From positions 62,001-126,000 of the forward strand of contig NZ_CALMPA010000022.1 in NCBI RefSeq assembly GCF_937871615.1: DNA of 64,000 bases. Reading direction: 5' to 3'. Each line of letters begins with the position of its first letter. Positions within the stretch are counted from its first letter, which is position 1. This stretch comes from an uncultured Sphingomonas sp. (lineage in GTDB: Bacteria > Pseudomonadota > Alphaproteobacteria > Sphingomonadales > Sphingomonadaceae). The position numbers were made by a program, and so were the translations under genes. The notes under the pieces were generated by a model. It worked only from the letters and a program-made list of their open reading frames with translations. It searched no databases and was not told the DNA's origin. Shown here piece after piece: positions 1 through 64,000 of the stretch.

Positions 1-1005
1 AATACCGATGGCAACGGGCGCGGCGTGCTCGGTGCCGAGGGAAGCCATTCGTTCCAGCATCTGGTGAACGCCGTGGCGGCGGACGTGACCGATCCCGAAA
101 CCGGGGCGACGGTGGCGGCGCGGCGGCGGGCGGAGGCGCGCGTGGCCGCGTTCGATCGCACCGGTCATGTCAGCGATGCCGCGCTGGCGGCGGCGGAGAA
201 GGGGGGCGACATGCCGATCGGCCCGCTTGGATCGGGATCGGATTATTCCGCCTATATCCAGCATCTCGGCCTGCCCGCGCTCAACATCGGTTTTGGCGGC
301 GAGGATGAATCGGGCGGAGTCTATCATTCGATCTACGACAGCTTCCATCACATGACGACGTTTGACGATCCCGGCCTGAAATATGGCGCGGCATTGTCGA
401 AGCTGGTCGGGCGGCTGGTGTTGCGCATCGCGGATGCCGATGTGCCGGTGCAGCGTTACGGCGATTTCGCCGATACGGTGGGGGTCTATCTGGGCGAGGT
501 GAAGAAGCTCGCCGCCGATCGCCGCGCGGAGGATGTGAAGCGCGAGAAGCTCCTCCACGATGGCGCGTTCGCGCTGGCGAGCGATCCGCTGAAGCCGGTG
601 GGCGCGGTGGCGCCCGAGCCGATGACGCCGCAGTTCGATTTCACCGCGCTCGAAGGGGCGGTGGCCGCGCTCAAACAATCCGCGACGAGCTTCGACGCGG
701 CGCTCGCGGCGCGCGGCGCGGGGCTGACCCAGTCGCAACGCGATCGGCTGACCGCGCAGTTGCGCGATGTCGATCAGCTTCTGCTTGACGAGCGCGGGCT
801 GCCGGGGCGGCCATGGTACAAGCATCTGATCTACGCGCCGGGCCGGTTCACCGGCTATGGCGCCAAGACGCTGCCCGGCGTGCGCGAGGCGATCGAGGAA
901 CGCCGCTTCGATGATGCGAATGAATATGCGGCGCGCACCGCAAAGGTGCTGCGCGACTATGCCGCGCGGCTCGATCAGGCGCGCGCCACGCTGGAGGGGA
1001 AATAA
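1..1005 (+). CDS. M28 family metallopeptidase, glutamate carboxypeptidase II-like (5'-truncated)
   Basis: Open reading frame running in from the window edge; only the C-terminal ~334 residues are present. The first residues (NTDGNGRG, then GSHS) match the catalytic-domain segment of the PSMA/glutamate carboxypeptidase II branch of M28 zinc peptidases. The GSGSDYSAY segment and YHSIYDSFHHMTTFDDP, which carries a zinc-ligand His and the conserved Tyr, follow near residues 70-120. The remaining helical C-terminus fits the transferrin-receptor-like dimerisation domain. Such enzymes remove C-terminal residues from short peptides, usually in the periplasm; the signal peptide and other zinc ligands lie outside the window. 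The gene converges on the Rrf2 regulator with a 21-base gap. Family assignment is firm, substrate unknown. Confidence 0.88.
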   Translation, partial: NTDGNGRGVLGAEGSHSFQHLVNAVAADVTDPETGATVAARRRAEARVAAFDRTGHVSDAALAAAEKGGDMPIGPLGSGSDYSAYIQHLGLPALNIGFGGEDESGGVYHSIYDSFHHMTTFDDPGLKYGAALSKLVGRLVLRIADADVPVQRYGDFADTVGVYLGEVKKLAADRRAEDVKREKLLHDGAFALASDPLKPVGAVAPEPMTPQFDFTALEGAVAALKQSATSFDAALAARGAGLTQSQRDRLTAQLRDVDQLLLDERGLPGRPWYKHLIYAPGRFTGYGAKTLPGVREAIEERRFDDANEYAARTAKVLRDYAARLDQARATLEGK

Positions 1006-1026
1006 CGCGCCGCCGCCGGGGATGGC

Positions 1027-1476
1027 TCAGGCGGGGGCGTCGGCGGTCATTTCACGATCCCGCGCGGCAAAGAGCGCCAGGATATCGGGCCGCTTCGCGA
1101 TCAGATCCTGCAACGTATAGCGATCGAGCACCGCCATGAACGCGCTGAGCGCCTCCGCCAGCGCGACCGTCAGCCCGCACGCCGGGGCGATGATGCAGCC
1201 GCCGCAATCAACGAGGTCGAAGCCGTCCTCGGTATGCCGCACCAGCGCGCCCACGTTGATCTGATCGGGCGCCCGCCCCAGCCTGATGCCGCCGCCACGG
1301 CCCCGCACGCTCGCGACATAACCGGCATTGGCGAGATCGTTCACCACCTTCATCAGGTGATTTTGCGATACGCCATAGGCGCGTGAAACCTCCCCGATCG
1401 AACACAGACGTTCAGGGTGCGCCCCCAGATAGAGCAGCACGCGCATCGCATAATCGGTATAGCGGGTCAGGTGCAT
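1027..1476 (-). CDS. nsrR: Rrf2-family transcriptional regulator, NsrR-like
   Basis: 149-residue Rrf2 protein: N-terminal winged helix (MHLTRYTDYAMRVLLYL start, helix near residues 33-45, wing with RGRGGGI near 58-64), then three cysteines at 91, 94 and 100 in a CGGCIIAPACGL context. This is the [Fe-S] cysteine pattern of nitric-oxide sensor NsrR; E. coli NsrR has a similar CxITPACxL segment. The frame stays open 36 codons further upstream, but the family start and a good leader favour the ATG at 1476. It diverges from a truncated haemoglobin and a YeaR-type gene, typical NO-responsive targets, so it probably represses them until its cluster is nitrosylated (inference). An IscR-like role is less likely given the neighbours. 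Confidence 0.82.
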   Translation of the reverse strand: MHLTRYTDYAMRVLLYLGAHPERLCSIGEVSRAYGVSQNHLMKVVNDLANAGYVASVRGRGGGIRLGRAPDQINVGALVRHTEDGFDLVDCGGCIIAPACGLTVALAEALSAFMAVLDRYTLQDLIAKRPDILALFAARDREMTADAPA

Positions 1477-1519
1477 AAACGGCTCCGCCTCGATCCCGGA
1501 GAAAAAACATATATTATTA

Positions 1520-1548
1520 TTGCATCTTTTGCGGCAAAAGAATAGATG
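1520..1548 (+). promoter_or_regulatory. Putative promoter of the globin operon with a palindromic operator in its spacer
   Basis: A -35-like TTGCAT (1520-1525) and a -10-like TAGATG (1543-1548) are separated by exactly 17 bases. The spacer is filled by a perfect interrupted palindrome, CTTTTGC-G-GCAAAAG (1526-1540). A repressor bound there would block polymerase; the adjacent divergent Rrf2 regulator is the obvious candidate. The half-site order differs from the classical enterobacterial NsrR box, so the assignment is inference. Confidence 0.5.
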
Positions 1549-1576
1549 CGTCTCATATACATGATTGGAGCGAGTC

Positions 1577-1981
1577 GTGAACAAGGCCGCACAAATCGAA
1601 GAAGCCGCGCTGGAGCGGCTTATTCCAGCTTTCTACGCTCGGGTTCGTGACGATGCCGAGCTTGGGCCGGTGTTCAACGATGCGATCGCCGACTGGCCCG
1701 AGCATCTCGACAAGCTCGTCGCCTTCTGGTCGTCCGTGATGCTGACCAGCGGGCGCTACAAGGGCAATCCGATGTTCGCGCATCTCAAGCACAAGCTGCG
1801 TATCACCCCGGCGCTGTTCGATCGCTGGCTCGCGCTGTGGAAGGAGACGACGGACGAGATGATGTCGCCCGATGCCGCCGCAGCACTTCAGGCCAAGGCG
1901 GGGCGAATTTCGGAAAGCCTGCAACTCGCGCTGTTCTTTCGCCTCGATCCGGCGTCCGCGCCTGGCCGCGCCGTCGCCTGA
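1577..1981 (+). CDS. Group III truncated haemoglobin
   Basis: 134 residues with the compact 2-on-2 globin pattern of the group III (P-type) family: FYARVRDDAELGPVF near residues 19-33 (B-helix Tyr20), an FWSSVMLTSGRYKGNPMFAHLKH segment leading to the probable proximal His72, then a helix with FDRWLALW. Family members bind O2/NO and serve in NO detoxification or oxygen/peroxide chemistry. The GTG at 1577 is preferred over the in-frame TTG at 1565 because GGAG lies six bases upstream of it. It is followed after 44 bases by a DUF1971 gene and faces an NsrR-like regulator, so nitrosative-stress induction is the likely control. Confidence 0.87.
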   Translation: MNKAAQIEEAALERLIPAFYARVRDDAELGPVFNDAIADWPEHLDKLVAFWSSVMLTSGRYKGNPMFAHLKHKLRITPALFDRWLALWKETTDEMMSPDAAAALQAKAGRISESLQLALFFRLDPASAPGRAVA

Positions 1982-2025
1982 TCCTCGAAAAAGGGGGGCG
2001 GCTTTCTGTCCGAAGGTGGGATAAG

Positions 2026-2625
2026 ATGAAGATCAATCCACAATCCCTGCCCGCGATGCGGGGCGAGAATAACGAGGCGGCGAACGAATTCCGCCGTGCG
2101 CTCAAATGGATCGCGGCGGCGGCGATCGCGATGGCGGGCGGCTCGCTATGGTATCTCTCGCTGTCCGGCCCGCTCACCGTGCACATGATCGTCTTCACGA
2201 CGGTCGGCGTTCTGTTCTCCGTCGTCCTAGGCTGCGGCCTTTTCGCGGCGGCGTTTTTCAGCGCGAACAGCGGCTACGATCAGACCGTAACCGACGCCAC
2301 CCGCGTCAAGAAGGCGGCGGCCAATCCGGTGGCGCTGCCCGACGGGCTCGAATCCTATCGCAGCACGGACAGCTTCACCGAAGCGACGGTGCCGGCGGCA
2401 TTGCTCGCCGATCACAATACCAAGGCGGGAAGCTGGGGGCTGATCCGCGTGTCCGAAGGGCAGTTGCGTTATTGCGTCACCGATCCGCGCCGCGAAGCGC
2501 TGGAGACGATCCTCACCCGTGAAACCGCCCCCGGCATCGTCGAGCCGACGATCCTGCATCATGTGGAGCCGATCGGCGCGGTGCGTTTCCAGGTGGAGTT
2601 CTGGCGCGCGCCGATCCTTCATTGA
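2026..2625 (+). CDS. Membrane-anchored DUF1971 (YeaR/TehB-like cupin) protein
   Basis: 199 residues. Two hydrophobic segments (about residues 27-45 and 52-76) precede a soluble DUF1971 domain (about 100-199) with the family signature: LPDGLESYRSTDSFTEATVP, then DHNTKAGSWGLI, then VEPTILHHVEPIGAVRFQVEFW. DUF1971 is the cupin-like fold of E. coli YeaR and the TehB N-terminus; yeaR is nitrate/NO-induced under NsrR. The two-TM N-terminal addition is unusual because most family members are short and soluble. ATG at 2026 follows an AGGTGGG ribosome-binding site. Probably co-transcribed with the globin gene. Biochemical activity unknown. Confidence 0.78.
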   Translation: MKINPQSLPAMRGENNEAANEFRRALKWIAAAAIAMAGGSLWYLSLSGPLTVHMIVFTTVGVLFSVVLGCGLFAAAFFSANSGYDQTVTDATRVKKAAANPVALPDGLESYRSTDSFTEATVPAALLADHNTKAGSWGLIRVSEGQLRYCVTDPRREALETILTRETAPGIVEPTILHHVEPIGAVRFQVEFWRAPILH

Positions 2626-2753
2626 GGCACGCGGGCGGATTTGATATGATAGCACACGTCCCGGCCCTTGCGCCCGTTTGACGATCGCGCTCGCTGATAC
2701 CGGCGCTGAGACGGCTTCGTTGTTCGCGCGACTACGGGAGCTTGCACGGTTTC

Positions 2754-3443
2754 ATGAAAACCTGGTTCCGCCGGCGCTATCTCGATCTGCTCGGGTCGAT
2801 CTATATCTATAACGAGCATCGCGGTTATCGCTCGATCGACCGCGTGCTGGAGGCGGTGCGGCGGCGCGCACCGGGCGATCATGCGCTGATCGCCGCGATC
2901 GAGAAGCATCGCGCGGACGAACGCAAACATTATGTGATGTTCCGCCGCTGGTTCGAGTTGCGCGGGGAGATGCCCTATCACATTGATCGCACCTGCGGGC
3001 ATATTGATCGCTTCGTGGAGATCATGTTCCGCTCGACGATCGACGATCTGGATACCGATCAGATCGTCGCGCGCGACGAATTGTTCGAGCGGCTGTGCCG
3101 GGTAATCACGCTGACCGAGCAACGCGGCTATCGCCAGGTGGAAATCCTGCTGCGCCATCCGCTGGTGCGCGGCGATCCGGTGCTGATGCGGATCTTCGCG
3201 ATCATCGAGCGCGATGAACCGAGCCATTGGGCGCCCTACGAGGGCTGGCTGCGCGCGCATGGCAAACGCGATCCGAACTGGTGGGAACATGCGATTGACA
3301 GCTTCATCCATTCGGAATTGCTGTTCCTGAAGCTGCCGCTGCTGTTCCTTCATCCCCGGCTGCGGCGGCGGACGGAATGGGCCGATGCGCAGGATCCGGC
3401 GGAGAGACTGGCCTCGCCATTCTCGCTGACCCCCGCGCACTGA
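2754..3443 (+). CDS. Ferritin-like di-iron domain protein with internal duplication
   Basis: 229 residues, mostly helical. The two halves resemble each other: NEHRGYRSID followed by IEKHRADERKH and FRRWFELRG (about residues 17-68), then TEQRGYRQVE followed by IERDEPSHW and YEGWLRAHG (about 123-175). Each half offers an early Glu and an ExxH-type ligand set, as expected of a ferritin-like four-helix bundle with a di-iron centre. No signal peptide. I cannot name a characterised relative. Position at the end of the NO-response block suggests iron or oxidative/nitrosative chemistry, but that is guilt by association. ATG 2754 was chosen; the TTG at 2742 sits too close to the GGGAG. Confidence 0.62.
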   Translation: MKTWFRRRYLDLLGSIYIYNEHRGYRSIDRVLEAVRRRAPGDHALIAAIEKHRADERKHYVMFRRWFELRGEMPYHIDRTCGHIDRFVEIMFRSTIDDLDTDQIVARDELFERLCRVITLTEQRGYRQVEILLRHPLVRGDPVLMRIFAIIERDEPSHWAPYEGWLRAHGKRDPNWWEHAIDSFIHSELLFLKLPLLFLHPRLRRRTEWADAQDPAERLASPFSLTPAH

Positions 3444-3492
3444 CGAATATCGCCGCCCGGCTCGCGACAGGCCGGGCGGCGATATGCGCGCG

Positions 3493-5808
3493 TCAGAAGG
3501 ATTTGCGCAGATTGAGGCCGATCGTGCGCGGGCGGGCCGAGGTAACGCTGGTCAGCCCCACGCCGATCGCGCTCGATGATGCACGGGTGATCGCGGTCGC
3601 GTCGAACAGGTTGTTGACGAAGATATAGGCGCCCCAGTCGTTCTGGCGCTCGATCCCGATCCGCGCGTTCACCAGCTCATAGCCGTCGATGTAGCGCGTA
3701 TAGGGATAGGCCGGGCGGAAATCGGAATAATAGCCGGCGGAATGGCTGAAGTCCGCACGGATCATCCCGTCGAAGTGATCGGTCACCGCCCAGTTATATT
3801 GCGCGCTGCCGCCGACCGTGAACTTCGGCACATAAGGGATGCGATCGCCCGCCAGCCCGGCGCTCGACAGCGGATTGTTCTGATCGGCGGTGCTCCTCGG
3901 CACGTCCGCGGTCAGCTTCGCGGACATGTACGTCGCGTTGGCGTTGATGTTCAGCCCCTGCACCGGCTGGAGCGATCCTTCGAACTCGATGCCCTGCACC
4001 CGCGCGGCGGCGGCATTGCCGATATAGGAGAACGCCCCGTTGGGCGTGCGCTGCGTGATCTGCATGTTCGACCAGTCGATGCGGAATACATCGAGGTTGA
4101 GGATCAGCGCGCGGCCCAGCCACGCGGTCTTGAAGCCAGCCTCATAATTCCACAGCGAATCCGAGCGATATGGCGTCAGCGACGTGGCGAGGCCGAGCAC
4201 CTGATTGACGCCGCCGGGGCGGAAGCCCTGCGCCGCCTCTGCGTAGAACATGATATCCGGCGTGATCTTGTACGACACGTTCGCCTTCATCACGGTGCCG
4301 TCCTCGGTCGAGGAGAGCGCGGTCGGCGGCGTGATCCGCGCGCCGACGAGGATCGAGGGCACGTCGGTATGGCCGACCACGTCCTTGTCATACTTGAAGT
4401 AGCGGATGCCGCCGGTGACGTTCAGCTTCGAGGTGATATCCACCGACAATTCGCCGAACGCGGCAAGCTGCTTCAGCTCGTCATGGATGAAGCGGATCGT
4501 GTCGATCTGGCTCGGGATGACATAGCCGTTCAGCGCATTGGCGTTGAGCTGCGGGTTGGCGACATCGGTGTTGCGCTTCGAATAGAAGCCGCCCACCGTC
4601 CAGTTGATCGGCCCGTGCGAGGAGGAGCTGAGCCGCAGTTCCGCCGTCAGCGCGTCCAGATCCTGTTGCGGATAGAGCGAGCTGGTCGACTGGCCCGCGG
4701 CGAACGCCTGATATTGCGCGAACGAGGTGATCGGCGTGCCGAACTGGTCGGCGCAACTGGTGGCGCACAGGCGATTGTAGGTCGCGAGATTGTTCATCCC
4801 CTGGATGAAGCGCGAGGTGTCGCTCTGGCTCACCAGATGGCGATCCATGTACGAAACCACGCCCGTCGCGGTGACGCCGCCGAAATCATAGGTGCTCGTC
4901 AGGCTGTAGAGCGCCACCTTGTCGCGCACGATCTGGCGGGTGCGCGAATCGGTCTTGTAGCGGCCGCTCTCCAAGAGCCAGCTTGGCGTGTCGGTGGCGG
5001 AATTGTTGTAATAGACCGCCGCGTCGATCGTCCATGGCGCGACCGGCTGGATGCGCAGCATGGCGCGCCCGCCGTAGCTTTCCTCCGCGTTGATGTCGTT
5101 CACGCGCAGCCAGGTGTTGTCGATATAGCCCGAGTTGCGCTTGTAGAAGCCGACCGCGCGGAACGCGACCTTCTGGTCGACCAGCGGGACGTTTATCATC
5201 CCGTTCATTTCCTGATTGGCGCCGCCGTGTTTGGTGGCGGACATGGTGCCGTCGAAATCCGCGCCCAGCTCATAGCTCGGCTTCTTGTAGATGATGCGCA
5301 GTGTGCCGCCCATCGAGCCGGAGCCGTAGAGCGTGCCCTGCGGCCCGCGCAGCGCCTCCACGCGGTCAACGTCGAACAGGCGCAGTTCGGGGGTGGAGCC
5401 GCCGGCGTCGTTGCTGGCGCCCACCGTGCCGGTGACCGGGGTTTCGTCATAATAGACGCCGACGGTCGGTTCGCCGGTCGCCTGGATGCCGCGAATGACG
5501 ACGCGGCGGTTGGAGGGGCCGCCATCGACGAAGTTGAGGCTCGGCACCTGGCTGTGCAGATCGGCGATGTTCTGCACGCCGGCATTGGCGATCGTCTGCG
5601 CCGACACCGCCGAAATGGCGATCGGGGTTTCCTGCAGCCGCGTGCCGCGCTTCAGCGCGGTGACGATGATATCGGCCTCGCTGCTTGCGGATGCGTCGCT
5701 ATTCGATGCGACATTCTGGGCGAGAACCGGCGCGGCAACGCCGCACAGCGCGGTCGCGGCAAGCAAGGCGCGGCCAGCCATCCGCCGCAGATGCAAATTG
5801 TCGATCAT
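3493..5808 (-). CDS. TonB-dependent outer-membrane receptor
   Basis: 771 residues. Signal peptide ends near APVLAQ (residue ~30). A TonB-box-like EADIIVTA is followed by a plug domain with VVIRGIQATGEPTVGVYYDETPV and DVDRVEALRGPQGTLYGSGSMGGTLRI, then a 22-strand-type barrel ending in aromatic Phe (RPRTIGLNLRKSF), the usual outer-membrane insertion signal. This is the sphingomonad receptor family used for many organic substrates, so iron uptake should not be assumed. It diverges from an M14 carboxypeptidase, which suggests peptide-derived ligands (inference). Start ATG at 5808 follows a G-rich ribosome-binding site. Confidence 0.93.
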   Translation of the reverse strand: MIDNLHLRRMAGRALLAATALCGVAAPVLAQNVASNSDASASSEADIIVTALKRGTRLQETPIAISAVSAQTIANAGVQNIADLHSQVPSLNFVDGGPSNRRVVIRGIQATGEPTVGVYYDETPVTGTVGASNDAGGSTPELRLFDVDRVEALRGPQGTLYGSGSMGGTLRIIYKKPSYELGADFDGTMSATKHGGANQEMNGMINVPLVDQKVAFRAVGFYKRNSGYIDNTWLRVNDINAEESYGGRAMLRIQPVAPWTIDAAVYYNNSATDTPSWLLESGRYKTDSRTRQIVRDKVALYSLTSTYDFGGVTATGVVSYMDRHLVSQSDTSRFIQGMNNLATYNRLCATSCADQFGTPITSFAQYQAFAAGQSTSSLYPQQDLDALTAELRLSSSSHGPINWTVGGFYSKRNTDVANPQLNANALNGYVIPSQIDTIRFIHDELKQLAAFGELSVDITSKLNVTGGIRYFKYDKDVVGHTDVPSILVGARITPPTALSSTEDGTVMKANVSYKITPDIMFYAEAAQGFRPGGVNQVLGLATSLTPYRSDSLWNYEAGFKTAWLGRALILNLDVFRIDWSNMQITQRTPNGAFSYIGNAAAARVQGIEFEGSLQPVQGLNINANATYMSAKLTADVPRSTADQNNPLSSAGLAGDRIPYVPKFTVGGSAQYNWAVTDHFDGMIRADFSHSAGYYSDFRPAYPYTRYIDGYELVNARIGIERQNDWGAYIFVNNLFDATAITRASSSAIGVGLTSVTSARPRTIGLNLRKSF

Positions 5809-6197
5809 TGAACCCCCTCTTGCTCGCCATCCGCCTTCCCTCAGGCGCGATGGCGACTGCGCCGGCCTGGCGCTCGTTTACCCGGTCGGGTCAGGTCGCA
5901 GCCCGGTTCCCATATCCCGATTGGGCAGGATATCCGCGCGCGTCAACCAAAGTGTGCCGTCAGGCGCGATTTTCCGATCCGTGCTTGCGCGAGAAGGGTT
6001 GATATCGCACCATTAGTACGTGAACGGATTATTCGCGCGCCATAGGGGCGGTTCGGATCGGCCCGTTCACGCGCAAAAATAGCAGGGTCTGTGCGGGCGA
6101 TCGCCCATTTTTCAGACAGGCGAGCATAGGGAATCGGGCGGCGCAGGTCGCGGCGACCGGGCGAAGCCTGTCATGCACGTTTCAAGGGAGGGCATTG
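5809..6197. other. Divergent intergenic region, TonB receptor / M14 peptidase
   Basis: About 390 bases between divergent starts. I find no convincing gene: the short reading frames lack ribosome-binding sites and protein-like composition. It must hold the promoters for both flanking genes, but no -35/-10 pair or operator is clear enough to place. Confidence 0.5.
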
Positions 6198-9032
6198 ATG
6201 AAGCGAATTCTAAAAGGGGCGCCTGTCGTCACCGCGGCGATGTTGCTCGCCAGCGCGGGCATCGCGCAGCAGCAGGGCGCCGATCCGGATTTCGCGAAAT
6301 CAGTGAAGGAGTGGACGACGCGGCCGGAATTTTCCACGCCGCTGGTCGATCATCTGCCGCTTTCGTCCACGATCCCTTCGCCCAAGCAGGTGTTCGGCCA
6401 GCATATCGGCGCGCCCAACGTGCTGCACAGCCAGCCGGAGATCACCGGCTATTTCCGCAAGCTCGCCGCCGCCGCGCCCGATCGCGTGCGGATCATCGAG
6501 ATCGGCAAGACCAACGAGGGCCGCGACAATATCGTCGTGATGATTTCCGATGCGGAGAATATCGCCAGGCTCGATCAGTATAAGGCGAATCTCGGCAAGC
6601 TCGCCGATCCGCGCCACATCAGCGCCGACGATGCGAAGCGCATCATCGCCGAGACCAAGCCGATCTATCACCTCACCGCCGGGCTGCACTCCGCCGAAAC
6701 CGGGCCGCCCGAAATGGTGATGGAACTGGCCTATCGCCTGTTGACCGAGGATACGCCGCTCATCCGGCAGATCGGCAAGAATCTCGTCGTCGCGATCAGC
6801 CCGGTGCTGGAGGCGGACGGTCGCGATCGTTATCGCGACTGGTATTACCGCCATCTGATCGACGAGAAGGACGATCTCAACAAGCCCGCCGGCCCGCCCT
6901 ATTGGGGCAAGTACATTTATCACGACAATAATCGCGACATCAATTTTTCCGATGTCAGCGCGCGGGCGATGATGAAATATTATCTGGAATGGCACCCGCC
7001 GATCATGCACGAACTGCATGAATCGGTGCCGTTCCTCTACACCTATAGCGGGCAGGCGCCGCAGAACCCCGATCTCGATCCGATCCTTTATGGCGAGCTG
7101 CCGTTCTTCTCGAATTTCGAGATGTCGCAGCTCACCAAATACGGGCTGCCGGGCGTGTGGACGCATGGCTTCGTCGATGCCTGGTCGCCGGGCTATGTCG
7201 GCTTCATGGCGTCGAACCACAACGGCATGTTGCGCATGTACGAAACGTTCGGCAACGGCGGCGCAACCACGATGCTGCGCCATGTCGATACCGGCGAAGG
7301 CGGCCCCGGCGTGCGCGGCGGCAACCAGACCGAGCGAGATTGGTTCCGGCCATCCCCTGCCTATAAGGAGGTGGAATGGTCGATGCGCAACAACACCAAT
7401 TATATGCAGACGGGCGTGCTCACCGCGCTGCAACTCGCCTCGACCTTCCCGAACATCATCCTCGAAAACTTCTATAAGAAAAGCCTGAACGGGGTGGAGG
7501 CGGGGGCCGCCAAGGCGCCCTATGCCTTTATCATCCCGGCGAACCAGAGCGATCCGACGCGGGTGAAGTTCGTGGCGGACGTGCTCCAGCTTCAGGGGAT
7601 CGAGATCGGCAAGGCCAATGCCGCGATCAGGCTGGGGGACAAGAGCTATCCGGCGGGTTCGCTCGTCATCAAGCTCGACCAGCCCTATGGCCGGCTCGCC
7701 AAGACCCTGCTCAAGGTGCAGGATAATTACCCCAACGACGACATGACCACCTATGACGACGCGGCATGGACGATGGGGCTGATGACCCATACCAATATCG
7801 TCCAGATCGCCGACAAGGCGGTGCTCGACGTGGCGACGACCCCGCTCGATCGCTTCGTCGTTCCCGGCGCGATGGGCAATGCGGGCGCGGGCGGCTATGC
7901 GGTGCTCGATACCGGATCGGTCAACCTCGCGCAGCTTCGCTTCCGATTGAAGGACGTGGCGGTGAAGGTCGCGGAGAAGCCGTTCAAGGCGGGCGGGCGC
8001 GATGTGCCGGCGGGCTCGCTGCTGATCCCGGCGAGCGCGGGCGGCGAGTTGAAGCCGCTGATCGAGGAACTGGGGCTGACGGCGATCGCGGCGCCCGCGA
8101 ATCCCGGCGTGCCGACGCACGACATGCCGGTGCCGCGCGTCGCGCTGTTCAGCACCTGGGGCTCGACGCAGAGCGTCGGCTGGGTGCGCTATGCGTTCGA
8201 TCAGTACAAGACGCCTTATGATCTGATCTTCAAGGAACAGGTTCGCGCGGGCGGTCTGCGCGCGAAATATGATGTCATCATCCTCCCCGATCAGGGGCGC
8301 GCGCCAAGGGACATCGTGTTCGACCTGCCGATGAAGGGCAAGCCGCTGTCCTATACCGAGTCCAGCGATCAGCCGACGCTCGGCAAATACGGTTCGTCGC
8401 CGGATATTCGTGGCGGCATGGGGCTGGCCGGGCTTGAGGAATTGCGCAAGTTCGTCGAGGCGGGTGGCGTTCTCATCACCACCGGCAAGGCAAGCGGCGT
8501 CCCCGCCAGCTTCGGGCTGGTGAACGACGTATCGGCCAGCGACGTAAGCAAGAACTTCTACGCGCCCGGCCCGATCGTGAAGGCGAACCTGCTCCAGCCC
8601 GCCAGCCCGATCTTCTATGGCTATACCGAAAAGACGATGCCGGTGCGCTGGGCGACCAACGTGCTGCTCAACATGCCGAAGACGGCGCGGCAATATGTGC
8701 TGATGCAATTCCCCGGCGGCAAGAAATCCGTGATGAGCGGCTTCATGAAAAGCGCCGAGGAGGTGAAGGATCGTCCCGCTGTAATCAACATGCCGGCGGG
8801 TGCTGGGCGCGTGGTGATGTTCGCGACCAATCCGATCTGGCGCTGGCAGAATCTCGGCGAATTCCGGATGCTCTACAACGCGATGCTCAACTGGCAGGCA
8901 CTCGGCGGGCCGAACAATCTCGCGCCGGTCAAGCCTGATGAGGGCGCGTCGCTGAACAAGGCGCCGCGCGTCGATGATGGTTCGAAGCCGACCGGGCTTG
9001 TCGGCTCGGAAGATACCGGGACGCCGAACTGA
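6198..9032 (+). CDS. Exported M14-family zinc carboxypeptidase
   Basis: 944 residues with a signal peptide (MKRILKGAPVVTAAMLLASAGIAQ). The M14 domain spans roughly residues 70-400: GKTNEGRDNIVVMI, the zinc-binding LHSAETGPPE (His164, Glu167), a PVLEADGRDRYRDW segment, HDNNRDIN with the substrate-binding Asn-Arg pair, and MHELHES. The large C-terminal part (about 430-944) looks like the accessory region of these long sphingomonad/Bacteroidetes M14 proteins. It probably trims C-terminal residues from peptides in the periplasm. ATG 6198 is favoured over TTG 6195 by spacing from AGGGAGGG. It diverges from a TonB receptor and is followed by an amidohydrolase gene. Confidence 0.88.
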   Translation: MKRILKGAPVVTAAMLLASAGIAQQQGADPDFAKSVKEWTTRPEFSTPLVDHLPLSSTIPSPKQVFGQHIGAPNVLHSQPEITGYFRKLAAAAPDRVRIIEIGKTNEGRDNIVVMISDAENIARLDQYKANLGKLADPRHISADDAKRIIAETKPIYHLTAGLHSAETGPPEMVMELAYRLLTEDTPLIRQIGKNLVVAISPVLEADGRDRYRDWYYRHLIDEKDDLNKPAGPPYWGKYIYHDNNRDINFSDVSARAMMKYYLEWHPPIMHELHESVPFLYTYSGQAPQNPDLDPILYGELPFFSNFEMSQLTKYGLPGVWTHGFVDAWSPGYVGFMASNHNGMLRMYETFGNGGATTMLRHVDTGEGGPGVRGGNQTERDWFRPSPAYKEVEWSMRNNTNYMQTGVLTALQLASTFPNIILENFYKKSLNGVEAGAAKAPYAFIIPANQSDPTRVKFVADVLQLQGIEIGKANAAIRLGDKSYPAGSLVIKLDQPYGRLAKTLLKVQDNYPNDDMTTYDDAAWTMGLMTHTNIVQIADKAVLDVATTPLDRFVVPGAMGNAGAGGYAVLDTGSVNLAQLRFRLKDVAVKVAEKPFKAGGRDVPAGSLLIPASAGGELKPLIEELGLTAIAAPANPGVPTHDMPVPRVALFSTWGSTQSVGWVRYAFDQYKTPYDLIFKEQVRAGGLRAKYDVIILPDQGRAPRDIVFDLPMKGKPLSYTESSDQPTLGKYGSSPDIRGGMGLAGLEELRKFVEAGGVLITTGKASGVPASFGLVNDVSASDVSKNFYAPGPIVKANLLQPASPIFYGYTEKTMPVRWATNVLLNMPKTARQYVLMQFPGGKKSVMSGFMKSAEEVKDRPAVINMPAGAGRVVMFATNPIWRWQNLGEFRMLYNAMLNWQALGGPNNLAPVKPDEGASLNKAPRVDDGSKPTGLVGSEDTGTPN

Positions 9033-9038
9033 GCGATC

Positions 9039-9062
9039 GGCCCCGCCCGCCGCGGCGGGGCC
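9039..9062 (+). terminator. Intergenic GC hairpin after the M14 gene
   Basis: Perfect 9-bp inverted repeat GGCCCCGCC (9039-9047) / GGCGGGGCC (9054-9062) with a 6-base loop, six bases after the M14 stop. There is no T-run, so it may attenuate or stabilise the 3' end rather than fully terminate; the amidohydrolase starts 31 bases later. Confidence 0.5.
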
Positions 9063-9093
9063 ATGACCTATCCGAATAAGGGGGAGGAAAAGA

Positions 9094-10440
9094 ATGAAGG
9101 CCAATTGGATCGCGCTGGCGGGGGCCGCCGTGCTGCTGGGGGTGTCCGGCACGGCGATGGCGCAGGCGGATAGCGTGCTTGCGCCCAAGGCGGAACAGGC
9201 GGCGGATCGCTGGACGATCATTCACGCCGGCACCCTGATGACGGAGGCCGGCAAGCCGCTGGCGCGCGATGCCAGCATCATCGTGAAGAACGGCGTGATC
9301 GACGCGGTGCGACCCGGATTCGTCGGCGCGGAGGCGATCGGTGGCGGTGTCGCGCCGGGCAGCGTGGCGATCGTGGAACTGCGCGACAAGTTCGTCATGG
9401 CCGGGCTGATCGACGCGCATGTTCATATCGGCTTCGGCAATTGGAGCGCGGCGCTCCAGAATGCGCGCGAGAAGGTGTTCGGCGGCGCCACCACGGTGCG
9501 CGATGCGGGTAGCCTGCCCGAGGTGATCTTCCCGCTGCGCGATGCGATCAACAAGGGGCTGGCTGTCGGCCCGCGCATCCTCGCATCGGGCGCGCCGCTC
9601 ACCACCACCGGGGGGCATGGCGATTTCCGCAACGGCAACTTCCAGGCCTCGCTCGCGCCGCCCGCCTTTTCCAGCGGCGTGTGCGATGGTGTCGGCGAAT
9701 GCGAAAAGATCACGCGCCGGCAGATCCAGCTTGGCGCCGATCAGATCAAGATCATCGACACAGCCGGCGTGGTGGATGACAGCTATACCGGCCTCGATCA
9801 GCAATTCACCGATGCCGAATTGCACGCGATCGTCGATGCATCGCATCTGATGAAGCGCAAGGTGATGGCGCACGCGATCGGCGCGGACGGCATCAAGGCG
9901 GCGGTGCGCGCGGGCGTCGATTCGGTCGAGCATGGCAATTACCTCGACGATGAAGGCGCGAAACTGATGAAGGAGCGCGGCACCTATCTCGTCCCGACGC
10001 TCGAAGCGCCGACCGACGTGCTGCGCCGGGTCGAGCATCCCAAGCCCGGCGATCGCCCGATCAGCGACAATACGCGCCGCAAGGTGCTCGGTATGCCCGA
10101 GGCGCAGCCCGGCGGCATCGGGCGGCAGGTGAAGGTCGCGCTGCGCAACGGCGTGAAGATCGCGGTCGGCACCGATTTCGGCGGCACGCCCGGCGACGAG
10201 ATGGTGCTGCTCGTGCGGCAGGGCGGGATGACGCCGCTCGCGGCGTTGCGCGCGGTGACGCTCACCAACGCCGAATTGCTCGGCATCTCCACCACCACCG
10301 GGACGATCGAGCCGGGCAAATCGGCCGATATCGTCGCGTTCGACGGCAATCCGATCGACGAGATCGAAGCCGCCACCCGCGTGGTGTACGTCATGTCGCA
10401 GGGGCATCAGTTCAAGGCGCCGGGATATCGGCTTCCCTGA
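9094..10440 (+). CDS. Exported metal-dependent amidohydrolase (imidazolonepropionase-like / Xaa-Pro dipeptidase-type)
   Basis: 448 residues with signal peptide ending near GTAMAQA. Amidohydrolase-superfamily layout: small beta domain with IIVKNGVIDAVRPG; metal-binding DAHVHIG (His109, His111); a probable bridging-residue segment GADQIKIIDTAGV; KVMAHAIGADGIKAAVRAGVDSVEHG with further metal His; VGTDFGGTPGDE carrying the catalytic Asp; and the closing GTIEPGKSADIVAFDGNP. Exported members of this subfamily hydrolyse dipeptides such as Xaa-Pro or acyl-amino acids. With the M14 peptidase upstream and receptors on both sides, dipeptide cleavage is the best guess. RBS GGGGGAGG precedes the ATG. Exact substrate unknown. 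Confidence 0.85.
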   Translation: MKANWIALAGAAVLLGVSGTAMAQADSVLAPKAEQAADRWTIIHAGTLMTEAGKPLARDASIIVKNGVIDAVRPGFVGAEAIGGGVAPGSVAIVELRDKFVMAGLIDAHVHIGFGNWSAALQNAREKVFGGATTVRDAGSLPEVIFPLRDAINKGLAVGPRILASGAPLTTTGGHGDFRNGNFQASLAPPAFSSGVCDGVGECEKITRRQIQLGADQIKIIDTAGVVDDSYTGLDQQFTDAELHAIVDASHLMKRKVMAHAIGADGIKAAVRAGVDSVEHGNYLDDEGAKLMKERGTYLVPTLEAPTDVLRRVEHPKPGDRPISDNTRRKVLGMPEAQPGGIGRQVKVALRNGVKIAVGTDFGGTPGDEMVLLVRQGGMTPLAALRAVTLTNAELLGISTTTGTIEPGKSADIVAFDGNPIDEIEAATRVVYVMSQGHQFKAPGYRLP

Positions 10441-10819
10441 CGCGCCGAGTTGACGGGCGCGGCGGCGGCATCCCCGCGTCGCCGCGCCGGTTGGCGGCGC
10501 GCGCCCTATGATCGGGCGGCGCGCCTTTGCGTCGGCGACTCGTTGCGCGTCGCGGCGCAAGCAAAATCGTTGGCAAGCGGCGAATTGCTTAGAAATTGAA
10601 CGAACTGTGCGCGGTTGAGCGCAAGTATTCGACAGAATCTGTTTTCCCAGCGGCTGTTAAAGCCCGATTATGCCATCGGCTCTCGTAGTCATTGCTCCCG
10701 ATGTTGCGCGGATGACACGTAGTCGTTGCGAATTTCGCCGCGCACGGTTCGCGGCATTGACCAGGCGGCATTTGCAGGCGGATAGGACGCGACGCCAAAG
10801 TTCTGGAAGGATTCGTGAA
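10441..10819. other. Intergenic region upstream of the large TonB receptor
   Basis: About 380 bases. It starts with a hairpin (10456-10488) and then holds the leader of the receptor gene. The receptor frame is open back to 10670, but those residues are Arg-rich and non-conserved with no signal peptide at that end, so I treat them as untranslated. No clear promoter or operator is visible. Confidence 0.45.
10456..10488 (+). terminator. GC hairpin after the amidohydrolase gene
   Basis: Perfect 9-bp inverted repeat GGCGCGGCG (10456-10464) / CGCCGCGCC (10480-10488), 15-base loop, 15 bases after the stop codon. No T-tract, so Rho-independent function is uncertain. Confidence 0.42.
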
Positions 10820-13800
10820 ATGATGGGTAACACCCTCTTTTCCGGGCGCCATCCGTGTGTGCGTCCCATGTTGCTTGCCGGTATCGCGGTCAGCGCGATA
10901 CTTTCATCCCAAACCGTATTTGCTCAAACAAACCAGCCGGCGGGCGCCCCGCAAACGGCGAACGCCGCCCCGCCGCCGACCGATAGCACCACGCAAAACG
11001 ATGTGGTGGTAACCGCGTCGCGCATTTCCCAGTCGGCGATCACGGCGCAGCCGGCGGAATCGCTCAGCGCGATCGAGATCACCAAGCGCGGCTATACCAA
11101 TCTTGGTTCGGCGTTGCAGGAATTGCCGGTGTTCAGCGTTCCCGCGAACAGCCCGGTTGGCAGCCAGGGTACGTTTGGTGCGGGGCAAACCTTCGTCAAC
11201 ATGTACAATCTCGGGCCGCAGCGCACGCTCACGCTCGTCAACGGCAATCGTTTCGTGACGACGGCGAGTTCCTCGCTTTTCGGCGTGGTGGCGGGCAGCC
11301 CGGTCGATTTCGCCACGCTGCCGACCAATCTTGTCGAGCGGATCGAAACGGTTTCGGTGGGCGGCGCGCCGATTTACGGCTCCGATGCGATTGCCGGCAC
11401 CGTCAACGTCATCCTCAAGAAGAATTATGACGGGCTGGAACTGAATGGCCAGAACGGCATATCGCAAAAGGGCGATGGCGGTGATTACAATGTCTCGCTT
11501 CTGGCGGGCAAGAATTTCTCGGAAGGGCGCGGCAACATCACGTTGAGCGTTCAATATGACAAGCAGAACGGCATCCCCACGTCCGATCGCTTCTTCACCA
11601 GTGCTGACGGGCCGTTCTATACGACCGCGCCGCCGAAGCTCGCCTATCGCCAGCAGCTTTATTACGGCGGGCAGCGTTACAACGTCTTCACCAATACTGG
11701 TATGCCGCTGGTGGGTGATGATGTGCCGATCTATGCCGGGCAGGCTATTGCCTCGGTAACCGATGCGCAGGGGCGCCCGCTGGTGTTTGGCGGCGATGGG
11801 CGGCTGAGGCCGTTCGTCAACGGGGCGCTGACCGGAAACGGGCTGATCCAGGCCGGGGGCGATGGCTTCCGCATCCGCGATTACGATAATTTCCTTACCG
11901 ACAGCAATCGCTTGTCGGTGACGGCGCTGTTCCATTACGATTTCACCGATCACGTCCGCTTTTCGGGAGAGGCGTGGTATGGCCGCACGGTCGCGACCAA
12001 TTTGCGCGCCCAGCCGTTCTACAACACCGCCTTGTTCGCGAACGCCGGAGAGACGAACGGCAACCTCATCATGAGCACGGCGAATCCGTATCTCAGCGCC
12101 GCCGATCGCACCACGATCATCAACAGTCTTGTCGCGAATGGCGCCGATCCAAGCACCTTCTATCTGGCGCGCGCCAATACCGATCTTTCGACCGGCAGCT
12201 TCAGGACGGAATCGAATCTGTATCGCTTCGTCGGCGGGTTCGATGGCGATTTCAATCTCGGCGATCGCAATTTCACCTGGGAAGTGAAGGCGAATTACGG
12301 CCAATCCAATTCAAAGACCACCGCGCGCGAAGTCGTCACCCAGAATTTCTATAACGCGCTCAATGCGACGACTGATGCGAGCGGCAATATCATCTGCACG
12401 CCCGGCTATACGAACGCGGCGATCCCGACGCTCAGTTCCACCTGCGCGCCGCTGGATGTCTTTGGCGTCAATCAGGCGAGCAAGGCGGCGCTGAATTACA
12501 TCACCGCGATCGCCACGCCGCGCCAGGTGAACAAGCAGTTCGACTTTATCGCCGACATCAAGGGCTCGATCGTAAAATTGCCCGCCGGTGACGTGAAATT
12601 CGTGCTGGGTTACGAGCATCGTTACGAATCGACCAATTTCAAGCCCGGCGCATTTTACTTCGGGCATGACAATGGCGATGGCACGCGGAGCCAATATGGC
12701 AATATCATACCGATAGATCCCGTGGCCGGCTCATATTATACCAATGAAGGTTTCGGCGAGCTGAACATTCCGCTGGTATCGCCATCAATGAACGTGCCGC
12801 TGATCTACAGCATGGAGCTGCAAGGTGCCGCGCGCTACGTCAAGAACAGCATGACTGGCGGATTCTGGTCCTACACCGGCGGCGGAAAATATTCGCCCGT
12901 CAACGGGCTTACGTTGCGTGGCAATTATACCAGATCGTTCCGCGCGCCGGCGATCACGGAATTGTTCGCGCCGACCGGGCAGGTGTTCAGCCTCGCCAAT
13001 GATCCGTGCGATCAGCGTTATATCACCGGCGGCCCCGATCCCAGCCGCCGCGCCGCCAATTGCGCCGCCGCCGGAATCCCCGCGGGCTTTACATCAAATG
13101 TCGTGAACTACACCGCCAAGGGCCTGAGCGGCGGAAACCCCGCGCTGCAAAATGAGATCGGCAACAGCTGGACGGCGGGCGGCGTTTTCCAGCCGACGTT
13201 CATTCCCGGCCTGCGGCTGTCGGCGGATTATGTCCATATTGATATCAAGAACGAGATCGCGTCCCTGTCGCTGACCGACGTGATGGACGCCTGCTACGAT
13301 TCGACCAATTATCCCAACAGCCCGTATTGCAGCACGTTCGTCCGCAATGCGGCGGGGCAGGTGACCTCATTTGCAACGAGCAGCTACAATATCGGTATCG
13401 AGCGTTTCAAAGGCATCCAGTCTTCGCTGAGTTATCGGCTGCCGCTCGAACGGCTCGGCATGTCTCCCAATGCGGGCGCGATTTCGCTCGGCGTGAACTA
13501 TCTCCACACGATCCAGCATTATTACAAGGTCGGCAGCGGGGATATACAATATACCGTTGGCACGATCGCGGAGCCTAAGGATAATTTCACCGCCAATCTG
13601 AATTATGATAACGGCGGCTTCAACTTCATGTGGCAGACGATTTATAACGGCCCTGCCCGCGTGGACGTGAATGTGCCTTCGACCACCTATCAATATCCGC
13701 GCTTCGGCAGCTATGTGACGTTCAATAGCTCGATCGGATATGATTTCACGAACAAGTTCAACGTGCGATTCATCGTGAACAACGTCGCCAACAGATCGGT

Positions 13801-13897
13801 TCCGTTCCCCTATAGGCTGGGCGATACCGGACAGGCACGTTTCTACGATGCGATCATGGGCCGATATTTCCGCGTGAATTTCGGTTTCAAATTCTGA
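10820..13897 (+). CDS. Large TonB-dependent outer-membrane receptor
   Basis: 1025 residues, larger than the other three receptors here. ATG 10820 lies nine bases after GGAAGG. The signal sequence (LLAGIAVSAILSSQTVFAQ) follows a ~20-residue lead, then a Pro/Ala-rich linker, the NDVVVTASR TonB-box-like segment, a plug with SALQELPVFSVPANSPVG, FVNMYNLGPQRTLTLVNGNRF and ERIETVSVGGAPIYGSDAIAGTVNVIL, and a long barrel ending FRVNFGFKF with terminal Phe. The plug type (LVNGNR, YGSDAIAGTVN) is that of the long receptors linked to peptide or glycan uptake. It follows the M14/amidohydrolase genes on the same strand and is probably the matching importer. Confidence 0.92.
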   Translation: MMGNTLFSGRHPCVRPMLLAGIAVSAILSSQTVFAQTNQPAGAPQTANAAPPPTDSTTQNDVVVTASRISQSAITAQPAESLSAIEITKRGYTNLGSALQELPVFSVPANSPVGSQGTFGAGQTFVNMYNLGPQRTLTLVNGNRFVTTASSSLFGVVAGSPVDFATLPTNLVERIETVSVGGAPIYGSDAIAGTVNVILKKNYDGLELNGQNGISQKGDGGDYNVSLLAGKNFSEGRGNITLSVQYDKQNGIPTSDRFFTSADGPFYTTAPPKLAYRQQLYYGGQRYNVFTNTGMPLVGDDVPIYAGQAIASVTDAQGRPLVFGGDGRLRPFVNGALTGNGLIQAGGDGFRIRDYDNFLTDSNRLSVTALFHYDFTDHVRFSGEAWYGRTVATNLRAQPFYNTALFANAGETNGNLIMSTANPYLSAADRTTIINSLVANGADPSTFYLARANTDLSTGSFRTESNLYRFVGGFDGDFNLGDRNFTWEVKANYGQSNSKTTAREVVTQNFYNALNATTDASGNIICTPGYTNAAIPTLSSTCAPLDVFGVNQASKAALNYITAIATPRQVNKQFDFIADIKGSIVKLPAGDVKFVLGYEHRYESTNFKPGAFYFGHDNGDGTRSQYGNIIPIDPVAGSYYTNEGFGELNIPLVSPSMNVPLIYSMELQGAARYVKNSMTGGFWSYTGGGKYSPVNGLTLRGNYTRSFRAPAITELFAPTGQVFSLANDPCDQRYITGGPDPSRRAANCAAAGIPAGFTSNVVNYTAKGLSGGNPALQNEIGNSWTAGGVFQPTFIPGLRLSADYVHIDIKNEIASLSLTDVMDACYDSTNYPNSPYCSTFVRNAAGQVTSFATSSYNIGIERFKGIQSSLSYRLPLERLGMSPNAGAISLGVNYLHTIQHYYKVGSGDIQYTVGTIAEPKDNFTANLNYDNGGFNFMWQTIYNGPARVDVNVPSTTYQYPRFGSYVTFNSSIGYDFTNKFNVRFIVNNVANRSVPFPYRLGDTGQARFYDAIMGRYFRVNFGFKF

Positions 13898-13917
13898 CGT
13901 TTATCAGTTGATCGCAG

Positions 13918-13945
13918 CGGGCGCCTCGAATGTTCGGGGCGCCCG
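13918..13945. terminator. Hairpin between convergent genes
   Basis: Perfect 8-bp inverted repeat CGGGCGCC (13918-13925) / GGCGCCCG (13938-13945) with a 12-base loop, between the receptor stop and the convergent end of the catabolic operon. It can fold from either strand; no long T-run follows. Confidence 0.48.
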
Positions 13946-13991
13946 TTGATCCGCCGGCGATATTGCCGCGCACGTCCCCCGCGCAGCAGGA

Positions 13992-14354
13992 TCAGAGCGT
14001 CGTGAAGCTCTTGCTGGTGATCCGCCAGCCGCTTTCATCCTCGATCAGGTGAAAGCGATCGAGAAATTCGAAACGCCCGGCGAAATTGAACGAATGGACC
14101 GCCCCGGCGGCGACCCGCCCGTTGACCGTCAGTTCGATCACATTCGCCGAAAAGTCGGTGTGGTCGATGCCCGCCGCCGCGATCCCGGCCACATCGTCGA
14201 GAAACGGCGCCGGCCCACCGACCAGCAATTTGCCGTCGAGATCGCCCGCCATCACGGCCTGCGGATGAAAGCAGCGCGTGAGCAGATCGCGATCGAGCCT
14301 TTTGCAGCCCTCGGCATAAGCATCGAGCACGTCGCGCGGGGTGGAGAAGCTCAT
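13992..14354 (-). CDS. NTF2/SnoaL-like protein (putative lumazine-binding family), last gene of the Hpa operon
   Basis: 120 residues, cytoplasmic, with the cone-shaped alpha+beta NTF2-like pattern: DVLDAYAEGCKRLDRDLLTRCFHPQAVMAGDLDG at the N-terminus, then strands with VNGRVAAGAVHSFNF and FLDRFHLIEDESGWRITSKSF at the end. The family includes isomerases, dehydratases and binding proteins; no catalytic residue set is diagnostic here. It sits 31 bases downstream of the aldolase gene and closes the 13-gene operon. A small helper of the lower pathway is possible but unproven. Confidence 0.62.
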   Translation of the reverse strand: MSFSTPRDVLDAYAEGCKRLDRDLLTRCFHPQAVMAGDLDGKLLVGGPAPFLDDVAGIAAAGIDHTDFSANVIELTVNGRVAAGAVHSFNFAGRFEFLDRFHLIEDESGWRITSKSFTTL

Positions 14355-14385
14355 GGGGTTTCCTTCTCAGATGGAGGGGCGGCGC

Positions 14386-15156
14386 TCATCGTGAAGTGCC
14401 GAGGGAAAGAACCTGGGCGCGCAGCGCCTCGCTGCCGCGCGCGAGCAGCCCGACATCGGTGCCGATCGACACGAAGCATAGCCCTGCGCCCAGCCGGGCG
14501 GCGGCGTCTTCGGCATCGAGCGCGAAGATGCCGGCGGCCTTGCCCGTCCGTGCGATGCGCGCGATCGCGTCACTGATCGCCGCCTGCACCGCCGGATGGC
14601 GCGGCGCGCCGAGATGGCCGAGCGCCGCCGAAAGATCGCCCGGCCCGATGAAGATCGCGTCCACCCCGTCCACCGCCGCGATTTCCTCGATCGCATCCAG
14701 CCCGGCGCGGCTTTCGATCTGCACGATCAGGCAATGCTCCTCGTGCGTGCGCATCAGATAATCGCTTTGCCGCCCGAAGCCGGAGGCGCGGCTGGTGGCG
14801 CTCGCCACGCCGCGGATGCCGTGCGGCGGGAAGCGCATCGCGGAAACCGCGAGCCGCGCCTGATCTGCGCTTTCCACCATCGGGATCATCAGCGTGCGAA
14901 AGCCGATATCGAGATATTGCTTGATGATCGCCGGATCGCACAGCGGCGGGCGCACGATCGGCTCGATCGGATAAGGCGCCACCGCCTGCAATTGCGCAAG
15001 CAGTGTGGGCAAAGTGTTCGGCGCGTGTTCGGCATCGAACAGCAGCCAGTCATAGCCCGCACCGGCGCAGATTTCGGCGGTATAGGCGTTGGCGAGCGCC
15101 TGCCACAGCCCGAGTTGCGGGCGACCGGCGGCGATGGCGTGTTTGAAGCGGTTCAT
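14386..15156 (-). CDS. hpaI: HpaI/HpcH-family aldolase (4-hydroxy-2-oxoheptane-1,7-dioate aldolase)
   Basis: 256 residues of the class II metal-dependent aldolase family. [67 protein letters not shown] and [37 protein letters not shown] show the Arg (IVRP), metal-binding Glu (QIES) and Asp (GPGD) positions. The enzyme cleaves 4-hydroxy-2-oxoheptanedioate to pyruvate and succinate semialdehyde, the last step of homoprotocatechuate degradation. ATG 15156 overlaps the hydratase stop by 4 bases, showing translational coupling; the longer upstream frame is read-through of hpaH's antiphase. Confidence 0.88.
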
Positions 15157-15959
15157 GCGAAGCCCAATGCAATCGCGCCGAGCGCGCCGTAATCGACGTG
15201 GAAATGATCCCCCGCGCGCGCGGGGATCGGCGCGGTGAAGCTGCCGCCGAGCACGATCTCGCCCGCTTCCAGCCGCTGGCCGTACGGCGCGAGCTTGTTC
15301 GCCAGCCAGGCGACGCCGCGCGCGGGATGATTGAGCACCGCCGCCGCCACGCCCGATTCCTCGATCACGCCGTTGCGATACATCAGCGCCGAAACCCAGC
15401 GCAGGTCGATCGCCTCGGGCCGCACCGGGCGACCGCCCAGCACGATCCCGGCGTTGGCGGCATTGTCGGCGATCGTATCGAATACCTTGCGGGTCACGCC
15501 GCTGGCGCGATCGGTGCGCTCGATCCGCGCGTCGATGATCTCGATCGCGGGGGTCACCCAGGCGGTGGCCTCCAGCGCGTCGAACAAGGTGCAATCCGGC
15601 CCTTCGAGCGGCGATTTCAGGATGAAGGCCAGTTCCACCTCCACGCGCGGCTCGATGAAGCGGTCGATCGGGATATCGCGCCCCTCCTCGAACCGCATGT
15701 CATCGAGCAGCGCGCCATAATCCGGCTCCTCCACGTTCGACGAACGCTGCATCGCGCGGCTGGTGAGGCCGATCTTGTGCCCGATCAGCGAGCGCCCGCG
15801 CGCCAGCTTCGTCTCAACCCATGCGCGCTGGATCGCATAGCCGTCCGCGATCGTCATGTCCGGCCACGCGAGCGAGAATTGCCCGATCTGTTCGCGCGCG
15901 CGCTCGGCGGCATCGAGCCGCGCGGCGCAATCGGCGATCACGTCCGCCGGTAGGGTCAT
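15153..15959 (-). CDS. hpaH: 2-oxo-hept-4-ene-1,7-dioate hydratase
   Basis: 268 residues of the HpaH/MhpD hydratase branch of the fumarylacetoacetate-hydrolase superfamily. Recognisable segments are [33 protein letters not shown], the metal-ligand region [38 protein letters not shown] and the C-terminal [15 protein letters not shown]. It adds water to 2-oxohept-4-enedioate to give the aldolase substrate. It overlaps both neighbours by 4 bases (hpaF upstream, hpaI downstream). Length and motif order match E. coli HpaH; in isolation the pentenoate hydratase MhpD would be the alternative, but the operon settles it. Confidence 0.9.
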
Positions 15960-16348
15960 GGCGCGCTCCGGAAACGGCGATGGATGTTATTGTGCTTGAA
16001 GCTGCCCGCCTCATCGGCTTCCTCGACATAGAGCGACAGCGCGAGATAGCGGCGCTCGAACAGATCGGCGAAATGCGCCTTCACCTGATCGAACAGCCGC
16101 GTGAAGAACGCCTGCTTGAACTCTGCCGGGCGACCGGCTCCCATCTTCACCGTGATGTTCACGAAAGCGTCATCCTCCTTGCCGTCGGCGATCACATAGT
16201 CGCTGAGCCTGATCGCGCGGACGCGGATGCCGCCCCATGGGAACACGCCGTCGGCATCGCGCATCGCGGCGGCGATCAGTTCGAGCAGCGCGCGAATGTC
16301 GGTCTCGCCCGCCAGATTGTCGGTCCATTCGACGATCGCATGGGCCAT
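15956..16348 (-). CDS. hpaF: 5-carboxymethyl-2-hydroxymuconate delta-isomerase
   Basis: 130 residues in the tautomerase-like CHMI family. It begins [16 protein letters not shown] uses the N-terminal Pro after Met removal in E. coli, and here residue 2 is Ala followed by His, a notable deviation. [30 protein letters not shown] and [26 protein letters not shown] match the rest of the fold. CHMI isomerises 5-carboxymethyl-2-hydroxymuconate before decarboxylation by HpaG. The ATG at 16348 shares one base with the dioxygenase stop (TGATG). Substituted proline makes activity less certain than family membership. Confidence 0.83.
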
Positions 16349-17166
16349 CACGCGATCTCCATCACGCCGATCGTGCAGCCGACCGCGAAGATCGGGATCG
16401 AGCGATAATGCCAGATCTCGCCCTTGCCGCGCGCGGCGGCGGCGCAGGCGATGAGCGTGCGGATCTCGAACCCGCCCTGTCCGGCATCGGCATAGGTTTC
16501 CGCGTCGGTATAAGCGGTCAGCGCGGCGCGGTCGTTGCGCGCCCAGCGATCGAGGAAATCGCGATCCCATGCCTCGTTCACCGTCCCGCTATCGGGCGTG
16601 CACGGCCAGTGCGAGATGCCGCCGGTGCAGATCAGCGCGATCCGCTCGGGCAGCGCGTCGGCGGCGCGGCGCAATGCCTCGCCGAACGCCCATGCGCGGG
16701 CAAGCGGGGTGAGCGGTGGCCCCTGGCAATTGATGTTCGCCGGAATGATCGTGAAGCGGTTGCCGGGATCGAGGAAGTGCAGCGGCACCATGATGCCGTG
16801 ATCGAAGCGCCATTCCTCGGCGAAGGCGACATCGCTCGTCTGCATCACCTGCGTGATGAGCCGGAGCGACAGTTCCGGATCGCCGCGGATCGTGCGCGGC
16901 GGGATGGCGAGCCACGCGGGATCCTCGATCGGCCCGTCATAGCTCTCCGCCATGCCGATCGCATAAGCGGGCATGTTGTTCATGAAGAAATTGGCGAAAT
17001 GCTCCGCCGCGACGACGATCACCGCATCGGGGCGCGTGGCCTCCAGCGCGATGCGCAGCCGATCGAACGCGGCATGGAATTGCGCGCGCATATCCGGATC
17101 GGCGCGCTCGGCGCGCCCGGTGATGCCCGGCGCGTGGCTGCATATTCCGGCGAAGACCAGGCTCAT
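16348..17166 (-). CDS. LigB-type class III extradiol dioxygenase, catalytic (beta) subunit
   Basis: 272 residues of the LigB superfamily. Likely Fe(II) ligands are His11 (GICSHAPG), His56 (VVAAEHFANFF) and Glu234 (GGFEIRT). His186 in TGGISHWP matches the catalytic base of LigB, and His123 (FDHGIMVPL) is also conserved. It is paired with a separate LigA-like small subunit immediately upstream, as in protocatechuate 4,5-dioxygenase. The surrounding hpaE/G/F/H/I genes instead predict 3,4-dihydroxyphenylacetate 2,3-cleavage. E. coli HpaD is also LigB-family but has no alpha subunit. Actual substrate (homoprotocatechuate vs protocatechuate) is inferred from context. Confidence 0.85.
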   Translation of the reverse strand: MSLVFAGICSHAPGITGRAERADPDMRAQFHAAFDRLRIALEATRPDAVIVVAAEHFANFFMNNMPAYAIGMAESYDGPIEDPAWLAIPPRTIRGDPELSLRLITQVMQTSDVAFAEEWRFDHGIMVPLHFLDPGNRFTIIPANINCQGPPLTPLARAWAFGEALRRAADALPERIALICTGGISHWPCTPDSGTVNEAWDRDFLDRWARNDRAALTAYTDAETYADAGQGGFEIRTLIACAAAARGKGEIWHYRSIPIFAVGCTIGVMEIA

Positions 17167-17486
17167 CCGGCGATCCTTTCGTGGGGCGCGCTGTGCATCG
17201 CGTAAATGCCCGCGCGGACCGGGCCGTGCTCGACGATCCCCCGGCGCATCCGATCGAGATAGTCGGACCATTCGATGCCGACGAGCGCGGCGAAATGCAT
17301 CAGCAACTGGCCGTTGACGCCCAGCACATAGAGCAGCCCGATATCGTGCGCGAGCACCGCGCCGCGCTCCTCGCCGGTCAGCCGGAACGGCTCGATCGCG
17401 GCGGCGGGATCGGCGCTGAACCGCGCCTGCAATTCCGGCTCGCGATTGAGCGCGAACATCAGCTTGGAAAGCGTATAGAGGCTCAT
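17163..17486 (-). CDS. LigA-type extradiol dioxygenase small (alpha) subunit
   Basis: 107 residues, all-helical, matching the alpha subunit of protocatechuate 4,5-dioxygenase (LigA family): LSKLMFALNREPELQARFSADPAAAIEPFRLTGEERGAVLAHDIGLLYVLGVNGQLLMHFAALVGI. In LigAB the alpha chain caps the active site on LigB and helps bind the substrate carboxylate. It overlaps the LigB-like gene by 4 bases and hpaG2 by 4 bases, so stoichiometric co-translation is likely. No metal ligands are expected in this chain. Confidence 0.85.
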   Translation of the reverse strand: MSLYTLSKLMFALNREPELQARFSADPAAAIEPFRLTGEERGAVLAHDIGLLYVLGVNGQLLMHFAALVGIEWSDYLDRMRRGIVEHGPVRAGIYAMHSAPHERIAG

Positions 17487-18238
17487 CGCGCCGCCGCCTC
17501 GACATGGTTGACGAGCGCGCCGACCCCTTCGATCTCGCACACCACCCGCTCGCCGGGGGAAACGAAGTGCAGCCCTTGCGGCGTGCCCGTCAGGATCATG
17601 TCGCCGGGCAGCAGCGTCATGGTTTCGGAGAGATATTCGATCAGCCCCGCGACATCGAGCACCATATCGCGCGTCGAGCCGGACTGGACGATCCTGCCGT
17701 CAACGCTGGTGGTGATCGCCAGCGCCTGCGGATCGGGAATATCGGCGGCATCGACGATCCACGGGCCGAGCGGGGTGGTCGCGTCGCGGTTCTTCACCCG
17801 CAGATTGGGGCGATAGTAATTCTCCAGATATTCGCGGATCGCGTAATCGCAGGCCACGGTATAGCCCGCGACGTGTTCGAGTGCGCGCGCACGCGGGATG
17901 CGCTTGCCGGGGCGACCGATCACCGCGACCAGCTCGCATTCCGGGTGCATCTGATCGGCATCCGCCGGGCGCGGCGTGATGCCCTGATGCCCGACCAACG
18001 TGTTCGGCCCCTTGAGGAAGACGAGCGGCGGCTCCTTCGCCTTGAAGCCGAGTTCCGCATTGTGATCGGCATAGTTCAGCCCGAGCGCGAAGATCGTGGC
18101 GCCCGGCGTTACCGGCGGCAGCCAGTGCGCGCCGCTTGCCGCGATCCGCGCGCCACTTGGCAACAGCAGCGTTTCGCCGTCGGTGGAAACCTCCGCCCAC
18201 AGATCGCGGCCCTGGTGGAAGATACGCGCGCGGCGCAT
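17483..18238 (-). CDS. hpaG2: Fumarylacetoacetate-hydrolase-family isomerase/decarboxylase, HpaG C-terminal-half type
   Basis: 251 residues. FAH-superfamily catalytic fold with PPLVFLKGPNTLVGHQ, metal ligands in HPECELVAVIGRPGKRI, VAGYTVACDYAIREYLENYYRPNLRVKNRDATTPLGPWIVDA, and LLPGDMILTGTPQGLHFVSPGERV. The EYLENYYRPNLRVKNRD stretch is diagnostic of the HpaG C-terminal half (2-hydroxyhepta-2,4-diene-1,7-dioate isomerase). In E. coli both halves are fused; here they are separate genes sharing one base (stop of hpaG1 / start of hpaG2 at 18238). Acts after ring cleavage and semialdehyde oxidation. Confidence 0.88.
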   Translation of the reverse strand: MRRARIFHQGRDLWAEVSTDGETLLLPSGARIAASGAHWLPPVTPGATIFALGLNYADHNAELGFKAKEPPLVFLKGPNTLVGHQGITPRPADADQMHPECELVAVIGRPGKRIPRARALEHVAGYTVACDYAIREYLENYYRPNLRVKNRDATTPLGPWIVDAADIPDPQALAITTSVDGRIVQSGSTRDMVLDVAGLIEYLSETMTLLPGDMILTGTPQGLHFVSPGERVVCEIEGVGALVNHVEAAAR

Positions 18239-18863
18239 CAGCCTTGCCCTCCCAATGTAACCGAGACGGGCGACAGCCCCGCCATGCTCGCCTCGATCCG
18301 TTGCCCGGCGCGCGCGCGCGGCGCGTCATGCGGCAATCCGATCATCAGCATATCCCCGGCGGCAAGCGTCATGAACGCGCTTGCCTCCGCGATCAGGCCC
18401 GCCGCATCGCGCACCGCGCGCGCCGGGGACCAGCGATGCGCCTCCGCGCCCGCGATCCGTGTTACGATATCGCCGGCGAGCAGCCCGGCATGGAACGCCC
18501 CGATCGGGCCGACGGGCAGGAATCCGTCGCGACACCGCTGGCGCACCGTCGGTCGATAATAGCTCGCGACCGGCTCCGACAGGTCGAGCACCAGCGCCGC
18601 CGCCGCGACATGATCGAGCGCGCGTTCCGGCGATACGCGCGCGGCATCGCGGCCCATCACCAGCCCGATCGTCGCCGCCACGCTCACCTCCGCGAGGCCG
18701 TCCAGCGCGACCATGCCGCCTCCCGGCACGATGCAGTTGCGCGGCTTGATATAAAGCACCGGCGCGACAGGCGGCGCGCGATACGGCGGCTGCGCGAACG
18801 CATCGGCCAGCAACGCGCGCTCGGCCCTGTCGTTGAGCACCACGCCAAAAACGGCCCCCGCGA

Positions 18864-18867
<4 letters not shown>
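18238..18867 (-). CDS. hpaG1: Fumarylacetoacetate-hydrolase-family decarboxylase subunit, HpaG N-terminal-half type
   Basis: 209 residues, starting at GTG 18867, which overlaps the hpaE stop by 4 bases (GTGA). FAH-type motifs: VFGVVLNDRAE, PPVAPVLYIKPRNCIVPGGG, EVSVAATIGLVMGRDA, VASYYRPTVRQRCRDGFLPVGPIG, TLAAGDMLMIGLPHDAP. This corresponds to the N-terminal half of E. coli HpaG, 5-oxopent-3-ene-1,2,5-tricarboxylate decarboxylase. A longer frame upstream overlaps hpaE and is not used. The two halves probably assemble into one decarboxylase/isomerase. Confidence 0.85.
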
Positions 18868-20378
<1,511 letters not shown>

Positions 20379-20386
20379 CGTATCGG

Positions 20387-21580
20387 TCACCTTGTGCGGG
20401 CGCGGCCTGAGACCACGCCCGTTTCGATCAGTAGAAGAAGCGCGAAGGACGCCGCGATCATCGTCGCGCAGAAGATCAGCATCACCGGCGCGCCCGCGCC
20501 GCCCAATATCCGCCCGGTGATGACCGGCCCGATCGATGTGCCGAACCCGATCACCATGTTGACCCACGCCATGATGCCGCCGCTCGTATCGCGGCTGGCG
20601 ATCGCGGCGAGGATGAAGGGCAGGGTAAAGGTCCAGGAGAATTTGAACGCATAGGCGGCGCCCGCGAAGGCGGTCATGTTCAGCCGCCCGAGCAGCATCA
20701 GCACCGCGCCGAGCAGCAGCGCATAGCCGGCGAAAAGCGCGTAGGTGCGGGTCGCCCGCCCGCCGAGAAAGGTGGCGAGCAGGGCGCCGGCGATGCCGAG
20801 CAGCGAGGCGATCGCGATCGTATCGGCCACCGGCAGCGGCTTCAGCCCGGCGCGTTCGGCGATGACGGACATGAACGCCCAGCTTCCCCCCAGCCCGATA
20901 TAGAAAGCGAACACCGCGATCATCGCCACCGCGGAAAGCAGCAGGCCGCCGGTCGATGCGCCGCGTGGCTCTCGTGGCGCGGGGTCGATCGTCGGCGCGT
21001 CGAAGCGAAAGGCGAGCGGGAGCGCGGCGGCCATCATCGCCGCCAGCAGAATGTAGAAAGCGTTGAGCCCGAAGCTCGCGAACAGGCGCGGCAGTAGCGA
21101 CAGGCCGAGCGCGCCGAGCACGAGTTGCCCCGCGATCCACCAGCCGAACAGCCGGTCGCGGTTGGCGGCGGCGCCGGCGGCGTTGAGGCACAGCAGCATC
21201 AGCGCGCCGCCCGCCATCGCCGTCACCAGCCGCGTGAGATAGAGCAGTTCGATCCCCGGAACGATGGTCGACATGAGGTTGCCGGCGATGAATGTCACCG
21301 CCGCGACGGGCGCGATCTGGCGCGAGTTGAACCGTCGCATCCACCATAAGGCGGGCAGCGAGGCGAGGCTGATCCCGCCCAGTTCGAACAGGAAATAATT
21401 GCCGACATTGGCCGCCGTCAGCCCGCGTTCGGCGATAAGCTGGGTGGTGAGGATCGGCGCGACGAGCAGCGCCAGCGGCACGATCGCGCTGAAGATGACG
21501 ATCCGCGCCACCTTGCCCCAGGCTTCGGGCGCGGGCGCGTCGGGGGCGGAAGCCAGCACTGATCCGATCGTGGTCGACAT
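20387..21580 (-). CDS. MFS transporter
   Basis: 397 residues with about 12 hydrophobic segments (for example IVIFSAIVPLALLVAPILTTQLI, LTRLVTAMAGGALMLLCLNAAG, LLSAVAMIAVFAFYIGLGGSWAFM, PVMLIFCATMIAASFALLLLI) split by a central loop rich in Pro/Arg near residue 205, as in the major facilitator superfamily. It lies inside the Hpa operon, 12 bases after the HDAC-family gene and 8 before hpaE, so uptake of the aromatic substrate or an amine/amide precursor is plausible. It is not close to the AAHS family transporter further right. Substrate unknown. Confidence 0.82.
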   Translation of the reverse strand: MSTTIGSVLASAPDAPAPEAWGKVARIVIFSAIVPLALLVAPILTTQLIAERGLTAANVGNYFLFELGGISLASLPALWWMRRFNSRQIAPVAAVTFIAGNLMSTIVPGIELLYLTRLVTAMAGGALMLLCLNAAGAAANRDRLFGWWIAGQLVLGALGLSLLPRLFASFGLNAFYILLAAMMAAALPLAFRFDAPTIDPAPREPRGASTGGLLLSAVAMIAVFAFYIGLGGSWAFMSVIAERAGLKPLPVADTIAIASLLGIAGALLATFLGGRATRTYALFAGYALLLGAVLMLLGRLNMTAFAGAAYAFKFSWTFTLPFILAAIASRDTSGGIMAWVNMVIGFGTSIGPVITGRILGGAGAPVMLIFCATMIAASFALLLLIETGVVSGRARTR

Positions 21581-21592
21581 GAACCGCTCTCC

Positions 21593-22711
21593 CTATGCCT
21601 GTGCCGCGAAGCCCAGCGCTTCGGCCTGCTCGGCGAGCAGCCGGCGCTGGAGCGCGCGCATCGCGTCACCGGGCTGTTGCGCGCGGACGAAATCGAGGAC
21701 CGGATCGGCCACGGCGGAACGCTCGCCGGTCAGTTCCTCGATCAGCGCATGGGCGCAGAACGGGGCATAGACCTCGGAATAGCCGCCCTCATGGATCGCG
21801 ACGAGCCGCCCGCCGCACAATTCGTCCGCCAATGCCCTGGCCTGCGCCATCATCCAGCGGAACGTCTCGCTGTGCGCCAGCATCCGCGCGAGCGGATCGA
21901 GCGCGTTGGCATCCACGCCACTTGCGATCACGATCAGTTCGGGGCGGTAACGGCGCAGCGCCGGTGCTGCGACCAGATCGAGCGCGTCGCGATACGCCTG
22001 ATCGCCGCCGCCCGGCAGCAGCGGGATATTGAGATTATATCCCTCGCCCCGCCCTTCGCCGCGTTCGGATGCGGCGCCGGAATTGATCGGATAGCAATTG
22101 TCCTGATGGATCGAGATCGTCAGCACGTCGGGCCGATCGCGGAAGATCGCCTCGGTCCCGTTGCCGTGATGCACATCCCAATCGAGGATCGCGACGCGCG
22201 ACAGGCCGTGCCGCGCGATCGCCGCTTCCACCGCCACCGCGCCATTGGCGAGCAGGCAGAAGCCATAGCCCCGATCGGGCAGGCAATGATGCCCTGGCGG
22301 GCGGGTGAGCGCATAAGCGTTGTCGAGCGCCCCGCTCAACACCGCGTCGACCGCGTCGATCGCCAGCCCGGCGGAGAGCCGCGCGATATCATAGCCGCCG
22401 GGGCCGAAGCTGCCGTCCTGCCCCACGCTGCCGCCGCCATTGGCGCTCATTTGCGCGAAGCTTTCGAGATAGTCGCGCGGATGCACCCGGCGCAGCGCCT
22501 CCTCCGATGCCGGATCGGCGCTCCGCCGGTCGAGCCGGGCCATCATGCCCGATACGTCGAGCAGCGAGACGATGCGCCGCTTCGGATCGGGCGCCTCGGC
22601 CATGAAATTGCCGTTCGACGGCTGCACCCAGCCGCCCGCCGGGAGATTGCCGGTGTGGATCGCGCCGAAATGCCACAAGGTGCGTTCGTCGTGGAAAAAG
22701 CCTGTCGTCAT
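21593..22711 (-). CDS. Histone-deacetylase-family amidohydrolase (acetylpolyamine-amidohydrolase-like)
   Basis: 372 residues with the complete arginase/deacetylase active site: RPPGHHCLPDRGYGFCLLAN (His141-His142), ILDWDVHHGNGT (zinc-ligand Asp179 and His181), a SGVDANALDPLARM segment with the third zinc ligand Asp, and IHEGGYSEVYAP with the catalytic Tyr. Bacterial members (acetylpolyamine amidohydrolase, AcuC, HdaH) deacetylate small N-acetyl amines or lysine. It lies between an ALDH and an MFS gene in an aromatic catabolic operon divergent from a copper amine oxidase, so deacetylation of an N-acetylated aromatic amine is an attractive inference. ATG 22711 lies 14 bases after the ALDH stop. 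Confidence 0.86.
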   Translation of the reverse strand: MTTGFFHDERTLWHFGAIHTGNLPAGGWVQPSNGNFMAEAPDPKRRIVSLLDVSGMMARLDRRSADPASEEALRRVHPRDYLESFAQMSANGGGSVGQDGSFGPGGYDIARLSAGLAIDAVDAVLSGALDNAYALTRPPGHHCLPDRGYGFCLLANGAVAVEAAIARHGLSRVAILDWDVHHGNGTEAIFRDRPDVLTISIHQDNCYPINSGAASERGEGRGEGYNLNIPLLPGGGDQAYRDALDLVAAPALRRYRPELIVIASGVDANALDPLARMLAHSETFRWMMAQARALADELCGGRLVAIHEGGYSEVYAPFCAHALIEELTGERSAVADPVLDFVRAQQPGDAMRALQRRLLAEQAEALGFAAQA

Positions 22712-22725
22712 CGCGTGCGCACCGA

Positions 22726-24132
22726 TCAATCGTTGACGATCTGGATCGTGGTGAATTCCTCCAGCCCCTGCCGGCCGAAGGAGGTGCCGATCCCCGAATG
22801 CTTCACCCCGCCGAACGGCACGTCGGGCTGGATCGCGCCGTGCTTGTTGATCCAGGCGGTGCCGCATTCGAGCCGCGCCGCCACCGCCTTCGCCCGCGCG
22901 CGATCCGATGACCACACCGATCCGCCCAGCCCGTTTTCGGAAGCATTGGCGCGCGCGATCGCGTCTTCGACATCGCTGTAGCGGATGATCGGCAGCGCGG
23001 TGCCGAATTGCTCCTCATCGACCAGCCGCATCCCCTCGCGCGCATCGGCGACGAGCGTGACGGGATAGAAATAGCCCGCGCCGCCCGATGGCGCGCCGCC
23101 GGTCAGCACGCGCGCGCCCGCCGCGCGCGCCTCATCGACGAAGCGCGCCACCTTGGCGAACTGCGCCTCGTTCTGGAGCGGGCCGAGCAGATTGTCCTCG
23201 CCCGCGCCATCGCCGAGCGGCACCGATGCGGCATAGTCCACCAGCGCGTCGCACACCGCATCATAGATATCGTCATGGACATAGAGCCGCTTGAGCGCGG
23301 CGCAGGTCTGCCCGCTGTTGATGAAGGCGCCCCAGAACAGCCCTTCCGCGATCGCCGCCGGATCGGCATCGGGCAGCACGATCCCCGCATCGTTGCCGCC
23401 CAGTTCCAGCGTCAGCCGTTTGAGCGTCGCGCTGGCGCTTTCCATCACCTTGCGCCCGGTCGCGCTCGATCCGGTGAAAGCGATCTTGGCGATGCCGGGG
23501 TGCGCGGTCATCAGCGGCCCGAGCGTGTCGTCGCCCGTCACCACATTGAGCACCCCCGGCGGCAGCACCGCGCCGGCGATCTCGATCATGCGCAAGGTGC
23601 TGAGCGGGGTGAGCGGGGATGGCTTGAGCACCACCGTATTGCCCGCGCGGATCGCGGGCACGAAATGCCACACCGCGATCATCAGCGGCCAGTTCCACGG
23701 CGTGATTGATCCCACCACCCCGATCGGGCGGCGGTGAAGCTCGATCCGCCCGGCGGCATTGTCCTGGATCACCTCGGGCGCCAGCGCGAGCGAGGCGGTG
23801 TAGCGCGTCCAGCCGATCGCCCCCTGCACCTCGAAACGCGATCCGGTGCCGTTGAGCGGCTTGCCCTGTTCGGCGGTGAGCAATTGCGCCAGTTCTTCGG
23901 CGTGGCGCTCGATCGCGTCGGCGATGCGCGACACGGCGGCGGCGCGATCCGCATCCGGGGTGGCGCTCCAGCCCGCAAAGGCGCGGGCAGCGGCGGCGAC
24001 GGCGGCGTCCAGTGTGGCCGCATCGGCAAGCGGGGCGTGGCCCAGGATCGCGCTATTGGCCGGATTGCGCACCGGGAAATGGCGCGTTCCCGCGATCGTC
24101 GTGCCGTCGATAAAGTGGCCGAATTCGGTCAT
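22726..24132 (-). CDS. NAD(P)-dependent aldehyde dehydrogenase (probable arylacetaldehyde dehydrogenase)
   Basis: 468 residues. IGVVGSITPWNWPLMIAVWHFVPAIRAGNTVVLKPSPLTPLS, FTGSSATGRKVM, LELGGNDAGIVLPDADP (base Glu) and FINSGQTCAALKRLYVH (nucleophile Cys) are the standard ALDH motifs; FGGVKHSGIGTSFGRQGLEEFT ends the fold. Sequence style is that of broad aldehyde dehydrogenases with a C-A-A-L-K-R active site. Situated upstream of the hpa genes and next to a copper amine oxidase, it would oxidise the (hydroxy)phenylacetaldehyde made by that oxidase to the corresponding acetate (inference; cf. FeaB/PadA role). Confidence 0.86.
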   Translation of the reverse strand: MTEFGHFIDGTTIAGTRHFPVRNPANSAILGHAPLADAATLDAAVAAAARAFAGWSATPDADRAAAVSRIADAIERHAEELAQLLTAEQGKPLNGTGSRFEVQGAIGWTRYTASLALAPEVIQDNAAGRIELHRRPIGVVGSITPWNWPLMIAVWHFVPAIRAGNTVVLKPSPLTPLSTLRMIEIAGAVLPPGVLNVVTGDDTLGPLMTAHPGIAKIAFTGSSATGRKVMESASATLKRLTLELGGNDAGIVLPDADPAAIAEGLFWGAFINSGQTCAALKRLYVHDDIYDAVCDALVDYAASVPLGDGAGEDNLLGPLQNEAQFAKVARFVDEARAAGARVLTGGAPSGGAGYFYPVTLVADAREGMRLVDEEQFGTALPIIRYSDVEDAIARANASENGLGGSVWSSDRARAKAVAARLECGTAWINKHGAIQPDVPFGGVKHSGIGTSFGRQGLEEFTTIQIVND

Positions 24133-24182
24133 CGCGCGCCTCTGCGATATGCTGGTTTCGGAAATTGATCGTGCGAAGCCTC

Positions 24183-24209
24183 GCCCGCCCCTGCTGGCCG
24201 GGGGCGGGC
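24183..24209 (-). terminator. Intra-operon GC hairpin after the cupin gene
   Basis: Perfect 9-bp inverted repeat GCCCGCCCC (24183-24191) / GGGGCGGGC (24201-24209) just downstream of the cupin stop on the minus strand and before the ALDH start. No T-run on the transcript; it may partly attenuate the long operon. Confidence 0.4.
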
Positions 24210-24217
24210 GGGGGCGG

Positions 24218-24802
24218 TTACTTCTTGTCCACCGCGAGATTGAAATCCCCCGCCGCGCGGATGCGGGCGATGATCTTGGGATCCTTCAATTCCTGCTCGC
24301 TGTAGTTCATCTTGAAATCGGCCTGATCCTCATAGCCGCCCGGCTCATAGATCAGCAGGTTCTTCATCGATTTCCCGCCGACGACGCGCACGCTGTGCAC
24401 CGTATTGGGCGGAATGAAGATCGCCTCGCCGGCGTGGAGCACATGGGTTTCGCCCTCGACCGTCCATTCCACTTCGCCGCCCAGCACGTAGAAGGCTTCC
24501 GAATGGTGGCGATGATAATGCGGGGGCACGCGGAAATCGGCGTTCCAGTCCGACGTGATGACATTGTAGCGGCCCTCGCTCACATTATTGGGCACGACCA
24601 CTTCGACATTCTTCACGCCGTCTTCCTCGAAGGTGCGGCGTTTTCCGTTCAGCGAGAAATAATAGCCGTGCGGCCTGCCGGGGTTGGTGGTCGCGCGCGG
24701 TTCGTCCCGCTGCGCCCAGCCCGATTCGGCGGCGATTCCCGCCACGCCTAGCGCCAGTATCGCGGCTGCGCCCAGCCTTGCGCCCACGCTGTTCAGCAAC
24801 AT
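24218..24802 (-). CDS. Exported cupin-domain protein, first gene of the Hpa operon
   Basis: 194 residues: signal peptide (LGAAAILALGVAGIAAESGWAQ) then a single cupin. The metal-binding motif is PHYHRHHSEAFYVLGGEVEW (His-x-His, Glu) with the second motif around NTVHSVRVVGG. Cupins of this type are dioxygenases, isomerases or binding proteins; export to the periplasm is unusual for a ring-cleavage enzyme. ATG 24802 follows GGGAGAGGG. A palindrome nearly identical to the one in the globin promoter lies 17-31 bases upstream of the ATG. Function not assigned. Confidence 0.72.
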   Translation of the reverse strand: MLLNSVGARLGAAAILALGVAGIAAESGWAQRDEPRATTNPGRPHGYYFSLNGKRRTFEEDGVKNVEVVVPNNVSEGRYNVITSDWNADFRVPPHYHRHHSEAFYVLGGEVEWTVEGETHVLHAGEAIFIPPNTVHSVRVVGGKSMKNLLIYEPGGYEDQADFKMNYSEQELKDPKIIARIRAAGDFNLAVDKK

Positions 24803-25071
24803 CGTTCCCTCTCCCGCTCTTTTGCCGCAAAAAAGTTTGACGACAAATCGAATGATTCGCAAGCGGGCATTATTGGCTCGTGCATTTTCTGGCGCGCTCG
24901 GCTGCCGGCGATGCCCGAGGAAACCGCCGAATTTCTCTAGTGGATCGGCGAATGGCCGATGCATTCGGCTATGGCGGATGCAAGGTTCGGGCTTGCGCGA
25001 AAGCTCAAGCGATAATAGTTTTGAATCAATCTATATTGCCGGGCCGGAGCCGTGCGATGCGGGAGAGATTG
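24803..25071. promoter_or_regulatory. Divergent regulatory region: 13-gene Hpa operon / copper amine oxidase
   Basis: 269 bases between divergent starts. It holds a CTTTTGC-C-GCAAAA palindrome (24819-24832) close to the cupin start, a TTTG-ACGA-CAAA inverted repeat (24836-24847), and an 18-base core element (25015-25032) repeated before the cytochrome c and TonB receptor genes. The amine oxidase frame is open back to 24880, but a good ribosome-binding site and the conserved N-terminus place its start at 25072. No convincing -35/-10 pair could be fixed on either strand. Confidence 0.55.
25014..25036 (-). promoter_or_regulatory. Repeated regulatory element, copy 1 (upstream of copper amine oxidase)
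   Basis: Read on the minus strand, this 23-base element has the core AGATTGA-NNN-AAAACTAT (25032-25015). It matches copy 3 (27550-27572) at 21 of 23 positions. Here it points away from the amine oxidase gene and no good -10 is spaced from it, which argues for a protein-binding site rather than a promoter box alone. Confidence 0.6.
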
Positions 25072-27051
25072 ATGACTGAGCCAATGCCCAATCCCCTGGT
25101 GCCTCGCCACCCGCTCGATCCGCTCGACGCGGACGAGATCGCGATCGCCTGTGCCGCGGTAAGCGCGCGGAGCGGCGCCGCGGCGCAATTGCGCTTCGTC
25201 AATGTCGAGATGGATGAGCCGCACAAGGATCGGGTGATGGCGTGGCGTGCCGGCCAGCCGGTCCCGCGCGCGGCCTTTGTCGTCGCGCTCCGCCGGGATA
25301 CGGGCGCGGCGTTCGAGGCGCGGGTCGATCTGGCGAGCGGCACGGTGACCGAATGGCGCGCGCTCGCGCAGGACAAGTCGCCGTTCGGCCAGCCGGCGGT
25401 GATGGTGGAGGAATTCCAGGCGGTCGAACGCGCGGTGAAGAAGGATCCGGCGTGGCGCGCGGCGGTGGCGCGGCGCGGGCTGAGCGAGGCGGAGATTGAT
25501 CTGGTTCAGGTCGATCCCTTCTCCGCCGGTCACTTCGGTTATGTGGAGGAGGCCGGGCGGCGCTGCGTCCGCGCGGTCTGTTATTATCGCGAGTCGCTCA
25601 AGGACAATGGCTATGCCCATCCGATCGAGGGGCTGGTGGCGGTGGTCGATCTCAATCGCGAGGAGATCGTCACGCTGGTCGACGAGCCGGAACTGGTGCC
25701 GATCCCGAAGAAGAAGCGCAATTACGAGGCGAAGGATCTGCCGCCGCCGCGCACCGATCTGAAGCCGCTCCATATCGTTCAGCCCGAGGGGCCGAGCTTC
25801 ACCGTCGACGGGTGGAAGGTCGAATGGCAGAAATGGTCGTTTCGCGTCGGCTTCACCCCGCGCGAGGGGCTGGTGATCCACCAGCTCGGCTATGAGGATG
25901 GCGGGCGGGTGCGCCCGATCATCTATCGCGCGAGCGTGACGGAAATGGTCGTGCCTTATGCCGATCCCACCGCGAACCATTATTGGAAAAGCGCGTTCGA
26001 CGCGGGCGAATATGGCCTTGGGCGGCTCGCCAATGCGCTGGAACTGGGCTGCGACTGCCTCGGCCATATCCATTATTTCGATGTGCCGGCGGCGGACGAT
26101 CTCGGGCGCCCGATGGTGATGAAGAACGCCATCTGTATGCACGAGGAGGATTACGGCATCCTCTGGAAGCACAATGAATTCCGCACCGGGGTTCATGAAA
26201 CGCGGCGCTCGCGGCGGCTGGTCATCAGCTTCTTCGCGACGGTCGGCAATTATGATTACGGCTTCTACTGGTATCTCTATCAGGATGGGACGATCCAGTT
26301 GGAGGCGAAGCTCACCGGGATCATCCAGACGGCGGCGGTGGCGCCCGGCCAGCCCTATCCATGGGGCGGGATGGTCGATGAGGGGCTGGGCGGGCCGACG
26401 CACCAGCATTTCTTCAACGTGCGGCTGCACATGATGGTCGACGGGGATGAGGGGAACAGCGTCTCCGAGCATGAATTTCATCCGCGGCCCTGGGGGCGCG
26501 ACAATCCGCATGGCAATGTGTTCGATCTGGTCAGCCGCCCGCTGCTGCGCGAACTGGATGCCGCGCGCGAGGCGGATGGGCGCACCGGGCGCTATTGGAA
26601 AGTGTCCAATCCCAATCGCGTCAACTCTGTCGGGAACGCGCCGGGCTATAAGGTGATCGTGCAGCCAACCCCGGTCATGTTGGCGCAGCCGGGCAGCTAT
26701 GTCCACGCGCGCGGCGGCTTCGCCAGCAAACACATCTGGGTCACGCCCTATGATCCGGCGGAACGCTATGCCAGCGGTGAATATCCCAACCAGCATCAGG
26801 GCGGGGATGGGCTACCGCGCTTCGTTGCGGCCAATCGCGGCATCGACAATGCCGATGTCGTGCTATGGCACAGTTTCGGTCACACGCACGTCTGCAAGCC
26901 GGAGGATTTTCCGGTGATGCCGGTGGAATATGCTGGTTTCATGCTGAAGCCGAACGGCTTCTTCGCGGCCAATGCCGGCATCGACGTGCCTGCCGATCGC
27001 GACGCCGCGAGCAAGCGTCATGGTGGGGATGGCGGTTGCTGCGCGGGCTGA
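25072..27051 (+). CDS. Copper amine oxidase (topaquinone, primary amine oxidase)
   Basis: 659 residues, no signal peptide. The cofactor motif TVGNYDYGFYW gives Tyr394 as the topaquinone precursor; the catalytic-base Asp is Asp310 in FDAGEYGLGR. Copper ligands are His444 and His446 (GPTHQHFFN) and His606 (FGHTHVCKPEDFPVMP). Domains run N2-N3 (about 20-220) then the large beta-sandwich catalytic domain (about 240-640); the short form resembles Arthrobacter phenethylamine oxidase rather than exported E. coli TynA. It converts primary amines plus O2 to aldehydes, NH3 and H2O2. Position opposite the Hpa operon points to aryl-ethylamines such as tyramine or dopamine (inference). The C-terminal tail ends GGCCAG with two Cys. 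Confidence 0.93.
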   Translation: MTEPMPNPLVPRHPLDPLDADEIAIACAAVSARSGAAAQLRFVNVEMDEPHKDRVMAWRAGQPVPRAAFVVALRRDTGAAFEARVDLASGTVTEWRALAQDKSPFGQPAVMVEEFQAVERAVKKDPAWRAAVARRGLSEAEIDLVQVDPFSAGHFGYVEEAGRRCVRAVCYYRESLKDNGYAHPIEGLVAVVDLNREEIVTLVDEPELVPIPKKKRNYEAKDLPPPRTDLKPLHIVQPEGPSFTVDGWKVEWQKWSFRVGFTPREGLVIHQLGYEDGGRVRPIIYRASVTEMVVPYADPTANHYWKSAFDAGEYGLGRLANALELGCDCLGHIHYFDVPAADDLGRPMVMKNAICMHEEDYGILWKHNEFRTGVHETRRSRRLVISFFATVGNYDYGFYWYLYQDGTIQLEAKLTGIIQTAAVAPGQPYPWGGMVDEGLGGPTHQHFFNVRLHMMVDGDEGNSVSEHEFHPRPWGRDNPHGNVFDLVSRPLLRELDAAREADGRTGRYWKVSNPNRVNSVGNAPGYKVIVQPTPVMLAQPGSYVHARGGFASKHIWVTPYDPAERYASGEYPNQHQGGDGLPRFVAANRGIDNADVVLWHSFGHTHVCKPEDFPVMPVEYAGFMLKPNGFFAANAGIDVPADRDAASKRHGGDGGCCAG

Positions 27052-27072
27052 GTCCGAGGCGAGCTTTGCGTC

Positions 27073-27095
27073 AACAAGATTGATATAAAACTATA
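27073..27095 (+). promoter_or_regulatory. Repeated regulatory element, copy 2 (upstream of cytochrome c gene)
   Basis: Core AGATTGA-TAT-AAAACTAT at 27077-27094, including a perfect GATATA-AAAC-TATATC palindrome (27082-27097 region). Its TTGATA (27080-27085) can act as a -35, with TGCGAT (27103-27108) as -10 at 17-base spacing, giving a short leader before the GTG at 27134. Confidence 0.55.
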
Positions 27096-27133
27096 TCTGC
27101 AATGCGATTTGTGTGATTTGTTGGAGGCGTACC

Positions 27134-27484
27134 GTGCGTAAAGTGATGCTTTTTGGTGCTGTGCTGGCGTGCGCGCCGGGGGTGGCGTTGGCGCAATCCG
27201 ATGCGGTGTTCGCGCCTTGCGCGGCCTGCCATTCCACCAAGGCGGGCGAAAATCGTGTTGGGCCGACTCTGCGCGGGATCGTCGGGCGACCAAAAGGCTC
27301 CGTCGCGGGATTTTCCTATTCCACTGCGATGAAAAGTCAAAAAGGCGTGTGGACAGAGGCGGCGCTCGATATGTTCATCGCCAACCCGCGGACGGCGGTG
27401 CCGGGAACGCGGATGATCTACGCCGGGATGGCGGACAAGGCGCAGCGCGGCAAGCTGGTCGCTTACCTGAAATCGCTGAAATAG
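27134..27484 (+). CDS. Class I c-type cytochrome, periplasmic
   Basis: 116 residues. Signal peptide (VMLFGAVLACAPGVALAQ), haem-binding CAACH near residue 30, conserved GENRVGPTLRGIVGR, a FSYSTAMK segment and axial Met in GTRMIYAGM. This is the small cytochrome c2/c552 type that shuttles electrons to oxidases or takes them from periplasmic quinoproteins. GTG 27134 lies six bases after GGAGG. Copper amine oxidases use O2 directly, so its partner is more likely a dehydrogenase such as the PQQ protein at 41.6-43.5 kb (inference). Confidence 0.9.
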   Translation: MRKVMLFGAVLACAPGVALAQSDAVFAPCAACHSTKAGENRVGPTLRGIVGRPKGSVAGFSYSTAMKSQKGVWTEAALDMFIANPRTAVPGTRMIYAGMADKAQRGKLVAYLKSLK

Positions 27485-27549
27485 CGCATGGATGCGAGCC
27501 GCGCGGCGGGGCGCTTACTCGTTTCGCAGACGGTTTGTCTTGATTCAAA

Positions 27550-27585
27550 ATATAGATTGAGACAAAACTATTTTGTGATTATGAT
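27550..27585 (+). promoter_or_regulatory. Promoter of TonB receptor with repeated element, copy 3, and ACAAA-N5-TTTGT operator
   Basis: Element core AGATTGA-GAC-AAAACTAT (27554-27571). It contributes the -35 TTGAGA (27557-27562); TATGAT (27580-27585) follows at exactly 17 bases, a strong sigma-70-type promoter. The spacer contains the perfect inverted repeat ACAAAA-CTA-TTTTGT (27562-27576), so a bound regulator would overlap polymerase. Confidence 0.65.
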
Positions 27586-27665
27586 TCGAATGTGAGGCTG
27601 GCAGGGGCCGGTTGACCGCCGAACGCCATGAGGCGCGGCGCCGAAGGGGAAACGGGAGGGGGATT

Positions 27666-30110
27666 ATGAAAAATCATTGTCGTATGCGTCTGGCATTGGG
27701 GGTCGGCCTTGGGGCTCTCGCCATTGCAAGCCCGGCCTGGGCGCAGGAGAGTGCTGGGGATCGGGCCGATAAGCAGGCCGCCGCCGCCACCAGTTCGAGC
27801 GACGATATCATCGTCACCGCGACGCGCCGCGAAACCACGCTCAGCGAAACGCCGATGAGCATCGCGGCCTTTTCGCAGGATCTGATGGACAAGCAGGGCG
27901 TGCGTGACGTGGGCGATATCGCGCGTCTCACACCGGGCCTCAGCTTCAGCAAGCTCAATGGCCTCGGTTCGGCGATCTCGATCCGCGGCATCTCGTCCGG
28001 CGCGGGCGCGGCGACGGTCGGCGTTTATATCGACGACATGCCGATCAACCAGCGCGCGACGATCTCCTCGGGCAATTTCTCCTCAAACGCCTATCCGCAG
28101 ATTTTCGATCTGGAGCGCGTGGAGGTGCTGCGCGGGCCGCAGGGTACGCTGTTCGGCGCGAGTTCGGAAGGCGGCACGGTTCGCTTCATCACGCCCGCGC
28201 CCAGCCTTACCGATTATTCCGTTTACGCGCGCGGCGAACTAGCGACGACGCGGGGCGGGGCCAACAGCTATGAGGCGGGTGTCGCGGTCGGCGGCCCGAT
28301 CGTGCAGGACAAATTGGGCTTCCGCGCGAGCTTCTGGCAGCGCACCGACGGCGGCTATATAGATCATCTCAACACGCAGACCGGCCGGCTGGAACGCGCC
28401 AACGCCAATGAGCAGCGCACGATCGCGGCGCGCTTCGCGCTTGCTTTCAAGCCGGTCGAGGATCTGACGATCACGCCGTCGGTTTTCTATCAGCGGATCA
28501 ATCTCGACGACACCAGCACGGTGTGGGAGCCGACATCGCGCGACCCGAAGTACAATTATCTCGCCTATACCGATGCATCCAAGGACATTTACGGCCAAGC
28601 CTATCCGCTGCGCCAGCCGTTCCACCAGAATTTCATCCTGCCGGCGCTCAAGATCGAATATAACGGCCCCGGCTTCGATGTGATCTCGGACACGTCTTAT
28701 TATCGCCGGCACGAAAACGGCCTCACCGATTTCACGCCGTTCGAAGTGCCGATGTGGACATCGTTCTTCGCGCCGCCCGCCGTTACGCTGCCGAAAAACC
28801 CGCGCGATGTCGCGCCCGCCACTGATCAGCAGCGCAACAATTTCTTCACCCAGGAACTGCGCGTCCAGAACAGCAACAGCGATGCGCGGCTGAACTGGAC
28901 CTTTGGCGCCTTCTATTCAAAGAGCAAGGTGCAGACCTTCCGCTCGGTGGAGAACACCTTCCTCGGGCAGTTGCTGCTCGATAACGCGGGCATGATGCTT
29001 GGCTGCACCACGCCCAACGGCTGCCTCCAGAGCGCGTTCGGTGTCGGGCTTGCCAATGGCCGCTATGTCTTCGTCGGCAACACGACCACCTGGGACGAGC
29101 AACTCGCCGGCTTCGGCCAGCTCGACTTCAAGGTGACTGACAAGCTTACCGTGTCGGCGGGCGGGCGTGTCTCGCACACGACCTTCAAGTTCGAAAATCT
29201 CGCCGATGGCCCGGTCAACGGCCCGCCGGCGCCGCGCACCGATGTCGGCAATTCGAGCGAGACGCCGTTCACGCCGAAGGTGGGCATCAGCTACAAGGCG
29301 GATAACGGCAATCTCTATTACGCCACGATCTCGGATGGCTTCCGCATCGGCGGCGCCAACGTGCCGATCTACAACATGGGTTGCCGGCCGCAGGACGTGG
29401 GCGGCGTGCCGAAGACCTACAAATCGGATCGCGTGCGCAACTATGAAGCGGGCGCGAAGCTCAATCTCCTTGGGGACAAGGTGACGCTCGATGGCAGCGT
29501 CTTCCTCATCAAGTGGAAGAACCGCATCGGCAATGTGGCGATCCCGCCGGGCTCGTGCCCGCTGTCGTTCACCGCGAACCTCGGCGATGTCACGAGCTTC
29601 GGCTTCGATCTCGCGGTTCGGGTGAAGCCGACCGACGGCCTGACGCTCACCGCGAACGTCGGCGACGCGAACGCCACCTATGACAAGGATTATTTCCCCA
29701 CCAAGACGCAAACCAAGCCGACCGTTTCGGCGGGCGATGCGATTGATGGCTCGCGCACGACCTTCAACATCGCGGCGGAATATGAGTTCATCGTCGGGAA
29801 CGACACCAATTTCTACGCACGCGGCGATTACAGCTACATGGGCCGCAATCACCGCACCGCCGGCCTCAACCCGAACAACGCAGGTTATGATCCGACCGCC
29901 CCGAACAATCCGGGCTATGCCAACAACCTGGTCAACCTGCGGGTAGGCGCGCGGTTCAACGGGATGGACGTATCGGTATTCGCGAACAATGTGTTCAACG
30001 AAAACCACCTGCTCAACACCGGCGCGCTCGGCTTTGGCAGCGCGCTCGACGGGGCCTATCTCTACAACCGTCCGCGCACTTATGGCGTGACGCTGACCTA
30101 TCGTCACTGA
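27666..30110 (+). CDS. TonB-dependent outer-membrane receptor of the amine-oxidase cluster
   Basis: 814 residues. Signal peptide ends SPAWAQ; SSDDIIVTATRRETTLSETPMSIAAF is the TonB-box and plug start. The plug carries SIRGISSGAGAATVGVYIDDMPI and LERVEVLRGPQGTLFGASSEGGTVRF; the barrel ends RPRTYGVTLTYRH. It is a close paralogue of the receptor at 34212-36593 (same SIRGISSGAG, EGGT and SYEAGVAVGGPI blocks). ATG 27666 follows AGGGGGATT. Co-regulated by sequence element with the copper amine oxidase, it is a candidate importer for an aromatic amine or its conjugate. Confidence 0.93.
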   Translation: MKNHCRMRLALGVGLGALAIASPAWAQESAGDRADKQAAAATSSSDDIIVTATRRETTLSETPMSIAAFSQDLMDKQGVRDVGDIARLTPGLSFSKLNGLGSAISIRGISSGAGAATVGVYIDDMPINQRATISSGNFSSNAYPQIFDLERVEVLRGPQGTLFGASSEGGTVRFITPAPSLTDYSVYARGELATTRGGANSYEAGVAVGGPIVQDKLGFRASFWQRTDGGYIDHLNTQTGRLERANANEQRTIAARFALAFKPVEDLTITPSVFYQRINLDDTSTVWEPTSRDPKYNYLAYTDASKDIYGQAYPLRQPFHQNFILPALKIEYNGPGFDVISDTSYYRRHENGLTDFTPFEVPMWTSFFAPPAVTLPKNPRDVAPATDQQRNNFFTQELRVQNSNSDARLNWTFGAFYSKSKVQTFRSVENTFLGQLLLDNAGMMLGCTTPNGCLQSAFGVGLANGRYVFVGNTTTWDEQLAGFGQLDFKVTDKLTVSAGGRVSHTTFKFENLADGPVNGPPAPRTDVGNSSETPFTPKVGISYKADNGNLYYATISDGFRIGGANVPIYNMGCRPQDVGGVPKTYKSDRVRNYEAGAKLNLLGDKVTLDGSVFLIKWKNRIGNVAIPPGSCPLSFTANLGDVTSFGFDLAVRVKPTDGLTLTANVGDANATYDKDYFPTKTQTKPTVSAGDAIDGSRTTFNIAAEYEFIVGNDTNFYARGDYSYMGRNHRTAGLNPNNAGYDPTAPNNPGYANNLVNLRVGARFNGMDVSVFANNVFNENHLLNTGALGFGSALDGAYLYNRPRTYGVTLTYRH

Positions 30111-30135
30111 TCGCTCTGCCCGAACAACTGGGGGG

Positions 30136-30168
30136 AAAGGGTCGCGCTCCGGCGCGGCCCTTTTTCTT
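30136..30168 (+). terminator. Rho-independent terminator of the TonB receptor gene
   Basis: AAAGGGTCGCGC (30136-30147), TCCG loop, GCGCGGCCCTTT (30152-30163), one G-T wobble, followed by a T-rich tract through 30168. About 25 bases after the stop codon. Confidence 0.82.
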
Positions 30169-30824
30169 TGGCGACCACGTATTTGTTTTGCGTCAGATAT
30201 TTGATTGGCACTTCTCTGGGTGGCGCAAATGCTTGCCTAGCCTTTCCGATGAGGTCGCAGCGCAGCCGTGCCGCGCAGCGCCGGTGTGAAAATCCACCGT
30301 GCAGGGAAGCGCGAAGGGGAGGGCCGTTGCCGCCTTCTCGGCCTGGCGCTCAGCGTTTCGGGAAGTACGATCTATCAATCGGCTCTGGAACGGGGGCCGG
30401 GATCGGCGCGGCAATGAGGGCCGCCTGTTCGATCTGAAGGTACGAGGCCCGCCATGATGGGATAGGCTGTCGTTCGGGGGTATGTCGGTGGAGGGCATAG
30501 CCGGGAGGCGAGACGCCCCCGAACGAGCAGTAACCCGCGTCCAGGTGAACTCCGCGTCATCCGCGCCGATCGCCTTGCGTATCATCTTGCGCGAAACGTG
30601 CAGCGGACGCGCGATCTTACACACCGCTAGCTTCTGTACGAAATGCGCCCGCCCGATCCGTCTATCGTCTCCACCGTCGTCATCCTCCATCCCGTCACCA
30701 GCCAACAACGCCGAAGAACATGGATGACCCGGATGGTGGTCCCCGTTCAGCGCCGATTGCCGGGACAGGCGGTCCTCGATCGCACACCCAACACGGTGCG
30801 ATCATCGCTATGGCGGCGATCAAA
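30169..30824. other. Non-coding stretch between terminators, holding transposase debris
   Basis: About 650 bases with no intact gene. Frames on both strands are short, Arg/Pro/Ser-rich and lack ribosome-binding sites. The only recognisable content is the IS21-type fragment described separately. Codon use here is unlike the flanking catabolic genes, and the stretch looks like the decayed remains of an insertion. Confidence 0.55.
30511..30660 (-). pseudogene. IS21-family IstA transposase remnant (N-terminal helix-turn-helix)
   Basis: About 45 residues within a 171-codon frame (30193-30708) look like the DNA-binding start of an IS21-type IstA transposase: RIGRAHFVQKLAVCKIARPL, then HVSRKMIRKAIGADDAEFTW. 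The HVSRK-IRK-I helix and the following EF-T segment are the family hallmark. The sequence then dissolves into unrelated Arg/Pro-rich residues with no DDE domain and no IstB partner, so this is a relic. Terminal inverted repeats were not found. Confidence 0.5.
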
Positions 30825-30861
30825 GAAAAGGGGCGGCCGCGCGATTGCGGGCCGCCCCTTT
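30825..30861 (-). terminator. Rho-independent terminator of the TolB/amidohydrolase gene
   Basis: Perfect 12-bp inverted repeat AAAGGGGCGGCC (30827-30838) / GGCCGCCCCTTT (30850-30861) just past the minus-strand stop; the minus transcript continues into a TTTTCTTTG tract. The stem could also work for plus-strand transcripts. Confidence 0.8.
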
Positions 30862-30878
30862 GATTTTCGCGATATGGT

Positions 30879-33875
30879 TCAGTTGGCGGGGGTGCTTTGC
30901 CGCAGCAATTGCTCGATCGTATAGAGTTGCCCCGTCTTCATCACCTTGCGCACCTTGCCGGTGTTGCGGATATCTTCCAGCGGGTTGCCCTCGACGAACA
31001 CCAGATCGGCGATCTTGCCCACCTCGACCGTGCCGAGATCCTTGCCTACGCCCAGCAGTTCGGCTGGCACGGCGGTCGCGCTGCGCAGCGCCTCGAACGG
31101 GGTGAGGCCGGCTTTCACTTCCTGCACCAGTTCGTTGTGGGTGTTGATGCCGATCGGGGTGAAGGGTGAATCCGTCCCCACCACGATCTTGCCGCCGGCG
31201 TGGAAGATCTTGGCGATCGACTGGCGGATATTGTTCGCCAGCACCTCCGCGCCGGGGCCGTTGGCGAAGCTCATGATGGAGCCCTCGCGCACCCATACCG
31301 GCTGGAGCGCCCAGCGCGCCTTGGCGATCGTGGGATCGTTATCGACCAGTTCGGCGGTGGGCGTGAACAGCGAGATCGTCGGCGTGACCGTCATTCCCGA
31401 CGTGGCGATGATCTTCACCGAATCCTCATATGAGATGTTGAGCTGGCTGGCTTTTTCCGAATAGCCGCGGCCCGCACCATTGCCGTCGAGATGCTCCACG
31501 CTGTCGCTGCCGAACAGCGCGGCGGGATAGATTTCGTGGCTGCTCACCGGGATGCCCGCGGCGTGCGCGGCGGCGACGATCTGCTGGCGCACCGGCTCGG
31601 CGGTGTGCACATAGGATTTTATCATGTCGTAATCGAGCAGCTTCGCCAGCCCGATCTGCCGGTTCACCTCAGCGGGGCTGGCGACCGGCGTGCCCATTTC
31701 CCAGACGGTGCGTTCGCCATCGAGGATATAGCCGGTTACGAACATGTTCGGGCCGGGCCTGCGGCCCGCGGCGAGCGCCTCCTTTTCTTCGATGACGTCG
31801 CCGGGAACATTGCCTGGGCTGCGGATCGTGGTGATGCCATAGGCAAGGTAGAGCCGCCCGAAGCTCGATCCATATTCCTTGATGAGGTGAACGTGCATGT
31901 CCATCAGGCCGGGCATGACCGTGAGGTTCGATGCGTCGATGAAGCGCCCCTGCACAGGCTTGCTGCCGTGCGGCGAGATCGAGCGGATGCGGCTGCCGTC
32001 GATCACGATATCCATGTCGCGCCGCGCTTGATCCTTCACGCCATCGACGAGCATACCGGCGCGGATCGTCGTCACGCCCGTGCCGCGCGCCGCGGTCCAT
32101 TGCAGCGGGAGCGCCACCTTGCGCGCCGCGCCGCCGGCTGCTGGCACAAGTTGCATATAGCCGCCGGTATTGACGAGCAGGGTGGACGAATCCGCGCTCC
32201 AGCTCAGCCCGGTCGGGATCGTGTCGGATAGCTTGCGCGGCGCGCCCGTCGGGCTGCCGTCAGCGGCGGCGGGCTGGACGTAGAGCGCGCTATCCATCTG
32301 ATAGGCGTAAAGTTTGCCATCAGGGGACAGCACCGGCCCGTCGCCCGAGCGGTTGCCGACCGACTTGCCCGGCACCAGCGACACCGCGCGCGCCTTGCCC
32401 GTGCCATCGGCGGGGACGATCGACAGCTCGTTATAGCCGCCGACGACATAGGATTGCGAATCCGATGCGTTGCGCAAGGTGGAGACGATCAGCGATTTGC
32501 CATCCGGGGAGAATGCCGGATAGCCGGGGCTGGCGCCGGCTTCCTTGATCTCGCGGCTTTGCTTCGTCGCGAGATCGAGCACGCGAACCAGCTCGGTATA
32601 GGCGCCCGATGCGTCGACATAGACGATGCTGTTGCCGTCCGGCGACCAGGACGGGCGCATCTCCGCGCCGGGCGCGCTGGTCACGCGCTCGTGCCGACCG
32701 GACGCGAGGTCGACGATCCACAGATCGAGCGAGCCTTCGCGATCGCTGGAATAGACGATCCTGTCGCCTTTCGGGGACCAGGCCGGATCGAGCACGGCGC
32801 TCGGGCCGCCGTCGGTCAGCTTGCGGGGCTTGCCGCCGACCGGCATCACCCACAGATCGCCGAGCGCGGTGAACGCCACCTGCTTGCCATCGGGCGACAG
32901 CATCGCCCGCTGCACCCCGATCACCGGGCGCGCTGCGGGGGAATCGAGCACGACATGGCGCTTGGCGTAATCGGGCTTGCGAACCTTCAACTCGGCGGTG
33001 AAGGGGACGACCCGTTCCTCGCCGCCATCGAGCCTGCGCCGGTTGAGCTTGCCGTTCGCGGCATAGAGCAGGTCGCCGTCCGGCAGCCATGCCGCGCGGA
33101 ACGGGTGGATATCCTCCCCCTCGATCAGCGGCTTGTCGCCCTTCATCAGCACGGCCTTGCCCTCGGCGATGCGCGCCCACAGCACGTCCTTGCCGTCCGT
33201 CGTCCAGGTCGGCGTGCCGATCGGCACGTTCATGCCGAACGCCATGACATTGGCTTTGGCGGCGAGCGTCTCGCGCCCCTGCATATCGACGACATATATT
33301 CCCGTCGCGCCCATACGATCGGAAACATAAGCGATGCGCGTGCCATCGGGGGACCAGCTCGCGCGGCTGTTGCCGCCTGGCCCGTTGCTCAGCTTCCTCA
33401 CGCTGCCGTCCGCCATGTTGCGCGCCCACACGTCGAACTTGCCGTCGCGGTTCGAGGTGAAGGCGAGCCATTTGCCGTCGGGCGACCAGCCTGGCTCGCG
33501 CGCCTCATATGGCTCGTCCGACACGGGATGCGCCCGCGTGCCATCGGGCGCGATCAGCCAGATGCGATAATGGCCGTCACGGTTCGACTGGAAGGCGATC
33601 CACTTGCCATCCGGCGACCAGCTCGGCTGGCGTCCGTCGTAGAGCGCATCGGTGATCGGCGTCGCCGCGCCGCCGGTTGCGGGCATCACATAGAGCACGC
33701 CCTGAAGATCGAAAACGATGCGCCGGGCATCGGGCGAAAGCGCGAAGGCGAGGTGGGTTCCTTCGGAAACCTTGATCGAGATCGGCGGCGCCGGCTTCGG
33801 TTGCGCCGCCATGGCCGGCGCCGTCAATTGCGCGAGCGCGAGCAGGCTCGCCCCGATCATCCGATACCCCTTCAT
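30879..33875 (-). CDS. Exported TolB-like beta-propeller / amidohydrolase fusion, copy A
   Basis: 998 residues. Signal peptide ends PAMAAQ. Residues ~40-590 carry repeated WD40-like PD40 blades (WSPDGKWIAF, WSPDGTRIAYVSD, WSPKGDRIVYSSD and similar). Residues ~610-998 form an amidohydrolase: MPGLMDMHVHLIKEYG (HxH), TAGI-like YGITTIRS, IPVSSHEIYPAALFGSDSVEHL (metal His), KIVVGTDSPFTPIG (catalytic Asp) and LGTVEVGKIADLVFVEGNP. Known relatives are annotated as protease-like or amidohydrolase; a propeller may gate peptide or amide substrates. ATG 33875 is preferred to GTG 33881, which abuts the ribosome-binding site. It diverges from a TonB receptor and has a paralogue at 36660-39629. Confidence 0.88.
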   Translation of the reverse strand: MKGYRMIGASLLALAQLTAPAMAAQPKPAPPISIKVSEGTHLAFALSPDARRIVFDLQGVLYVMPATGGAATPITDALYDGRQPSWSPDGKWIAFQSNRDGHYRIWLIAPDGTRAHPVSDEPYEAREPGWSPDGKWLAFTSNRDGKFDVWARNMADGSVRKLSNGPGGNSRASWSPDGTRIAYVSDRMGATGIYVVDMQGRETLAAKANVMAFGMNVPIGTPTWTTDGKDVLWARIAEGKAVLMKGDKPLIEGEDIHPFRAAWLPDGDLLYAANGKLNRRRLDGGEERVVPFTAELKVRKPDYAKRHVVLDSPAARPVIGVQRAMLSPDGKQVAFTALGDLWVMPVGGKPRKLTDGGPSAVLDPAWSPKGDRIVYSSDREGSLDLWIVDLASGRHERVTSAPGAEMRPSWSPDGNSIVYVDASGAYTELVRVLDLATKQSREIKEAGASPGYPAFSPDGKSLIVSTLRNASDSQSYVVGGYNELSIVPADGTGKARAVSLVPGKSVGNRSGDGPVLSPDGKLYAYQMDSALYVQPAAADGSPTGAPRKLSDTIPTGLSWSADSSTLLVNTGGYMQLVPAAGGAARKVALPLQWTAARGTGVTTIRAGMLVDGVKDQARRDMDIVIDGSRIRSISPHGSKPVQGRFIDASNLTVMPGLMDMHVHLIKEYGSSFGRLYLAYGITTIRSPGNVPGDVIEEKEALAAGRRPGPNMFVTGYILDGERTVWEMGTPVASPAEVNRQIGLAKLLDYDMIKSYVHTAEPVRQQIVAAAHAAGIPVSSHEIYPAALFGSDSVEHLDGNGAGRGYSEKASQLNISYEDSVKIIATSGMTVTPTISLFTPTAELVDNDPTIAKARWALQPVWVREGSIMSFANGPGAEVLANNIRQSIAKIFHAGGKIVVGTDSPFTPIGINTHNELVQEVKAGLTPFEALRSATAVPAELLGVGKDLGTVEVGKIADLVFVEGNPLEDIRNTGKVRKVMKTGQLYTIEQLLRQSTPAN

Positions 33876-34211
33876 CAACACGCCTCTCTTGCAATCGCTT
33901 TTGTCTGTTGCCTCCGCGCCCGCGGGCGCAAGAGGTGTATCACTGAGACAGCACGGATATTGTTTGTTGTCAAATTATAACACTCCCGAAAAAATCGACC
34001 GCCTTTCACCCGGCGGAATCGCGCTGCAGGAAGAAGCGTCCGCCGCAAACATTTGAGATTTGACGACGAATCCGGCGCGACGGTTTTCAGAGAAATAAGT
34101 TGGAACACAAACAAAATTTGTTGACCTTCGGATGTCCGAATCATAATTTTGCGGCGGGAGAAGACGCTGCCTCCCTGATGATAAGGGGGCGGCAAGGGGA
34201 GGATCGACTTA
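33876..34211. promoter_or_regulatory. Divergent regulatory region between TolB/amidohydrolase A and TonB receptor
   Basis: 336 bases. For the receptor: -35 TTGACC (34121-34126), 17-base spacer, -10 TAATTT (34144-34149). A perfect 13-base inverted repeat AACAAA-A-TTTGTT (34110-34122) abuts the -35 and includes an ACAAA-N5-TTTGT pattern (34108-34122 region). For the divergent gene, an AT-rich stretch near 33960-33990 (TTGTTTGTTGTCAAATTATAA) probably holds its promoter. No gene fits in the interval. Confidence 0.6.
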
Positions 34212-36593
34212 ATGTTGCGTATCGATTCCGCGCTCAGGATCACCGTGTCGCTGCTGGCGCTCGGGGTTGCCGTTCCGGCGCTCGCGCAGACGAATGTTGC
34301 CGCGTCGTCAGCCGATGGCTCAGCGCCGGCCGCCGGGCAGAATGGTGGCATCGCTGACATCATCGTCACCGCGACGAAGCAGGCCGAGGCGCTGAGCAAG
34401 GTGCCGATCAGCATCACGGCGCTCACGCAGGATCAGTTGGACCAGCAATCGGTCCGCACCTTCCGCGATATCGCGACGCTGACGCCGGGCGTCACCTTCA
34501 CGCCGGGCACGCATGGCAATGGCGCGTCGAGCGACGTTTCGATTCGCGGCATCTCCTCGGGCGCGGGCACCGCGACCGTCGGCGTCTATATCGACGAAAC
34601 GCCGGTGCAGGTGCGCCCCAGCGGCAATTACGATTCGAGCAATCCCTATCCGCGCATCTTCGACCTTGATCGCGTGGAAATCCTGCGCGGGCCGCAGGGC
34701 ACCCTGTTCGGCGCCGGATCGGAAGGCGGCACGATCCGCTTCATCACGCCGGAGCCGAGCCTCAGTAAATATAGCGTCTATGGGCGCAGCGAAATGGCGA
34801 TGACCAAGGGCGGCGATCCCAGCTATGAAGCCGGCGTCGCGGTCGGCGGCCCGATCATCGAGGACAAGCTGGGTTTCCGCGTGAGCGTCTGGGCGCGTCA
34901 CGACGGTGGTTTTATCGACAAGGTCGATTGGTACGATCAGCGTGACGTTGCCAAGAACGTCGACTGGAACAACGCGCTGGTCGCCCGCGCCGCGCTGAAA
35001 TGGCAGCCCGCGCCCAACGTGACCATCACGCCCGCGTTCTTCTACCAGAAATCGCACGCCAACGATTCATCGGTGTTCTGGAAAGCATATTCCGATCCGG
35101 GCCAGAACAAATTCGTCACCGCCAATCAGGTGCGCGCGCCCAATGACGATACGTTCTGGCTGCCGTCGCTGAAGGTGAACATTGATACCGGCCCGATCAC
35201 GATCGTATCGGATACGTCGTATCTTCATCGCAACAACAACAATATCTATGATTCGACGACGCTGGATATTTCGTCGTTCACGTCGATCTTCGGCCATCCG
35301 GTCGATACGATTCCGCCGCCCGCTGCACTGCGCAACGTATATTCTCCGGCCTATCTGACCGCGGGGCAGCGCACCTTCACGCAGGAATTGCGCTTGCAGA
35401 GCAGCGATCCGTCGGCGCGGATCACCTGGGTGCTCGGCGCCTATTACCAGCACGCCAAGCAGATCAGTTCGTATGACGTGCAGAGCACGTTCATCAACCA
35501 GATCCTGAGCTATGCGATCGGCTTCCCAATCACGATCGGCCAGATTTTCGGCACCGATCTCTATCAGGGCCGCTTCCTGCTCTATTCGCAGGGGTCGCTG
35601 GTCGACGAGGAACTGGCGGCGTTCGGGCAGGTCAATTTCAAGTTGACCGACACGCTGACGGTGACGGCGGGCGCACGCGCCTCGAAGCTGACCTATAACA
35701 GTGCCGGTTTCTCCGCCGGCCCGGTGGCGGGCGGCGCGGGCACCAACAATACGTCCCACGCCTCGGCCAAGCCGGTGACGCCGAAATTCGGCGTGTCATG
35801 GCAGGCGACGCCGGACACGATGGTTTACGCCTCCGCCTCTAAGGGCTTCCGCCCCGGCTCCTCCACCAGCCAGGTTTCCAGCCAGTGCGGCCCCGATCTC
35901 GCCGCATTGGGCTTCACCTCCGCCCCGCGCCAGATCAAGCCGGATTCGGTGTGGAGCTATGAGGCGGGCGCGAAGACCAAGATGTTCGGTGGCCGGCTGG
36001 TGATGGACGGCAGCATTTACCGGATCGACTGGACCGACATCCAGTCCGGCCTGACGCTGCCGAACTGCAACACGCCGTTCGGCGCCAATTTCGGCAATGC
36101 GCGCAGCCAGGGCTTCGATCTGCAGGTCAGCGCCAAGGTGGGCGCGGGCTTCACGCTGGGCGTGTCGGTCGGCTATGCCGACGCGCATTACACCACCGCG
36201 ACGGTGGGTGCGGGCGGGATCGTCGTCCGCCCCAAGGGCGAGCCGCTGCCGATCGCGCCGTGGCAGGTGTCGCTGACCGGCCAGTATGATTTCCAGGCGT
36301 TCGATCGCGATGCCTATATTCACGCCGATTATCAGTATCTCTCGCACAACAATACGCCGTTGCCCAATATACCGAGCGTTGACCTGACGATCCCGCGCGC
36401 ACCGGAATCGAACAACGTCAATTTCCGCATCGGCATGAAGTTCGACCGGCTCGATCTGTCGATCTTCGGGCAGAATATCCTCAACCAGCATCCCGAATAT
36501 GGCATCTATCGGGATTCGCTCATCACCAAGAACTATCGCGCCGTCACGGTGCGGCCGGTCACCTTCGGCGTGACGGGCGTGTATCGTTACTGA
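34212..36593 (+). CDS. TonB-dependent outer-membrane receptor, paralogue of the amine-cluster receptor
   Basis: 793 residues. Signal peptide ends VPALAQ; IADIIVTATKQAEALSKVPISITAL begins the plug; SIRGISSGAGTATVGVYIDETPV and LDRVEILRGPQGTLFGAGSEGGTIRF match the paralogue at 27666-30110. The barrel ends VRPVTFGVTGVYRY with a terminal Tyr. ATG 34212 follows GGGGAGG. It is flanked on both sides by ~1000-residue TolB/amidohydrolases, suggesting that it imports what they process in the periplasm (inference). Confidence 0.93.
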   Translation: MLRIDSALRITVSLLALGVAVPALAQTNVAASSADGSAPAAGQNGGIADIIVTATKQAEALSKVPISITALTQDQLDQQSVRTFRDIATLTPGVTFTPGTHGNGASSDVSIRGISSGAGTATVGVYIDETPVQVRPSGNYDSSNPYPRIFDLDRVEILRGPQGTLFGAGSEGGTIRFITPEPSLSKYSVYGRSEMAMTKGGDPSYEAGVAVGGPIIEDKLGFRVSVWARHDGGFIDKVDWYDQRDVAKNVDWNNALVARAALKWQPAPNVTITPAFFYQKSHANDSSVFWKAYSDPGQNKFVTANQVRAPNDDTFWLPSLKVNIDTGPITIVSDTSYLHRNNNNIYDSTTLDISSFTSIFGHPVDTIPPPAALRNVYSPAYLTAGQRTFTQELRLQSSDPSARITWVLGAYYQHAKQISSYDVQSTFINQILSYAIGFPITIGQIFGTDLYQGRFLLYSQGSLVDEELAAFGQVNFKLTDTLTVTAGARASKLTYNSAGFSAGPVAGGAGTNNTSHASAKPVTPKFGVSWQATPDTMVYASASKGFRPGSSTSQVSSQCGPDLAALGFTSAPRQIKPDSVWSYEAGAKTKMFGGRLVMDGSIYRIDWTDIQSGLTLPNCNTPFGANFGNARSQGFDLQVSAKVGAGFTLGVSVGYADAHYTTATVGAGGIVVRPKGEPLPIAPWQVSLTGQYDFQAFDRDAYIHADYQYLSHNNTPLPNIPSVDLTIPRAPESNNVNFRIGMKFDRLDLSIFGQNILNQHPEYGIYRDSLITKNYRAVTVRPVTFGVTGVYRY

Positions 36594-36612
36594 CGCATGA
36601 TGTGATGATGGC

Positions 36613-36637
36613 GGGGCCGTGCTGTTCGCGCGGCCCC
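36613..36637 (+). terminator. Hairpin between TonB receptor and TolB/amidohydrolase B
   Basis: GGGGCCGTGC (36613-36622) / GCGCGGCCCC (36628-36637), one wobble pair, 5-base loop, 20 bases after the receptor stop. No T-run; like the hairpin at 9039 it sits between an outer-membrane or peptidase gene and its amidohydrolase, fitting differential expression in one transcript. Confidence 0.5.
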
Positions 36638-36659
36638 GGCCTGCTTTCGGGGAGGATGG

Positions 36660-39629
36660 ATGATGCGTGCATGGCTGCTGGCGGCGGTGTTGCTGGGATC
36701 GAGCAGCCTTGCGGCGCCCATGCGGGAGGCGAGGACGGTTTCCTATGTCACGCACGAAGGAACCGATTTCTCGATCAACCCGTCGCCGGCCGATGGCGCG
36801 CTGCTGATCGACCTGCAGGGCAGCCTGTGGCGCATCGCCGCGACGGGCGGCGAGGCGCACCGCCTGACCCCCGATCTGTTCGAGGCGATGCACCCGAGCT
36901 GGTCTCCCGACGGGCGGGAGATCGCGGTTCAATCCTATGCCGATGGCATGTGGCATATCTGGATCCTGTCCGCCGACGGGAAGCAGCGCCGCCAGCTCAC
37001 CTCCGGCGCGTTCGACGATACTTTCCCGCGCTGGTCCCCCGATGGAAAGGCGATCGCCTTCCTCTCCGCGCGCGATGGCAAGGCGGGCATCTGGCTGGCC
37101 GATCCGCGCAGCGGCGCGCTCAGCCGCGTCCCGGTGGGCGGGCTGGTGATGCCGCAGGCGCTGAACTGGGCGCCCGATGGCAAGGGCCTGCTGCTCGCGG
37201 ACATGGGCCGGCTGAAACGCGTGTCGCTCGATGGGGCGGTGGCGGCGGTTCCCGGCGCAACGTGCGAACATGGCGCGGCGACCGCGCCGGCGCTGTCCCC
37301 CTCCGGCAAGCGCCTCGCCTATGTCTGCGCTGGCCCGGATTATGGGCGGCTGATGCTGCGCGACGAGGCGGGGAATGCGCGCGTGGTGGGCGCGGCGAGC
37401 GATGTCTTCCCGCTGGCCCCGGCATGGCGCGCCGAGGATCGTCTGCTCTACAGCGGCAGCGGCAGGATTCATGCGCTGAACGTGGCGAGCGGCGCGGATG
37501 CGGTGGTGCCGTTCAGCGCCGAATTCCGGCTCGAGCGGGCGGGCTATCAGCGCAAACATTATGATTTCGACGATACCGCCGCGCGCCCGGTGAAGGGCAT
37601 CGTCGCGCCCGCGCTGTCGCCCGACGGCAAATGGATCGTGTTCAAGGCGCTCAACGATCTGTGGCTCGCCGATCTCGATGGCAAGGCGCGGCGGCTGACC
37701 GACGATGCGTTTTACGAGAACGATCCGGTCTGGTCGCCCGATGGCCGCGCGATCGCTTATGTGACCGACGCTTCCGGTATCGCGCAGCTATGGACGATGG
37801 ACGTGGCCAGCGGGGACAGGCGGCGCATCGCGCAATCCGCCCATGCCAATGTCGCGCCCGCCTGGTCGCGGGATGGTACGCGGATCGCCTATCAGACCGA
37901 AACGGGCGAAACCCGCATCGTCGATGTGGCGAGCGGCGCCGATCGCGCGCTGGTGCCCGCGCTCGATTTCCCCAGCCGCCCCACCTGGTCCGCCGACGGG
38001 CGGACGATCGCCTTCACCGCCGCGAACGACAGCCGCAACCGTATCCTGCTGGTCGATGTGGCGAGCGGCGGGCAGCGCTGGATCGACGCTGTGCCGAACC
38101 GCTCGATCTCGACTCGCGGGGATGACGGGCCGGTCTGGTCCCCCGATGGAAAATGGCTCGCCTTCAGCATGATGAGTCGTATCTGGGCGCTTCCGGTCGC
38201 GCCCGATGGCACGCCCACCGGCGCGGCCACGCCGCTGACCAGCGAGGCGAGCGACGCGCCAAGCTGGGCCGCGGATTCGCGCACGATCCTGTATCTGGCG
38301 AACGGCGTGCTCAAGCTGGTCGATCGTGAGACGGGCCGCGCCCGAGCGGTGCCGCTGAAGCTCGACTGGCGGCCGGAGCAGGCAAAGGGCCGCGTCCTCG
38401 TCCACGCCGGGCGCCTGTGGGATGGCGTGCACCCTGAGGTACGGCAGAATGTCGATATCCTGATCGAAGGAAACCGCATCGCCGGAATCGTGCCGCACGG
38501 ATCGCATGACGATGCGGCGCGGGTGATCGACGCATCGAACCTGACGGTTACGCCCGGCCTGTTAGAAATGCACAACCACCAGCAGCTTCGCTCGAAATAT
38601 CTCGGTGATCGGCAGGGGCGGATGTGGCTTGCCTATGGCATCACCTCGACCCGCTCGACCGGCGATCCCGTCTATCGCGCGCTGGAGGATCGCGAGGCGC
38701 TGGCCGCCGGCGCGCGGATCGGCCCGCGCCATTTCATGACCGGAGAGATGCTGGAAGGATCGCGACCGATGTGGTCCTTCTCGCGCCCGATCGAGGATCA
38801 GGCGCAACTCGATCTGGAATTGTCGCGCGCGGAGGCGCTCGGCTATGACGTTATCAAGACCTATATGCGCTTCCGTTCGGACTGGCAGGCGCAGATCGCC
38901 GAACGCGCGCACCGGCGCATGGGCGTGTCGGTCACTTCGCATTTCGCTTATCCCGGCATCGCGCATGGCGTGGACGGGGAGGAGCATTTCGTCGGCCCGA
39001 CGCGCTGGACCAACGGCTTTCCGCACCTGTTTCGCGGCGGCGTTTATGACGATATCTTCCAGGCGCTGGAGAAATCCGGGGTCGAAATCACCACCACCAA
39101 TTTCGCCGGGCGGCAGGAGTTGTTGGAACTGCCGGGGCTGCCGGACGATCCGCGCATCGCCGCGCTCTACCCGGTATGGGAACAGGTGTCGCTCAAGGAA
39201 TTCATGGGCTGCGCGGCGAAGACCGGGCCATGCAATTTCTTCCTCACCCCCAATGAGGAGCAATCGCGGCTGACCGCGCAGGATCTGATCCGCGTGATCC
39301 GTGGCGGTGGCAAGGTGATGATCGGTTCCGACGCGCCGCTCGACAGCTTCACGATCAGCACGTTCCAGAATCTCTACACGTTGCAGAAATTCGGCCTCAC
39401 CCCGTTCGAGGCGCTGCGCACCGCGACGATCGTGCCCGCACAGGCGCAGGGCGTGGAGCGCGATCTCGGCAGCATCGAGGCCGGCAAGCTCGCCGATCTC
39501 GTGTTTGTCGATGGCCGCCCCGATGCGGATGTGCGCGATCTGATGAAGGTGCGCGGCGTGATGAAGGCGGGGCGCTATTTCACCGTGGCCGAACTGATCG
39601 CACCATATGGGGCCGCCACGCCGCGCTGA
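36660..39629 (+). CDS. Exported TolB-like beta-propeller / amidohydrolase fusion, copy B
   Basis: 989 residues, with the same architecture as the protein at 30879-33875: signal peptide (WLLAAVLLGSSSLAAP), propeller blades (HPSWSPDGREIAVQSY, FPRWSPDGKAIAFLSA, DPVWSPDGRAIAYVTD), then amidohydrolase with VTPGLLEMHNHQQL, where the usual HxH reads HNH, VTSHFAYPGIAHGVDGEEHF, KVMIGSDAPLDSFTIS and LGSIEAGKLADLVFVDGRPD. ATG 36660 or 36663 follow GGAGG. Divergence from copy A is high outside motifs, so the two probably have different substrates. It follows the TonB receptor by 66 bases and is probably co-transcribed. Confidence 0.87.
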   Translation: MMRAWLLAAVLLGSSSLAAPMREARTVSYVTHEGTDFSINPSPADGALLIDLQGSLWRIAATGGEAHRLTPDLFEAMHPSWSPDGREIAVQSYADGMWHIWILSADGKQRRQLTSGAFDDTFPRWSPDGKAIAFLSARDGKAGIWLADPRSGALSRVPVGGLVMPQALNWAPDGKGLLLADMGRLKRVSLDGAVAAVPGATCEHGAATAPALSPSGKRLAYVCAGPDYGRLMLRDEAGNARVVGAASDVFPLAPAWRAEDRLLYSGSGRIHALNVASGADAVVPFSAEFRLERAGYQRKHYDFDDTAARPVKGIVAPALSPDGKWIVFKALNDLWLADLDGKARRLTDDAFYENDPVWSPDGRAIAYVTDASGIAQLWTMDVASGDRRRIAQSAHANVAPAWSRDGTRIAYQTETGETRIVDVASGADRALVPALDFPSRPTWSADGRTIAFTAANDSRNRILLVDVASGGQRWIDAVPNRSISTRGDDGPVWSPDGKWLAFSMMSRIWALPVAPDGTPTGAATPLTSEASDAPSWAADSRTILYLANGVLKLVDRETGRARAVPLKLDWRPEQAKGRVLVHAGRLWDGVHPEVRQNVDILIEGNRIAGIVPHGSHDDAARVIDASNLTVTPGLLEMHNHQQLRSKYLGDRQGRMWLAYGITSTRSTGDPVYRALEDREALAAGARIGPRHFMTGEMLEGSRPMWSFSRPIEDQAQLDLELSRAEALGYDVIKTYMRFRSDWQAQIAERAHRRMGVSVTSHFAYPGIAHGVDGEEHFVGPTRWTNGFPHLFRGGVYDDIFQALEKSGVEITTTNFAGRQELLELPGLPDDPRIAALYPVWEQVSLKEFMGCAAKTGPCNFFLTPNEEQSRLTAQDLIRVIRGGGKVMIGSDAPLDSFTISTFQNLYTLQKFGLTPFEALRTATIVPAQAQGVERDLGSIEAGKLADLVFVDGRPDADVRDLMKVRGVMKAGRYFTVAELIAPYGAATPR

Positions 39630-39680
39630 CGCGGCATCCGGCCTGCGCGGGCGGATCGTGCCGCCGCCCGATGTGCGCGA

Positions 39681-40199
39681 TCAGCGGGTGGAGGCGCTGG
39701 AGGAAGAATGATCCTCGTTCGGATCGCGGCCCAGTTCCTCGATGATTCGTTCGAGCAGGTGGATCAGCAGCGGCTTGTGGAAATCGCCGACGATCTCGTC
39801 GAGGATGCGATCGTGCGCCTCGGCATGAACGGCGAGCTTCTGGAGATAATTCTTGCCCGGCGCGGTCAGGTTCAGATGATAGACGCGCCGGTCGACGTTC
39901 GATCGCTCGCGCGAGATGAAGCCGTGTTTTTCAAGGCTCTTGAGCGCGGGCGTCAGCGTTGATTTGTCGCGCCCGGTGGCATGGCTCAGCGCGGTCTGAT
40001 TGAGGCCGGGGTTTTCCTTGATGACCGAAAGGATCGCGAAATGGCCGGGGCTGAGATCGGCCTCGCCGACGCGCTTTGCGAATGCCTGGAAGGAGACATC
40101 CTGCGCCCGCCGAAGCTGAAAACCGATATAATCTTTTAGCGGTCCCAAGGTGACATTGCCCTCCTTGCCTGCGGCTCCTGGCCGGCTTTGTTGTGCCAT
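39681..40199 (-). CDS. MarR-family transcriptional regulator
   Basis: 172 residues. Winged helix typical of MarR: LSPGHFAILSVIKENPGLNQTALSHATGRDKSTLTPALKSLEKHGFISRERSNVDRRVYHLNLTAPGKNYLQKL, with the D/N-R-R wing. Flanking helices form the dimer interface; the C-terminus is acidic then Ser-rich. It is the only dedicated regulator between 4 and 56 kb and lies 79 bases downstream of the hydroxy-acid dehydrogenase on the same strand. MarR proteins bind short palindromes and release on aromatic ligands; the ACAAA-N4/5-TTTGT sites found at four promoters here are candidate targets (inference). Confidence 0.9.
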   Translation of the reverse strand: MAQQSRPGAAGKEGNVTLGPLKDYIGFQLRRAQDVSFQAFAKRVGEADLSPGHFAILSVIKENPGLNQTALSHATGRDKSTLTPALKSLEKHGFISRERSNVDRRVYHLNLTAPGKNYLQKLAVHAEAHDRILDEIVGDFHKPLLIHLLERIIEELGRDPNEDHSSSSASTR

Positions 40200-40278
40200 T
40201 CACGCCCCCCGCGCGCGACAATCGCCCGCAAGAGCCTATCGCTTGCGCGGCGTGGTTGTGCTGGCGCGAGTATAAGGG

Positions 40279-41508
40279 TCACTTGAGCGGCCCTCCACAA
40301 GAATCGGGGGCGGCACCGGGGCGTTCGTACAGCAACGTGGCGTCGATATCGGCGATGCGCGCGCAGCCGAGTTGCGCCATCGCGCGATCCAGTTCGTCGC
40401 GCAGCATGTCGATGAGCGCCGCCGGGCCGCGCGCGCCGCCCATCGCCGCGACGGAATAGAGGAAGGGGCGGCCAAGCAGCACGAAATCCGCGCCCAGCGC
40501 GAGACAGCGCGCGATATCCTCGCCGTTCCGCACCCCGCCATCGACGATCAGCGGCACGTTCCCGCCGATCGCATCGCGGATCGGCGCGATCATCTCGATC
40601 GGCGCGACGCTCGCGTCCAATTGGCGCCCGCCATGATTGGATATGCCGATCGCGTCCACGCCGATCGCGATCGCGCGTCGCGCATCGTCGGGCCGCAGCA
40701 CGCCCTTCAGCACCAGCTTGCGCGGCCAGCGTTCGCGGATTTTCGCAAGCAGATCCCAGTCGAGCCGGGCGGAGCTTTGCCCCGCCATCAGTTCGGCGAG
40801 CGACTGGGTAGAGCTGCCGGGCGGTGAATAAGCCTCCAGATTGGCGAAGCGCGGCGCGCCGCCGGTGGCGATCGCCAGCGCCCAGCCCGGATGACGCATC
40901 AGATCGAGCGCCATGCCTAGCCCCGGCTTGAGCGGCAGGGTGAAGCGATTGCGCAGATCGCGCAGCCGTTTGCCGGGGGCTGGCACATCGGCGGTGACGA
41001 TCAGCACCGGATAGCCCGCGATATCCGCCCGGCGCCGCAGATCGTCGGTGATCGCCGGATCGCGCCCGACATAAAGCTGGAACCAGCTTCGCGGTGCCGC
41101 CTCGGCGATCGGCTCCAGCGCGGTGGTGCCCGCGGTCGACAGCGTATAGCCGATTTCGGCGCGCGCCGCGGCATGGGCAAGCGCGAGATCGGTGCCGGGC
41201 CTGACGAGATTCGCCATGCCGATCGGCGCGATGCCGAATGGCGCCGCGAATTGCTGGCCGAGCAATTCGGTCCGCTGGTCACGTGCGGTCGCCCCGGTCA
41301 GAACGCGCGGGAGCAGGCGCACCGCATCGAGTGCGGCGGCGTTGCGCGAAAGCGCGCTTTCGCTAAGCGCGCCGCCGTCGATGAAATCGAACGCGAACCG
41401 CGGCAACCGCCGCCGCGCCATGCGACGCATCGCTTCGAAATCACACGGAATGTCGCTGCCATCGGCCATTTTCGCAGGCATATCGCCCAACAACGGGCTT
41501 GACAACAT
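40279..41508 (-). CDS. FMN-dependent alpha-hydroxy-acid dehydrogenase (mandelate/lactate dehydrogenase-like)
   Basis: 409 residues, TIM-barrel FMN family. FAFDFIDGGALSE (start of the FMN site), LGQQFAAPFGIAPIGMANLVRPG, SWFQLYVGRDP, TADVPAPGKRLRDLRNRF, LVLKGVLRPDDARRAI (Lys), ISNHGGRQLDASVAPIEMI with the catalytic His and Arg, IVDGGVRNGEDIARCLALGADFVLLGRPFLY. The family oxidises L-2-hydroxy acids. A nearby ThDP decarboxylase and aromatic-aldehyde dehydrogenase make mandelate-type oxidation (as MdlB) a better guess than L-lactate. ATG 41508 lies inside the operator GACAACATGGTTTGTC, so transcripts would be nearly leaderless; MPAKM at 41481 is an alternative start. Confidence 0.86.
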   Translation of the reverse strand: MLSSPLLGDMPAKMADGSDIPCDFEAMRRMARRRLPRFAFDFIDGGALSESALSRNAAALDAVRLLPRVLTGATARDQRTELLGQQFAAPFGIAPIGMANLVRPGTDLALAHAAARAEIGYTLSTAGTTALEPIAEAAPRSWFQLYVGRDPAITDDLRRRADIAGYPVLIVTADVPAPGKRLRDLRNRFTLPLKPGLGMALDLMRHPGWALAIATGGAPRFANLEAYSPPGSSTQSLAELMAGQSSARLDWDLLAKIRERWPRKLVLKGVLRPDDARRAIAIGVDAIGISNHGGRQLDASVAPIEMIAPIRDAIGGNVPLIVDGGVRNGEDIARCLALGADFVLLGRPFLYSVAAMGGARGPAALIDMLRDELDRAMAQLGCARIADIDATLLYERPGAAPDSCGGPLK

Positions 41509-41527
41509 GGTTTGTCATCCAACTATA
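41499..41527 (+). promoter_or_regulatory. Promoter and operator of the PQQ dehydrogenase gene
   Basis: -35 TTGACA (41499-41504), 17-base spacer, -10 ACTATA (41522-41527). A near-perfect inverted repeat GACAA-CATGGT-TTGTC (41501-41516) covers the -35 and spacer and also the start codon of the divergent hydroxy-acid dehydrogenase, so one regulator could control both. Confidence 0.62.
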
Positions 41528-41558
41528 TACGGCAACGAAATTCGAAAGGGAGGGGCGC

Positions 41559-43493
41559 ATGATCGGCGCAGGTAACGGGGCAGTCGGGCGTGGTTTCAGC
41601 CCTCGGCTGTTGTTGGCTTCGACGACCGGGCTGGCGGTGCTCGCGGTGCCGCTGATGCTGCTTGGTTGCGGCAATTCAGCCGCGCAGCAGGATAATGCGA
41701 GCCAGGCCGCGGAGGTCGCGCCCGGCGGCGAACTGAGCGGCGGGCGGCCCAAGTTCGGCCCACCCGCGGGCATGAAGCTGTTTCAGGAAAATTGCGCCGC
41801 CTGCCACACCGAAAAGGGGATGGAGATGGGCGGCCGCGCGGTGCCGAACCTCGCGACGCTGCATTCGATGTCGCCGGAACGCATCTTCGACGTGATGCTG
41901 AACGGCAAGATGAAGGAACAGGCAGCCGGGCTGGATCGCGCGCAGAAGAAGCAGGTCGCGGAGTTCCTCGGCGGGCGCCCGATGATGGACGCGGCGGGCA
42001 CCGACGTGAAGGCGATGAGCAACCTTTGCAAGGCGAACCCGGAATTCGCGCTCGGCGCGAATGACTGGAACGGCTGGAGCCCGCAGGCGAATAGCGCGCG
42101 GTTCCAGAATGCCGGTGGCCTGGCTGCGGGCGATGTGCCGAAGCTGAAGCTGAAATGGGCGTTCGGCGTGCCACAGGCGGCAAGCATGTTCTCGCAACCC
42201 GCGGCGGCAGGCGGTCGCCTGTTCTTCGGCAGCGACAACGGCACCGTCTATGGCATAGATGGGAACACCGGCTGCGCTTACTGGTCGTTCCACGCCGATG
42301 GCGGCATCCGCACCGCGCCGGTGGTGCAGCCGGTGACCGGGCAGAAAGAGAAATTCGCCGTCATCTTCGCCAGCCAGTCGGGCACGGTGTTCGCGGTCGG
42401 CGCGCGCACCGGGGAATTGTTGTGGAAGACGCGCCCGTCGAACGAGCCGCATGGGCTGACCGGCTCGATCGGCGCGTGGGGCGGGCGCGTTTATGTGCCC
42501 TTCACCGGCACCGAGACGCTGGCGGGCGCCAATCCCAAATATGAATGCTGCAAATCGAGCGGCGGCGTCGCCTCGATCGACGCGAGCACGGGCAAGCTCA
42601 TCTGGTATGCCTCGTCGATTCAGGAACCGATCGTCTCGCGTGGCAAGAACGAGATCGGCGTGCCGATGTGGGGGCCGTCCGGCGCGAGCGTGTGGAACAC
42701 GCCGACGATCGACCCGAAGCGCAAGCTGATCTATTTCGGCACGGGCAACAGCTATAACGAGCCAGCCGCATCGACATCGGATTCGATCGTCGCGATCGAC
42801 ATGGAAACCGGCAAGATTCGCTGGCACCACCAGGAAATCGCGGGCGACGCCTTCGTCCTCGGTTGCCCGGATACCGCCCCGGCCGGCAATCATTGCCCGA
42901 CCAAGATCGGGCCGGACTGGGATTTCGGCGGCTCGTCCGTGATCCTGAAGACGCTGCCCAACGGCAAGGATGTGCTGATCGGCGCTGGCAAGGCCGGTAT
43001 CGCGGTCGCGGTCGATCCCGATCAGCAGGGCAAGGTGGTGTGGCGCACCAAACTCTATGCCGACAAGCCGCCGACGGCGGACGGGCTGGTCATCTTCGGT
43101 GGCGGCGCGGATAATCGCTACGTCTATTATCCGCTGCAACGCGCCGGCGGCGGGCTGACCGCGCTCGATCTGGCGACCGGCAAGCCGGCGTGGACCGCGC
43201 CGATGCGCGCCGATGGCCGCGGCCAGATCGGGCCGGCGAGCGTGATGCCGGGCATGGTCTTCACCGGCGGCTGGGACGGCACGCTGCGCGCGGTCGATCC
43301 GACCGGCAAGGTGGTGTGGACGTTCGATACGAAGCGCGATTTCCAGACGATCAACGGCATTCCTGGCAAGGGCGGCTCGCTCGGCCAGTCCGGCGCGGTG
43401 GTGGCGAATGGCCGCCTCTATGTCGCGTCGGGCTATGTCGGTATGCAGAACGGCTCCGCCGGCAACGTCATTCTGGCCTTCTCGGCCAAGTAA
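41559..43493 (+). CDS. Lipoprotein quinohaemoprotein dehydrogenase (cytochrome c + PQQ propeller, PVA-dehydrogenase-like)
   Basis: 644 residues. The leader ends in a lipobox (PLMLLGC, Cys ~37), predicting lipid anchoring. A cytochrome c domain follows (FQENCAACHTEKGMEMGGRAVPNL, haem CxxCH near residue 83), then an eight-bladed PQQ-type propeller with repeated segments such as GRLFFGSDNGTVYGIDGNTG, GTVFAVGARTGELLWKTR and GGLTALDLATGKPAWT. A CCKSS vicinal cysteine pair occurs mid-propeller. This order (haem domain before propeller) is that of sphingomonad polyvinyl-alcohol dehydrogenase, so secondary or aryl alcohol oxidation is likely. ATG 41559 follows GGGAGGGG. Confidence 0.84.
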   Translation: MIGAGNGAVGRGFSPRLLLASTTGLAVLAVPLMLLGCGNSAAQQDNASQAAEVAPGGELSGGRPKFGPPAGMKLFQENCAACHTEKGMEMGGRAVPNLATLHSMSPERIFDVMLNGKMKEQAAGLDRAQKKQVAEFLGGRPMMDAAGTDVKAMSNLCKANPEFALGANDWNGWSPQANSARFQNAGGLAAGDVPKLKLKWAFGVPQAASMFSQPAAAGGRLFFGSDNGTVYGIDGNTGCAYWSFHADGGIRTAPVVQPVTGQKEKFAVIFASQSGTVFAVGARTGELLWKTRPSNEPHGLTGSIGAWGGRVYVPFTGTETLAGANPKYECCKSSGGVASIDASTGKLIWYASSIQEPIVSRGKNEIGVPMWGPSGASVWNTPTIDPKRKLIYFGTGNSYNEPAASTSDSIVAIDMETGKIRWHHQEIAGDAFVLGCPDTAPAGNHCPTKIGPDWDFGGSSVILKTLPNGKDVLIGAGKAGIAVAVDPDQQGKVVWRTKLYADKPPTADGLVIFGGGADNRYVYYPLQRAGGGLTALDLATGKPAWTAPMRADGRGQIGPASVMPGMVFTGGWDGTLRAVDPTGKVVWTFDTKRDFQTINGIPGKGGSLGQSGAVVANGRLYVASGYVGMQNGSAGNVILAFSAK

Positions 43494-43510
43494 CGAGGTT
43501 CTCCGAGACT

Positions 43511-43548
43511 GGGGCCGCGTCAGCTTTCGGGCTGACCGGCCCCTTTTT
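43511..43548. terminator. Strong terminator of the PQQ dehydrogenase gene, overlapping the convergent gene's end
   Basis: Long stem GGGGCCGCGTCAGC (43511-43524) / GCTGACCGGCCCC (43531-43543), one bulge, followed by TTTTT (43544-43548). It covers the stop codon of the convergent gene (43520-43522). Confidence 0.85.
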
Positions 43549-44047
43549 CGTTGGCGGGCGTCAGATCGCCCACCATGCGGGATGTGCCGTCGATCAGCGC
43601 GGCGATCGCGGCGTCACTGATTTCCCGATAGCTCAGCCAGCGCCGGCCATGGTCCGTCGGCTTGCTGCCCAGGCGCACCAGCGCGCCGTTACACGGCAAA
43701 AGCGGCGGGGGCCGATCCATATCGCCGAGCACGATCACGGTTCGCGCCTGATCGAGCAGCGGCGCGAGCCACATCAGCGCCGGCCCCGGATCATGCAGCC
43801 ACAGCAATGCGTGGCGCAGCGGCAGGAGTGGCGCCACGACGCCGGTGAGATCGCGTTCGAACGATGGGCTGTGCCAATCGGCGTCCAGCGGCACGAAGCG
43901 ATGGTCGCCAGCCGCGACGCTCGATGCGTGGCGCGCGACAAGCACCGTGCGCCCGGACCGTTCCGCCAGCCAGCCAGTCGCGCCCGCCAGCATCCCGGTG
44001 CCGCCGATGACAAGCGCGTTGCCCGGCTTTTCGTCCATGCGGACCAT
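43520..44047 (-). CDS. Rossmann-fold (short-chain-dehydrogenase-like) protein of unknown function
   Basis: 175 residues. The N-terminal NALVIGGTGMLAGATGWLAERSGRTVLVAR is a glycine-rich nucleotide-binding turn (GGTGML) with a basic residue after strand 2, suggesting NADP. RTVIVLGDMDRPPP marks a later strand and RWLSYREISDAAIAALIDG the end. The protein is shorter than a classical SDR and no YxxxK catalytic pair is evident, so it may bind nucleotides without being an oxidoreductase. ATG 44047 follows AGGTGAG; MDEK at 44038 is an alternative. It is the last gene of the minus-strand block that includes the ThDP enzyme, 98 bases after it. Confidence 0.6.
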   Translation of the reverse strand: MVRMDEKPGNALVIGGTGMLAGATGWLAERSGRTVLVARHASSVAAGDHRFVPLDADWHSPSFERDLTGVVAPLLPLRHALLWLHDPGPALMWLAPLLDQARTVIVLGDMDRPPPLLPCNGALVRLGSKPTDHGRRWLSYREISDAAIAALIDGTSRMVGDLTPANEKGAGQPES

Positions 44048-44145
44048 TCGCTCACCTGTCGCCGGTGTACGCAAGCGGGAGAGCAAAAAAAACCGCGTGC
44101 CGGGGGGCGGCACGCGGGGCAGGTTTCAACGCGCAGGGAGGCGGC

Positions 44146-45855
44146 TCAGTCTCGCGGGAGCCAGATGTCGAGCACCGCGCAACGCCCTTCCTCGCGGACC
44201 ACGCGGAGCGCCTCGCTCAGCGCATCGTCCACCTCGGCGACCTCCTTCACCGCGCGGGCATGGGCGCCCCCGGCGGCGGCGGCGATGCCGGCATAATCCG
44301 GCGGCGGATCGAAATTGACGTCGAGATCGGCGGTGTTCGCGGCATAGCCGCTCGGGTGCACCGCGAGGGCGGAATAGCGCGGCGCCTTCCACCCGCGATT
44401 GTTGAGCACGATATGCAGGAACGGCGCCTTGTAATGGCTCGCCATCCAGTGAACCGACGATGGCACCGAAAACATATAGGAGCCATCGCCCGTCACCGCG
44501 ACGACCGTTTTGTCGGGCGCGGCGAGCTTTGCGCCGATCGCAGCACCACCATTCCAGCCAAGCGACCCGCCGCCGCTGGCGAAGAACGTGCCGGGCGTGT
44601 CGGGGGCGATGTGGTTCAGAATCTCGGGATAGTTGGTGATACCCTCGTTGAGGACGATGCTGTCTTCGCCCAGCATCGCGCGCAGCCGGGCCATGACATA
44701 TTCGGTCGTCAGATGCTCCGCCGGCTTCTCGCGCTCGGCGAGCCAGGCGGCGCGCTGCTGGTGGAGGCCGGCGAAATGATCGCGCCGCTCGGCAACCCGC
44801 GCCGCGTCGATCGTCAGCGCCGCGATGCCCTGATTGAGCTGGCGCAATGCCGTCGCCGCGTCGGCGCGGAACGACTGGACGGCGGGGATATACCACAAGG
44901 GCATCGACTGTTTGAGCGGATCGACATCGATGTGGAAGATCCGCGCATCGTCGCGCGGGCGGCTGACCGTGGGAATCCACGGCACGTCGCTGTCGAGCAC
45001 CAGCACCACATCGGCCTCCGCCAGCACCGGATTCTGGAACGGATGGTTCCAGTGACTGCCCTGATAGAGCGGATTGCTGTGCGGGAAATTGAGCGCGCTT
45101 GGCACCGATTCGAGCACGCCGACGCCCAGCGCCTCGCAGAAGCGCACCAGTTCGCCCACCGCTTCGGGATTGCGCCCGGCAAAAGAGGTGACGACGATCG
45201 GCCGCCGCGCGCCCGCGATCGCCGAAAGGATCGTCGCGATGCTTTCCCCCGGCAGCGCGCCCGGCTGCACCGGCTGCCAATGCGCCATGTCGATCGTCAC
45301 CGGCTCGACGACCTCTTCCATCACCTCGCGTGCGCCGACCAGATAGACCGGCCCCTTGGGATCGCTGTTGGCGAATTGCATCGCGCGATGGACGATCTGC
45401 TTGACGTTGGTTCCGGTGCGGAACTCATTGTCGTATTTCATATATTCGCGCACGATCCCGCGCTGGTCGTACACGTCCTGAATCCACTGGATGAATTCGT
45501 TGCGGCTGCCCTTCAGCTCGCCTTCCTGCGTGAAGGGCGAGAGGCCGGCGAAGATCAGCACCGGCGCGCGCCCCTTGGCGGCATTGTGCACCGCGCCGGC
45601 GAGCGATTGCGTGCCGCATTCGACATGCACCACCACCGCCTGCGGCGCACCGCTGACCTGCGCGAACCCTTGCGCGGCGGACAGGCCGACCATCTCGAAC
45701 GGCGCGGTGATTACCCGCGGGATCTTGCGCCCGTTCGCCCGCGCTTCCGCGATCGCCTCCACCAGCGCGGGATGGTCGCTGCCGAAATTGGCGAAGATAT
45801 AAGAGACGCCTGCTTCCGTCAGGGCTTCGAGGAAGGCAGTGCTCGCTGTGTACAT
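44146..45855 (-). CDS. Thiamine-diphosphate-dependent decarboxylase/ligase (benzoylformate-decarboxylase- or acetolactate-synthase-like)
   Basis: 569 residues with the three ThDP-enzyme domains. N-terminal PYR domain: FLEALTEAGVSYIFANFGSDHPALVEAI and ITAPFEMVGLSAAQGFAQ, where the activating Glu lies in the APFE segment. Central domain: PIVVTSFAGRNPEAVGELVRFCEALG. C-terminal PP domain: GSLGWNGGAAIGAKLAAPDKTVVAVTGDGSYMFSVPSS, with GDGS and the downstream NNRGW forming the Mg-ThDP motif. I cannot separate benzoylformate decarboxylase from other oxo-acid enzymes by sequence alone. The upstream aromatic-aldehyde dehydrogenase and divergent hydroxy-acid dehydrogenase favour aryl-glyoxylate decarboxylation (inference). 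Confidence 0.82.
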   Translation of the reverse strand: MYTASTAFLEALTEAGVSYIFANFGSDHPALVEAIAEARANGRKIPRVITAPFEMVGLSAAQGFAQVSGAPQAVVVHVECGTQSLAGAVHNAAKGRAPVLIFAGLSPFTQEGELKGSRNEFIQWIQDVYDQRGIVREYMKYDNEFRTGTNVKQIVHRAMQFANSDPKGPVYLVGAREVMEEVVEPVTIDMAHWQPVQPGALPGESIATILSAIAGARRPIVVTSFAGRNPEAVGELVRFCEALGVGVLESVPSALNFPHSNPLYQGSHWNHPFQNPVLAEADVVLVLDSDVPWIPTVSRPRDDARIFHIDVDPLKQSMPLWYIPAVQSFRADAATALRQLNQGIAALTIDAARVAERRDHFAGLHQQRAAWLAEREKPAEHLTTEYVMARLRAMLGEDSIVLNEGITNYPEILNHIAPDTPGTFFASGGGSLGWNGGAAIGAKLAAPDKTVVAVTGDGSYMFSVPSSVHWMASHYKAPFLHIVLNNRGWKAPRYSALAVHPSGYAANTADLDVNFDPPPDYAGIAAAAGGAHARAVKEVAEVDDALSEALRVVREEGRCAVLDIWLPRD

Positions 45856-45907
45856 TTGTTTATTTCCTGGTGTGAAATTGTGCGGAAGTGCGTGGCCGTC
45901 GGGCTGG

Positions 45908-47356
45908 TCAGAACGGGTAATGCTGCTCGTCCTCGATGGTGATCCAGCGCAGATCGGTGAATTCGGCGATCGCCGCCTTGCCGCCGAAGCGCCCGTAGCC
46001 GCTGTCCTTGACGCCGCCGAACGGCATCTGGGCTTCGTCATGCACCGTCGGCCCGTTGATGTGGCAGATGCCGGACTGGATGCGCCGCGCGGCGTTAAGC
46101 GCGCGGCGGATGTCGCGACCGAACACGGCGGAGGAGAGGCCGAATTCAGTGTCGTTGGCGATCTCCACCAGCGCGTCGTCGCCGCTCGCGCGGACGATGG
46201 TGACGACGGGGCCGAACGATTCCTCGGCATAGATGCGCATCGCCGGGGTGACGTGATCGAGCACCGCCGGCTGCATCACCGGGCCGTCGCTGGCGCCGCC
46301 GGCAAGCAATGTCGCGCCATGCTTCACGGCGTCCGCGATCAGCTCGTTCACCTTCGCGACGGCGGCGCAGCTCACCAATGTGCCGAGCTGCGCGGCGCCA
46401 TCATCCGCGCCGCTCGCGCGCAGGCTTTCGGTCTTGCGCTTCATCCGCGCGGCGAAATCGTCGGCGATCCTGGCGTCGACGACGATCCGCTCGGTCGACA
46501 TGCAAATCTGGCCCTGATTCATGAACGCGCCAAACGCCGCACCATCGACCGCAGCATCCAGATCGGCATCGTCGAGCACGACGAACGGCGCCTTGCCGCC
46601 CAGTTCGAGCAGCGCGGGCTTCAGGTGGCGTGCGGAGACTTCGGCGATGATCCGGCCCACCTTGGTCGATCCGGTGAAGTTCACGCGGCGCACCGCCGGG
46701 TGGGCGATCAGCGCCTCGACCAGCGCCCCGGCATCGGCGGGCGCGTTGGTCAGCACGTTGACGACGCCTTTGGGCAGCCCGGCGTCATGCAGCACCTGCC
46801 CGATCAGCCGATGCGTGGCCGGGCAGATTTCGGAGGCCTTGAGGATCACCGTATTGCCGCACGCCAGCGGCATCGCGATCGCGCGCACCGCGAGGATCAC
46901 GGGGGCGTTCCACGGCGCGATGCCGAGGCTGACGCCCGCCGCCTGCCGCACCGCGAGCGCGATCGTGCCGGGTTTGTCGGACGGGAGCACCTCGCCGGAA
47001 ATCTGCGTCGTCATCGCGGCGGCCTCGCGCAAAATCCCGGCGGCGAGCTTGACGTTGAACGCGGCCCAGCCGCGCGTCGCGCCGATTTCGGCCCGCATCA
47101 GCGCGGCGAATTCATCCGCCCGCGCGGCGAGCGCGTCGGCGGCGCGCAACAGCAGGTCACGCCGGGCGTTCGGCCCCATCTTCGACCATGCGGGAAAGGC
47201 GCGCCCGGCGGCGTCGCAGGCGCGGCGCGCGTCTTCCAGTGTCGCGGCGGCGGCAGTGGTCGCCACGCCTTCGCCGGCGGGATCGAGCCGGTCGAACGTG
47301 GCATTGCCGGTGGCGGCGACGCTTTCGCCGTCGATCAGCAATTGGACGGTCATCAT
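45908..47356 (-). CDS. Aromatic-aldehyde dehydrogenase (vanillin/salicylaldehyde/benzaldehyde dehydrogenase family)
   Basis: 482 residues. AAGVSLGIAPWNAPVILAVRAIAMPLACGNTVILKASEICP, VNFTGSTKVGRIIAE, LELGGKAPFVVLDDAD (Glu base), FMNQGQICMSTERIVVD (Cys nucleophile, CMSTER context) and CHINGPTVHDEAQMPFGGVKDSGYGRFGGKAAIAEFTDLRWITIE. The CMSTER and HINGPTVHDEAQMPFGG strings are characteristic of salicylaldehyde (NahF/DoxF) and vanillin (LigV/Vdh) dehydrogenases. Product of the ThDP enzyme would be its substrate. ATG 47356 shares one base with the stop of the upstream AAHS transporter. Confidence 0.88.
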   Translation of the reverse strand: MMTVQLLIDGESVAATGNATFDRLDPAGEGVATTAAAATLEDARRACDAAGRAFPAWSKMGPNARRDLLLRAADALAARADEFAALMRAEIGATRGWAAFNVKLAAGILREAAAMTTQISGEVLPSDKPGTIALAVRQAAGVSLGIAPWNAPVILAVRAIAMPLACGNTVILKASEICPATHRLIGQVLHDAGLPKGVVNVLTNAPADAGALVEALIAHPAVRRVNFTGSTKVGRIIAEVSARHLKPALLELGGKAPFVVLDDADLDAAVDGAAFGAFMNQGQICMSTERIVVDARIADDFAARMKRKTESLRASGADDGAAQLGTLVSCAAVAKVNELIADAVKHGATLLAGGASDGPVMQPAVLDHVTPAMRIYAEESFGPVVTIVRASGDDALVEIANDTEFGLSSAVFGRDIRRALNAARRIQSGICHINGPTVHDEAQMPFGGVKDSGYGRFGGKAAIAEFTDLRWITIEDEQHYPF

Positions 47357-48741
47357 CAAACTCCGTTGGAATGTGCAGGCTGGAAATGGCGGCGGACGCT
47401 CATCAGCGCGATCGCGGTGGCGCCCATCGCGACGAGCAGCATCAGGCTCAGCCCGCTCGCGCCGAGCGCGTGGAGCGCAAGCGCGCCACCGAACGAGCTT
47501 GCGATCGCGCCGATCCGCCCAACGCTGGTCGCGCTGCCGACGCCGGTGGCGCGGATCGCGGTGGGATAGACATTCGCCGCGAGCGCATAGAGCGTGGTCT
47601 GCACGCCGTTGATGAACGCGCCCTCGATGCCGAGGATCAGGATAAGCACGAGGCGCGATCCGGCGGGATCGAGCGGGTTGGTGAGCAACACGCCTGCCCC
47701 CAGCACGCCGCCGATCGCCATCACCACCATCGGCGCCTTCGAGCCTTTGTGCCCGATCAGCCACGCGCCGGTCAGCGCGGCGATAACCCCGCCGATGTTG
47801 AAGGCGGTGAGGCCCTGGCTGGAAAAGGCGAGATCGAAGCCCGCATCGGACAACATCGTCGGCAACCAGCTGAACGCGGTATATACCGCGAACAGGCAGG
47901 CCCCGAACGCCGCCCACAGCGCGATCGTGTCGCGCCGCCACGCGCCGGAGAACAGCGCGGCGAGGGGAGACTTGCCGTGCTGTCCTTCATCCTGCTCGGC
48001 GATATCCACCAGCCGGGCATTGGCGGGAACGTCCAGGCCGACCCGCGCGAGCAACCTGCGCAGTTTTGGGGTGTCGCCGTGGCGGCGCAGCAGGAAGCGG
48101 GTCGATTCGGGCAGGCACAGGAAAAGGAGCAGCGCGACCGTGAGCGTCGCGCCGCCCGCCGCGGCGAACAACATGCGCCAGCCGAAGATCGGCAGCACCT
48201 GCGCCGCGATCAGCCCGCCCACCACGCCGCCGAGCGGCACGCAGACGATGCTCGCCGTCACGCCGAGGCTGCGGTTGCGCGCGGGGGTATATTCCGAAAC
48301 GAGCGCGGCGGCATTGGGGAAGGCCGCGCCAAGCCCGATATTCGCGACAAGTCGCAACGCGCCGATCACGAACAGGCTGTTCGAAAAGGCGATGCAGCCG
48401 GTCAGCACGCCGAACGTCAGCACGCTGCCGACCAATGCCGCCTTGCGACCGAAGCGATCGCCGATCATGCCGCCGAGCGCGGCGCCGAACATCATGCCGA
48501 ACTGGCCGATCGCCATCACCGGCGACAGCATTTCCTTGGAAATGCCCCAATCCCGGATGATCGCGGGCGCAGCGAAACCGAGCGACTGGTTATCGAACCC
48601 GTCGAAGATCACCGCGCATCCCACAAGGAGGAGGACCAGCTTCTGATAGCCGCTCCACCGCCCTGCATCTATCGCCCGTCCGATATCGAAATCCGGGCCG
48701 ATATCGGGATCGGCGCGGTGCCCGGCGGCGAACTTGCTCAT
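47356..48741 (-). CDS. Aromatic acid:H+ symporter (AAHS family, MFS)
   Basis: 461 residues, 12 TM segments. The family signature is present: VIFDGFDNQSLGFAAPAII in TM1, GALGGMIGDRFGRKAALVGSVL after TM2 (here FGAALGGMIGDRFGRK), and PLGGVVGGLIAAQVLPIFGWRMLFAAAGG. AAHS carriers such as PcaK, BenK and MhbT import benzoate, protocatechuate or hydroxybenzoates. It overlaps the upstream haem-binding-like gene by 4 bases and the downstream aromatic ALDH by 1, placing an aromatic acid at the entry of this pathway; a mandelate or hydroxybenzoylformate type is possible. Confidence 0.88.
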   Translation of the reverse strand: MSKFAAGHRADPDIGPDFDIGRAIDAGRWSGYQKLVLLLVGCAVIFDGFDNQSLGFAAPAIIRDWGISKEMLSPVMAIGQFGMMFGAALGGMIGDRFGRKAALVGSVLTFGVLTGCIAFSNSLFVIGALRLVANIGLGAAFPNAAALVSEYTPARNRSLGVTASIVCVPLGGVVGGLIAAQVLPIFGWRMLFAAAGGATLTVALLLFLCLPESTRFLLRRHGDTPKLRRLLARVGLDVPANARLVDIAEQDEGQHGKSPLAALFSGAWRRDTIALWAAFGACLFAVYTAFSWLPTMLSDAGFDLAFSSQGLTAFNIGGVIAALTGAWLIGHKGSKAPMVVMAIGGVLGAGVLLTNPLDPAGSRLVLILILGIEGAFINGVQTTLYALAANVYPTAIRATGVGSATSVGRIGAIASSFGGALALHALGASGLSLMLLVAMGATAIALMSVRRHFQPAHSNGV

Positions 48742-49265
48742 TTCGCGGCGCCCGCCCCGCCCGGCAGCGCGTCCATTCCGGCCTTGGCGATGATATCATC
48801 CTCGCCCGCCATGCCGCCGCTGACGCCGATCGCGCCGATCACTTGGCCGTTATACATGATCGGATAGCCGCCCGGCACCGCGACGACGCCGGGAATCGTC
48901 GCCATCGCCGCGCTTTGCGCCACCATCTGGCTAATCATGGAGGTGGGCGCCTTGAACATGATCGCGGTGTTGGCCTTGCCGAGCGCGGTGTCGATCGTGC
49001 CCATCGGCGCGCCGTCGGTGCGATGGAAGGCGAGCAGCTTGCCGGCATTGTCGACCACCGCGATCGACGATCCCCAGCCGTTCGACGCCGCCTTGGTGAT
49101 TGCGGCGTTCATCACCGCCTGCACACCCGCCGAACTCAGCACCGGCAGATTCTGCACCGGCGCGCTGGTCGGTTTCGGCCCCTGTTTCGGCTCGGCGGCG
49201 GCGAGCGGTTGCAGCGCGGAGACGGCCAACAACGTGGCGCCTGCGAATTTCAGCATATTGTTCAT
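48738..49265 (-). CDS. Exported GlcG/HbpS-family (haem-binding-like) protein
   Basis: 175 residues: signal peptide (MLKFAGATLLAVSALQPLAAAE), then the GlcG/HbpS domain (DUF336): AVMNAAITKAASNGWGSSIAVVDNAGKLLAFHRTDGAPMGTIDTALGKANTAIMFKAPTS and VPGGYPIMYNGQVIGAIGVSGGMAGEDDIIAKAG. Family members occur as periplasmic haem-binding or as partners in glycolate and diol catabolism. It is first in the operon with the AAHS transporter, ALDH and ThDP enzyme; starts at ATG 49265 seven bases after GGGAGG. Role in the pathway not known. Confidence 0.82.
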   Translation of the reverse strand: MNNMLKFAGATLLAVSALQPLAAAEPKQGPKPTSAPVQNLPVLSSAGVQAVMNAAITKAASNGWGSSIAVVDNAGKLLAFHRTDGAPMGTIDTALGKANTAIMFKAPTSMISQMVAQSAAMATIPGVVAVPGGYPIMYNGQVIGAIGVSGGMAGEDDIIAKAGMDALPGGAGAAK

Positions 49266-49541
49266 CGGCATCCCTCCCTTGATGATCCTGCACCGGGCGC
49301 GACCACGATCGTTGCCCGTCTGTTCGCCTGGCAGGCGATGTGATTTCAAAGCATCGCGTTGAATCACGATTCGCCTCCCCCGAACCTTATTCTGCCTGGC
49401 GGAAATCCCGCCGTCGCTATTCTCGTTGGAACGAGCCTAACAGAAACTAGTGTGAGATCAAACTTGTTTGTTGCGTTCGTTGCTGGTAGCGATCGCGTAA
49501 CGACCGCCGGCCCGAAGCCGGAATTCATGAGGGAGGAACTG
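49266..49541. promoter_or_regulatory. Divergent regulatory region upstream of the SnoaL operon
   Basis: 276 bases. Possible -35 TTGGAA (49426-49431) and -10 TAGTGT (49448-49453) at 16 bases. An inverted repeat TCAAA-CTTG-TTTGT (49458-49471) lies just downstream, in the position of an operator. The first gene's frame is open back to 49359, but the ribosome-binding site GGGAGG (49531-49536) selects ATG 49542. Confidence 0.5.
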
Positions 49542-50372
49542 ATGGCCGAATCGCCGCTTTCGTTGCGCAACGCCGGCAGGAGCGCGCTCATCGCCGCCGC
49601 GATGGTGGCCGTAACGGGTGCGCCAGCCGCAACCGCGCAGACCGCCGCGGAGCGCAAGCTCGCCGCGCTGGAAACGCGAGTCGAGCGGCTGGAGGATCGC
49701 GCGGCGATCGAAAATCTCACGCGCGCTTACGGTTATTATGTCGACAAGCAGATCTGGAACGAGATCGCCGATCTGTTCTCCGATAACGCGCGGGTCGAGA
49801 TCGCCGGGCGCGGCGTCTATCGCGGCAAGGAAGGCGTGCGGCGCCTGTTCCTGCAATCCATGGGCGGCGGGCAGATCGGCCTGCGCCCCGGCGGATTGTT
49901 CAATCACATGATCCTGCAGGGCGTCACCGATATCGCGCCCGACGGCAAGACGGCGAAAGGCCGCTGGCGCGCCTTCGTTCAGATCGGCCAGCACAAGATG
50001 TTCGGCATCTGGTCCGAGGGGACTTACGAGAATCAATATGTGAAGGAAAACGGCGTCTGGAAGTTCAGCGACATGCACTTCTACGCGACGTTCTACGCGC
50101 CCTATGAACAGGGCTGGGCGCAGGGCGCGCGGCCCAACAACGGGCCGAGCAAGGATGCGCCGCCGGACGAGCCGCAATCGGTTCAGTACGATGTCTATCC
50201 GGGGCATTACGTACCGCCGTTCCACTATCCCAACCCGGTGACGGGCAAGCCGTGGACGATAGAGGAAAGCCGGAAATATTCGACGACGGGCATGTCGCCG
50301 GCCCCCGCCGGGCCGCCGATCCAGCCGGGATCGGCGATGCCGCCCGCGCCAGCCCCCAAGCCCGTACAGTGA
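49542..50372 (+). CDS. Exported SnoaL/NTF2-like protein, tandem copy 1
   Basis: 276 residues. Signal peptide (IAAAMVAVTGAPAATAQ), then a short coiled segment (ERKLAALETRVERLEDRAAIENLTRAYGYYVDK), a SnoaL-like core (LFSDNARVEIAGRGVYRGKEGVRRLFLQ; GVTDIAPDGKTAKGRWRAFVQIGQHKMFGIWSEGTYENQYVKENGVWKF) and a distinctive C-terminal extension (YDVYPGHYVPPFHYPNPVTGKPW) followed by a Pro-rich tail. The exported, extended form is not one I can link to a characterised enzyme; NTF2-like proteins in sphingomonads include lyases and isomerases of lignin-derived aromatics, so a lyase is one option. It shares most of its motifs with the next gene. Confidence 0.72.
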   Translation: MAESPLSLRNAGRSALIAAAMVAVTGAPAATAQTAAERKLAALETRVERLEDRAAIENLTRAYGYYVDKQIWNEIADLFSDNARVEIAGRGVYRGKEGVRRLFLQSMGGGQIGLRPGGLFNHMILQGVTDIAPDGKTAKGRWRAFVQIGQHKMFGIWSEGTYENQYVKENGVWKFSDMHFYATFYAPYEQGWAQGARPNNGPSKDAPPDEPQSVQYDVYPGHYVPPFHYPNPVTGKPWTIEESRKYSTTGMSPAPAGPPIQPGSAMPPAPAPKPVQ

Positions 50373-50383
50373 TCGGAGAGACG

Positions 50384-51229
50384 ATGATGAACATCAAGAC
50401 CTGGATGCGCGCGGGGGTTGCCGGCGCGATCGTGGCAAGTGCGGTGGCAGCCCTTCCGGCGTCGGCGCAATCGGCCAAGGGGGTCGACGCCCGCATCGCC
50501 GCGCTGGAGAAGCGCGTCACGCTGCTGGAAGATCGCGCCGCGATCGAGAACCTCACCCGCGCCTACGGCTATTATATCGACAAGAAGGTGTGGGGCGAGG
50601 TCGTCCCGCTGTTCTCGAAGAATGCGGTCGTCGAGATATCGGGGCGCGGCGTTTACAAGGGCGCGAAGGGCGTCGACACGCTGTTCACCAAGGTGATCGG
50701 GCGCAACCATATGGGGCTCGCGGATGGTGAGCTGTCAAACCATATGGTGCTTCAGGGCGTCACCAACGTCGCGCCCGACGGCAAGACCGCGACGGGCCGC
50801 TGGCGCGCCTTCATCCAGATCGGCATGTGGCAGAAGATGGGGCTGTGGGCCGAGGGCACCTATGACATCGGCTACGTCAAGGAAAACGGCGTGTGGAAGT
50901 TCAGCATGATGCGCTGGTACGGCACCTATTTCACGCCATATGACAAGGGCTGGGCGCAATCGTCGTTCGGCAACAACGGGCCGAGCAAGGATTTCCCGCC
51001 TGATGCGCCGCAATCGGTGCCTTATGACGCCTATCCGGGCCATTATGTGCCGCCATTCCCCTATCCCAATCCGGTGACCGGGCGGCCATGGACGCAGGCG
51101 GATACCGATCGCTACTCGACGAAGGGGATGGATCCGAGCGCGGCCGCCAATTCCTCATCCGCGGGTTCGCCGCTGTCGCTCGAAAATCAGCGCCAGCCGC
51201 AGCCCGCGCCGACGCAGCCGCCGCGCTGA
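50384..51229 (+). CDS. Exported SnoaL/NTF2-like protein, tandem copy 2
   Basis: 281 residues. Same order as copy 1: signal peptide (GAIVASAVAALPASAQ), ALEKRVTLLEDRAAIENLTRAYGYYIDKKVWGEVVPLF, GRGVYKGAKGVDTLF, GVTNVAPDGKTATGRWRAFIQIG, YVKENGVWKF, then YPGHYVPPFPYPNPVTGRPW and a Ser/Gln/Pro tail. The two clearly arose by tandem duplication. Starts at ATG 50384 or 50387 after GGAGAG, 11 bases past copy 1's stop. They may form a heteromer or act on sequential substrates. Active-site residues cannot be assigned from sequence. Confidence 0.72.
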   Translation: MMNIKTWMRAGVAGAIVASAVAALPASAQSAKGVDARIAALEKRVTLLEDRAAIENLTRAYGYYIDKKVWGEVVPLFSKNAVVEISGRGVYKGAKGVDTLFTKVIGRNHMGLADGELSNHMVLQGVTNVAPDGKTATGRWRAFIQIGMWQKMGLWAEGTYDIGYVKENGVWKFSMMRWYGTYFTPYDKGWAQSSFGNNGPSKDFPPDAPQSVPYDAYPGHYVPPFPYPNPVTGRPWTQADTDRYSTKGMDPSAAANSSSAGSPLSLENQRQPQPAPTQPPR

Positions 51230-51251
51230 TCGGTTCGAGCGGGGAGGAGCC

Positions 51252-52169
51252 ATGAAGATCGCGGTGATCGGCGCCGGGGCGATGGGCAGCCTGTTCGGCG
51301 GCAGGCTCGCGCTCGCGGGGCATGATGTGCGGCTCGTCGACGTGAACGCGCCGCACATCGCCGCGATCAATCGCGATGGGCTGCGGCTCGATCTGGACCA
51401 GGGCGTGTCTGTCGTCCGCGCCATCACGGCGGGGACGGCGGATGCGTTCGCCGGGCCGGTCGATTTGCTGCTCGTCTTCACCAAGGGCTATCACACCGCC
51501 GCCGCGCTTGCCGCCGCGGCGCATCTCGTCGGCCCCGGAACATGGGCGCTCACGCTCCAGAACGGGCTGGGCACCGGCGAACGGATCGCCGCCGCCTTGC
51601 CCGGCGTGCCCGTCGCGATCGGCATGACCGACGTGCCGGCGGACCTGAAGGGGGCGGGGCATGTCGGCTCGCACGGCAAGGGCCATGTCCGGTTGTGGAG
51701 CCAGTCCGGCGCGGTGGACCCGGCGCTGGATCGGATCGCCGCCGCGCTGGGCGAGGCCGGCATCGAAGCGCACGCCGATCCCGAGGTCGCCACCGCGATC
51801 TGGGAAAAGGTGATCTTCAACACGGTGATGAATCCGGTCGCCGCGCTCACCCGGCAAACGGTGGGCGGGATGGCGGGCCACCCGGACGGACGACCGCTCG
51901 CCGAGGCGATTCTGGGTGAAGCCTTCGCGGTGGCGGCGGCGTGCGGCGTGGCGGTGGATCAGGCGCGAGTGCGCGCGATTATCGACCATGCCTGGCGCGA
52001 GCACGGGCCACACCAGCCGTCGATGTTGCAGGACGTGCTCGCCGGGCGCGCGACGGAGATCGACTCGATCGCGGGCCAACTCGCCGAACGTGGCGCGGCG
52101 CACGGCGTGCCGGTGCCGGTGCTCGATACGCTCACGCGGCTTGTCAGGATGATGAATCGCGCCGGGTGA
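51252..52169 (+). CDS. PanE/ApbA-family ketopantoate-reductase-like oxidoreductase
   Basis: 305 residues. MKIAVIGAGAMGSLFGGRLALAGHDVRLVD is the NADPH-binding GxGxxG Rossmann motif; LLVFTKGYHTAAAL supplies a Lys-containing segment, LTLQNGLGTGERI the NG motif, IWEKVIFNTVMNPVAALT the conserved catalytic Lys/Asn region and PSMLQDVLAGRATEIDSIAGQL the C-terminal substrate site (EID). All ketopantoate-reductase hallmarks are present, but the location inside a catabolic operon suggests reduction or oxidation of another 2-oxo/2-hydroxy acid rather than pantothenate synthesis (inference). Confidence 0.85.
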   Translation: MKIAVIGAGAMGSLFGGRLALAGHDVRLVDVNAPHIAAINRDGLRLDLDQGVSVVRAITAGTADAFAGPVDLLLVFTKGYHTAAALAAAAHLVGPGTWALTLQNGLGTGERIAAALPGVPVAIGMTDVPADLKGAGHVGSHGKGHVRLWSQSGAVDPALDRIAAALGEAGIEAHADPEVATAIWEKVIFNTVMNPVAALTRQTVGGMAGHPDGRPLAEAILGEAFAVAAACGVAVDQARVRAIIDHAWREHGPHQPSMLQDVLAGRATEIDSIAGQLAERGAAHGVPVPVLDTLTRLVRMMNRAG

Positions 52170-52203
52170 ACGGCGCGCGAAATTGTTGGGGGAGGGGATG
52201 TCG

Positions 52204-54021
52204 ATGAAGGTCCGTAATCTGGTTCTCGTCGCGTTGCTCGGCACGGCGTCGATGGGCGTGGCGGAGCCGCTCAAGGGCCCGGACTGGGCGAAGAAGGGCG
52301 AGCCCGGCCTGTCCGACGCGCGCTACAAGGTGGTGATCGAGAAGAATGTTCCCGTGCCGATGCGCGACGGGGTGAAGCTCGCCGCCGATGTCTATCGGCC
52401 CGACGCGCCGGGCAAGTTTCCGGTGATCGTGCTGCGGACGCCCTATAACAAGGCGTCGCCCGACGAGATCCAGAACTCCACCTGGTATGCCGAGCGCGGC
52501 TATGTCGTGGTGAACGAGGATGTGCGCGGGCGTTTCGCCTCCGGCGGCGATTATTACACCTATCGGCATGAAGCGCGCGATGGTTACGATACCGATGCCT
52601 GGGCCGCGACGCAGCCGTGGAGCAGCGGCAGGCTGGGCACGCTGGGCGGCTCCTACCTCGGCTATACCGGGCTGACGCAGGCGATCGGCGGCCATCCCGC
52701 GCTGAAAGCGGTGGCGACCGATGTGACCACCACCGATATCTACAACCAATGGGTCTATAGCGACGGGGCGTTCATCCTCGGTTTCTCGCTGCCATGGGGC
52801 GCGGGCACGGTGCACGACCGCACGACTGACGGCGGCGGGGCTTTCACGAAGCCCGAAGCCTATGCGCACCTGCCGCTCGCCACGGCGGATTCGGCGGCGT
52901 ACAAGGTCGATCAGCCCTATCGCGACTGGCTGGCGCATCCGTTGCGCTCGGATTCATACTGGAACGGCATCAGCTTCGAAAAGGATGCCGCGAAGATCGG
53001 CATCCCGACGCTGGTGGTCAGCGGCTGGTACGACATCTTCCTGCGCGGTGCGCTTGGCGATCATGCCGCGATCAAGAATGGCGGCAGCACCGCGCTCGCC
53101 CGCACGCAGAAGCGGATCGTGATCGGCCCGTGGACGCATTTCAAGACGGTCGCGCCGCGCAAGGGCGGCTTCGGCGGCATGGCGACAGCCGATGACGTGG
53201 ATTATGGCGCCGATGCCGATCTCAACGGCAATCTGCTTTATCTGCGCTGGCACGATCACTGGCTGAAAGGCGTGGATAACGGCGCCGACAAGGATCCGCC
53301 GGTGCGCATCTTCGTGATGGGCGAGAACAAGTGGCGCGCCGAAAACGAATGGCCGCTCAAGCGCACCCGCTACACGCCATATTATCTGGCGAGCGGCGGC
53401 AAGGCGAATACGGCGGACGGCGACGGAACGCTCTCCACCGTCAAGCCGACCGGCGCCGATGATGATCGTTATGACTATGATCCCGCCAATCCGGTGCCAA
53501 CGCTGGGGGGCAACATCTGTTGCTCGTCGGTGCCGTCGGGCGCGCACGATCATCGCTCGATCGAGAAGCGGGGAGACGTGCTGGTGTTCACCGGGCCGGT
53601 GCTGGACAAGACCGTGGAGGTCAGCGGGCCGATCCGCGCGAAGCTTTACGCGGCAAGCTCCGCGCCGGACACCGATTGGGTGGTGCGGCTGATTGATGTC
53701 GATCCCGGCGGCTACGCGCGCAACATCCAGGATGGCATCATCCGCGCGCGTTATCGCAAGGGCAGGGAAACCCCCGCGTCGCCGATCGAGGCGGGCAAGG
53801 TTTATGAATATGATATCGACATGTGGGCGTCGAGCAACGCCTTCCTGCCGGGACACCGCATCCGCATCGAGGTGACGAGCAGCAATTTCCCGCGCTTCGA
53901 TCGCAATCTCAACACCGGGGAAGACCCGGCGACCGGAACGCGGATGGCGATCGCGCACCAGCAGGTGCTCCATTCCGCGCGCTACCCAAGCCATGTGCTG
54001 CTGCCGATCATTCCACGCTGA
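52204..54021 (+). CDS. Exported CocE/NonD-family alpha/beta hydrolase (X-Pro dipeptidyl-peptidase-like)
   Basis: 605 residues. Leader MKVRNLVLVALLGTASMGVAE looks like a signal sequence. Catalytic triad: Ser150 in GTLGGSYLGYTG, Asp277 in SGWYDIFLRG and His312 in IGPWTHF. The C-terminal jelly-roll domain is recognisable from DVLVFTGPVLDKTVEVSGPI, APDTDWVVRLIDVDPGG and GHRIRIEVTSSNFPRFDRN. Members are cocaine esterase, glutaryl-7-ACA acylase and Xaa-Pro peptidases; here an ester or amide of an aromatic substrate is plausible. ATG 52204 spaces properly from GGAGG, unlike 52198. Confidence 0.87.
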   Translation: MKVRNLVLVALLGTASMGVAEPLKGPDWAKKGEPGLSDARYKVVIEKNVPVPMRDGVKLAADVYRPDAPGKFPVIVLRTPYNKASPDEIQNSTWYAERGYVVVNEDVRGRFASGGDYYTYRHEARDGYDTDAWAATQPWSSGRLGTLGGSYLGYTGLTQAIGGHPALKAVATDVTTTDIYNQWVYSDGAFILGFSLPWGAGTVHDRTTDGGGAFTKPEAYAHLPLATADSAAYKVDQPYRDWLAHPLRSDSYWNGISFEKDAAKIGIPTLVVSGWYDIFLRGALGDHAAIKNGGSTALARTQKRIVIGPWTHFKTVAPRKGGFGGMATADDVDYGADADLNGNLLYLRWHDHWLKGVDNGADKDPPVRIFVMGENKWRAENEWPLKRTRYTPYYLASGGKANTADGDGTLSTVKPTGADDDRYDYDPANPVPTLGGNICCSSVPSGAHDHRSIEKRGDVLVFTGPVLDKTVEVSGPIRAKLYAASSAPDTDWVVRLIDVDPGGYARNIQDGIIRARYRKGRETPASPIEAGKVYEYDIDMWASSNAFLPGHRIRIEVTSSNFPRFDRNLNTGEDPATGTRMAIAHQQVLHSARYPSHVLLPIIPR

Positions 54022-54077
54022 CGATGGCGCCGGAAATTATTTGACCTGGAACAATATCTGCAAGGGAACGAAGGACA

Positions 54078-55310
54078 ATGCGCAAGACTTTCGCGTTCGG
54101 TATGCTGCTGGCCTGTGTCGCCGCCCCCGCGCTCGCCGCCCCCAAGCCGGCCAAGGCGCCCGCCGCCGTTGCGGCCCCCGATGTGGTCGCTGCCGGGGGG
54201 CTCGTCTTCCCGTCGGCGGCGGTCGGCACGCACGGCAGCGCGCTCGATCAGGTCGATGAGATCGTGAAGACGATGGACGCCCGGCTACGCAAGGCGGGGG
54301 CCGGCGGCATCGGCAATATGATGCAGCACACCATCTATTTGAAGGATGGCGCGGCCTCGCCGATGGACGTGCTTGGCCGTTTCCATGCCGATGCGCGCAA
54401 GCTCGCGCCAAGCCTGGTCGGGCTGCCCAGCGTGGGCACGATCGTCCGCGTGCCCGAATTCGCTGACAAGAACACGCTGGTCGCGGTCGATCTGTTCGCC
54501 GGGCCGGGCAAGACCGCCGATTTCAAGCGTATCCCCTTCACCTTCGGGCCGAAGGAAATTGTCGAGACGATCGGCACCGGGCCGGTGGTATTCACCGCCG
54601 GGCTGGAAGCGATGGATTTCCAGAACGGCAAGCTTGTTCCCGGCATCGACGAGCAGATCGACGTGATCGTCGCCAAGCTGGATGGCGCGATGAAGAAGGC
54701 CGGCCTTTCGGTCGGCAACATGATTTCACACAATCTCTACGTCACGCGCGGCACCGATCCGATCAACGTGATCGAGAAGTTTCACGCCGCCACGCGCAAA
54801 TATTCGCCGGGGCTGAAGGAGCAGCCGAGCGTCGGCACGCTGGTGGTGGTTGATGGCATGGCGGTGCCGGGCTTCCTGCTGGAAATCGACGCCATCGCCA
54901 GCAAGGATGATCCCGCCACGCTGAAGCGCGTGCCGTTCACCGAAATGCCGATGGATATCGCCAAGACGGTGCAGGCCGGCTCGCTGGTGTTCGTCGCCGG
55001 CATGGAGGGCGTGGATTTCGACAAGGGCGGCAAGGTTTCGCCCGACGTGATGGAACAGGTGGACGCCTCCGCGCGCAAGATCGACGCTTCGTTGCGCGCA
55101 GCGGGCCTTTCCACCGCCGATCTCGTCAAATACAAGATGTACGTGAAGAAGGGCAACGATGCCAATGCGGTGCGCGCGCACTTCCGCAAGGCGCTGGCTA
55201 AGCTCGCCGGCGGCAAGCAGCCTCGCGCCGCCGAGACGCTGGTGGTGGTCGAAGGACTTGCCGGGCCGTCGCTGCAATTCGAGGTGACGGCTGTTGCCGC
55301 GCATCGCTGA
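54078..55310 (+). CDS. Exported protein with three tandem RidA (YjgF) domains
   Basis: 410 residues: signal peptide (FAFGMLLACVAAPALAA) followed by three RidA-like repeats, about residues 37-150, 165-285 and 300-410. Each repeat has a VVFTAGLE-like strand, a helix with DQVDEIVKTMDARLRKAG-type sequence, NMxxHxxY and a final VVDG/EI strand. RidA normally functions as a homotrimer of ~130-residue chains, so this chain looks like a covalent trimer. The conserved active-site Arg of the (A/S)R(S/T)xV strand is replaced in the repeats (PSVGT, PSVGT and AAET), so classical imine deaminase activity is doubtful; it may bind a small ligand instead. Confidence 0.83.
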   Translation: MRKTFAFGMLLACVAAPALAAPKPAKAPAAVAAPDVVAAGGLVFPSAAVGTHGSALDQVDEIVKTMDARLRKAGAGGIGNMMQHTIYLKDGAASPMDVLGRFHADARKLAPSLVGLPSVGTIVRVPEFADKNTLVAVDLFAGPGKTADFKRIPFTFGPKEIVETIGTGPVVFTAGLEAMDFQNGKLVPGIDEQIDVIVAKLDGAMKKAGLSVGNMISHNLYVTRGTDPINVIEKFHAATRKYSPGLKEQPSVGTLVVVDGMAVPGFLLEIDAIASKDDPATLKRVPFTEMPMDIAKTVQAGSLVFVAGMEGVDFDKGGKVSPDVMEQVDASARKIDASLRAAGLSTADLVKYKMYVKKGNDANAVRAHFRKALAKLAGGKQPRAAETLVVVEGLAGPSLQFEVTAVAAHR

Positions 55311-55332
55311 TTTTCAGAGGAGGAGAGGGTAG

Positions 55333-55638
55333 ATGAAGAAGATTGTTGCACTGGCGTTGATGATGGCGTTCGCCGCGCCGGCGGTTGCCCAGACCGCTCC
55401 CGCCGCCGCGCCGGCGGCACAGGCCGGCTTCACGGTTGACGGCAGCTCGATCGAGACACTCGCGGGCGATCCGCGTAGCAAGGCGGTGATCGACAAGCTG
55501 ATGCCGCAATTGCTCGGCCATCCGGCCTATGACCAGTTCAAGACGATGACGCTGAGCCAGCTCGCGCCGATGAGCCAGGGCAGCATCACCGATGATCTGC
55601 TCAAGCAGGTTCAGGCCGAACTGGCGAAGATAAAGTAA
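55333..55638 (+). CDS. Small exported helical protein of unknown function
   Basis: 101 residues: signal peptide ending APAVAQ, Ala/Pro linker, then a compact helical module (VDGSSIETLAGDPRSKAVIDKLMPQLLGHPAYDQFKTMTLSQLAPMSQGSITDDLLKQVQAELAKI). I recall similar ~65-residue modules fused to the C-termini of other sphingomonad exported proteins, but cannot confirm the family. Starts 22 bases after the RidA gene, with AGGAGAGGG upstream. Probably a partner or accessory domain supplied as a separate chain. Confidence 0.6.
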   Translation: MKKIVALALMMAFAAPAVAQTAPAAAPAAQAGFTVDGSSIETLAGDPRSKAVIDKLMPQLLGHPAYDQFKTMTLSQLAPMSQGSITDDLLKQVQAELAKIK

Positions 55639-55644
55639 CGCGTC

Positions 55645-56178
55645 ATGTCCAGGGCCGCGACCAGCGAATTCTGGAAGGATATCCCGCCGATCGCGAGGGT
55701 ATTCCGCACGGATGCGATGCCGGAAACCTATATTCCTGACGCGGCCACGGATGACGAGCGTTACTATTTTCCACTCAGCCCGACGGTCTTTTCCCGTCCG
55801 CTGTGGATATCGCCGCAGCGGAACATGTGGGCCGACATATTGATGGCGAAGGAGGCCGGCCTCGTGAACCGGCATTATCATCCGCATCAGGTGTTCGCTT
55901 ATACGATCCAGGGCCAATGGGGCTATCTGGAGCATGACTGGACCGCCAGCGCCGGGGATTTCGTTTACGAGAGCCCCGGCGAGGGCCACACGCTCGTCGC
56001 ATATGACACCGGCGTGCCGACCAAGATCATGTTCATCGTTACCGGGCCGCTGATCTGGCTCGATGAAAATGGCGAGAGCGTCGGCCATTATGACGTTCAC
56101 GATTATATCGCCGATGCCCGCGCGCATTACGATCGCGTGGGGATCGGCGCCCAATATATCGACGGTTTGTTCCGCTGA
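55645..56178 (+). CDS. Cupin of the 2,4'-dihydroxyacetophenone dioxygenase family
   Basis: 177 residues, no signal peptide, same length as the characterised 2,4'-dihydroxyacetophenone dioxygenase (DAD). The iron site is formed by NRHYHPHQVFAYTIQGQWGYLEHDW and the second cupin motif AGDFVYESPGEGHTLVA. DAD cleaves the C-C bond of 2,4'-dihydroxyacetophenone to 4-hydroxybenzoate and formate. Family members of other specificity exist, so the reaction here is predicted as C-C cleavage of an aryl ketone at best. Start ATG 55645 is 6 bases after the previous stop; ribosome-binding site weak, translational coupling likely. Confidence 0.72.
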   Translation: MSRAATSEFWKDIPPIARVFRTDAMPETYIPDAATDDERYYFPLSPTVFSRPLWISPQRNMWADILMAKEAGLVNRHYHPHQVFAYTIQGQWGYLEHDWTASAGDFVYESPGEGHTLVAYDTGVPTKIMFIVTGPLIWLDENGESVGHYDVHDYIADARAHYDRVGIGAQYIDGLFR

Positions 56179-56381
56179 CCGGCGAACAGGGGAAACGCGA
56201 TTTTCTTGGGGGCGGAATGCCAGTCGCGGCGACGGCGCGGGGACGAGCCGCGTTCCCGCCCGGCGCGAAATTATCGTTGATCGCGCCATGGCCGGGCATC
56301 ACTTCTTGTCTGGAAATACCGGAAAAGCTCTCTTATAGGCTCGCCTCGTTCGATTGCAGGCGGCTGAACGCTGATCGACAT

Positions 56382-56468
56382 GCGGGTGTGGCGGAACTGG
56401 TAGACGCAGCGGACTCAAAATCCGCCTCTGGCAACAGATTGTCGGTTCGAGTCCGACCACCCGTACCA
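56382..56468 (+). tRNA. tRNA-Leu (CAA anticodon), CCA encoded
   Basis: 87 bases. Acceptor GCGGGTG (56382-56388) pairs with CACCCGT (56458-56464, G-U at the first pair), discriminator A, CCA encoded at 56466-56468. Anticodon stem GCGGA/TCCGC encloses loop CTCAAAA, giving CAA (reads UUG). T-arm GTCGG-TTCGAGT-CCGAC. A long variable arm fits class II tRNA-Leu. A TTATAG (56333-56338) upstream may be its -10. Confidence 0.95.
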
Positions 56469-56549
56469 ACAGGCGCGACGCCGCCGGCTTGAAATCCCGC
56501 TCTCCTTTGTCCATCGGCGATCGCGAAAAGATCGTAGAGAGGATTAGGC

Positions 56550-57329
56550 ATGACAAAGCGGTTCGCGGGCAAGCACGTATTCGTGGCGGGTGCCTCCAGC
56601 GGGATCAATCTCGGGATCGCGCACGGGTTCGCGGCGGAAGGCGCGAAGCTCACCGTGCTGAGCCGCAGCGAGGAGAAAATTCAGGCAGCGGCGCAGGAGT
56701 TGCGCGATGCGGGCGCCGAGGCGCTGGGGATCGCGTGCGACGTGCGCGATTATCCGGGGCTGGAGGCCGCCTATGCGCAGGCGGTGGCGGCGCACGGGCC
56801 GATCGACGTGCTGATCTCCGGCGCGGCGGGCAATTTCCTCGCGCCCGCGACGAAGCTGAGCGCCAATGCCTTCAAAACGGTGGTTGATATCGACCTGCTC
56901 GGCACGTTCAACGTGTTCCGCGCGAGTTGGGACCATATCGTGAAGCCGGGCGCGTCGCTGATCGCGATCACCGCCGGGCAGGCGATTCATCCGATGAGCT
57001 TCCAGATCCATGCCTGCGCGGCCAAGGCGGGCGTCAACATGGTGACCAAATGCCTCGCGCTCGAATGGGGGCCGGCGGGCGTGCGGGTCAACGCGATCTC
57101 GCCGGGGCCGATCGGCGATACCGAGGGGATGCGCCGGCTCGCCGATCCGGCGCGCGAGCAGCAGATCAAGGGGCGGCTGGCGCTGCGCGATTATGGCGCG
57201 AAGAAGGATATCGCCGATGCGGCGATCTTCCTCGCCAGCGCGGAGGCGAAATATATCACCGGCACGATCCTGAACGTCGATGGCGGCTCCGATCTGGGTG
57301 ACGCCAGCGCCAACGCTCTGCCGGAATGA
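56550..57329 (+). CDS. SDR-family oxidoreductase, 2,4-dienoyl-CoA-reductase (DECR2)-like
   Basis: 259 residues. FVAGASSGINLGIAHGFAAEGAKLTVLSR is the TGxxxGxG-type NADP site; CDVRDYPGLEAAY, the SGAAGNFLAPATKLS segment, FKTVVDIDLLGTFNVFRA and EWGPAGVRVNAISPGPIGDTEGMRRL follow. GAAGNFLAP and GPIGDTEGMRRL are features of peroxisomal-type 2,4-dienoyl-CoA reductases. As in that subgroup, the usual catalytic Tyr of YxxxK is not Tyr (HACAAKAGV keeps only Lys). Likely role: unsaturated acyl-CoA metabolism. First protein gene after the tRNA; ATG follows a weak AGAGGATTAGG leader. Confidence 0.82.
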   Translation: MTKRFAGKHVFVAGASSGINLGIAHGFAAEGAKLTVLSRSEEKIQAAAQELRDAGAEALGIACDVRDYPGLEAAYAQAVAAHGPIDVLISGAAGNFLAPATKLSANAFKTVVDIDLLGTFNVFRASWDHIVKPGASLIAITAGQAIHPMSFQIHACAAKAGVNMVTKCLALEWGPAGVRVNAISPGPIGDTEGMRRLADPAREQQIKGRLALRDYGAKKDIADAAIFLASAEAKYITGTILNVDGGSDLGDASANALPE

Positions 57330-57333
57330 CGGC

Positions 57334-57795
57334 TTAGCCGGCCGGTCGCGGCGCGATGCCGAGATCGGCCGGGCCGAACGCATCGGGGAGCAGTTCGGAG
57401 AGGCGGTAGGTGACCACCGCATCGCCCTCCGCCGCGCCGCAATGGACCATCAGGTCACGGCCGCCCATTTGCGCGGCCTCGTTGAGCACCTGACGACAGC
57501 GGCCGCACGGATTGACCGTGCCGGTGCCGGTTGGCGTGCCATGCGCGTCCATCATCCCGCCGATCACCGCGACTTCGACGATATCGTTCAGCCGGCCCGC
57601 AGCGCTGGCGCTCGCCACCGCGACCGTCTCGGCGCAGAGCGACAGGCCGTAGCTCGCATTCTCGAAGTTCGCGCCGGTCACCAACGATCCGTCGCGCATC
57701 AGCAGCGCGGCGCCGACCGCGAAGCGCGAATAGGGGGCGTGGGCGTGAAGTGCTGCGGCGCGGGCGGCGGCGATCAGCGCGTTGCGGTCAGTCAT
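57334..57795 (-). CDS. cdd: Cytidine deaminase
   Basis: 153 residues. NALIAAARAAALHAHAPYSRFAVGAALLMRDG is the family start, FENASYGLSLCAETVAVASA holds the zinc-ligand Cys and catalytic Glu, and VNPCGRCRQVLNEAA the two further zinc-ligand Cys. It deaminates (deoxy)cytidine to (deoxy)uridine for pyrimidine salvage. ATG 57795 overlaps the stop of the upstream GH25-like gene by 4 bases. Converges on the SDR gene with almost no gap (stop 57334 vs 57329). Confidence 0.95.
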   Translation of the reverse strand: MTDRNALIAAARAAALHAHAPYSRFAVGAALLMRDGSLVTGANFENASYGLSLCAETVAVASASAAGRLNDIVEVAVIGGMMDAHGTPTGTGTVNPCGRCRQVLNEAAQMGGRDLMVHCGAAEGDAVVTYRLSELLPDAFGPADLGIAPRPAG

Positions 57796-58466
57796 GGAGC
57801 GGCGACGTCCCAATTGGCGGGGCCGTCGATCCCGTCGACCCGGCGCATGTCGTTGGCGCGCCACATCCGCCACGGCCTGGCCGTATAGGAGGGCGCGATG
57901 AAATTGCCGCTCGCCCACAGATTGCGGGGCAAAGCGGCGCTGATATCATAATCCGATTCCACCGCGCGCGCGATGCGCAGCAGCACGGGCTTGCGCATAT
58001 GCGCTTCGATCGTGGCGGCGAGCAGCCGCAAATCCGCGAGCAGAGCGTCGCGCTCGGGGCGGATCGCGCAGCCGGGATCGTAGCCGATGTCGATCGCCAC
58101 CGGCAGCGCGCCCGCATCGGCGGGCACGAAGGTGTTGAACGCATTGGCCTGTTCGCGCGCCGGCTGGCAGAACGAATAGACGTGGATCGCGCCGCGCCGC
58201 ATCCCTGCCGCCTCCACGCTGCGCCAGTTCGTTTCGAATGCCTGATCGCGCTCATTCGCGCCGCGCGTCGCCACCAGATAGGCGAAATCGGCACCCGCCG
58301 CGGATACCGCGTTCCACTCGATCTCCCCGTCGCTGGCGCTGACATCGACGCCCTGCACCGGATAGCGTTCCGTCGACGGATGCCAGTGCGTCGCATATTG
58401 CCACGCGGCGGCCCCCGCCAGCGCAAGCGCCGCCACGATCAGCACGAAACGCCCCAACCCCCACAT
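57792..58466 (-). CDS. GH25 (lysozyme)-like membrane-anchored protein with altered active site
   Basis: 224 residues. N-terminal TM/signal (FVLIVAALALAGAAAWQYAT), then a GH25 barrel: PVQGVDVSASDGEIEWNAVSAAGADFAYLVATRGANERD, FETNWRSVEAAGMRRGAIHVYSFCQPAREQANAF, ALPVAIDIGYDPGC and YDISAALPRNLWASGNFIAPSY. GH25 muramidases use an Asp early in GVDVS and a D-x-E pair; here the second motif reads DIG, so the usual catalytic Glu is missing. Cysteines near PGC and SFC could form a disulfide. It probably sits in the envelope; hydrolytic activity is uncertain. Overlaps cdd by 4 bases. Confidence 0.78.
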   Translation of the reverse strand: MWGLGRFVLIVAALALAGAAAWQYATHWHPSTERYPVQGVDVSASDGEIEWNAVSAAGADFAYLVATRGANERDQAFETNWRSVEAAGMRRGAIHVYSFCQPAREQANAFNTFVPADAGALPVAIDIGYDPGCAIRPERDALLADLRLLAATIEAHMRKPVLLRIARAVESDYDISAALPRNLWASGNFIAPSYTARPWRMWRANDMRRVDGIDGPANWDVAAP

Positions 58467-58470
58467 TATA

Positions 58471-58953
58471 TCAACCCTTGATGTGCAGCACGCAGATGAG
58501 CGTGAACAGGCGACGCGCCGTATCGAAATCGACCTCGATCTTGTCCGTCAGCCGCTCTTTCAGCAGCTCCGCCGCGTCATTATGAATCGCCCGGCGGGCC
58601 ATATCGACCGTCTCGATCTGTTGCGGGGTCGATTGGCGGATCGCCTGAAAATAGCTGTCGCAGATCGCGAAATAATCACGGATCGGGCGGCGGAAACGCC
58701 CCATCGCGATGATATGCGTTTCCAGCGGTGTGCCGTTCTCGCGCCGGATCGCCATCGCCAGTCGGCCTTCTTCCACCGACAGCGCGAGGCGATAGGGGCC
58801 GGCATAACCATCGGGGTGAGCGCGTTGCGGCGCGAAATGATTGCCCTCGATCAGATCGAAGATCGCGATCCGCCGTTCCTGCTCGATATCGGCGGAGCGC
58901 CACAGGATCGTGCGCTCGTCCAGCTCGACATCAATGATCCGCGGATCGGCCAT
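58471..58953 (-). CDS. UPF0262 family protein
   Basis: 160 residues, conserved across Alphaproteobacteria: RIIDVELDERTILWRSADIEQERRIAIFDLIEGNHFAPQ, GPYRLALSVEEGRLAMAIR, ETHIIAMGRFRRPIRDYFAICDSYFQAIR and IETVDMARRAIHNDAAELLKERLTDKIEVDFDTARRLFTLICVLHIKG. The family has no established function. ATG 58953 chosen from the conserved MADPRIIDVELDE start; a frame upstream reads as 15 extra residues. Lies directly upstream of the GH25-like gene and opposite dnaB. Confidence 0.9.
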   Translation of the reverse strand: MADPRIIDVELDERTILWRSADIEQERRIAIFDLIEGNHFAPQRAHPDGYAGPYRLALSVEEGRLAMAIRRENGTPLETHIIAMGRFRRPIRDYFAICDSYFQAIRQSTPQQIETVDMARRAIHNDAAELLKERLTDKIEVDFDTARRLFTLICVLHIKG

Positions 58954-59054
58954 TGTCGTTGCGATAGAGGCGAACGGGCCGCGCGACAATCTATCCACAT
59001 CATTCGTCGCAATCCGGTTTGAGCGCGGTGCGGCGGGAAGGTAGAAGCTGCCCG

Positions 59055-60551
59055 ATGGCCACTCTCGCGTTTCAGAACCCGGCGGCGAACCCCGCCGAGC
59101 CGATCCATTTGCCGCGCAACGTGGAGGCGGAGGCGGCGTTGCTTGGCGCGATGATGATCGACAATCGCCTGGCGGACGACATCGCCGACCGGCTCGATCC
59201 CGCCCATTTCTACGAGCCGCTGCACGGTCGCATCTTCGCCGCGATCAAGACGCTGCGTGGCAACGACATGCTCGCCACCCCGGTGACGTTGCGCCCGATG
59301 TTCGAGGCGGACGAGGGGATGAAGGAACTGGGCGGCCCGGCCTATCTCGCCAGCCTCACCGGATCGGGCGCGGGCCTGATCGGCGCGCGGCAGTTCGCGC
59401 AGCAGATCTACGATCTTGCGATGCTCCGCGCGCTGGTGTCGGTCGGGCGTACATTGGTCGATCGTGCGATGGACACGTCGGAGGAGGTCAATCCGCGCGC
59501 GCAGATCGAGGCGGCGGAGGAGGAATTATTCAAGGTCGCCGGCGATGGCGGGGCGGAAAACAGCGTCAAGACGTTCGTTCAGGCCACCACCATGGCGGTG
59601 AAGATGGCGGAGCGCGCGCTCAATTCGGGCGGCAACCTGTCGGGCGTCACCACGGGTCTCGATTCGGTCAATTCCAAGATCGGCGGTATGCACCATTCGG
59701 ATCTGATGATCCTCGCCGGGCGCCCCGGCATGGGCAAGACCTCGCTCGCCACCAATATCGCCTTCAATGCGGCGCGTCGCTGGATGCGCGACATGGAGGA
59801 CGGCATTCCGCCATCGCAGTCGGTTGGCGCGAAGGTCGCTTTCTTCAGCCTCGAAATGTCCGCCGATCAGCTTGCGACGCGCATTCTCGCCGAACAATCG
59901 GGGATCAGTTCGGAAGCGCTGCGCATGGGCAAGATCAGCCGCGCGGAGTTTGAAAAGCTCGCGACGGCGGCGGCGGAACTCGAAAACCTGCCCTTGTTCA
60001 TCGACGATACCGGCGGGCTTTCGATCAGTGCCCTGCACACCCGCGTGCGCCGGCTCCAGCGGCGGCACAATAATGAGCTGGGGCTGGTGGTGGTCGATTA
60101 CCTCCAGTTGCTGACCGGAAGCGGCAAGACCGGCGACGGCAATCGCGTGCAGGAAATCTCGGAGATTTCGCGCGGGCTGAAGACGCTGGCGAAGGAAATG
60201 AACGTGCCGGTGCTGGCGCTTTCCCAGCTCAGCCGCGCGGTCGAGCAGCGCGAGGACAAGCGCCCGCAGCTTTCCGATCTTCGCGAATCCGGCTCGATCG
60301 AGCAGGATGCCGATATGGTGTGGTTCGTGTTCCGCGAGGATTATTACGTCGGGCAGAAGGAGCCGAAGCGCCCGATGGAGGGCGACGACACCCGCGTGTT
60401 CGAGGATCACGCCAAATGGGCAAGCGACATGGAGCGCGTGTTCGGTCTTGCCGAACTGATCGTCGCCAAGCAGCGCCACGGCTCCACTGGCAAGGTGGTG
60501 TTGCGTTTCGATCCGACGATCACCCGCTTCAGCGACTATGCCGGCTATTGA
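59055..60551 (+). CDS. dnaB: Replicative DNA helicase DnaB
   Basis: 498 residues. N-terminal domain LPRNVEAEAALLGAMMIDN and HFYEPLHGRIFAAI, then the RecA-like motor: Walker A GRPGMGKTSLATNIAFNAA, FSLEMSADQLATRIL, GLVVVDYLQLL (Walker B), VPVLALSQLSRAVEQREDKRPQLSDLRESGSIEQDADMVWFVFREDYY and a C-terminal KQRHGSTGKVVLRFDP. DnaB unwinds DNA at the replication fork as a hexamer. An insert (GDDTRVFEDHAKWASDMERVFG) before the final motif is seen in alphaproteobacterial DnaB. ATG 59055; the frame is open 12 codons further upstream. Confidence 0.97.
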   Translation: MATLAFQNPAANPAEPIHLPRNVEAEAALLGAMMIDNRLADDIADRLDPAHFYEPLHGRIFAAIKTLRGNDMLATPVTLRPMFEADEGMKELGGPAYLASLTGSGAGLIGARQFAQQIYDLAMLRALVSVGRTLVDRAMDTSEEVNPRAQIEAAEEELFKVAGDGGAENSVKTFVQATTMAVKMAERALNSGGNLSGVTTGLDSVNSKIGGMHHSDLMILAGRPGMGKTSLATNIAFNAARRWMRDMEDGIPPSQSVGAKVAFFSLEMSADQLATRILAEQSGISSEALRMGKISRAEFEKLATAAAELENLPLFIDDTGGLSISALHTRVRRLQRRHNNELGLVVVDYLQLLTGSGKTGDGNRVQEISEISRGLKTLAKEMNVPVLALSQLSRAVEQREDKRPQLSDLRESGSIEQDADMVWFVFREDYYVGQKEPKRPMEGDDTRVFEDHAKWASDMERVFGLAELIVAKQRHGSTGKVVLRFDPTITRFSDYAGY

Positions 60552-60564
60552 AGGGAGGGGCTGG

Positions 60565-61011
60565 ATGCCACGGATCAATCTCGCAGCGATTCCAAGGGAG
60601 ACCGGCAGCGGCTATCCGGCACCCTTCGATCGGGCCGCCGACGGGCGCGTCTATCGCCGGCTGGATGGCGCGGGCGGGATCACCGATTTCCACGTCAGCC
60701 ATGTCGAGCTGGCGGAGGGGGCATGGTCCAGCCAGCGCCACTGGCATGAGGGGGAGGATGAGTTCCTCGTCATGCTGAGCGGCGCGGCGACACTGATCGA
60801 CGATGCCGGTGAAACCGCGCTCGCGGCGGGCGATTGCGTTGCCTTTCCCAAGGGCGACGGCAATGGCCATCATCTGATCGGCGGCGCCGGCGGCTGCGTT
60901 TTCGTGGTGTGGAGCCGGCCCGAAACCACGACATGTCATTATCCGGATATTGATCTCGTGCTCGATGGCGCCAGCGGGCGATATATGCGCAAGGACGGGA
61001 CGGCGTATTGA
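60565..61011 (+). CDS. Cupin-domain protein of unknown function
   Basis: 148 residues. Single cupin with SQRHWHEGEDEFLVMLSG (His-x-His, Glu) and GDCVAFPKGDGNGHHLIGG; the start PRINLAAIPRETGSGYPAPFD and end DIDLVLDGASGRYMRKDGTAY match a widespread proteobacterial group of stand-alone cupins without known reaction. It starts 13 bases after dnaB with a strong GGGAGGGG and may be co-transcribed. Not related to the dioxygenase-type cupins at 24.2 and 55.6 kb. Confidence 0.8.
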   Translation: MPRINLAAIPRETGSGYPAPFDRAADGRVYRRLDGAGGITDFHVSHVELAEGAWSSQRHWHEGEDEFLVMLSGAATLIDDAGETALAAGDCVAFPKGDGNGHHLIGGAGGCVFVVWSRPETTTCHYPDIDLVLDGASGRYMRKDGTAY

Positions 61012-61132
61012 TCGCGCACGCGCGGGGCTTTGCCCTTGCCACATGGGCGGCGGCGGGTGATCTTACGGCGGGTCAGGCAAAGGCATACAACGAGTCGCGT
61101 CGCCGGTTTGTGTCGAGCGTGGGAGGTGTCTG

Positions 61133-61777
61133 GTGAGCGTCAGTTATGATCGGCGGTCGCAATTGCCCCATGACGTGCCGGTCGTGCATGTCCTCCGCCG
61201 AACCACGATCAGTTTCGGCGCATTCCATATCGTCCGCGAGGAGCATCGCTATGGCGGGCAAGGGGGCGGCAAGCCGCTCGCGCGTCGCCGTCGCTTCGGG
61301 AACTGGTATCCGACTGGCCTGGCCGCACTGCTCTGCGTGGGGGCGGGCGGGATCGCGCTTGCCGCGACCGGGGTGCCGGTGAAGGGCGATTATGTCGTCA
61401 GCCTCCCCGTGCCCGATCGCGCGCCGATGACGACGATTCATCGCGCGAACAAGGCGCCCGCCCGACATGCGCATCGCGCAGCGCCCGCGCCCGAACCGGC
61501 GGCAACCGCGATCGCGGATAAGGCCGAGATCGCCGCCACGCCCGATCAGGGCGCGGCAAGGCTCAGCCGCGCGACCGCGATCGAGGCGGCGCTGCGTTCG
61601 GGCGAGATGCAGGAATGGAGCGCCGGAACGTCGGGCGAGGGCGGTTTCGTGGTTGCGGGGCCATCCGATCGCGTCGGCGCGCGGGCCTGCCGCGATCTGT
61701 CGATCCTCACGCGCGCGCCGGGCTTGCCCGACCGGGTCGATCAGCGCCGCGAGTGTCGCACGCATATTCCGGGTTGA
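61133..61777 (+). CDS. Hypothetical single-pass membrane protein
   Basis: 214 residues, GTG start seven bases after GGGAGG. Basic N-terminal ~60 residues (RRRRFGNWY), one TM helix (LAALLCVGAGGIALAATG), then an Ala/Pro/His-rich linker and a C-terminal part ending ACRDLSILTRAPGLPDRVDQRRECRTHIPG. The paired Cys and CRDLS/RRECR pattern recalls outer-membrane surface-antigen tails, but the match is weak. No function assigned. High Arg/Ala content is normal for the GC content here. Confidence 0.5.
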   Translation: MSVSYDRRSQLPHDVPVVHVLRRTTISFGAFHIVREEHRYGGQGGGKPLARRRRFGNWYPTGLAALLCVGAGGIALAATGVPVKGDYVVSLPVPDRAPMTTIHRANKAPARHAHRAAPAPEPAATAIADKAEIAATPDQGAARLSRATAIEAALRSGEMQEWSAGTSGEGGFVVAGPSDRVGARACRDLSILTRAPGLPDRVDQRRECRTHIPG

Positions 61778-61823
61778 TGGCGGCGAGACACCGGCAACGG
61801 TTATCGAGCGGGAAGGGTGGGAA

Positions 61824-62075
61824 TCAGCGCCGTTTCCGGTCGCGCGCGTCGCGCTGCCGCAGATATGCCACCAGCGTCGCGACGCTGAGGTTCAGGGCCA
61901 GCGCGGCGGCGATGATCCACAGCAATGTCGTCATGCGCTCGTCCCCGGTGGGGCAGGCGTCGCCCGACGCCGGGAGGCAGCCGCCGACGAACGTGCTCAG
62001 CACCATCAGCCCGGCGAGCAGCCAGATCGTGGCGGTAAGCGCCCATCCCAGGCCCGTGATGCTTTCGCGTGGCAT
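61824..62075 (-). CDS. Small two-TM membrane protein, unknown function
   Basis: 83 residues with two hydrophobic helices (GLGWALTATIWLLAGLMVLSTFVG and TTLLWIIAAALALNLSVATLVAYL) separated by a short Cys-containing loop (GGCLPASGDACPTGDERM) and ending in a basic tail. ATG 62075 is chosen because residues before it lack conservation or leader. Lies downstream of cysH on the same strand, 38 bases after it. No recognised family. Confidence 0.45.
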   Translation of the reverse strand: MPRESITGLGWALTATIWLLAGLMVLSTFVGGCLPASGDACPTGDERMTTLLWIIAAALALNLSVATLVAYLRQRDARDRKRR

Positions 62076-62113
62076 TGTGCCTTCCCCTGAAATTGGGCCG
62101 CAACCCGCGTTCG

Positions 62114-62872
62114 TCAGAACACCGGCTCCTCGCCGGGCTTGGTCGGCAGATGGATGCCGCATTCCACCTTGTCCCAACCGCGCCAGCGGCCCGCGCGCGG
62201 GTCTTCGCCGGGCAGCACTTTCGAGGTGCATGGCTTGCACCCGATCGAGGGATAGCCGTCCGCCTCCAGCGGATGATGCGGCAGATCATATTGTTCGAAA
62301 TAGGCCTCGATCCGCGCGCGATCCCAATCCGCGAGCGGATTGAGCTTGAGCCGCCCTTCGTCGATCTCGAACCGGGGGATTCCGGCGCGCGTTTTCGACT
62401 GGAAGCCCTTGCGCCCCGAAATCCACGCGTCGAACGGCACGAGCGCGCGGCGCAGCGGCTCCACCTTGCGGATCTCGCAGCAGCCATCGGGATCATAGGA
62501 CCAGCGCAGACCGTTGGCATCCTTCGCCGCGAGCAGGCGCGGATCGGGACGATAGACGCGCAGATCGGTGAGGCCGAGCCGCTCGGAAAGCTCGTCGCGA
62601 TACTCCAGCGTTTCGCCGAACATCTTCTGCGTATTGGTGAAGATCACCGGCACATCGCGATCGACCTGCGCGATCATGTGCAGCAGCACCGCGGATTCGG
62701 TGCCGAACGAGGATACCGCCGCGATCCGCCCCTTCAGTTCGCCCGCCAGCAGCTCCGCCAGCATGTCCTGCGTCGACACGCCCGCGAACCGCGCCTCATA
62801 GGCCGTCGCGTCGGCGGCGGCGAAGGGGGGCGTTACGTCGATCGTGTCGAGCACGCGGGCGGCTTCACCCAT
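62114..62872 (-). CDS. cysH: Assimilatory phosphoadenylyl/adenylyl-sulfate reductase
   Basis: 252 residues. IAAVSSFGTESAVLLHMIAQVDRDVPVIFTNTQKMFGETLEYRDELSERLGL is the PP-loop part; DPDGCCEIRKVEPLRRALVPFDAWISGRKGFQSKTRA carries the first Cys pair and SIGCKPCTSKVLPGEDPRAGRWRGWDKVECGIHLP the second Cys pair and the final catalytic Cys. Two Cys pairs indicate a [4Fe-4S] cluster, so APS is the likely substrate. It reduces activated sulfate to sulfite. Start ATG 62872 overlaps the DUF934 gene by 8 bases. Confidence 0.92.
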   Translation of the reverse strand: MGEAARVLDTIDVTPPFAAADATAYEARFAGVSTQDMLAELLAGELKGRIAAVSSFGTESAVLLHMIAQVDRDVPVIFTNTQKMFGETLEYRDELSERLGLTDLRVYRPDPRLLAAKDANGLRWSYDPDGCCEIRKVEPLRRALVPFDAWISGRKGFQSKTRAGIPRFEIDEGRLKLNPLADWDRARIEAYFEQYDLPHHPLEADGYPSIGCKPCTSKVLPGEDPRAGRWRGWDKVECGIHLPTKPGEEPVF

Positions 62873-63302
62873 GGCGCAGCTTCCACACCGGCACCGCGGC
62901 ATCGGCGGCGGACTGGTAGCGGAAGGCATAACGATCGAGCGTCGCCTGCAACACCTCCGGGTCGATCGGCGCGTTGGGGGCGAAGCTGTCGAACCCGCAG
63001 CGGCGCATGTGATCCATCTGATCGACCAGCACGTCGCCCGCCGCGCGCAGCTCGCCCTTATAGCCCGCCTCGCGCAGGATGCGCGCCGAGGAATAGCCAC
63101 GCCCGTCGCGGAAGCGCGGGAAATCCACCTCGATCAGCGAGATGTGGTGGAGATGCGGCAGCAGCGCGCGCGCATCCTCCCCCGCCTCCAGCCGGACAGC
63201 CGAGGAATCGGCCTGATCGAGGAACGCGTCGAGCGTCACCGCCGGTTCCTCGGTCGGCTCGTCGTCGCGGAAGCGCAGATCGGCGGGGAAGGGATCAGCC
63301 AT
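62865..63302 (-). CDS. DUF934 protein of the sulfate-assimilation operon
   Basis: 145 residues. DARALLPHLHHISLIEVDFPRFRDGRGYSSARILREAGYKGELRAAGDVLVDQMDHMRRCGFDSFAP is the DUF934 signature. In Alphaproteobacteria this gene regularly sits between cysI and cysH as here (8-base overlaps on both sides), and is thought to aid sulfite reductase assembly or function. No enzymatic residues are known. Confidence 0.9.
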   Translation of the reverse strand: MADPFPADLRFRDDEPTEEPAVTLDAFLDQADSSAVRLEAGEDARALLPHLHHISLIEVDFPRFRDGRGYSSARILREAGYKGELRAAGDVLVDQMDHMRRCGFDSFAPNAPIDPEVLQATLDRYAFRYQSAADAAVPVWKLRHG

Positions 63303-64000
63303 AGATTGCTTCCTTGAACGGTTCGAAGCCGACGCGGCGATAGGTGTCGAGGAAGCGTTCGCCTTCCTCGCGCATGGCGAGATATTTGTCGGTGACGCGC
63401 TCGACCGCGTCGACGATCCCGTCCTCGTTGAAGCCAGGGCCGGTGATCTTGCCGAGGCTGGCGTCCTCCGCGCCCGATCCGCCGAGCAGGAGCTGGTAAT
63501 TCTCCGTGCCTTTGCGATCGACGCCGAGGATGCCGATGTGCCCGGCGTGATGATGGCCGCAGGCGTTGATGCAGCCCGATATCTTGAGCTTCAGCTCGCC
63601 CAGTTCGCGCTGGCGACCCAGATCGGCGAAACGCGTCGCGATCTTCTGCGCCACGGGAATCGAGCGGGCGTTGGCGAGGCTGCAATAATCAAGGCCGGGG
63701 CAGGCGATAATGTCGCTGATGAGATCGAGGTTGGCGGTTGCCAGCCCGGCGGCGTCGAGCGTCCGCCACAAAGCATGGAGATCGGCCTTGCGGACGTGCG
63801 GCAGGACGATGTTCTGCCCGTGGGTGACGCGCAACTCGTCGAACGAATAAAGCTCGGCGAGATCGGCCATCAGGTCGATCTGCTCCGCCGAGGCATCGCC
63901 AGGGATGCCGCCAACCGGCTTCAGGCTGATGTTGACGATGGCATAGCCCGGCGCCTTGTGCGGCTTCACATTCTGATCGACCCACAGCGCGAAATCGGGA
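63295..64000 (-). CDS. cysI: Sulfite/nitrite reductase haemoprotein (C-terminal part, cut by window edge)
   Basis: The frame is open from the edge (64000) to the stop at 63295, giving 234 codons of the C-terminal half. ISLKPVGGIPGDASAEQIDLMADLAELYSFDELRVTHGQNIVLPHV is the ferredoxin-like repeat. DYCSLANARSIP and LKLKISGCINACGHHHAGHIGILG provide the Cys residues for the [4Fe-4S]-sirohaem site. The frame continues at the edge as PDFALWVDQN, so the apparent internal start (GTG 63969) is not real. With cysH and DUF934 downstream it is sulfite reductase. Confidence 0.9.
   Translation of the reverse strand, partial: PDFALWVDQNVKPHKAPGYAIVNISLKPVGGIPGDASAEQIDLMADLAELYSFDELRVTHGQNIVLPHVRKADLHALWRTLDAAGLATANLDLISDIIACPGLDYCSLANARSIPVAQKIATRFADLGRQRELGELKLKISGCINACGHHHAGHIGILGVDRKGTENYQLLLGGSGAEDASLGKITGPGFNEDGIVDAVERVTDKYLAMREEGERFLDTYRRVGFEPFKEAIYG

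Follow-up and report, generated by a model that had tools for sequence, protein, structure and literature searches.

A divergent 14-gene Sphingomonas cluster that may convert aryl compounds with two-carbon side chains into aryl acids

Results

Gene content and layout of the cluster

The window, a stretch of 64,000 nucleotides from an uncultured Sphingomonas sp., holds a run of seven plus-strand ORFs at positions 49542-56178, all without internal stops and separated by gaps of 11, 22, 28, 56, 22, and 6 bp (Table 1). These calls bear out the seven plus-strand genes and the gaps of 6-56 bp of the original prediction. Its family names (SnoaL twice, PanE-like, CocE, Rid, and cupin) agree with the profile matches, which assigned the products to SnoaL_4 (two proteins), ApbA/ApbA_C, Peptidase_S15/PepX_C (CocE/NonD), Ribonuc_L-PSP, and cupin families. 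The dN/dS values of the seven genes against the congeneric genome G437 are 0.06-0.23, and the ORF run is therefore not due to chance.

The seven genes had been taken as the complete unit, but they make up one of the two divergent arms of a 14-gene cluster (39681-56178) with the order MarR-FMNdh-PQQ-TPP-ALDH-MFS-HbpS <> SnoaL1-SnoaL2-PanE-CocE-Rid-small-cupin; the other arm had been missed. Across 14 of 14 genes dN/dS is 0.06-0.34, and purifying selection acts on all of them. Judged by eye, SnoaL1, SnoaL2, CocE, Rid, and the small protein begin with a signal-peptide-like stretch and are predicted to be exported, while PanE and the cupin have no such N-terminus and are predicted to be cytosolic, in line with the four or five signal peptides and two products without one originally noted.

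Table 1. Positions of the cluster genes and associated DNA elements in the window
Feature	Position	Strand	Basis
SnoaL1, NTF2/SnoaL_4 protein, export-like, LdpA relative	49542..50372	+	profile, structure-database alignments
SnoaL2, SnoaL1 paralogue, export-like	50384..51229	+	profile, alignment
PanE/ApbA family, probable D-mandelate-type dehydrogenase, cytosolic	51252..52169	+	profile, sequence and fold matches, gene context
CocE/NonD esterase, export-like	52198..54021	+	profile, motifs
Protein with three tandem Rid (L-PSP) domains, export-like	54078..55310	+	profile
Small protein, export-like	55333..55638	+	N-terminus by eye; relatives elsewhere in genus
Cupin dioxygenase, DAD family	55645..56178	+	profile, alignment to DAD
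39-bp block, divergent promoter region, identical in four genomes	49437..49475	.	
Inverted repeat CAAAC-TT-GTTTG inside 39-bp block	49459-49470		
HbpS/GlcG-like protein, export-like, first gene of divergent arm	48738..49271	-	profile
MFS transporter	47356..48741	-	profile
Aldehyde dehydrogenase (ALDH)	45908..47353	-	profile
TPP-dependent enzyme, PRK08327 family, benzoylformate-decarboxylase-like	44146..45855	-	profile, alignment
Cytochrome c + PQQ-type propeller, probable lipoprotein, alcohol dehydrogenase-like	41559..43493	+	profile; lipobox by eye
FMN alpha-hydroxy-acid dehydrogenase	40279..41508	-	profile; true start may lie further in
MarR family regulator	39681..40199	-	profile
Inverted repeat TGACAA-N6-TTGTCA between FMN and PQQ genes	41500..41517	.	
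Extra copy of operator-like motif, upstream of TonB receptor 34212-36593	34107..34121	.	

The cluster was found in few Sphingomonas species

Two congeneric genomes, G437 and G438, keep the 14-gene order in full, and a contig of Sphingomonas sp. 67-36 (L102) has the same order across 11 genes, from the TPP gene to the cupin gene, where the compared stretch ends. The gene order, proposed earlier as something to look for in related genomes, is thus shared, though by very few of them. At a DNA identity of 93-95% (three alignments), the contig of strain 67-36 and G437 possibly belong to one species, and therefore the independent lineages possibly number only three.

The triple Rid protein was found in one of 396 genomes sampled from the order, namely our own (E<=1e-30), in three of 151 sampled from the genus, ours included (E<=1e-12), and nowhere among viral contigs or plasmids. 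A pattern search of genome_contigs with two short peptides, which detects close relatives only, gave 78 matches, one of which was confirmed. The rarity of this protein ruled out a widely conserved operon, and a plasmid-borne operon was rejected as no SnoaL1 match occurred among plasmids at E<=1e-30. The 14-gene cluster was thus seen in few Sphingomonas species.

A conserved promoter block and probable joint control

The 39-bp block between the two arms is identical across four genomes and contains the operator-like repeat that the original prediction had placed ahead of the genes. Between our genome and G437 it matches at 39/39 positions, compared with 165/215 in the remaining ungapped columns of the same alignment (50 gap columns excluded, a few bases from the coding ends counted in). 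The repeat between the FMN and PQQ genes is kept in our genome, G437, and G438, and shares bases with the earliest candidate start codon of the FMN enzyme. Scans found 2 sigma-70 sites (shuffle mean 1.8) and 6 terminators (shuffle mean 4.6), and a hairpin test of the promoter block gave z -0.6; these signals were rejected. The 14 genes are probably under joint control, in which the MarR regulator may act on both arms by binding ACAAAC-N2/3-GTTTGT sites; the extra copy of the motif makes the TonB receptor a possible member of the regulon.

The cupin is a close homologue of DAD

The cupin is 69% identical to 2,4'-dihydroxyacetophenone dioxygenase (DAD) of Alcaligenes, as the earlier label "DAD-like" had anticipated. 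By alignment, the three-histidine iron site (76, 78, and 114 in DAD) is kept as His77, His79, and His115, and so are five of six pocket residues (Trp62, Asp64, Tyr94, Glu109, and Phe130 for Trp61, Asp63, Tyr93, Glu108, and Phe129), Phe43 being replaced by Leu44. By sequence it is thus closely homologous to DAD and retains the iron ligands. Compared with the enzyme of Alcaligenes sp. 4HAP (4p9g; PMC4219425, in excerpt), it shares these ligands and most of the pocket and differs by Phe43 to Leu and Val41 to Phe.

DAD homologues are also present on plasmids of other genera, and an Ensifer plasmid carries consecutive ALDH-SDR-TPP-DAD genes, the TPP enzyme being just 34% identical to that of the cluster. 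Among 22 further cupin loci, each spanning 19.5 kb, none contained a Rid, PanE, CocE, or small-protein gene, so that DAD accompanied by the rest of the operon elsewhere was rejected; one of these loci (L055) has relatives of SnoaL (36%) and MarR (35%), and another (L065) a TPP enzyme (23%).

The PanE-family protein and the divergent arm resemble a mandelate pathway

Both by sequence and by fold, the nearest solved structures of the PanE protein are D-mandelate dehydrogenases, members of the same family (3wfi, 8wl1, and relatives; PMC12350541 and PMC4230899, in part). Identity to these enzymes is about 30-34% in fold alignments and the activity here is a predicted one. By fold the margin is narrow (5.8e-16, compared with 2.0e-15 for an entry whose title reads putative 2-dehydropantoate 2-reductase), and both predicted structure models are of low confidence (mean pLDDT 56 and 58). 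Plasmid loci with a PanE homologue carry a TPP gene of the benzoylformate decarboxylase type in 15/15 cases, an ALDH gene in 13/15, and an FMN dehydrogenase gene in 5/15; the corresponding figures for 40 other loci are 1/40 for TPP and 11/40 for ALDH. Because its nearest structures are D-mandelate dehydrogenases and the TPP gene is present in 15/15 plasmid loci, the PanE protein is most likely a D-mandelate-type dehydrogenase.

It might instead be the ketopantoate reductase of the cell, placed in the operon by accident, and it is indeed the sole PanE match in its genome (E<=1e-5). We regard this as very improbable, given that 44 of 61 genus genomes, our own among the 61, lack a PF08546 match altogether and that the position of the gene is retained in all four cluster genomes. 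The original prediction had PanE reduce a substrate in the cytosol, after periplasmic hydrolysis and before C-C cleavage by DAD. The family names fit this route, and the hydrolase and the DAD homologue are real. However, DAD requires a ketone, so that prior reduction would be counterproductive, and the genes found with PanE are of the decarboxylase and aldehyde dehydrogenase types; we consider that route highly unlikely. The structure matches and the plasmid context fit better with a D-mandelate-type dehydrogenase that acts together with the TPP enzyme and ALDH of the divergent arm.

The TPP enzyme belongs to PRK08327, a family without a named reaction, and matches benzoylformate decarboxylase remotely (E 2.5e-25). 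The alignment keeps the equivalents of Glu47 and His70, but not of His281, in what we take to be benzoylformate decarboxylase numbering; we therefore do not file it as a benzoylformate decarboxylase, but as an enzyme possibly working like one. The best single-domain solved relative of the FMN enzyme (FMN_dh family) is (S)-mandelate dehydrogenase 6bfg, outscored by tandem lactate oxidases through their repeats; NCBIfam listed lactate-type and other models below their cut-offs, and no mandelate dehydrogenase model matched. The best NCBIfam models for the MFS transporter, aromatic acid/H+ symporter and PcaK, are both under their cut-offs, and the PQQ/cytochrome c protein scores well short of the cut-off for PQQ alcohol dehydrogenases. 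Elsewhere the genome encodes enzymes of the LigB family and a PobA that passes its cut-off.

The export-like proteins include relatives of the lyase LdpA

SnoaL1 and SnoaL2 are 58% identical to each other. The best solved relative of both by sequence, and of SnoaL1 by fold, is LdpA, and His122 of SnoaL1 aligns with His97 of NaLdpA in a column that is invariant in 4/4 proteins, SnoaL2 included. This histidine is the one replaced in the NaLdpA mutant H97Q (PMC12997858, in excerpt). The pair shares the NTF2/SnoaL fold and the histidine with the gamma-formaldehyde lyases LdpA (8abt-8abw; PMC12997858) and PcfL (PMC11323797), as partially available accounts describe them; it differs in being export-like and tandem, with about 35% identity to LdpA in the fold alignment. 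In the solved structures, the alignment of LdpA begins close to the start of the chain and there is no export-like stretch, which a construct could lack. The earlier idea of SnoaL proteins as mere ligand handlers gives way to relatives of a lyase.

These similarities raise the alternative that the cluster serves lignin dimers, the exported pair deformylating beta-1/beta-5-type dimers to stilbenes like LdpA and PcfL and the rest handling monomers. Tandem SnoaL arrays of other genera, which adjoin PQQ dehydrogenase relatives in 10/11 loci, would fit as well; the pairing recurs in three sphingomonad genera other than Sphingomonas. In our cluster the PQQ gene stands apart from the SnoaL pair (the gap in G437 is 5.5 kb). 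Yet the 14 genes include no lignostilbene dioxygenase, a vanillin product would not need a mandelate-type core, and the parts of the LdpA and PcfL accounts considered (PMC12997858, PMC11323797) contain no word starting with "periplasm", whereas the pair here is export-like. We therefore hold a lignin-dimer pathway to be unlikely.

CocE is nearest to the Rhodococcus cocaine esterase (E 2.5e-110) and combines CocE/NonD membership with the motifs of Ser152, Asp279, and His314, which we take to be the catalytic triad. Its substrates could be plant or synthetic esters of aryl hydroxy acids, mandelate-like or other; the acid would then be taken up and broken down through the mandelate module, while SnoaL and Rid bind or tidy up by-products. 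A Neorhizobium plasmid that groups TPP, MarR, ALDH, PanE, and carboxylesterase genes speaks for such an ester pathway, which nevertheless leaves the DAD cupin, the PQQ protein, and the relatedness to LdpA unexplained and seems to us improbable.

Rid repeats 1 and 2 read P-S-V at the site of the P-x-R motif, presumably the Rid catalytic motif with the catalytic arginine; repeat 3 is ambiguous, and three alignments to solved Rid proteins stop short of the site. This reading counts further against the originally predicted route in a form that takes N-acyl aromatics, with Rid as an imine deaminase; we found no pointer to such compounds in particular. The small protein matched no family model above cut-off. 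It has matches in 20 of 61 genomes, our own included (E<=0.01), and a weak one (E 0.001) in two loci (L119 and L120), located at the C-terminal end of carboxylesterases that look exported, which weakens the idea that it is specific to the pathway.

Discussion

On balance, we favor the view that the 14 genes form a catabolic cluster that turns aryl compounds with two-carbon side chains, perhaps derived from lignin, into aryl acids. Observed are the genes and their families, their shared order, the purifying selection, the conserved promoter block, and the repeated company of PanE, TPP, and ALDH genes; the reactions, substrates, and compartments of this pathway and the binding of MarR are all predictions. 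Arylglycolates of the mandelate type would be oxidized in the cytosol to arylglyoxylates, the D-form by the PanE-family enzyme and the L-form by the FMN enzyme; the TPP enzyme would decarboxylate these to aryl aldehydes, which the aldehyde dehydrogenase would then oxidize. Aryl hydroxymethyl ketones of the 2,4'-dihydroxyacetophenone type would be cleaved by the DAD cupin to an aryl acid and formate. One class of precursor, an aryl-1,2-ethanediol or arylglycerol, could feed both routes depending on which hydroxyl is oxidized.

In the periplasm, the CocE-like esterase would release ester-linked substrate, the PQQ/cytochrome c protein would oxidize alcohol groups, and the two LdpA-like SnoaL enzymes would act on the side chain by elimination of water or formaldehyde; the MFS protein would import aryl acids. 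The originally proposed division between periplasm and cytosol is thus likely for aryl side-chain catabolism, with mandelate-type oxidation replacing the reduction step. The roles of the SnoaL, Rid, HbpS, and small proteins are inferred at most, and the last three have no firm place in the scheme. More tentatively, the exported LdpA-like pair, the PQQ/cytochrome c dehydrogenase, and the esterase might shorten lignin side chains from aryl-C3 to aryl-C2 in the periplasm, with the mandelate module for both enantiomers and DAD then yielding aryl acids.

The mandelate pathway of Pseudomonas putida, mdlABCD, includes an (S)-mandelate dehydrogenase and a racemase. In place of the racemase, the cluster has a PanE-family D-type dehydrogenase, and in addition it has DAD and exported proteins. 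A decarboxylase, an aldehyde dehydrogenase, and, among the bzf genes of strain LLC-1 (PMC7760541, in excerpt), an MFS transporter also have predicted counterparts in the cluster. The 4-hydroxybenzoylformate cluster by which Rhodococcus jostii RHA1 degrades aryl-C2 lignin fragments likewise comprises an FMN oxidase (acting on mandelate and 4-hydroxyphenylglyoxal), a benzoylformate decarboxylase, and an aldehyde dehydrogenase (vdh); its FMN enzyme is assigned to the vanillyl alcohol oxidase superfamily, unlike the FMN_dh enzyme here, and the passages available mention no DAD, SnoaL, CocE, Rid, PQQ protein, or PanE (PMC10167727, PMC9811514). A DAD-like gene induced by lignin fragments is the first of four in cluster G-II of Novosphingobium MBES04, which is co-transcribed and also induced by guaiacylhydroxypropanone; the other three are hypotheticals, and the sections seen report no mandelate-type genes (PMC10866074).

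The claim that no described pathway has this set accordingly holds for the whole within the open-licence literature searched, but not for the core, which resembles the known mandelate and 4-hydroxybenzoylformate pathways; the set of export-like proteins at the front of the pathway and the complete gene combination look new. The combination of a mandelate core with DAD, exported lyases, an exported esterase, and a triple Rid protein was not found in the open-licence literature among the matches listed, going by their titles, the opening of their abstracts, and term counts.

If the proposed pathway is correct, mandelate/benzoylformate degradation, DAD cleavage, and LdpA-type elimination, so far described separately, would be joined in one cluster. 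The tandem exported SnoaL proteins of other sphingomonads would gain a testable function, and a functional name would suggest itself for the PanE subfamily annotated as ketopantoate reductase in plasmid records.

The predicted operon is one arm of a fourteen-gene cluster

The original prediction described a seven-gene operon, and its genes are real and lie at the positions given, with gaps of 11, 22, 28, 56, 22 and 6 bp (6-56 bases had been stated). Pfam and NCBIfam returned the families it had named (SnoaL_4 twice, ApbA/PanE, CocE/NonD, Ribonuc_L-PSP and cupin), whilst the small protein matched no Pfam or NCBIfam family above cut-off. Judged by eye, five N-termini are export-like and two are not, in agreement with the signal peptides foreseen for four or five products. 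The unit, however, is not these seven genes alone but a divergent cluster of 14. HbpS, an MFS transporter, an aldehyde dehydrogenase and a TPP enzyme lie on the opposite strand across a divergent region of ~270 bp, and further out than the TPP enzyme are a cytochrome c/PQQ protein (plus strand), an FMN alpha-hydroxy-acid dehydrogenase and a MarR regulator. We left an SDR-like ORF between the TPP and PQQ genes out of this count.

A search for the same gene order in sphingomonads found all 14 genes, with order and orientation kept, in G437 and G438, two genomes of the same genus. A contig of the Sphingomonas sp. 67-36 MAG (L102) holds the 11 genes from TPP enzyme to cupin, where the fetched stretch stops. 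The dN/dS values against G437 were 0.06-0.34 for the 14 genes (aligned codons). G438 also keeps the neighbouring TonB receptor, amidohydrolase and SDR, none of which was matched in the fetched flanks of G437 (~6 and 10 kb), and the fourteen genes thus behave as one block. Using the triple Rid protein as distribution marker, we found it in 1/396 genomes of the order (the window's own), in 3/151 genus genomes, own among them, and in one contig of a species-genome scan that reaches close relatives only. The cluster is rare in the sampled genomes.

Coordinates of features in the window and in two loci of other genomes
Feature	Position	Location or content	Other genomes
Receptor region	24880-39629	copper amine oxidase, then two TonB receptors, beta-propeller-amidohydrolase near each	
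Operator-like sites (≤2 mismatches)	27526 and 27562	before receptor ORF 27612	
Operator-like site (≤2 mismatches)	41502	between FMN and PQQ genes	
SDR-like ORF	43520-44113	between TPP and PQQ genes	69% in G438, no match in G437
tRNA-Leu	56382-56468	downstream of seven-gene arm	
Sphingomonad cupin locus L067	9486-11044	DAD homologue, then two more small cupins	
Novosphingobium sp. EMRT-2 plasmid locus L143	6337-12225	consecutive: benzoylformate decarboxylase, LysR, PanE-family reductase, MFS, two small NTF2-family genes	

A conserved operator-like block separates the arms

Four genomes share an identical 39-bp block in the region between the arms (39/39 columns between the window and G437, versus 165/215 of the other ungapped columns). 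Allowing ≤3 mismatches, the window's genome has a single copy of the block's 25-bp core. We searched for the half-site pair of the block (ACAAAC and GTTTGT, spacing 1-4), with 30 random sequences of the same neighbour frequencies as control; all counts are partly circular because the motif was derived from the sites themselves. At ≤1 mismatch the 64 kb contain two sites, in the block and upstream of TonB receptor 34212 (control mean 0.03, at most 1), and at ≤2 mismatches five (control mean 1, at most 4). At ≤3 mismatches there was no excess: 27 sites were counted, and the control sequences averaged 16.2 and reached 27. The stretches compared carry three sites in G438, two in G437 and one in L102. 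The site at 41502 overlaps the earliest candidate start codon of the FMN gene, and coding constraint may thus explain part of its conservation. MarR would bind at these sites, and the cluster is probably jointly regulated. Outside the cluster, two sites precede receptor ORF 27612 and one precedes receptor 34212.

PanE and its partners point to mandelate-type chemistry

By sequence, the best chains for PanE were 8wl1, 8wl4 and 8wl3 (E 1.3e-40 to 4.7e-40), then 3hwr and 3wfi, with E. coli PanE (1ks9) behind at E 3.8e-17. A low-confidence model (mean pLDDT 58) first matched the folds of 8wl3 and 8wl1, titled D-mandelate dehydrogenase, closely followed by 2ew2 (putative 2-dehydropantoate 2-reductase) and 3wfi (D-mandelate dehydrogenase). 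A PanE-related D-mandelate dehydrogenase family is described in the sections consulted of PMC12350541 and PMC4230899. PF08546 is absent from 44/61 genus genomes (present in 14/55 nearly complete ones), so it marks no general housekeeping gene in the genus; the window's PanE is the sole match in its genome.

The strongest functional evidence is the gene context of PanE on plasmids. Every one of the 15 plasmid records that carry a homologue (43.7-48.3% identity, several being mutually close relatives) has a TPP or benzoylformate-decarboxylase-type gene ≤6 kb from PanE, the gene in L142 and L143 being known from its annotation, mdlC, and afterwards used as query. An aldehyde dehydrogenase (57-66%) is present in 13/15 and an FMN dehydrogenase (41-43%) too in five (two Caballeronia, three Paraburkholderia), whereas 40 other loci, not lineage-matched, had the TPP gene in one and the aldehyde dehydrogenase in 11. 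In Novosphingobium capsulatum the PanE set borders catechol ortho-cleavage genes, and the L143 row is a smaller parallel to the window's cluster.

The TPP enzyme scored above the PRK08327 cut-off (670 vs 456 bits), a model whose name gives no reaction, and the solved structures closest to the enzyme are benzoylformate decarboxylases (E about 1e-25). Aligned to these, it has equivalents of Glu47 and His70 but not of His281 (benzoylformate decarboxylase numbering); it may work like that enzyme, but we do not call it one. The FMN enzyme matched no NCBIfam mandelate model. Among solved single-domain chains, (S)-mandelate dehydrogenase 6bfg comes closest to it (4e-76), outscored by tandem lactate oxidases through their repeats.

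The cupin, the SnoaL pair and the remaining genes

The cupin is 69% identical to Alcaligenes DAD over 174 residues and retains the iron ligands and most pocket residues, with Phe43 replaced by Leu. DAD cupins occur in 23/396 order genomes, own included, and are thus commoner than the triple Rid. Across the 22 other cupin loci, Rid, PanE, CocE and the small gene were all unmatched; a SnoaL relative (36%) occurs together with a MarR gene in one locus, and a TPP enzyme (23%) in another. An Ensifer plasmid carries, in the same direction, an aldehyde dehydrogenase (66% identical), an SDR, a TPP enzyme (34%) and DAD (68%), so that DAD, TPP enzyme and aldehyde dehydrogenase go together in another order too. 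Two more small cupins follow the DAD homologue in 13/22 of the sphingomonad loci, their families verified in L067 only, where one of three falls slightly under the Pfam cut-off. This arrangement may be the counterpart of the four-gene lignin-induced cluster G-II of Novosphingobium MBES04. The part of PMC10866074 consulted reports induction of the MBES04 DAD-like gene 44.58-fold by a beta-O-4 dimer, and values of 7.59- to 88.55-fold for its cluster when lignin was the inducer.

LdpA, an NTF2/SnoaL-fold lyase, tops the solved relatives of both SnoaL proteins by sequence, and a fold search with a low-confidence model of SnoaL1 (mean pLDDT 56) gave LdpA entries in its first seven places. His122 of SnoaL1, in a column invariant across four aligned proteins, aligns with the histidine that is replaced in the H97Q mutant of NaLdpA. 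In three other sphingomonad genera, SnoaL_4 tandem arrays (L077-L087), mostly export-like by a crude hydrophobicity score, adjoin PQQ-cytochrome c dehydrogenase relatives: these lie within 700 bp in 10/11 loci (one of the ten, L078, did not pass the score; PQQ identity was Pfam-confirmed in two loci). For comparison, 0/22 cupin loci have such a relative anywhere in their 19.5 kb, and where a SnoaL relative stands alone and is not exported, 3/7 loci have one, 4-8 kb off. The window's cluster differs in that its PQQ protein has another architecture and is non-adjacent (5.5 kb in G437).

The nearest relative of CocE is Rhodococcus cocaine esterase, and the Rid protein matched solved Rid proteins weakly (best E 1.5e-6). 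In L119 and L120, carboxylesterases that look exported show a weak match to the small exported protein at their C-terminal end.

A core of a known kind in an apparently new gene combination

The genome encodes PobA above the curated cut-off and four LigB-family matches, which would give 4-hydroxybenzoate an outlet but are no proof of what the cluster's substrate is. The nearest described systems that we met, in the portions consulted of the sources, are the R. jostii 4-hydroxybenzoylformate cluster (PMC10167727, PMC9811514) and the Pseudomonas bzf and mandelate genes (PMC7760541). The claim that no such pathway had been described holds for the full gene set, apparently unpublished in the open-licence literature searched, but the core resembles known pathways. 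The core is of a known kind and its combination with a putative exported front end appears new, in a cluster that is real, conserved and rare.
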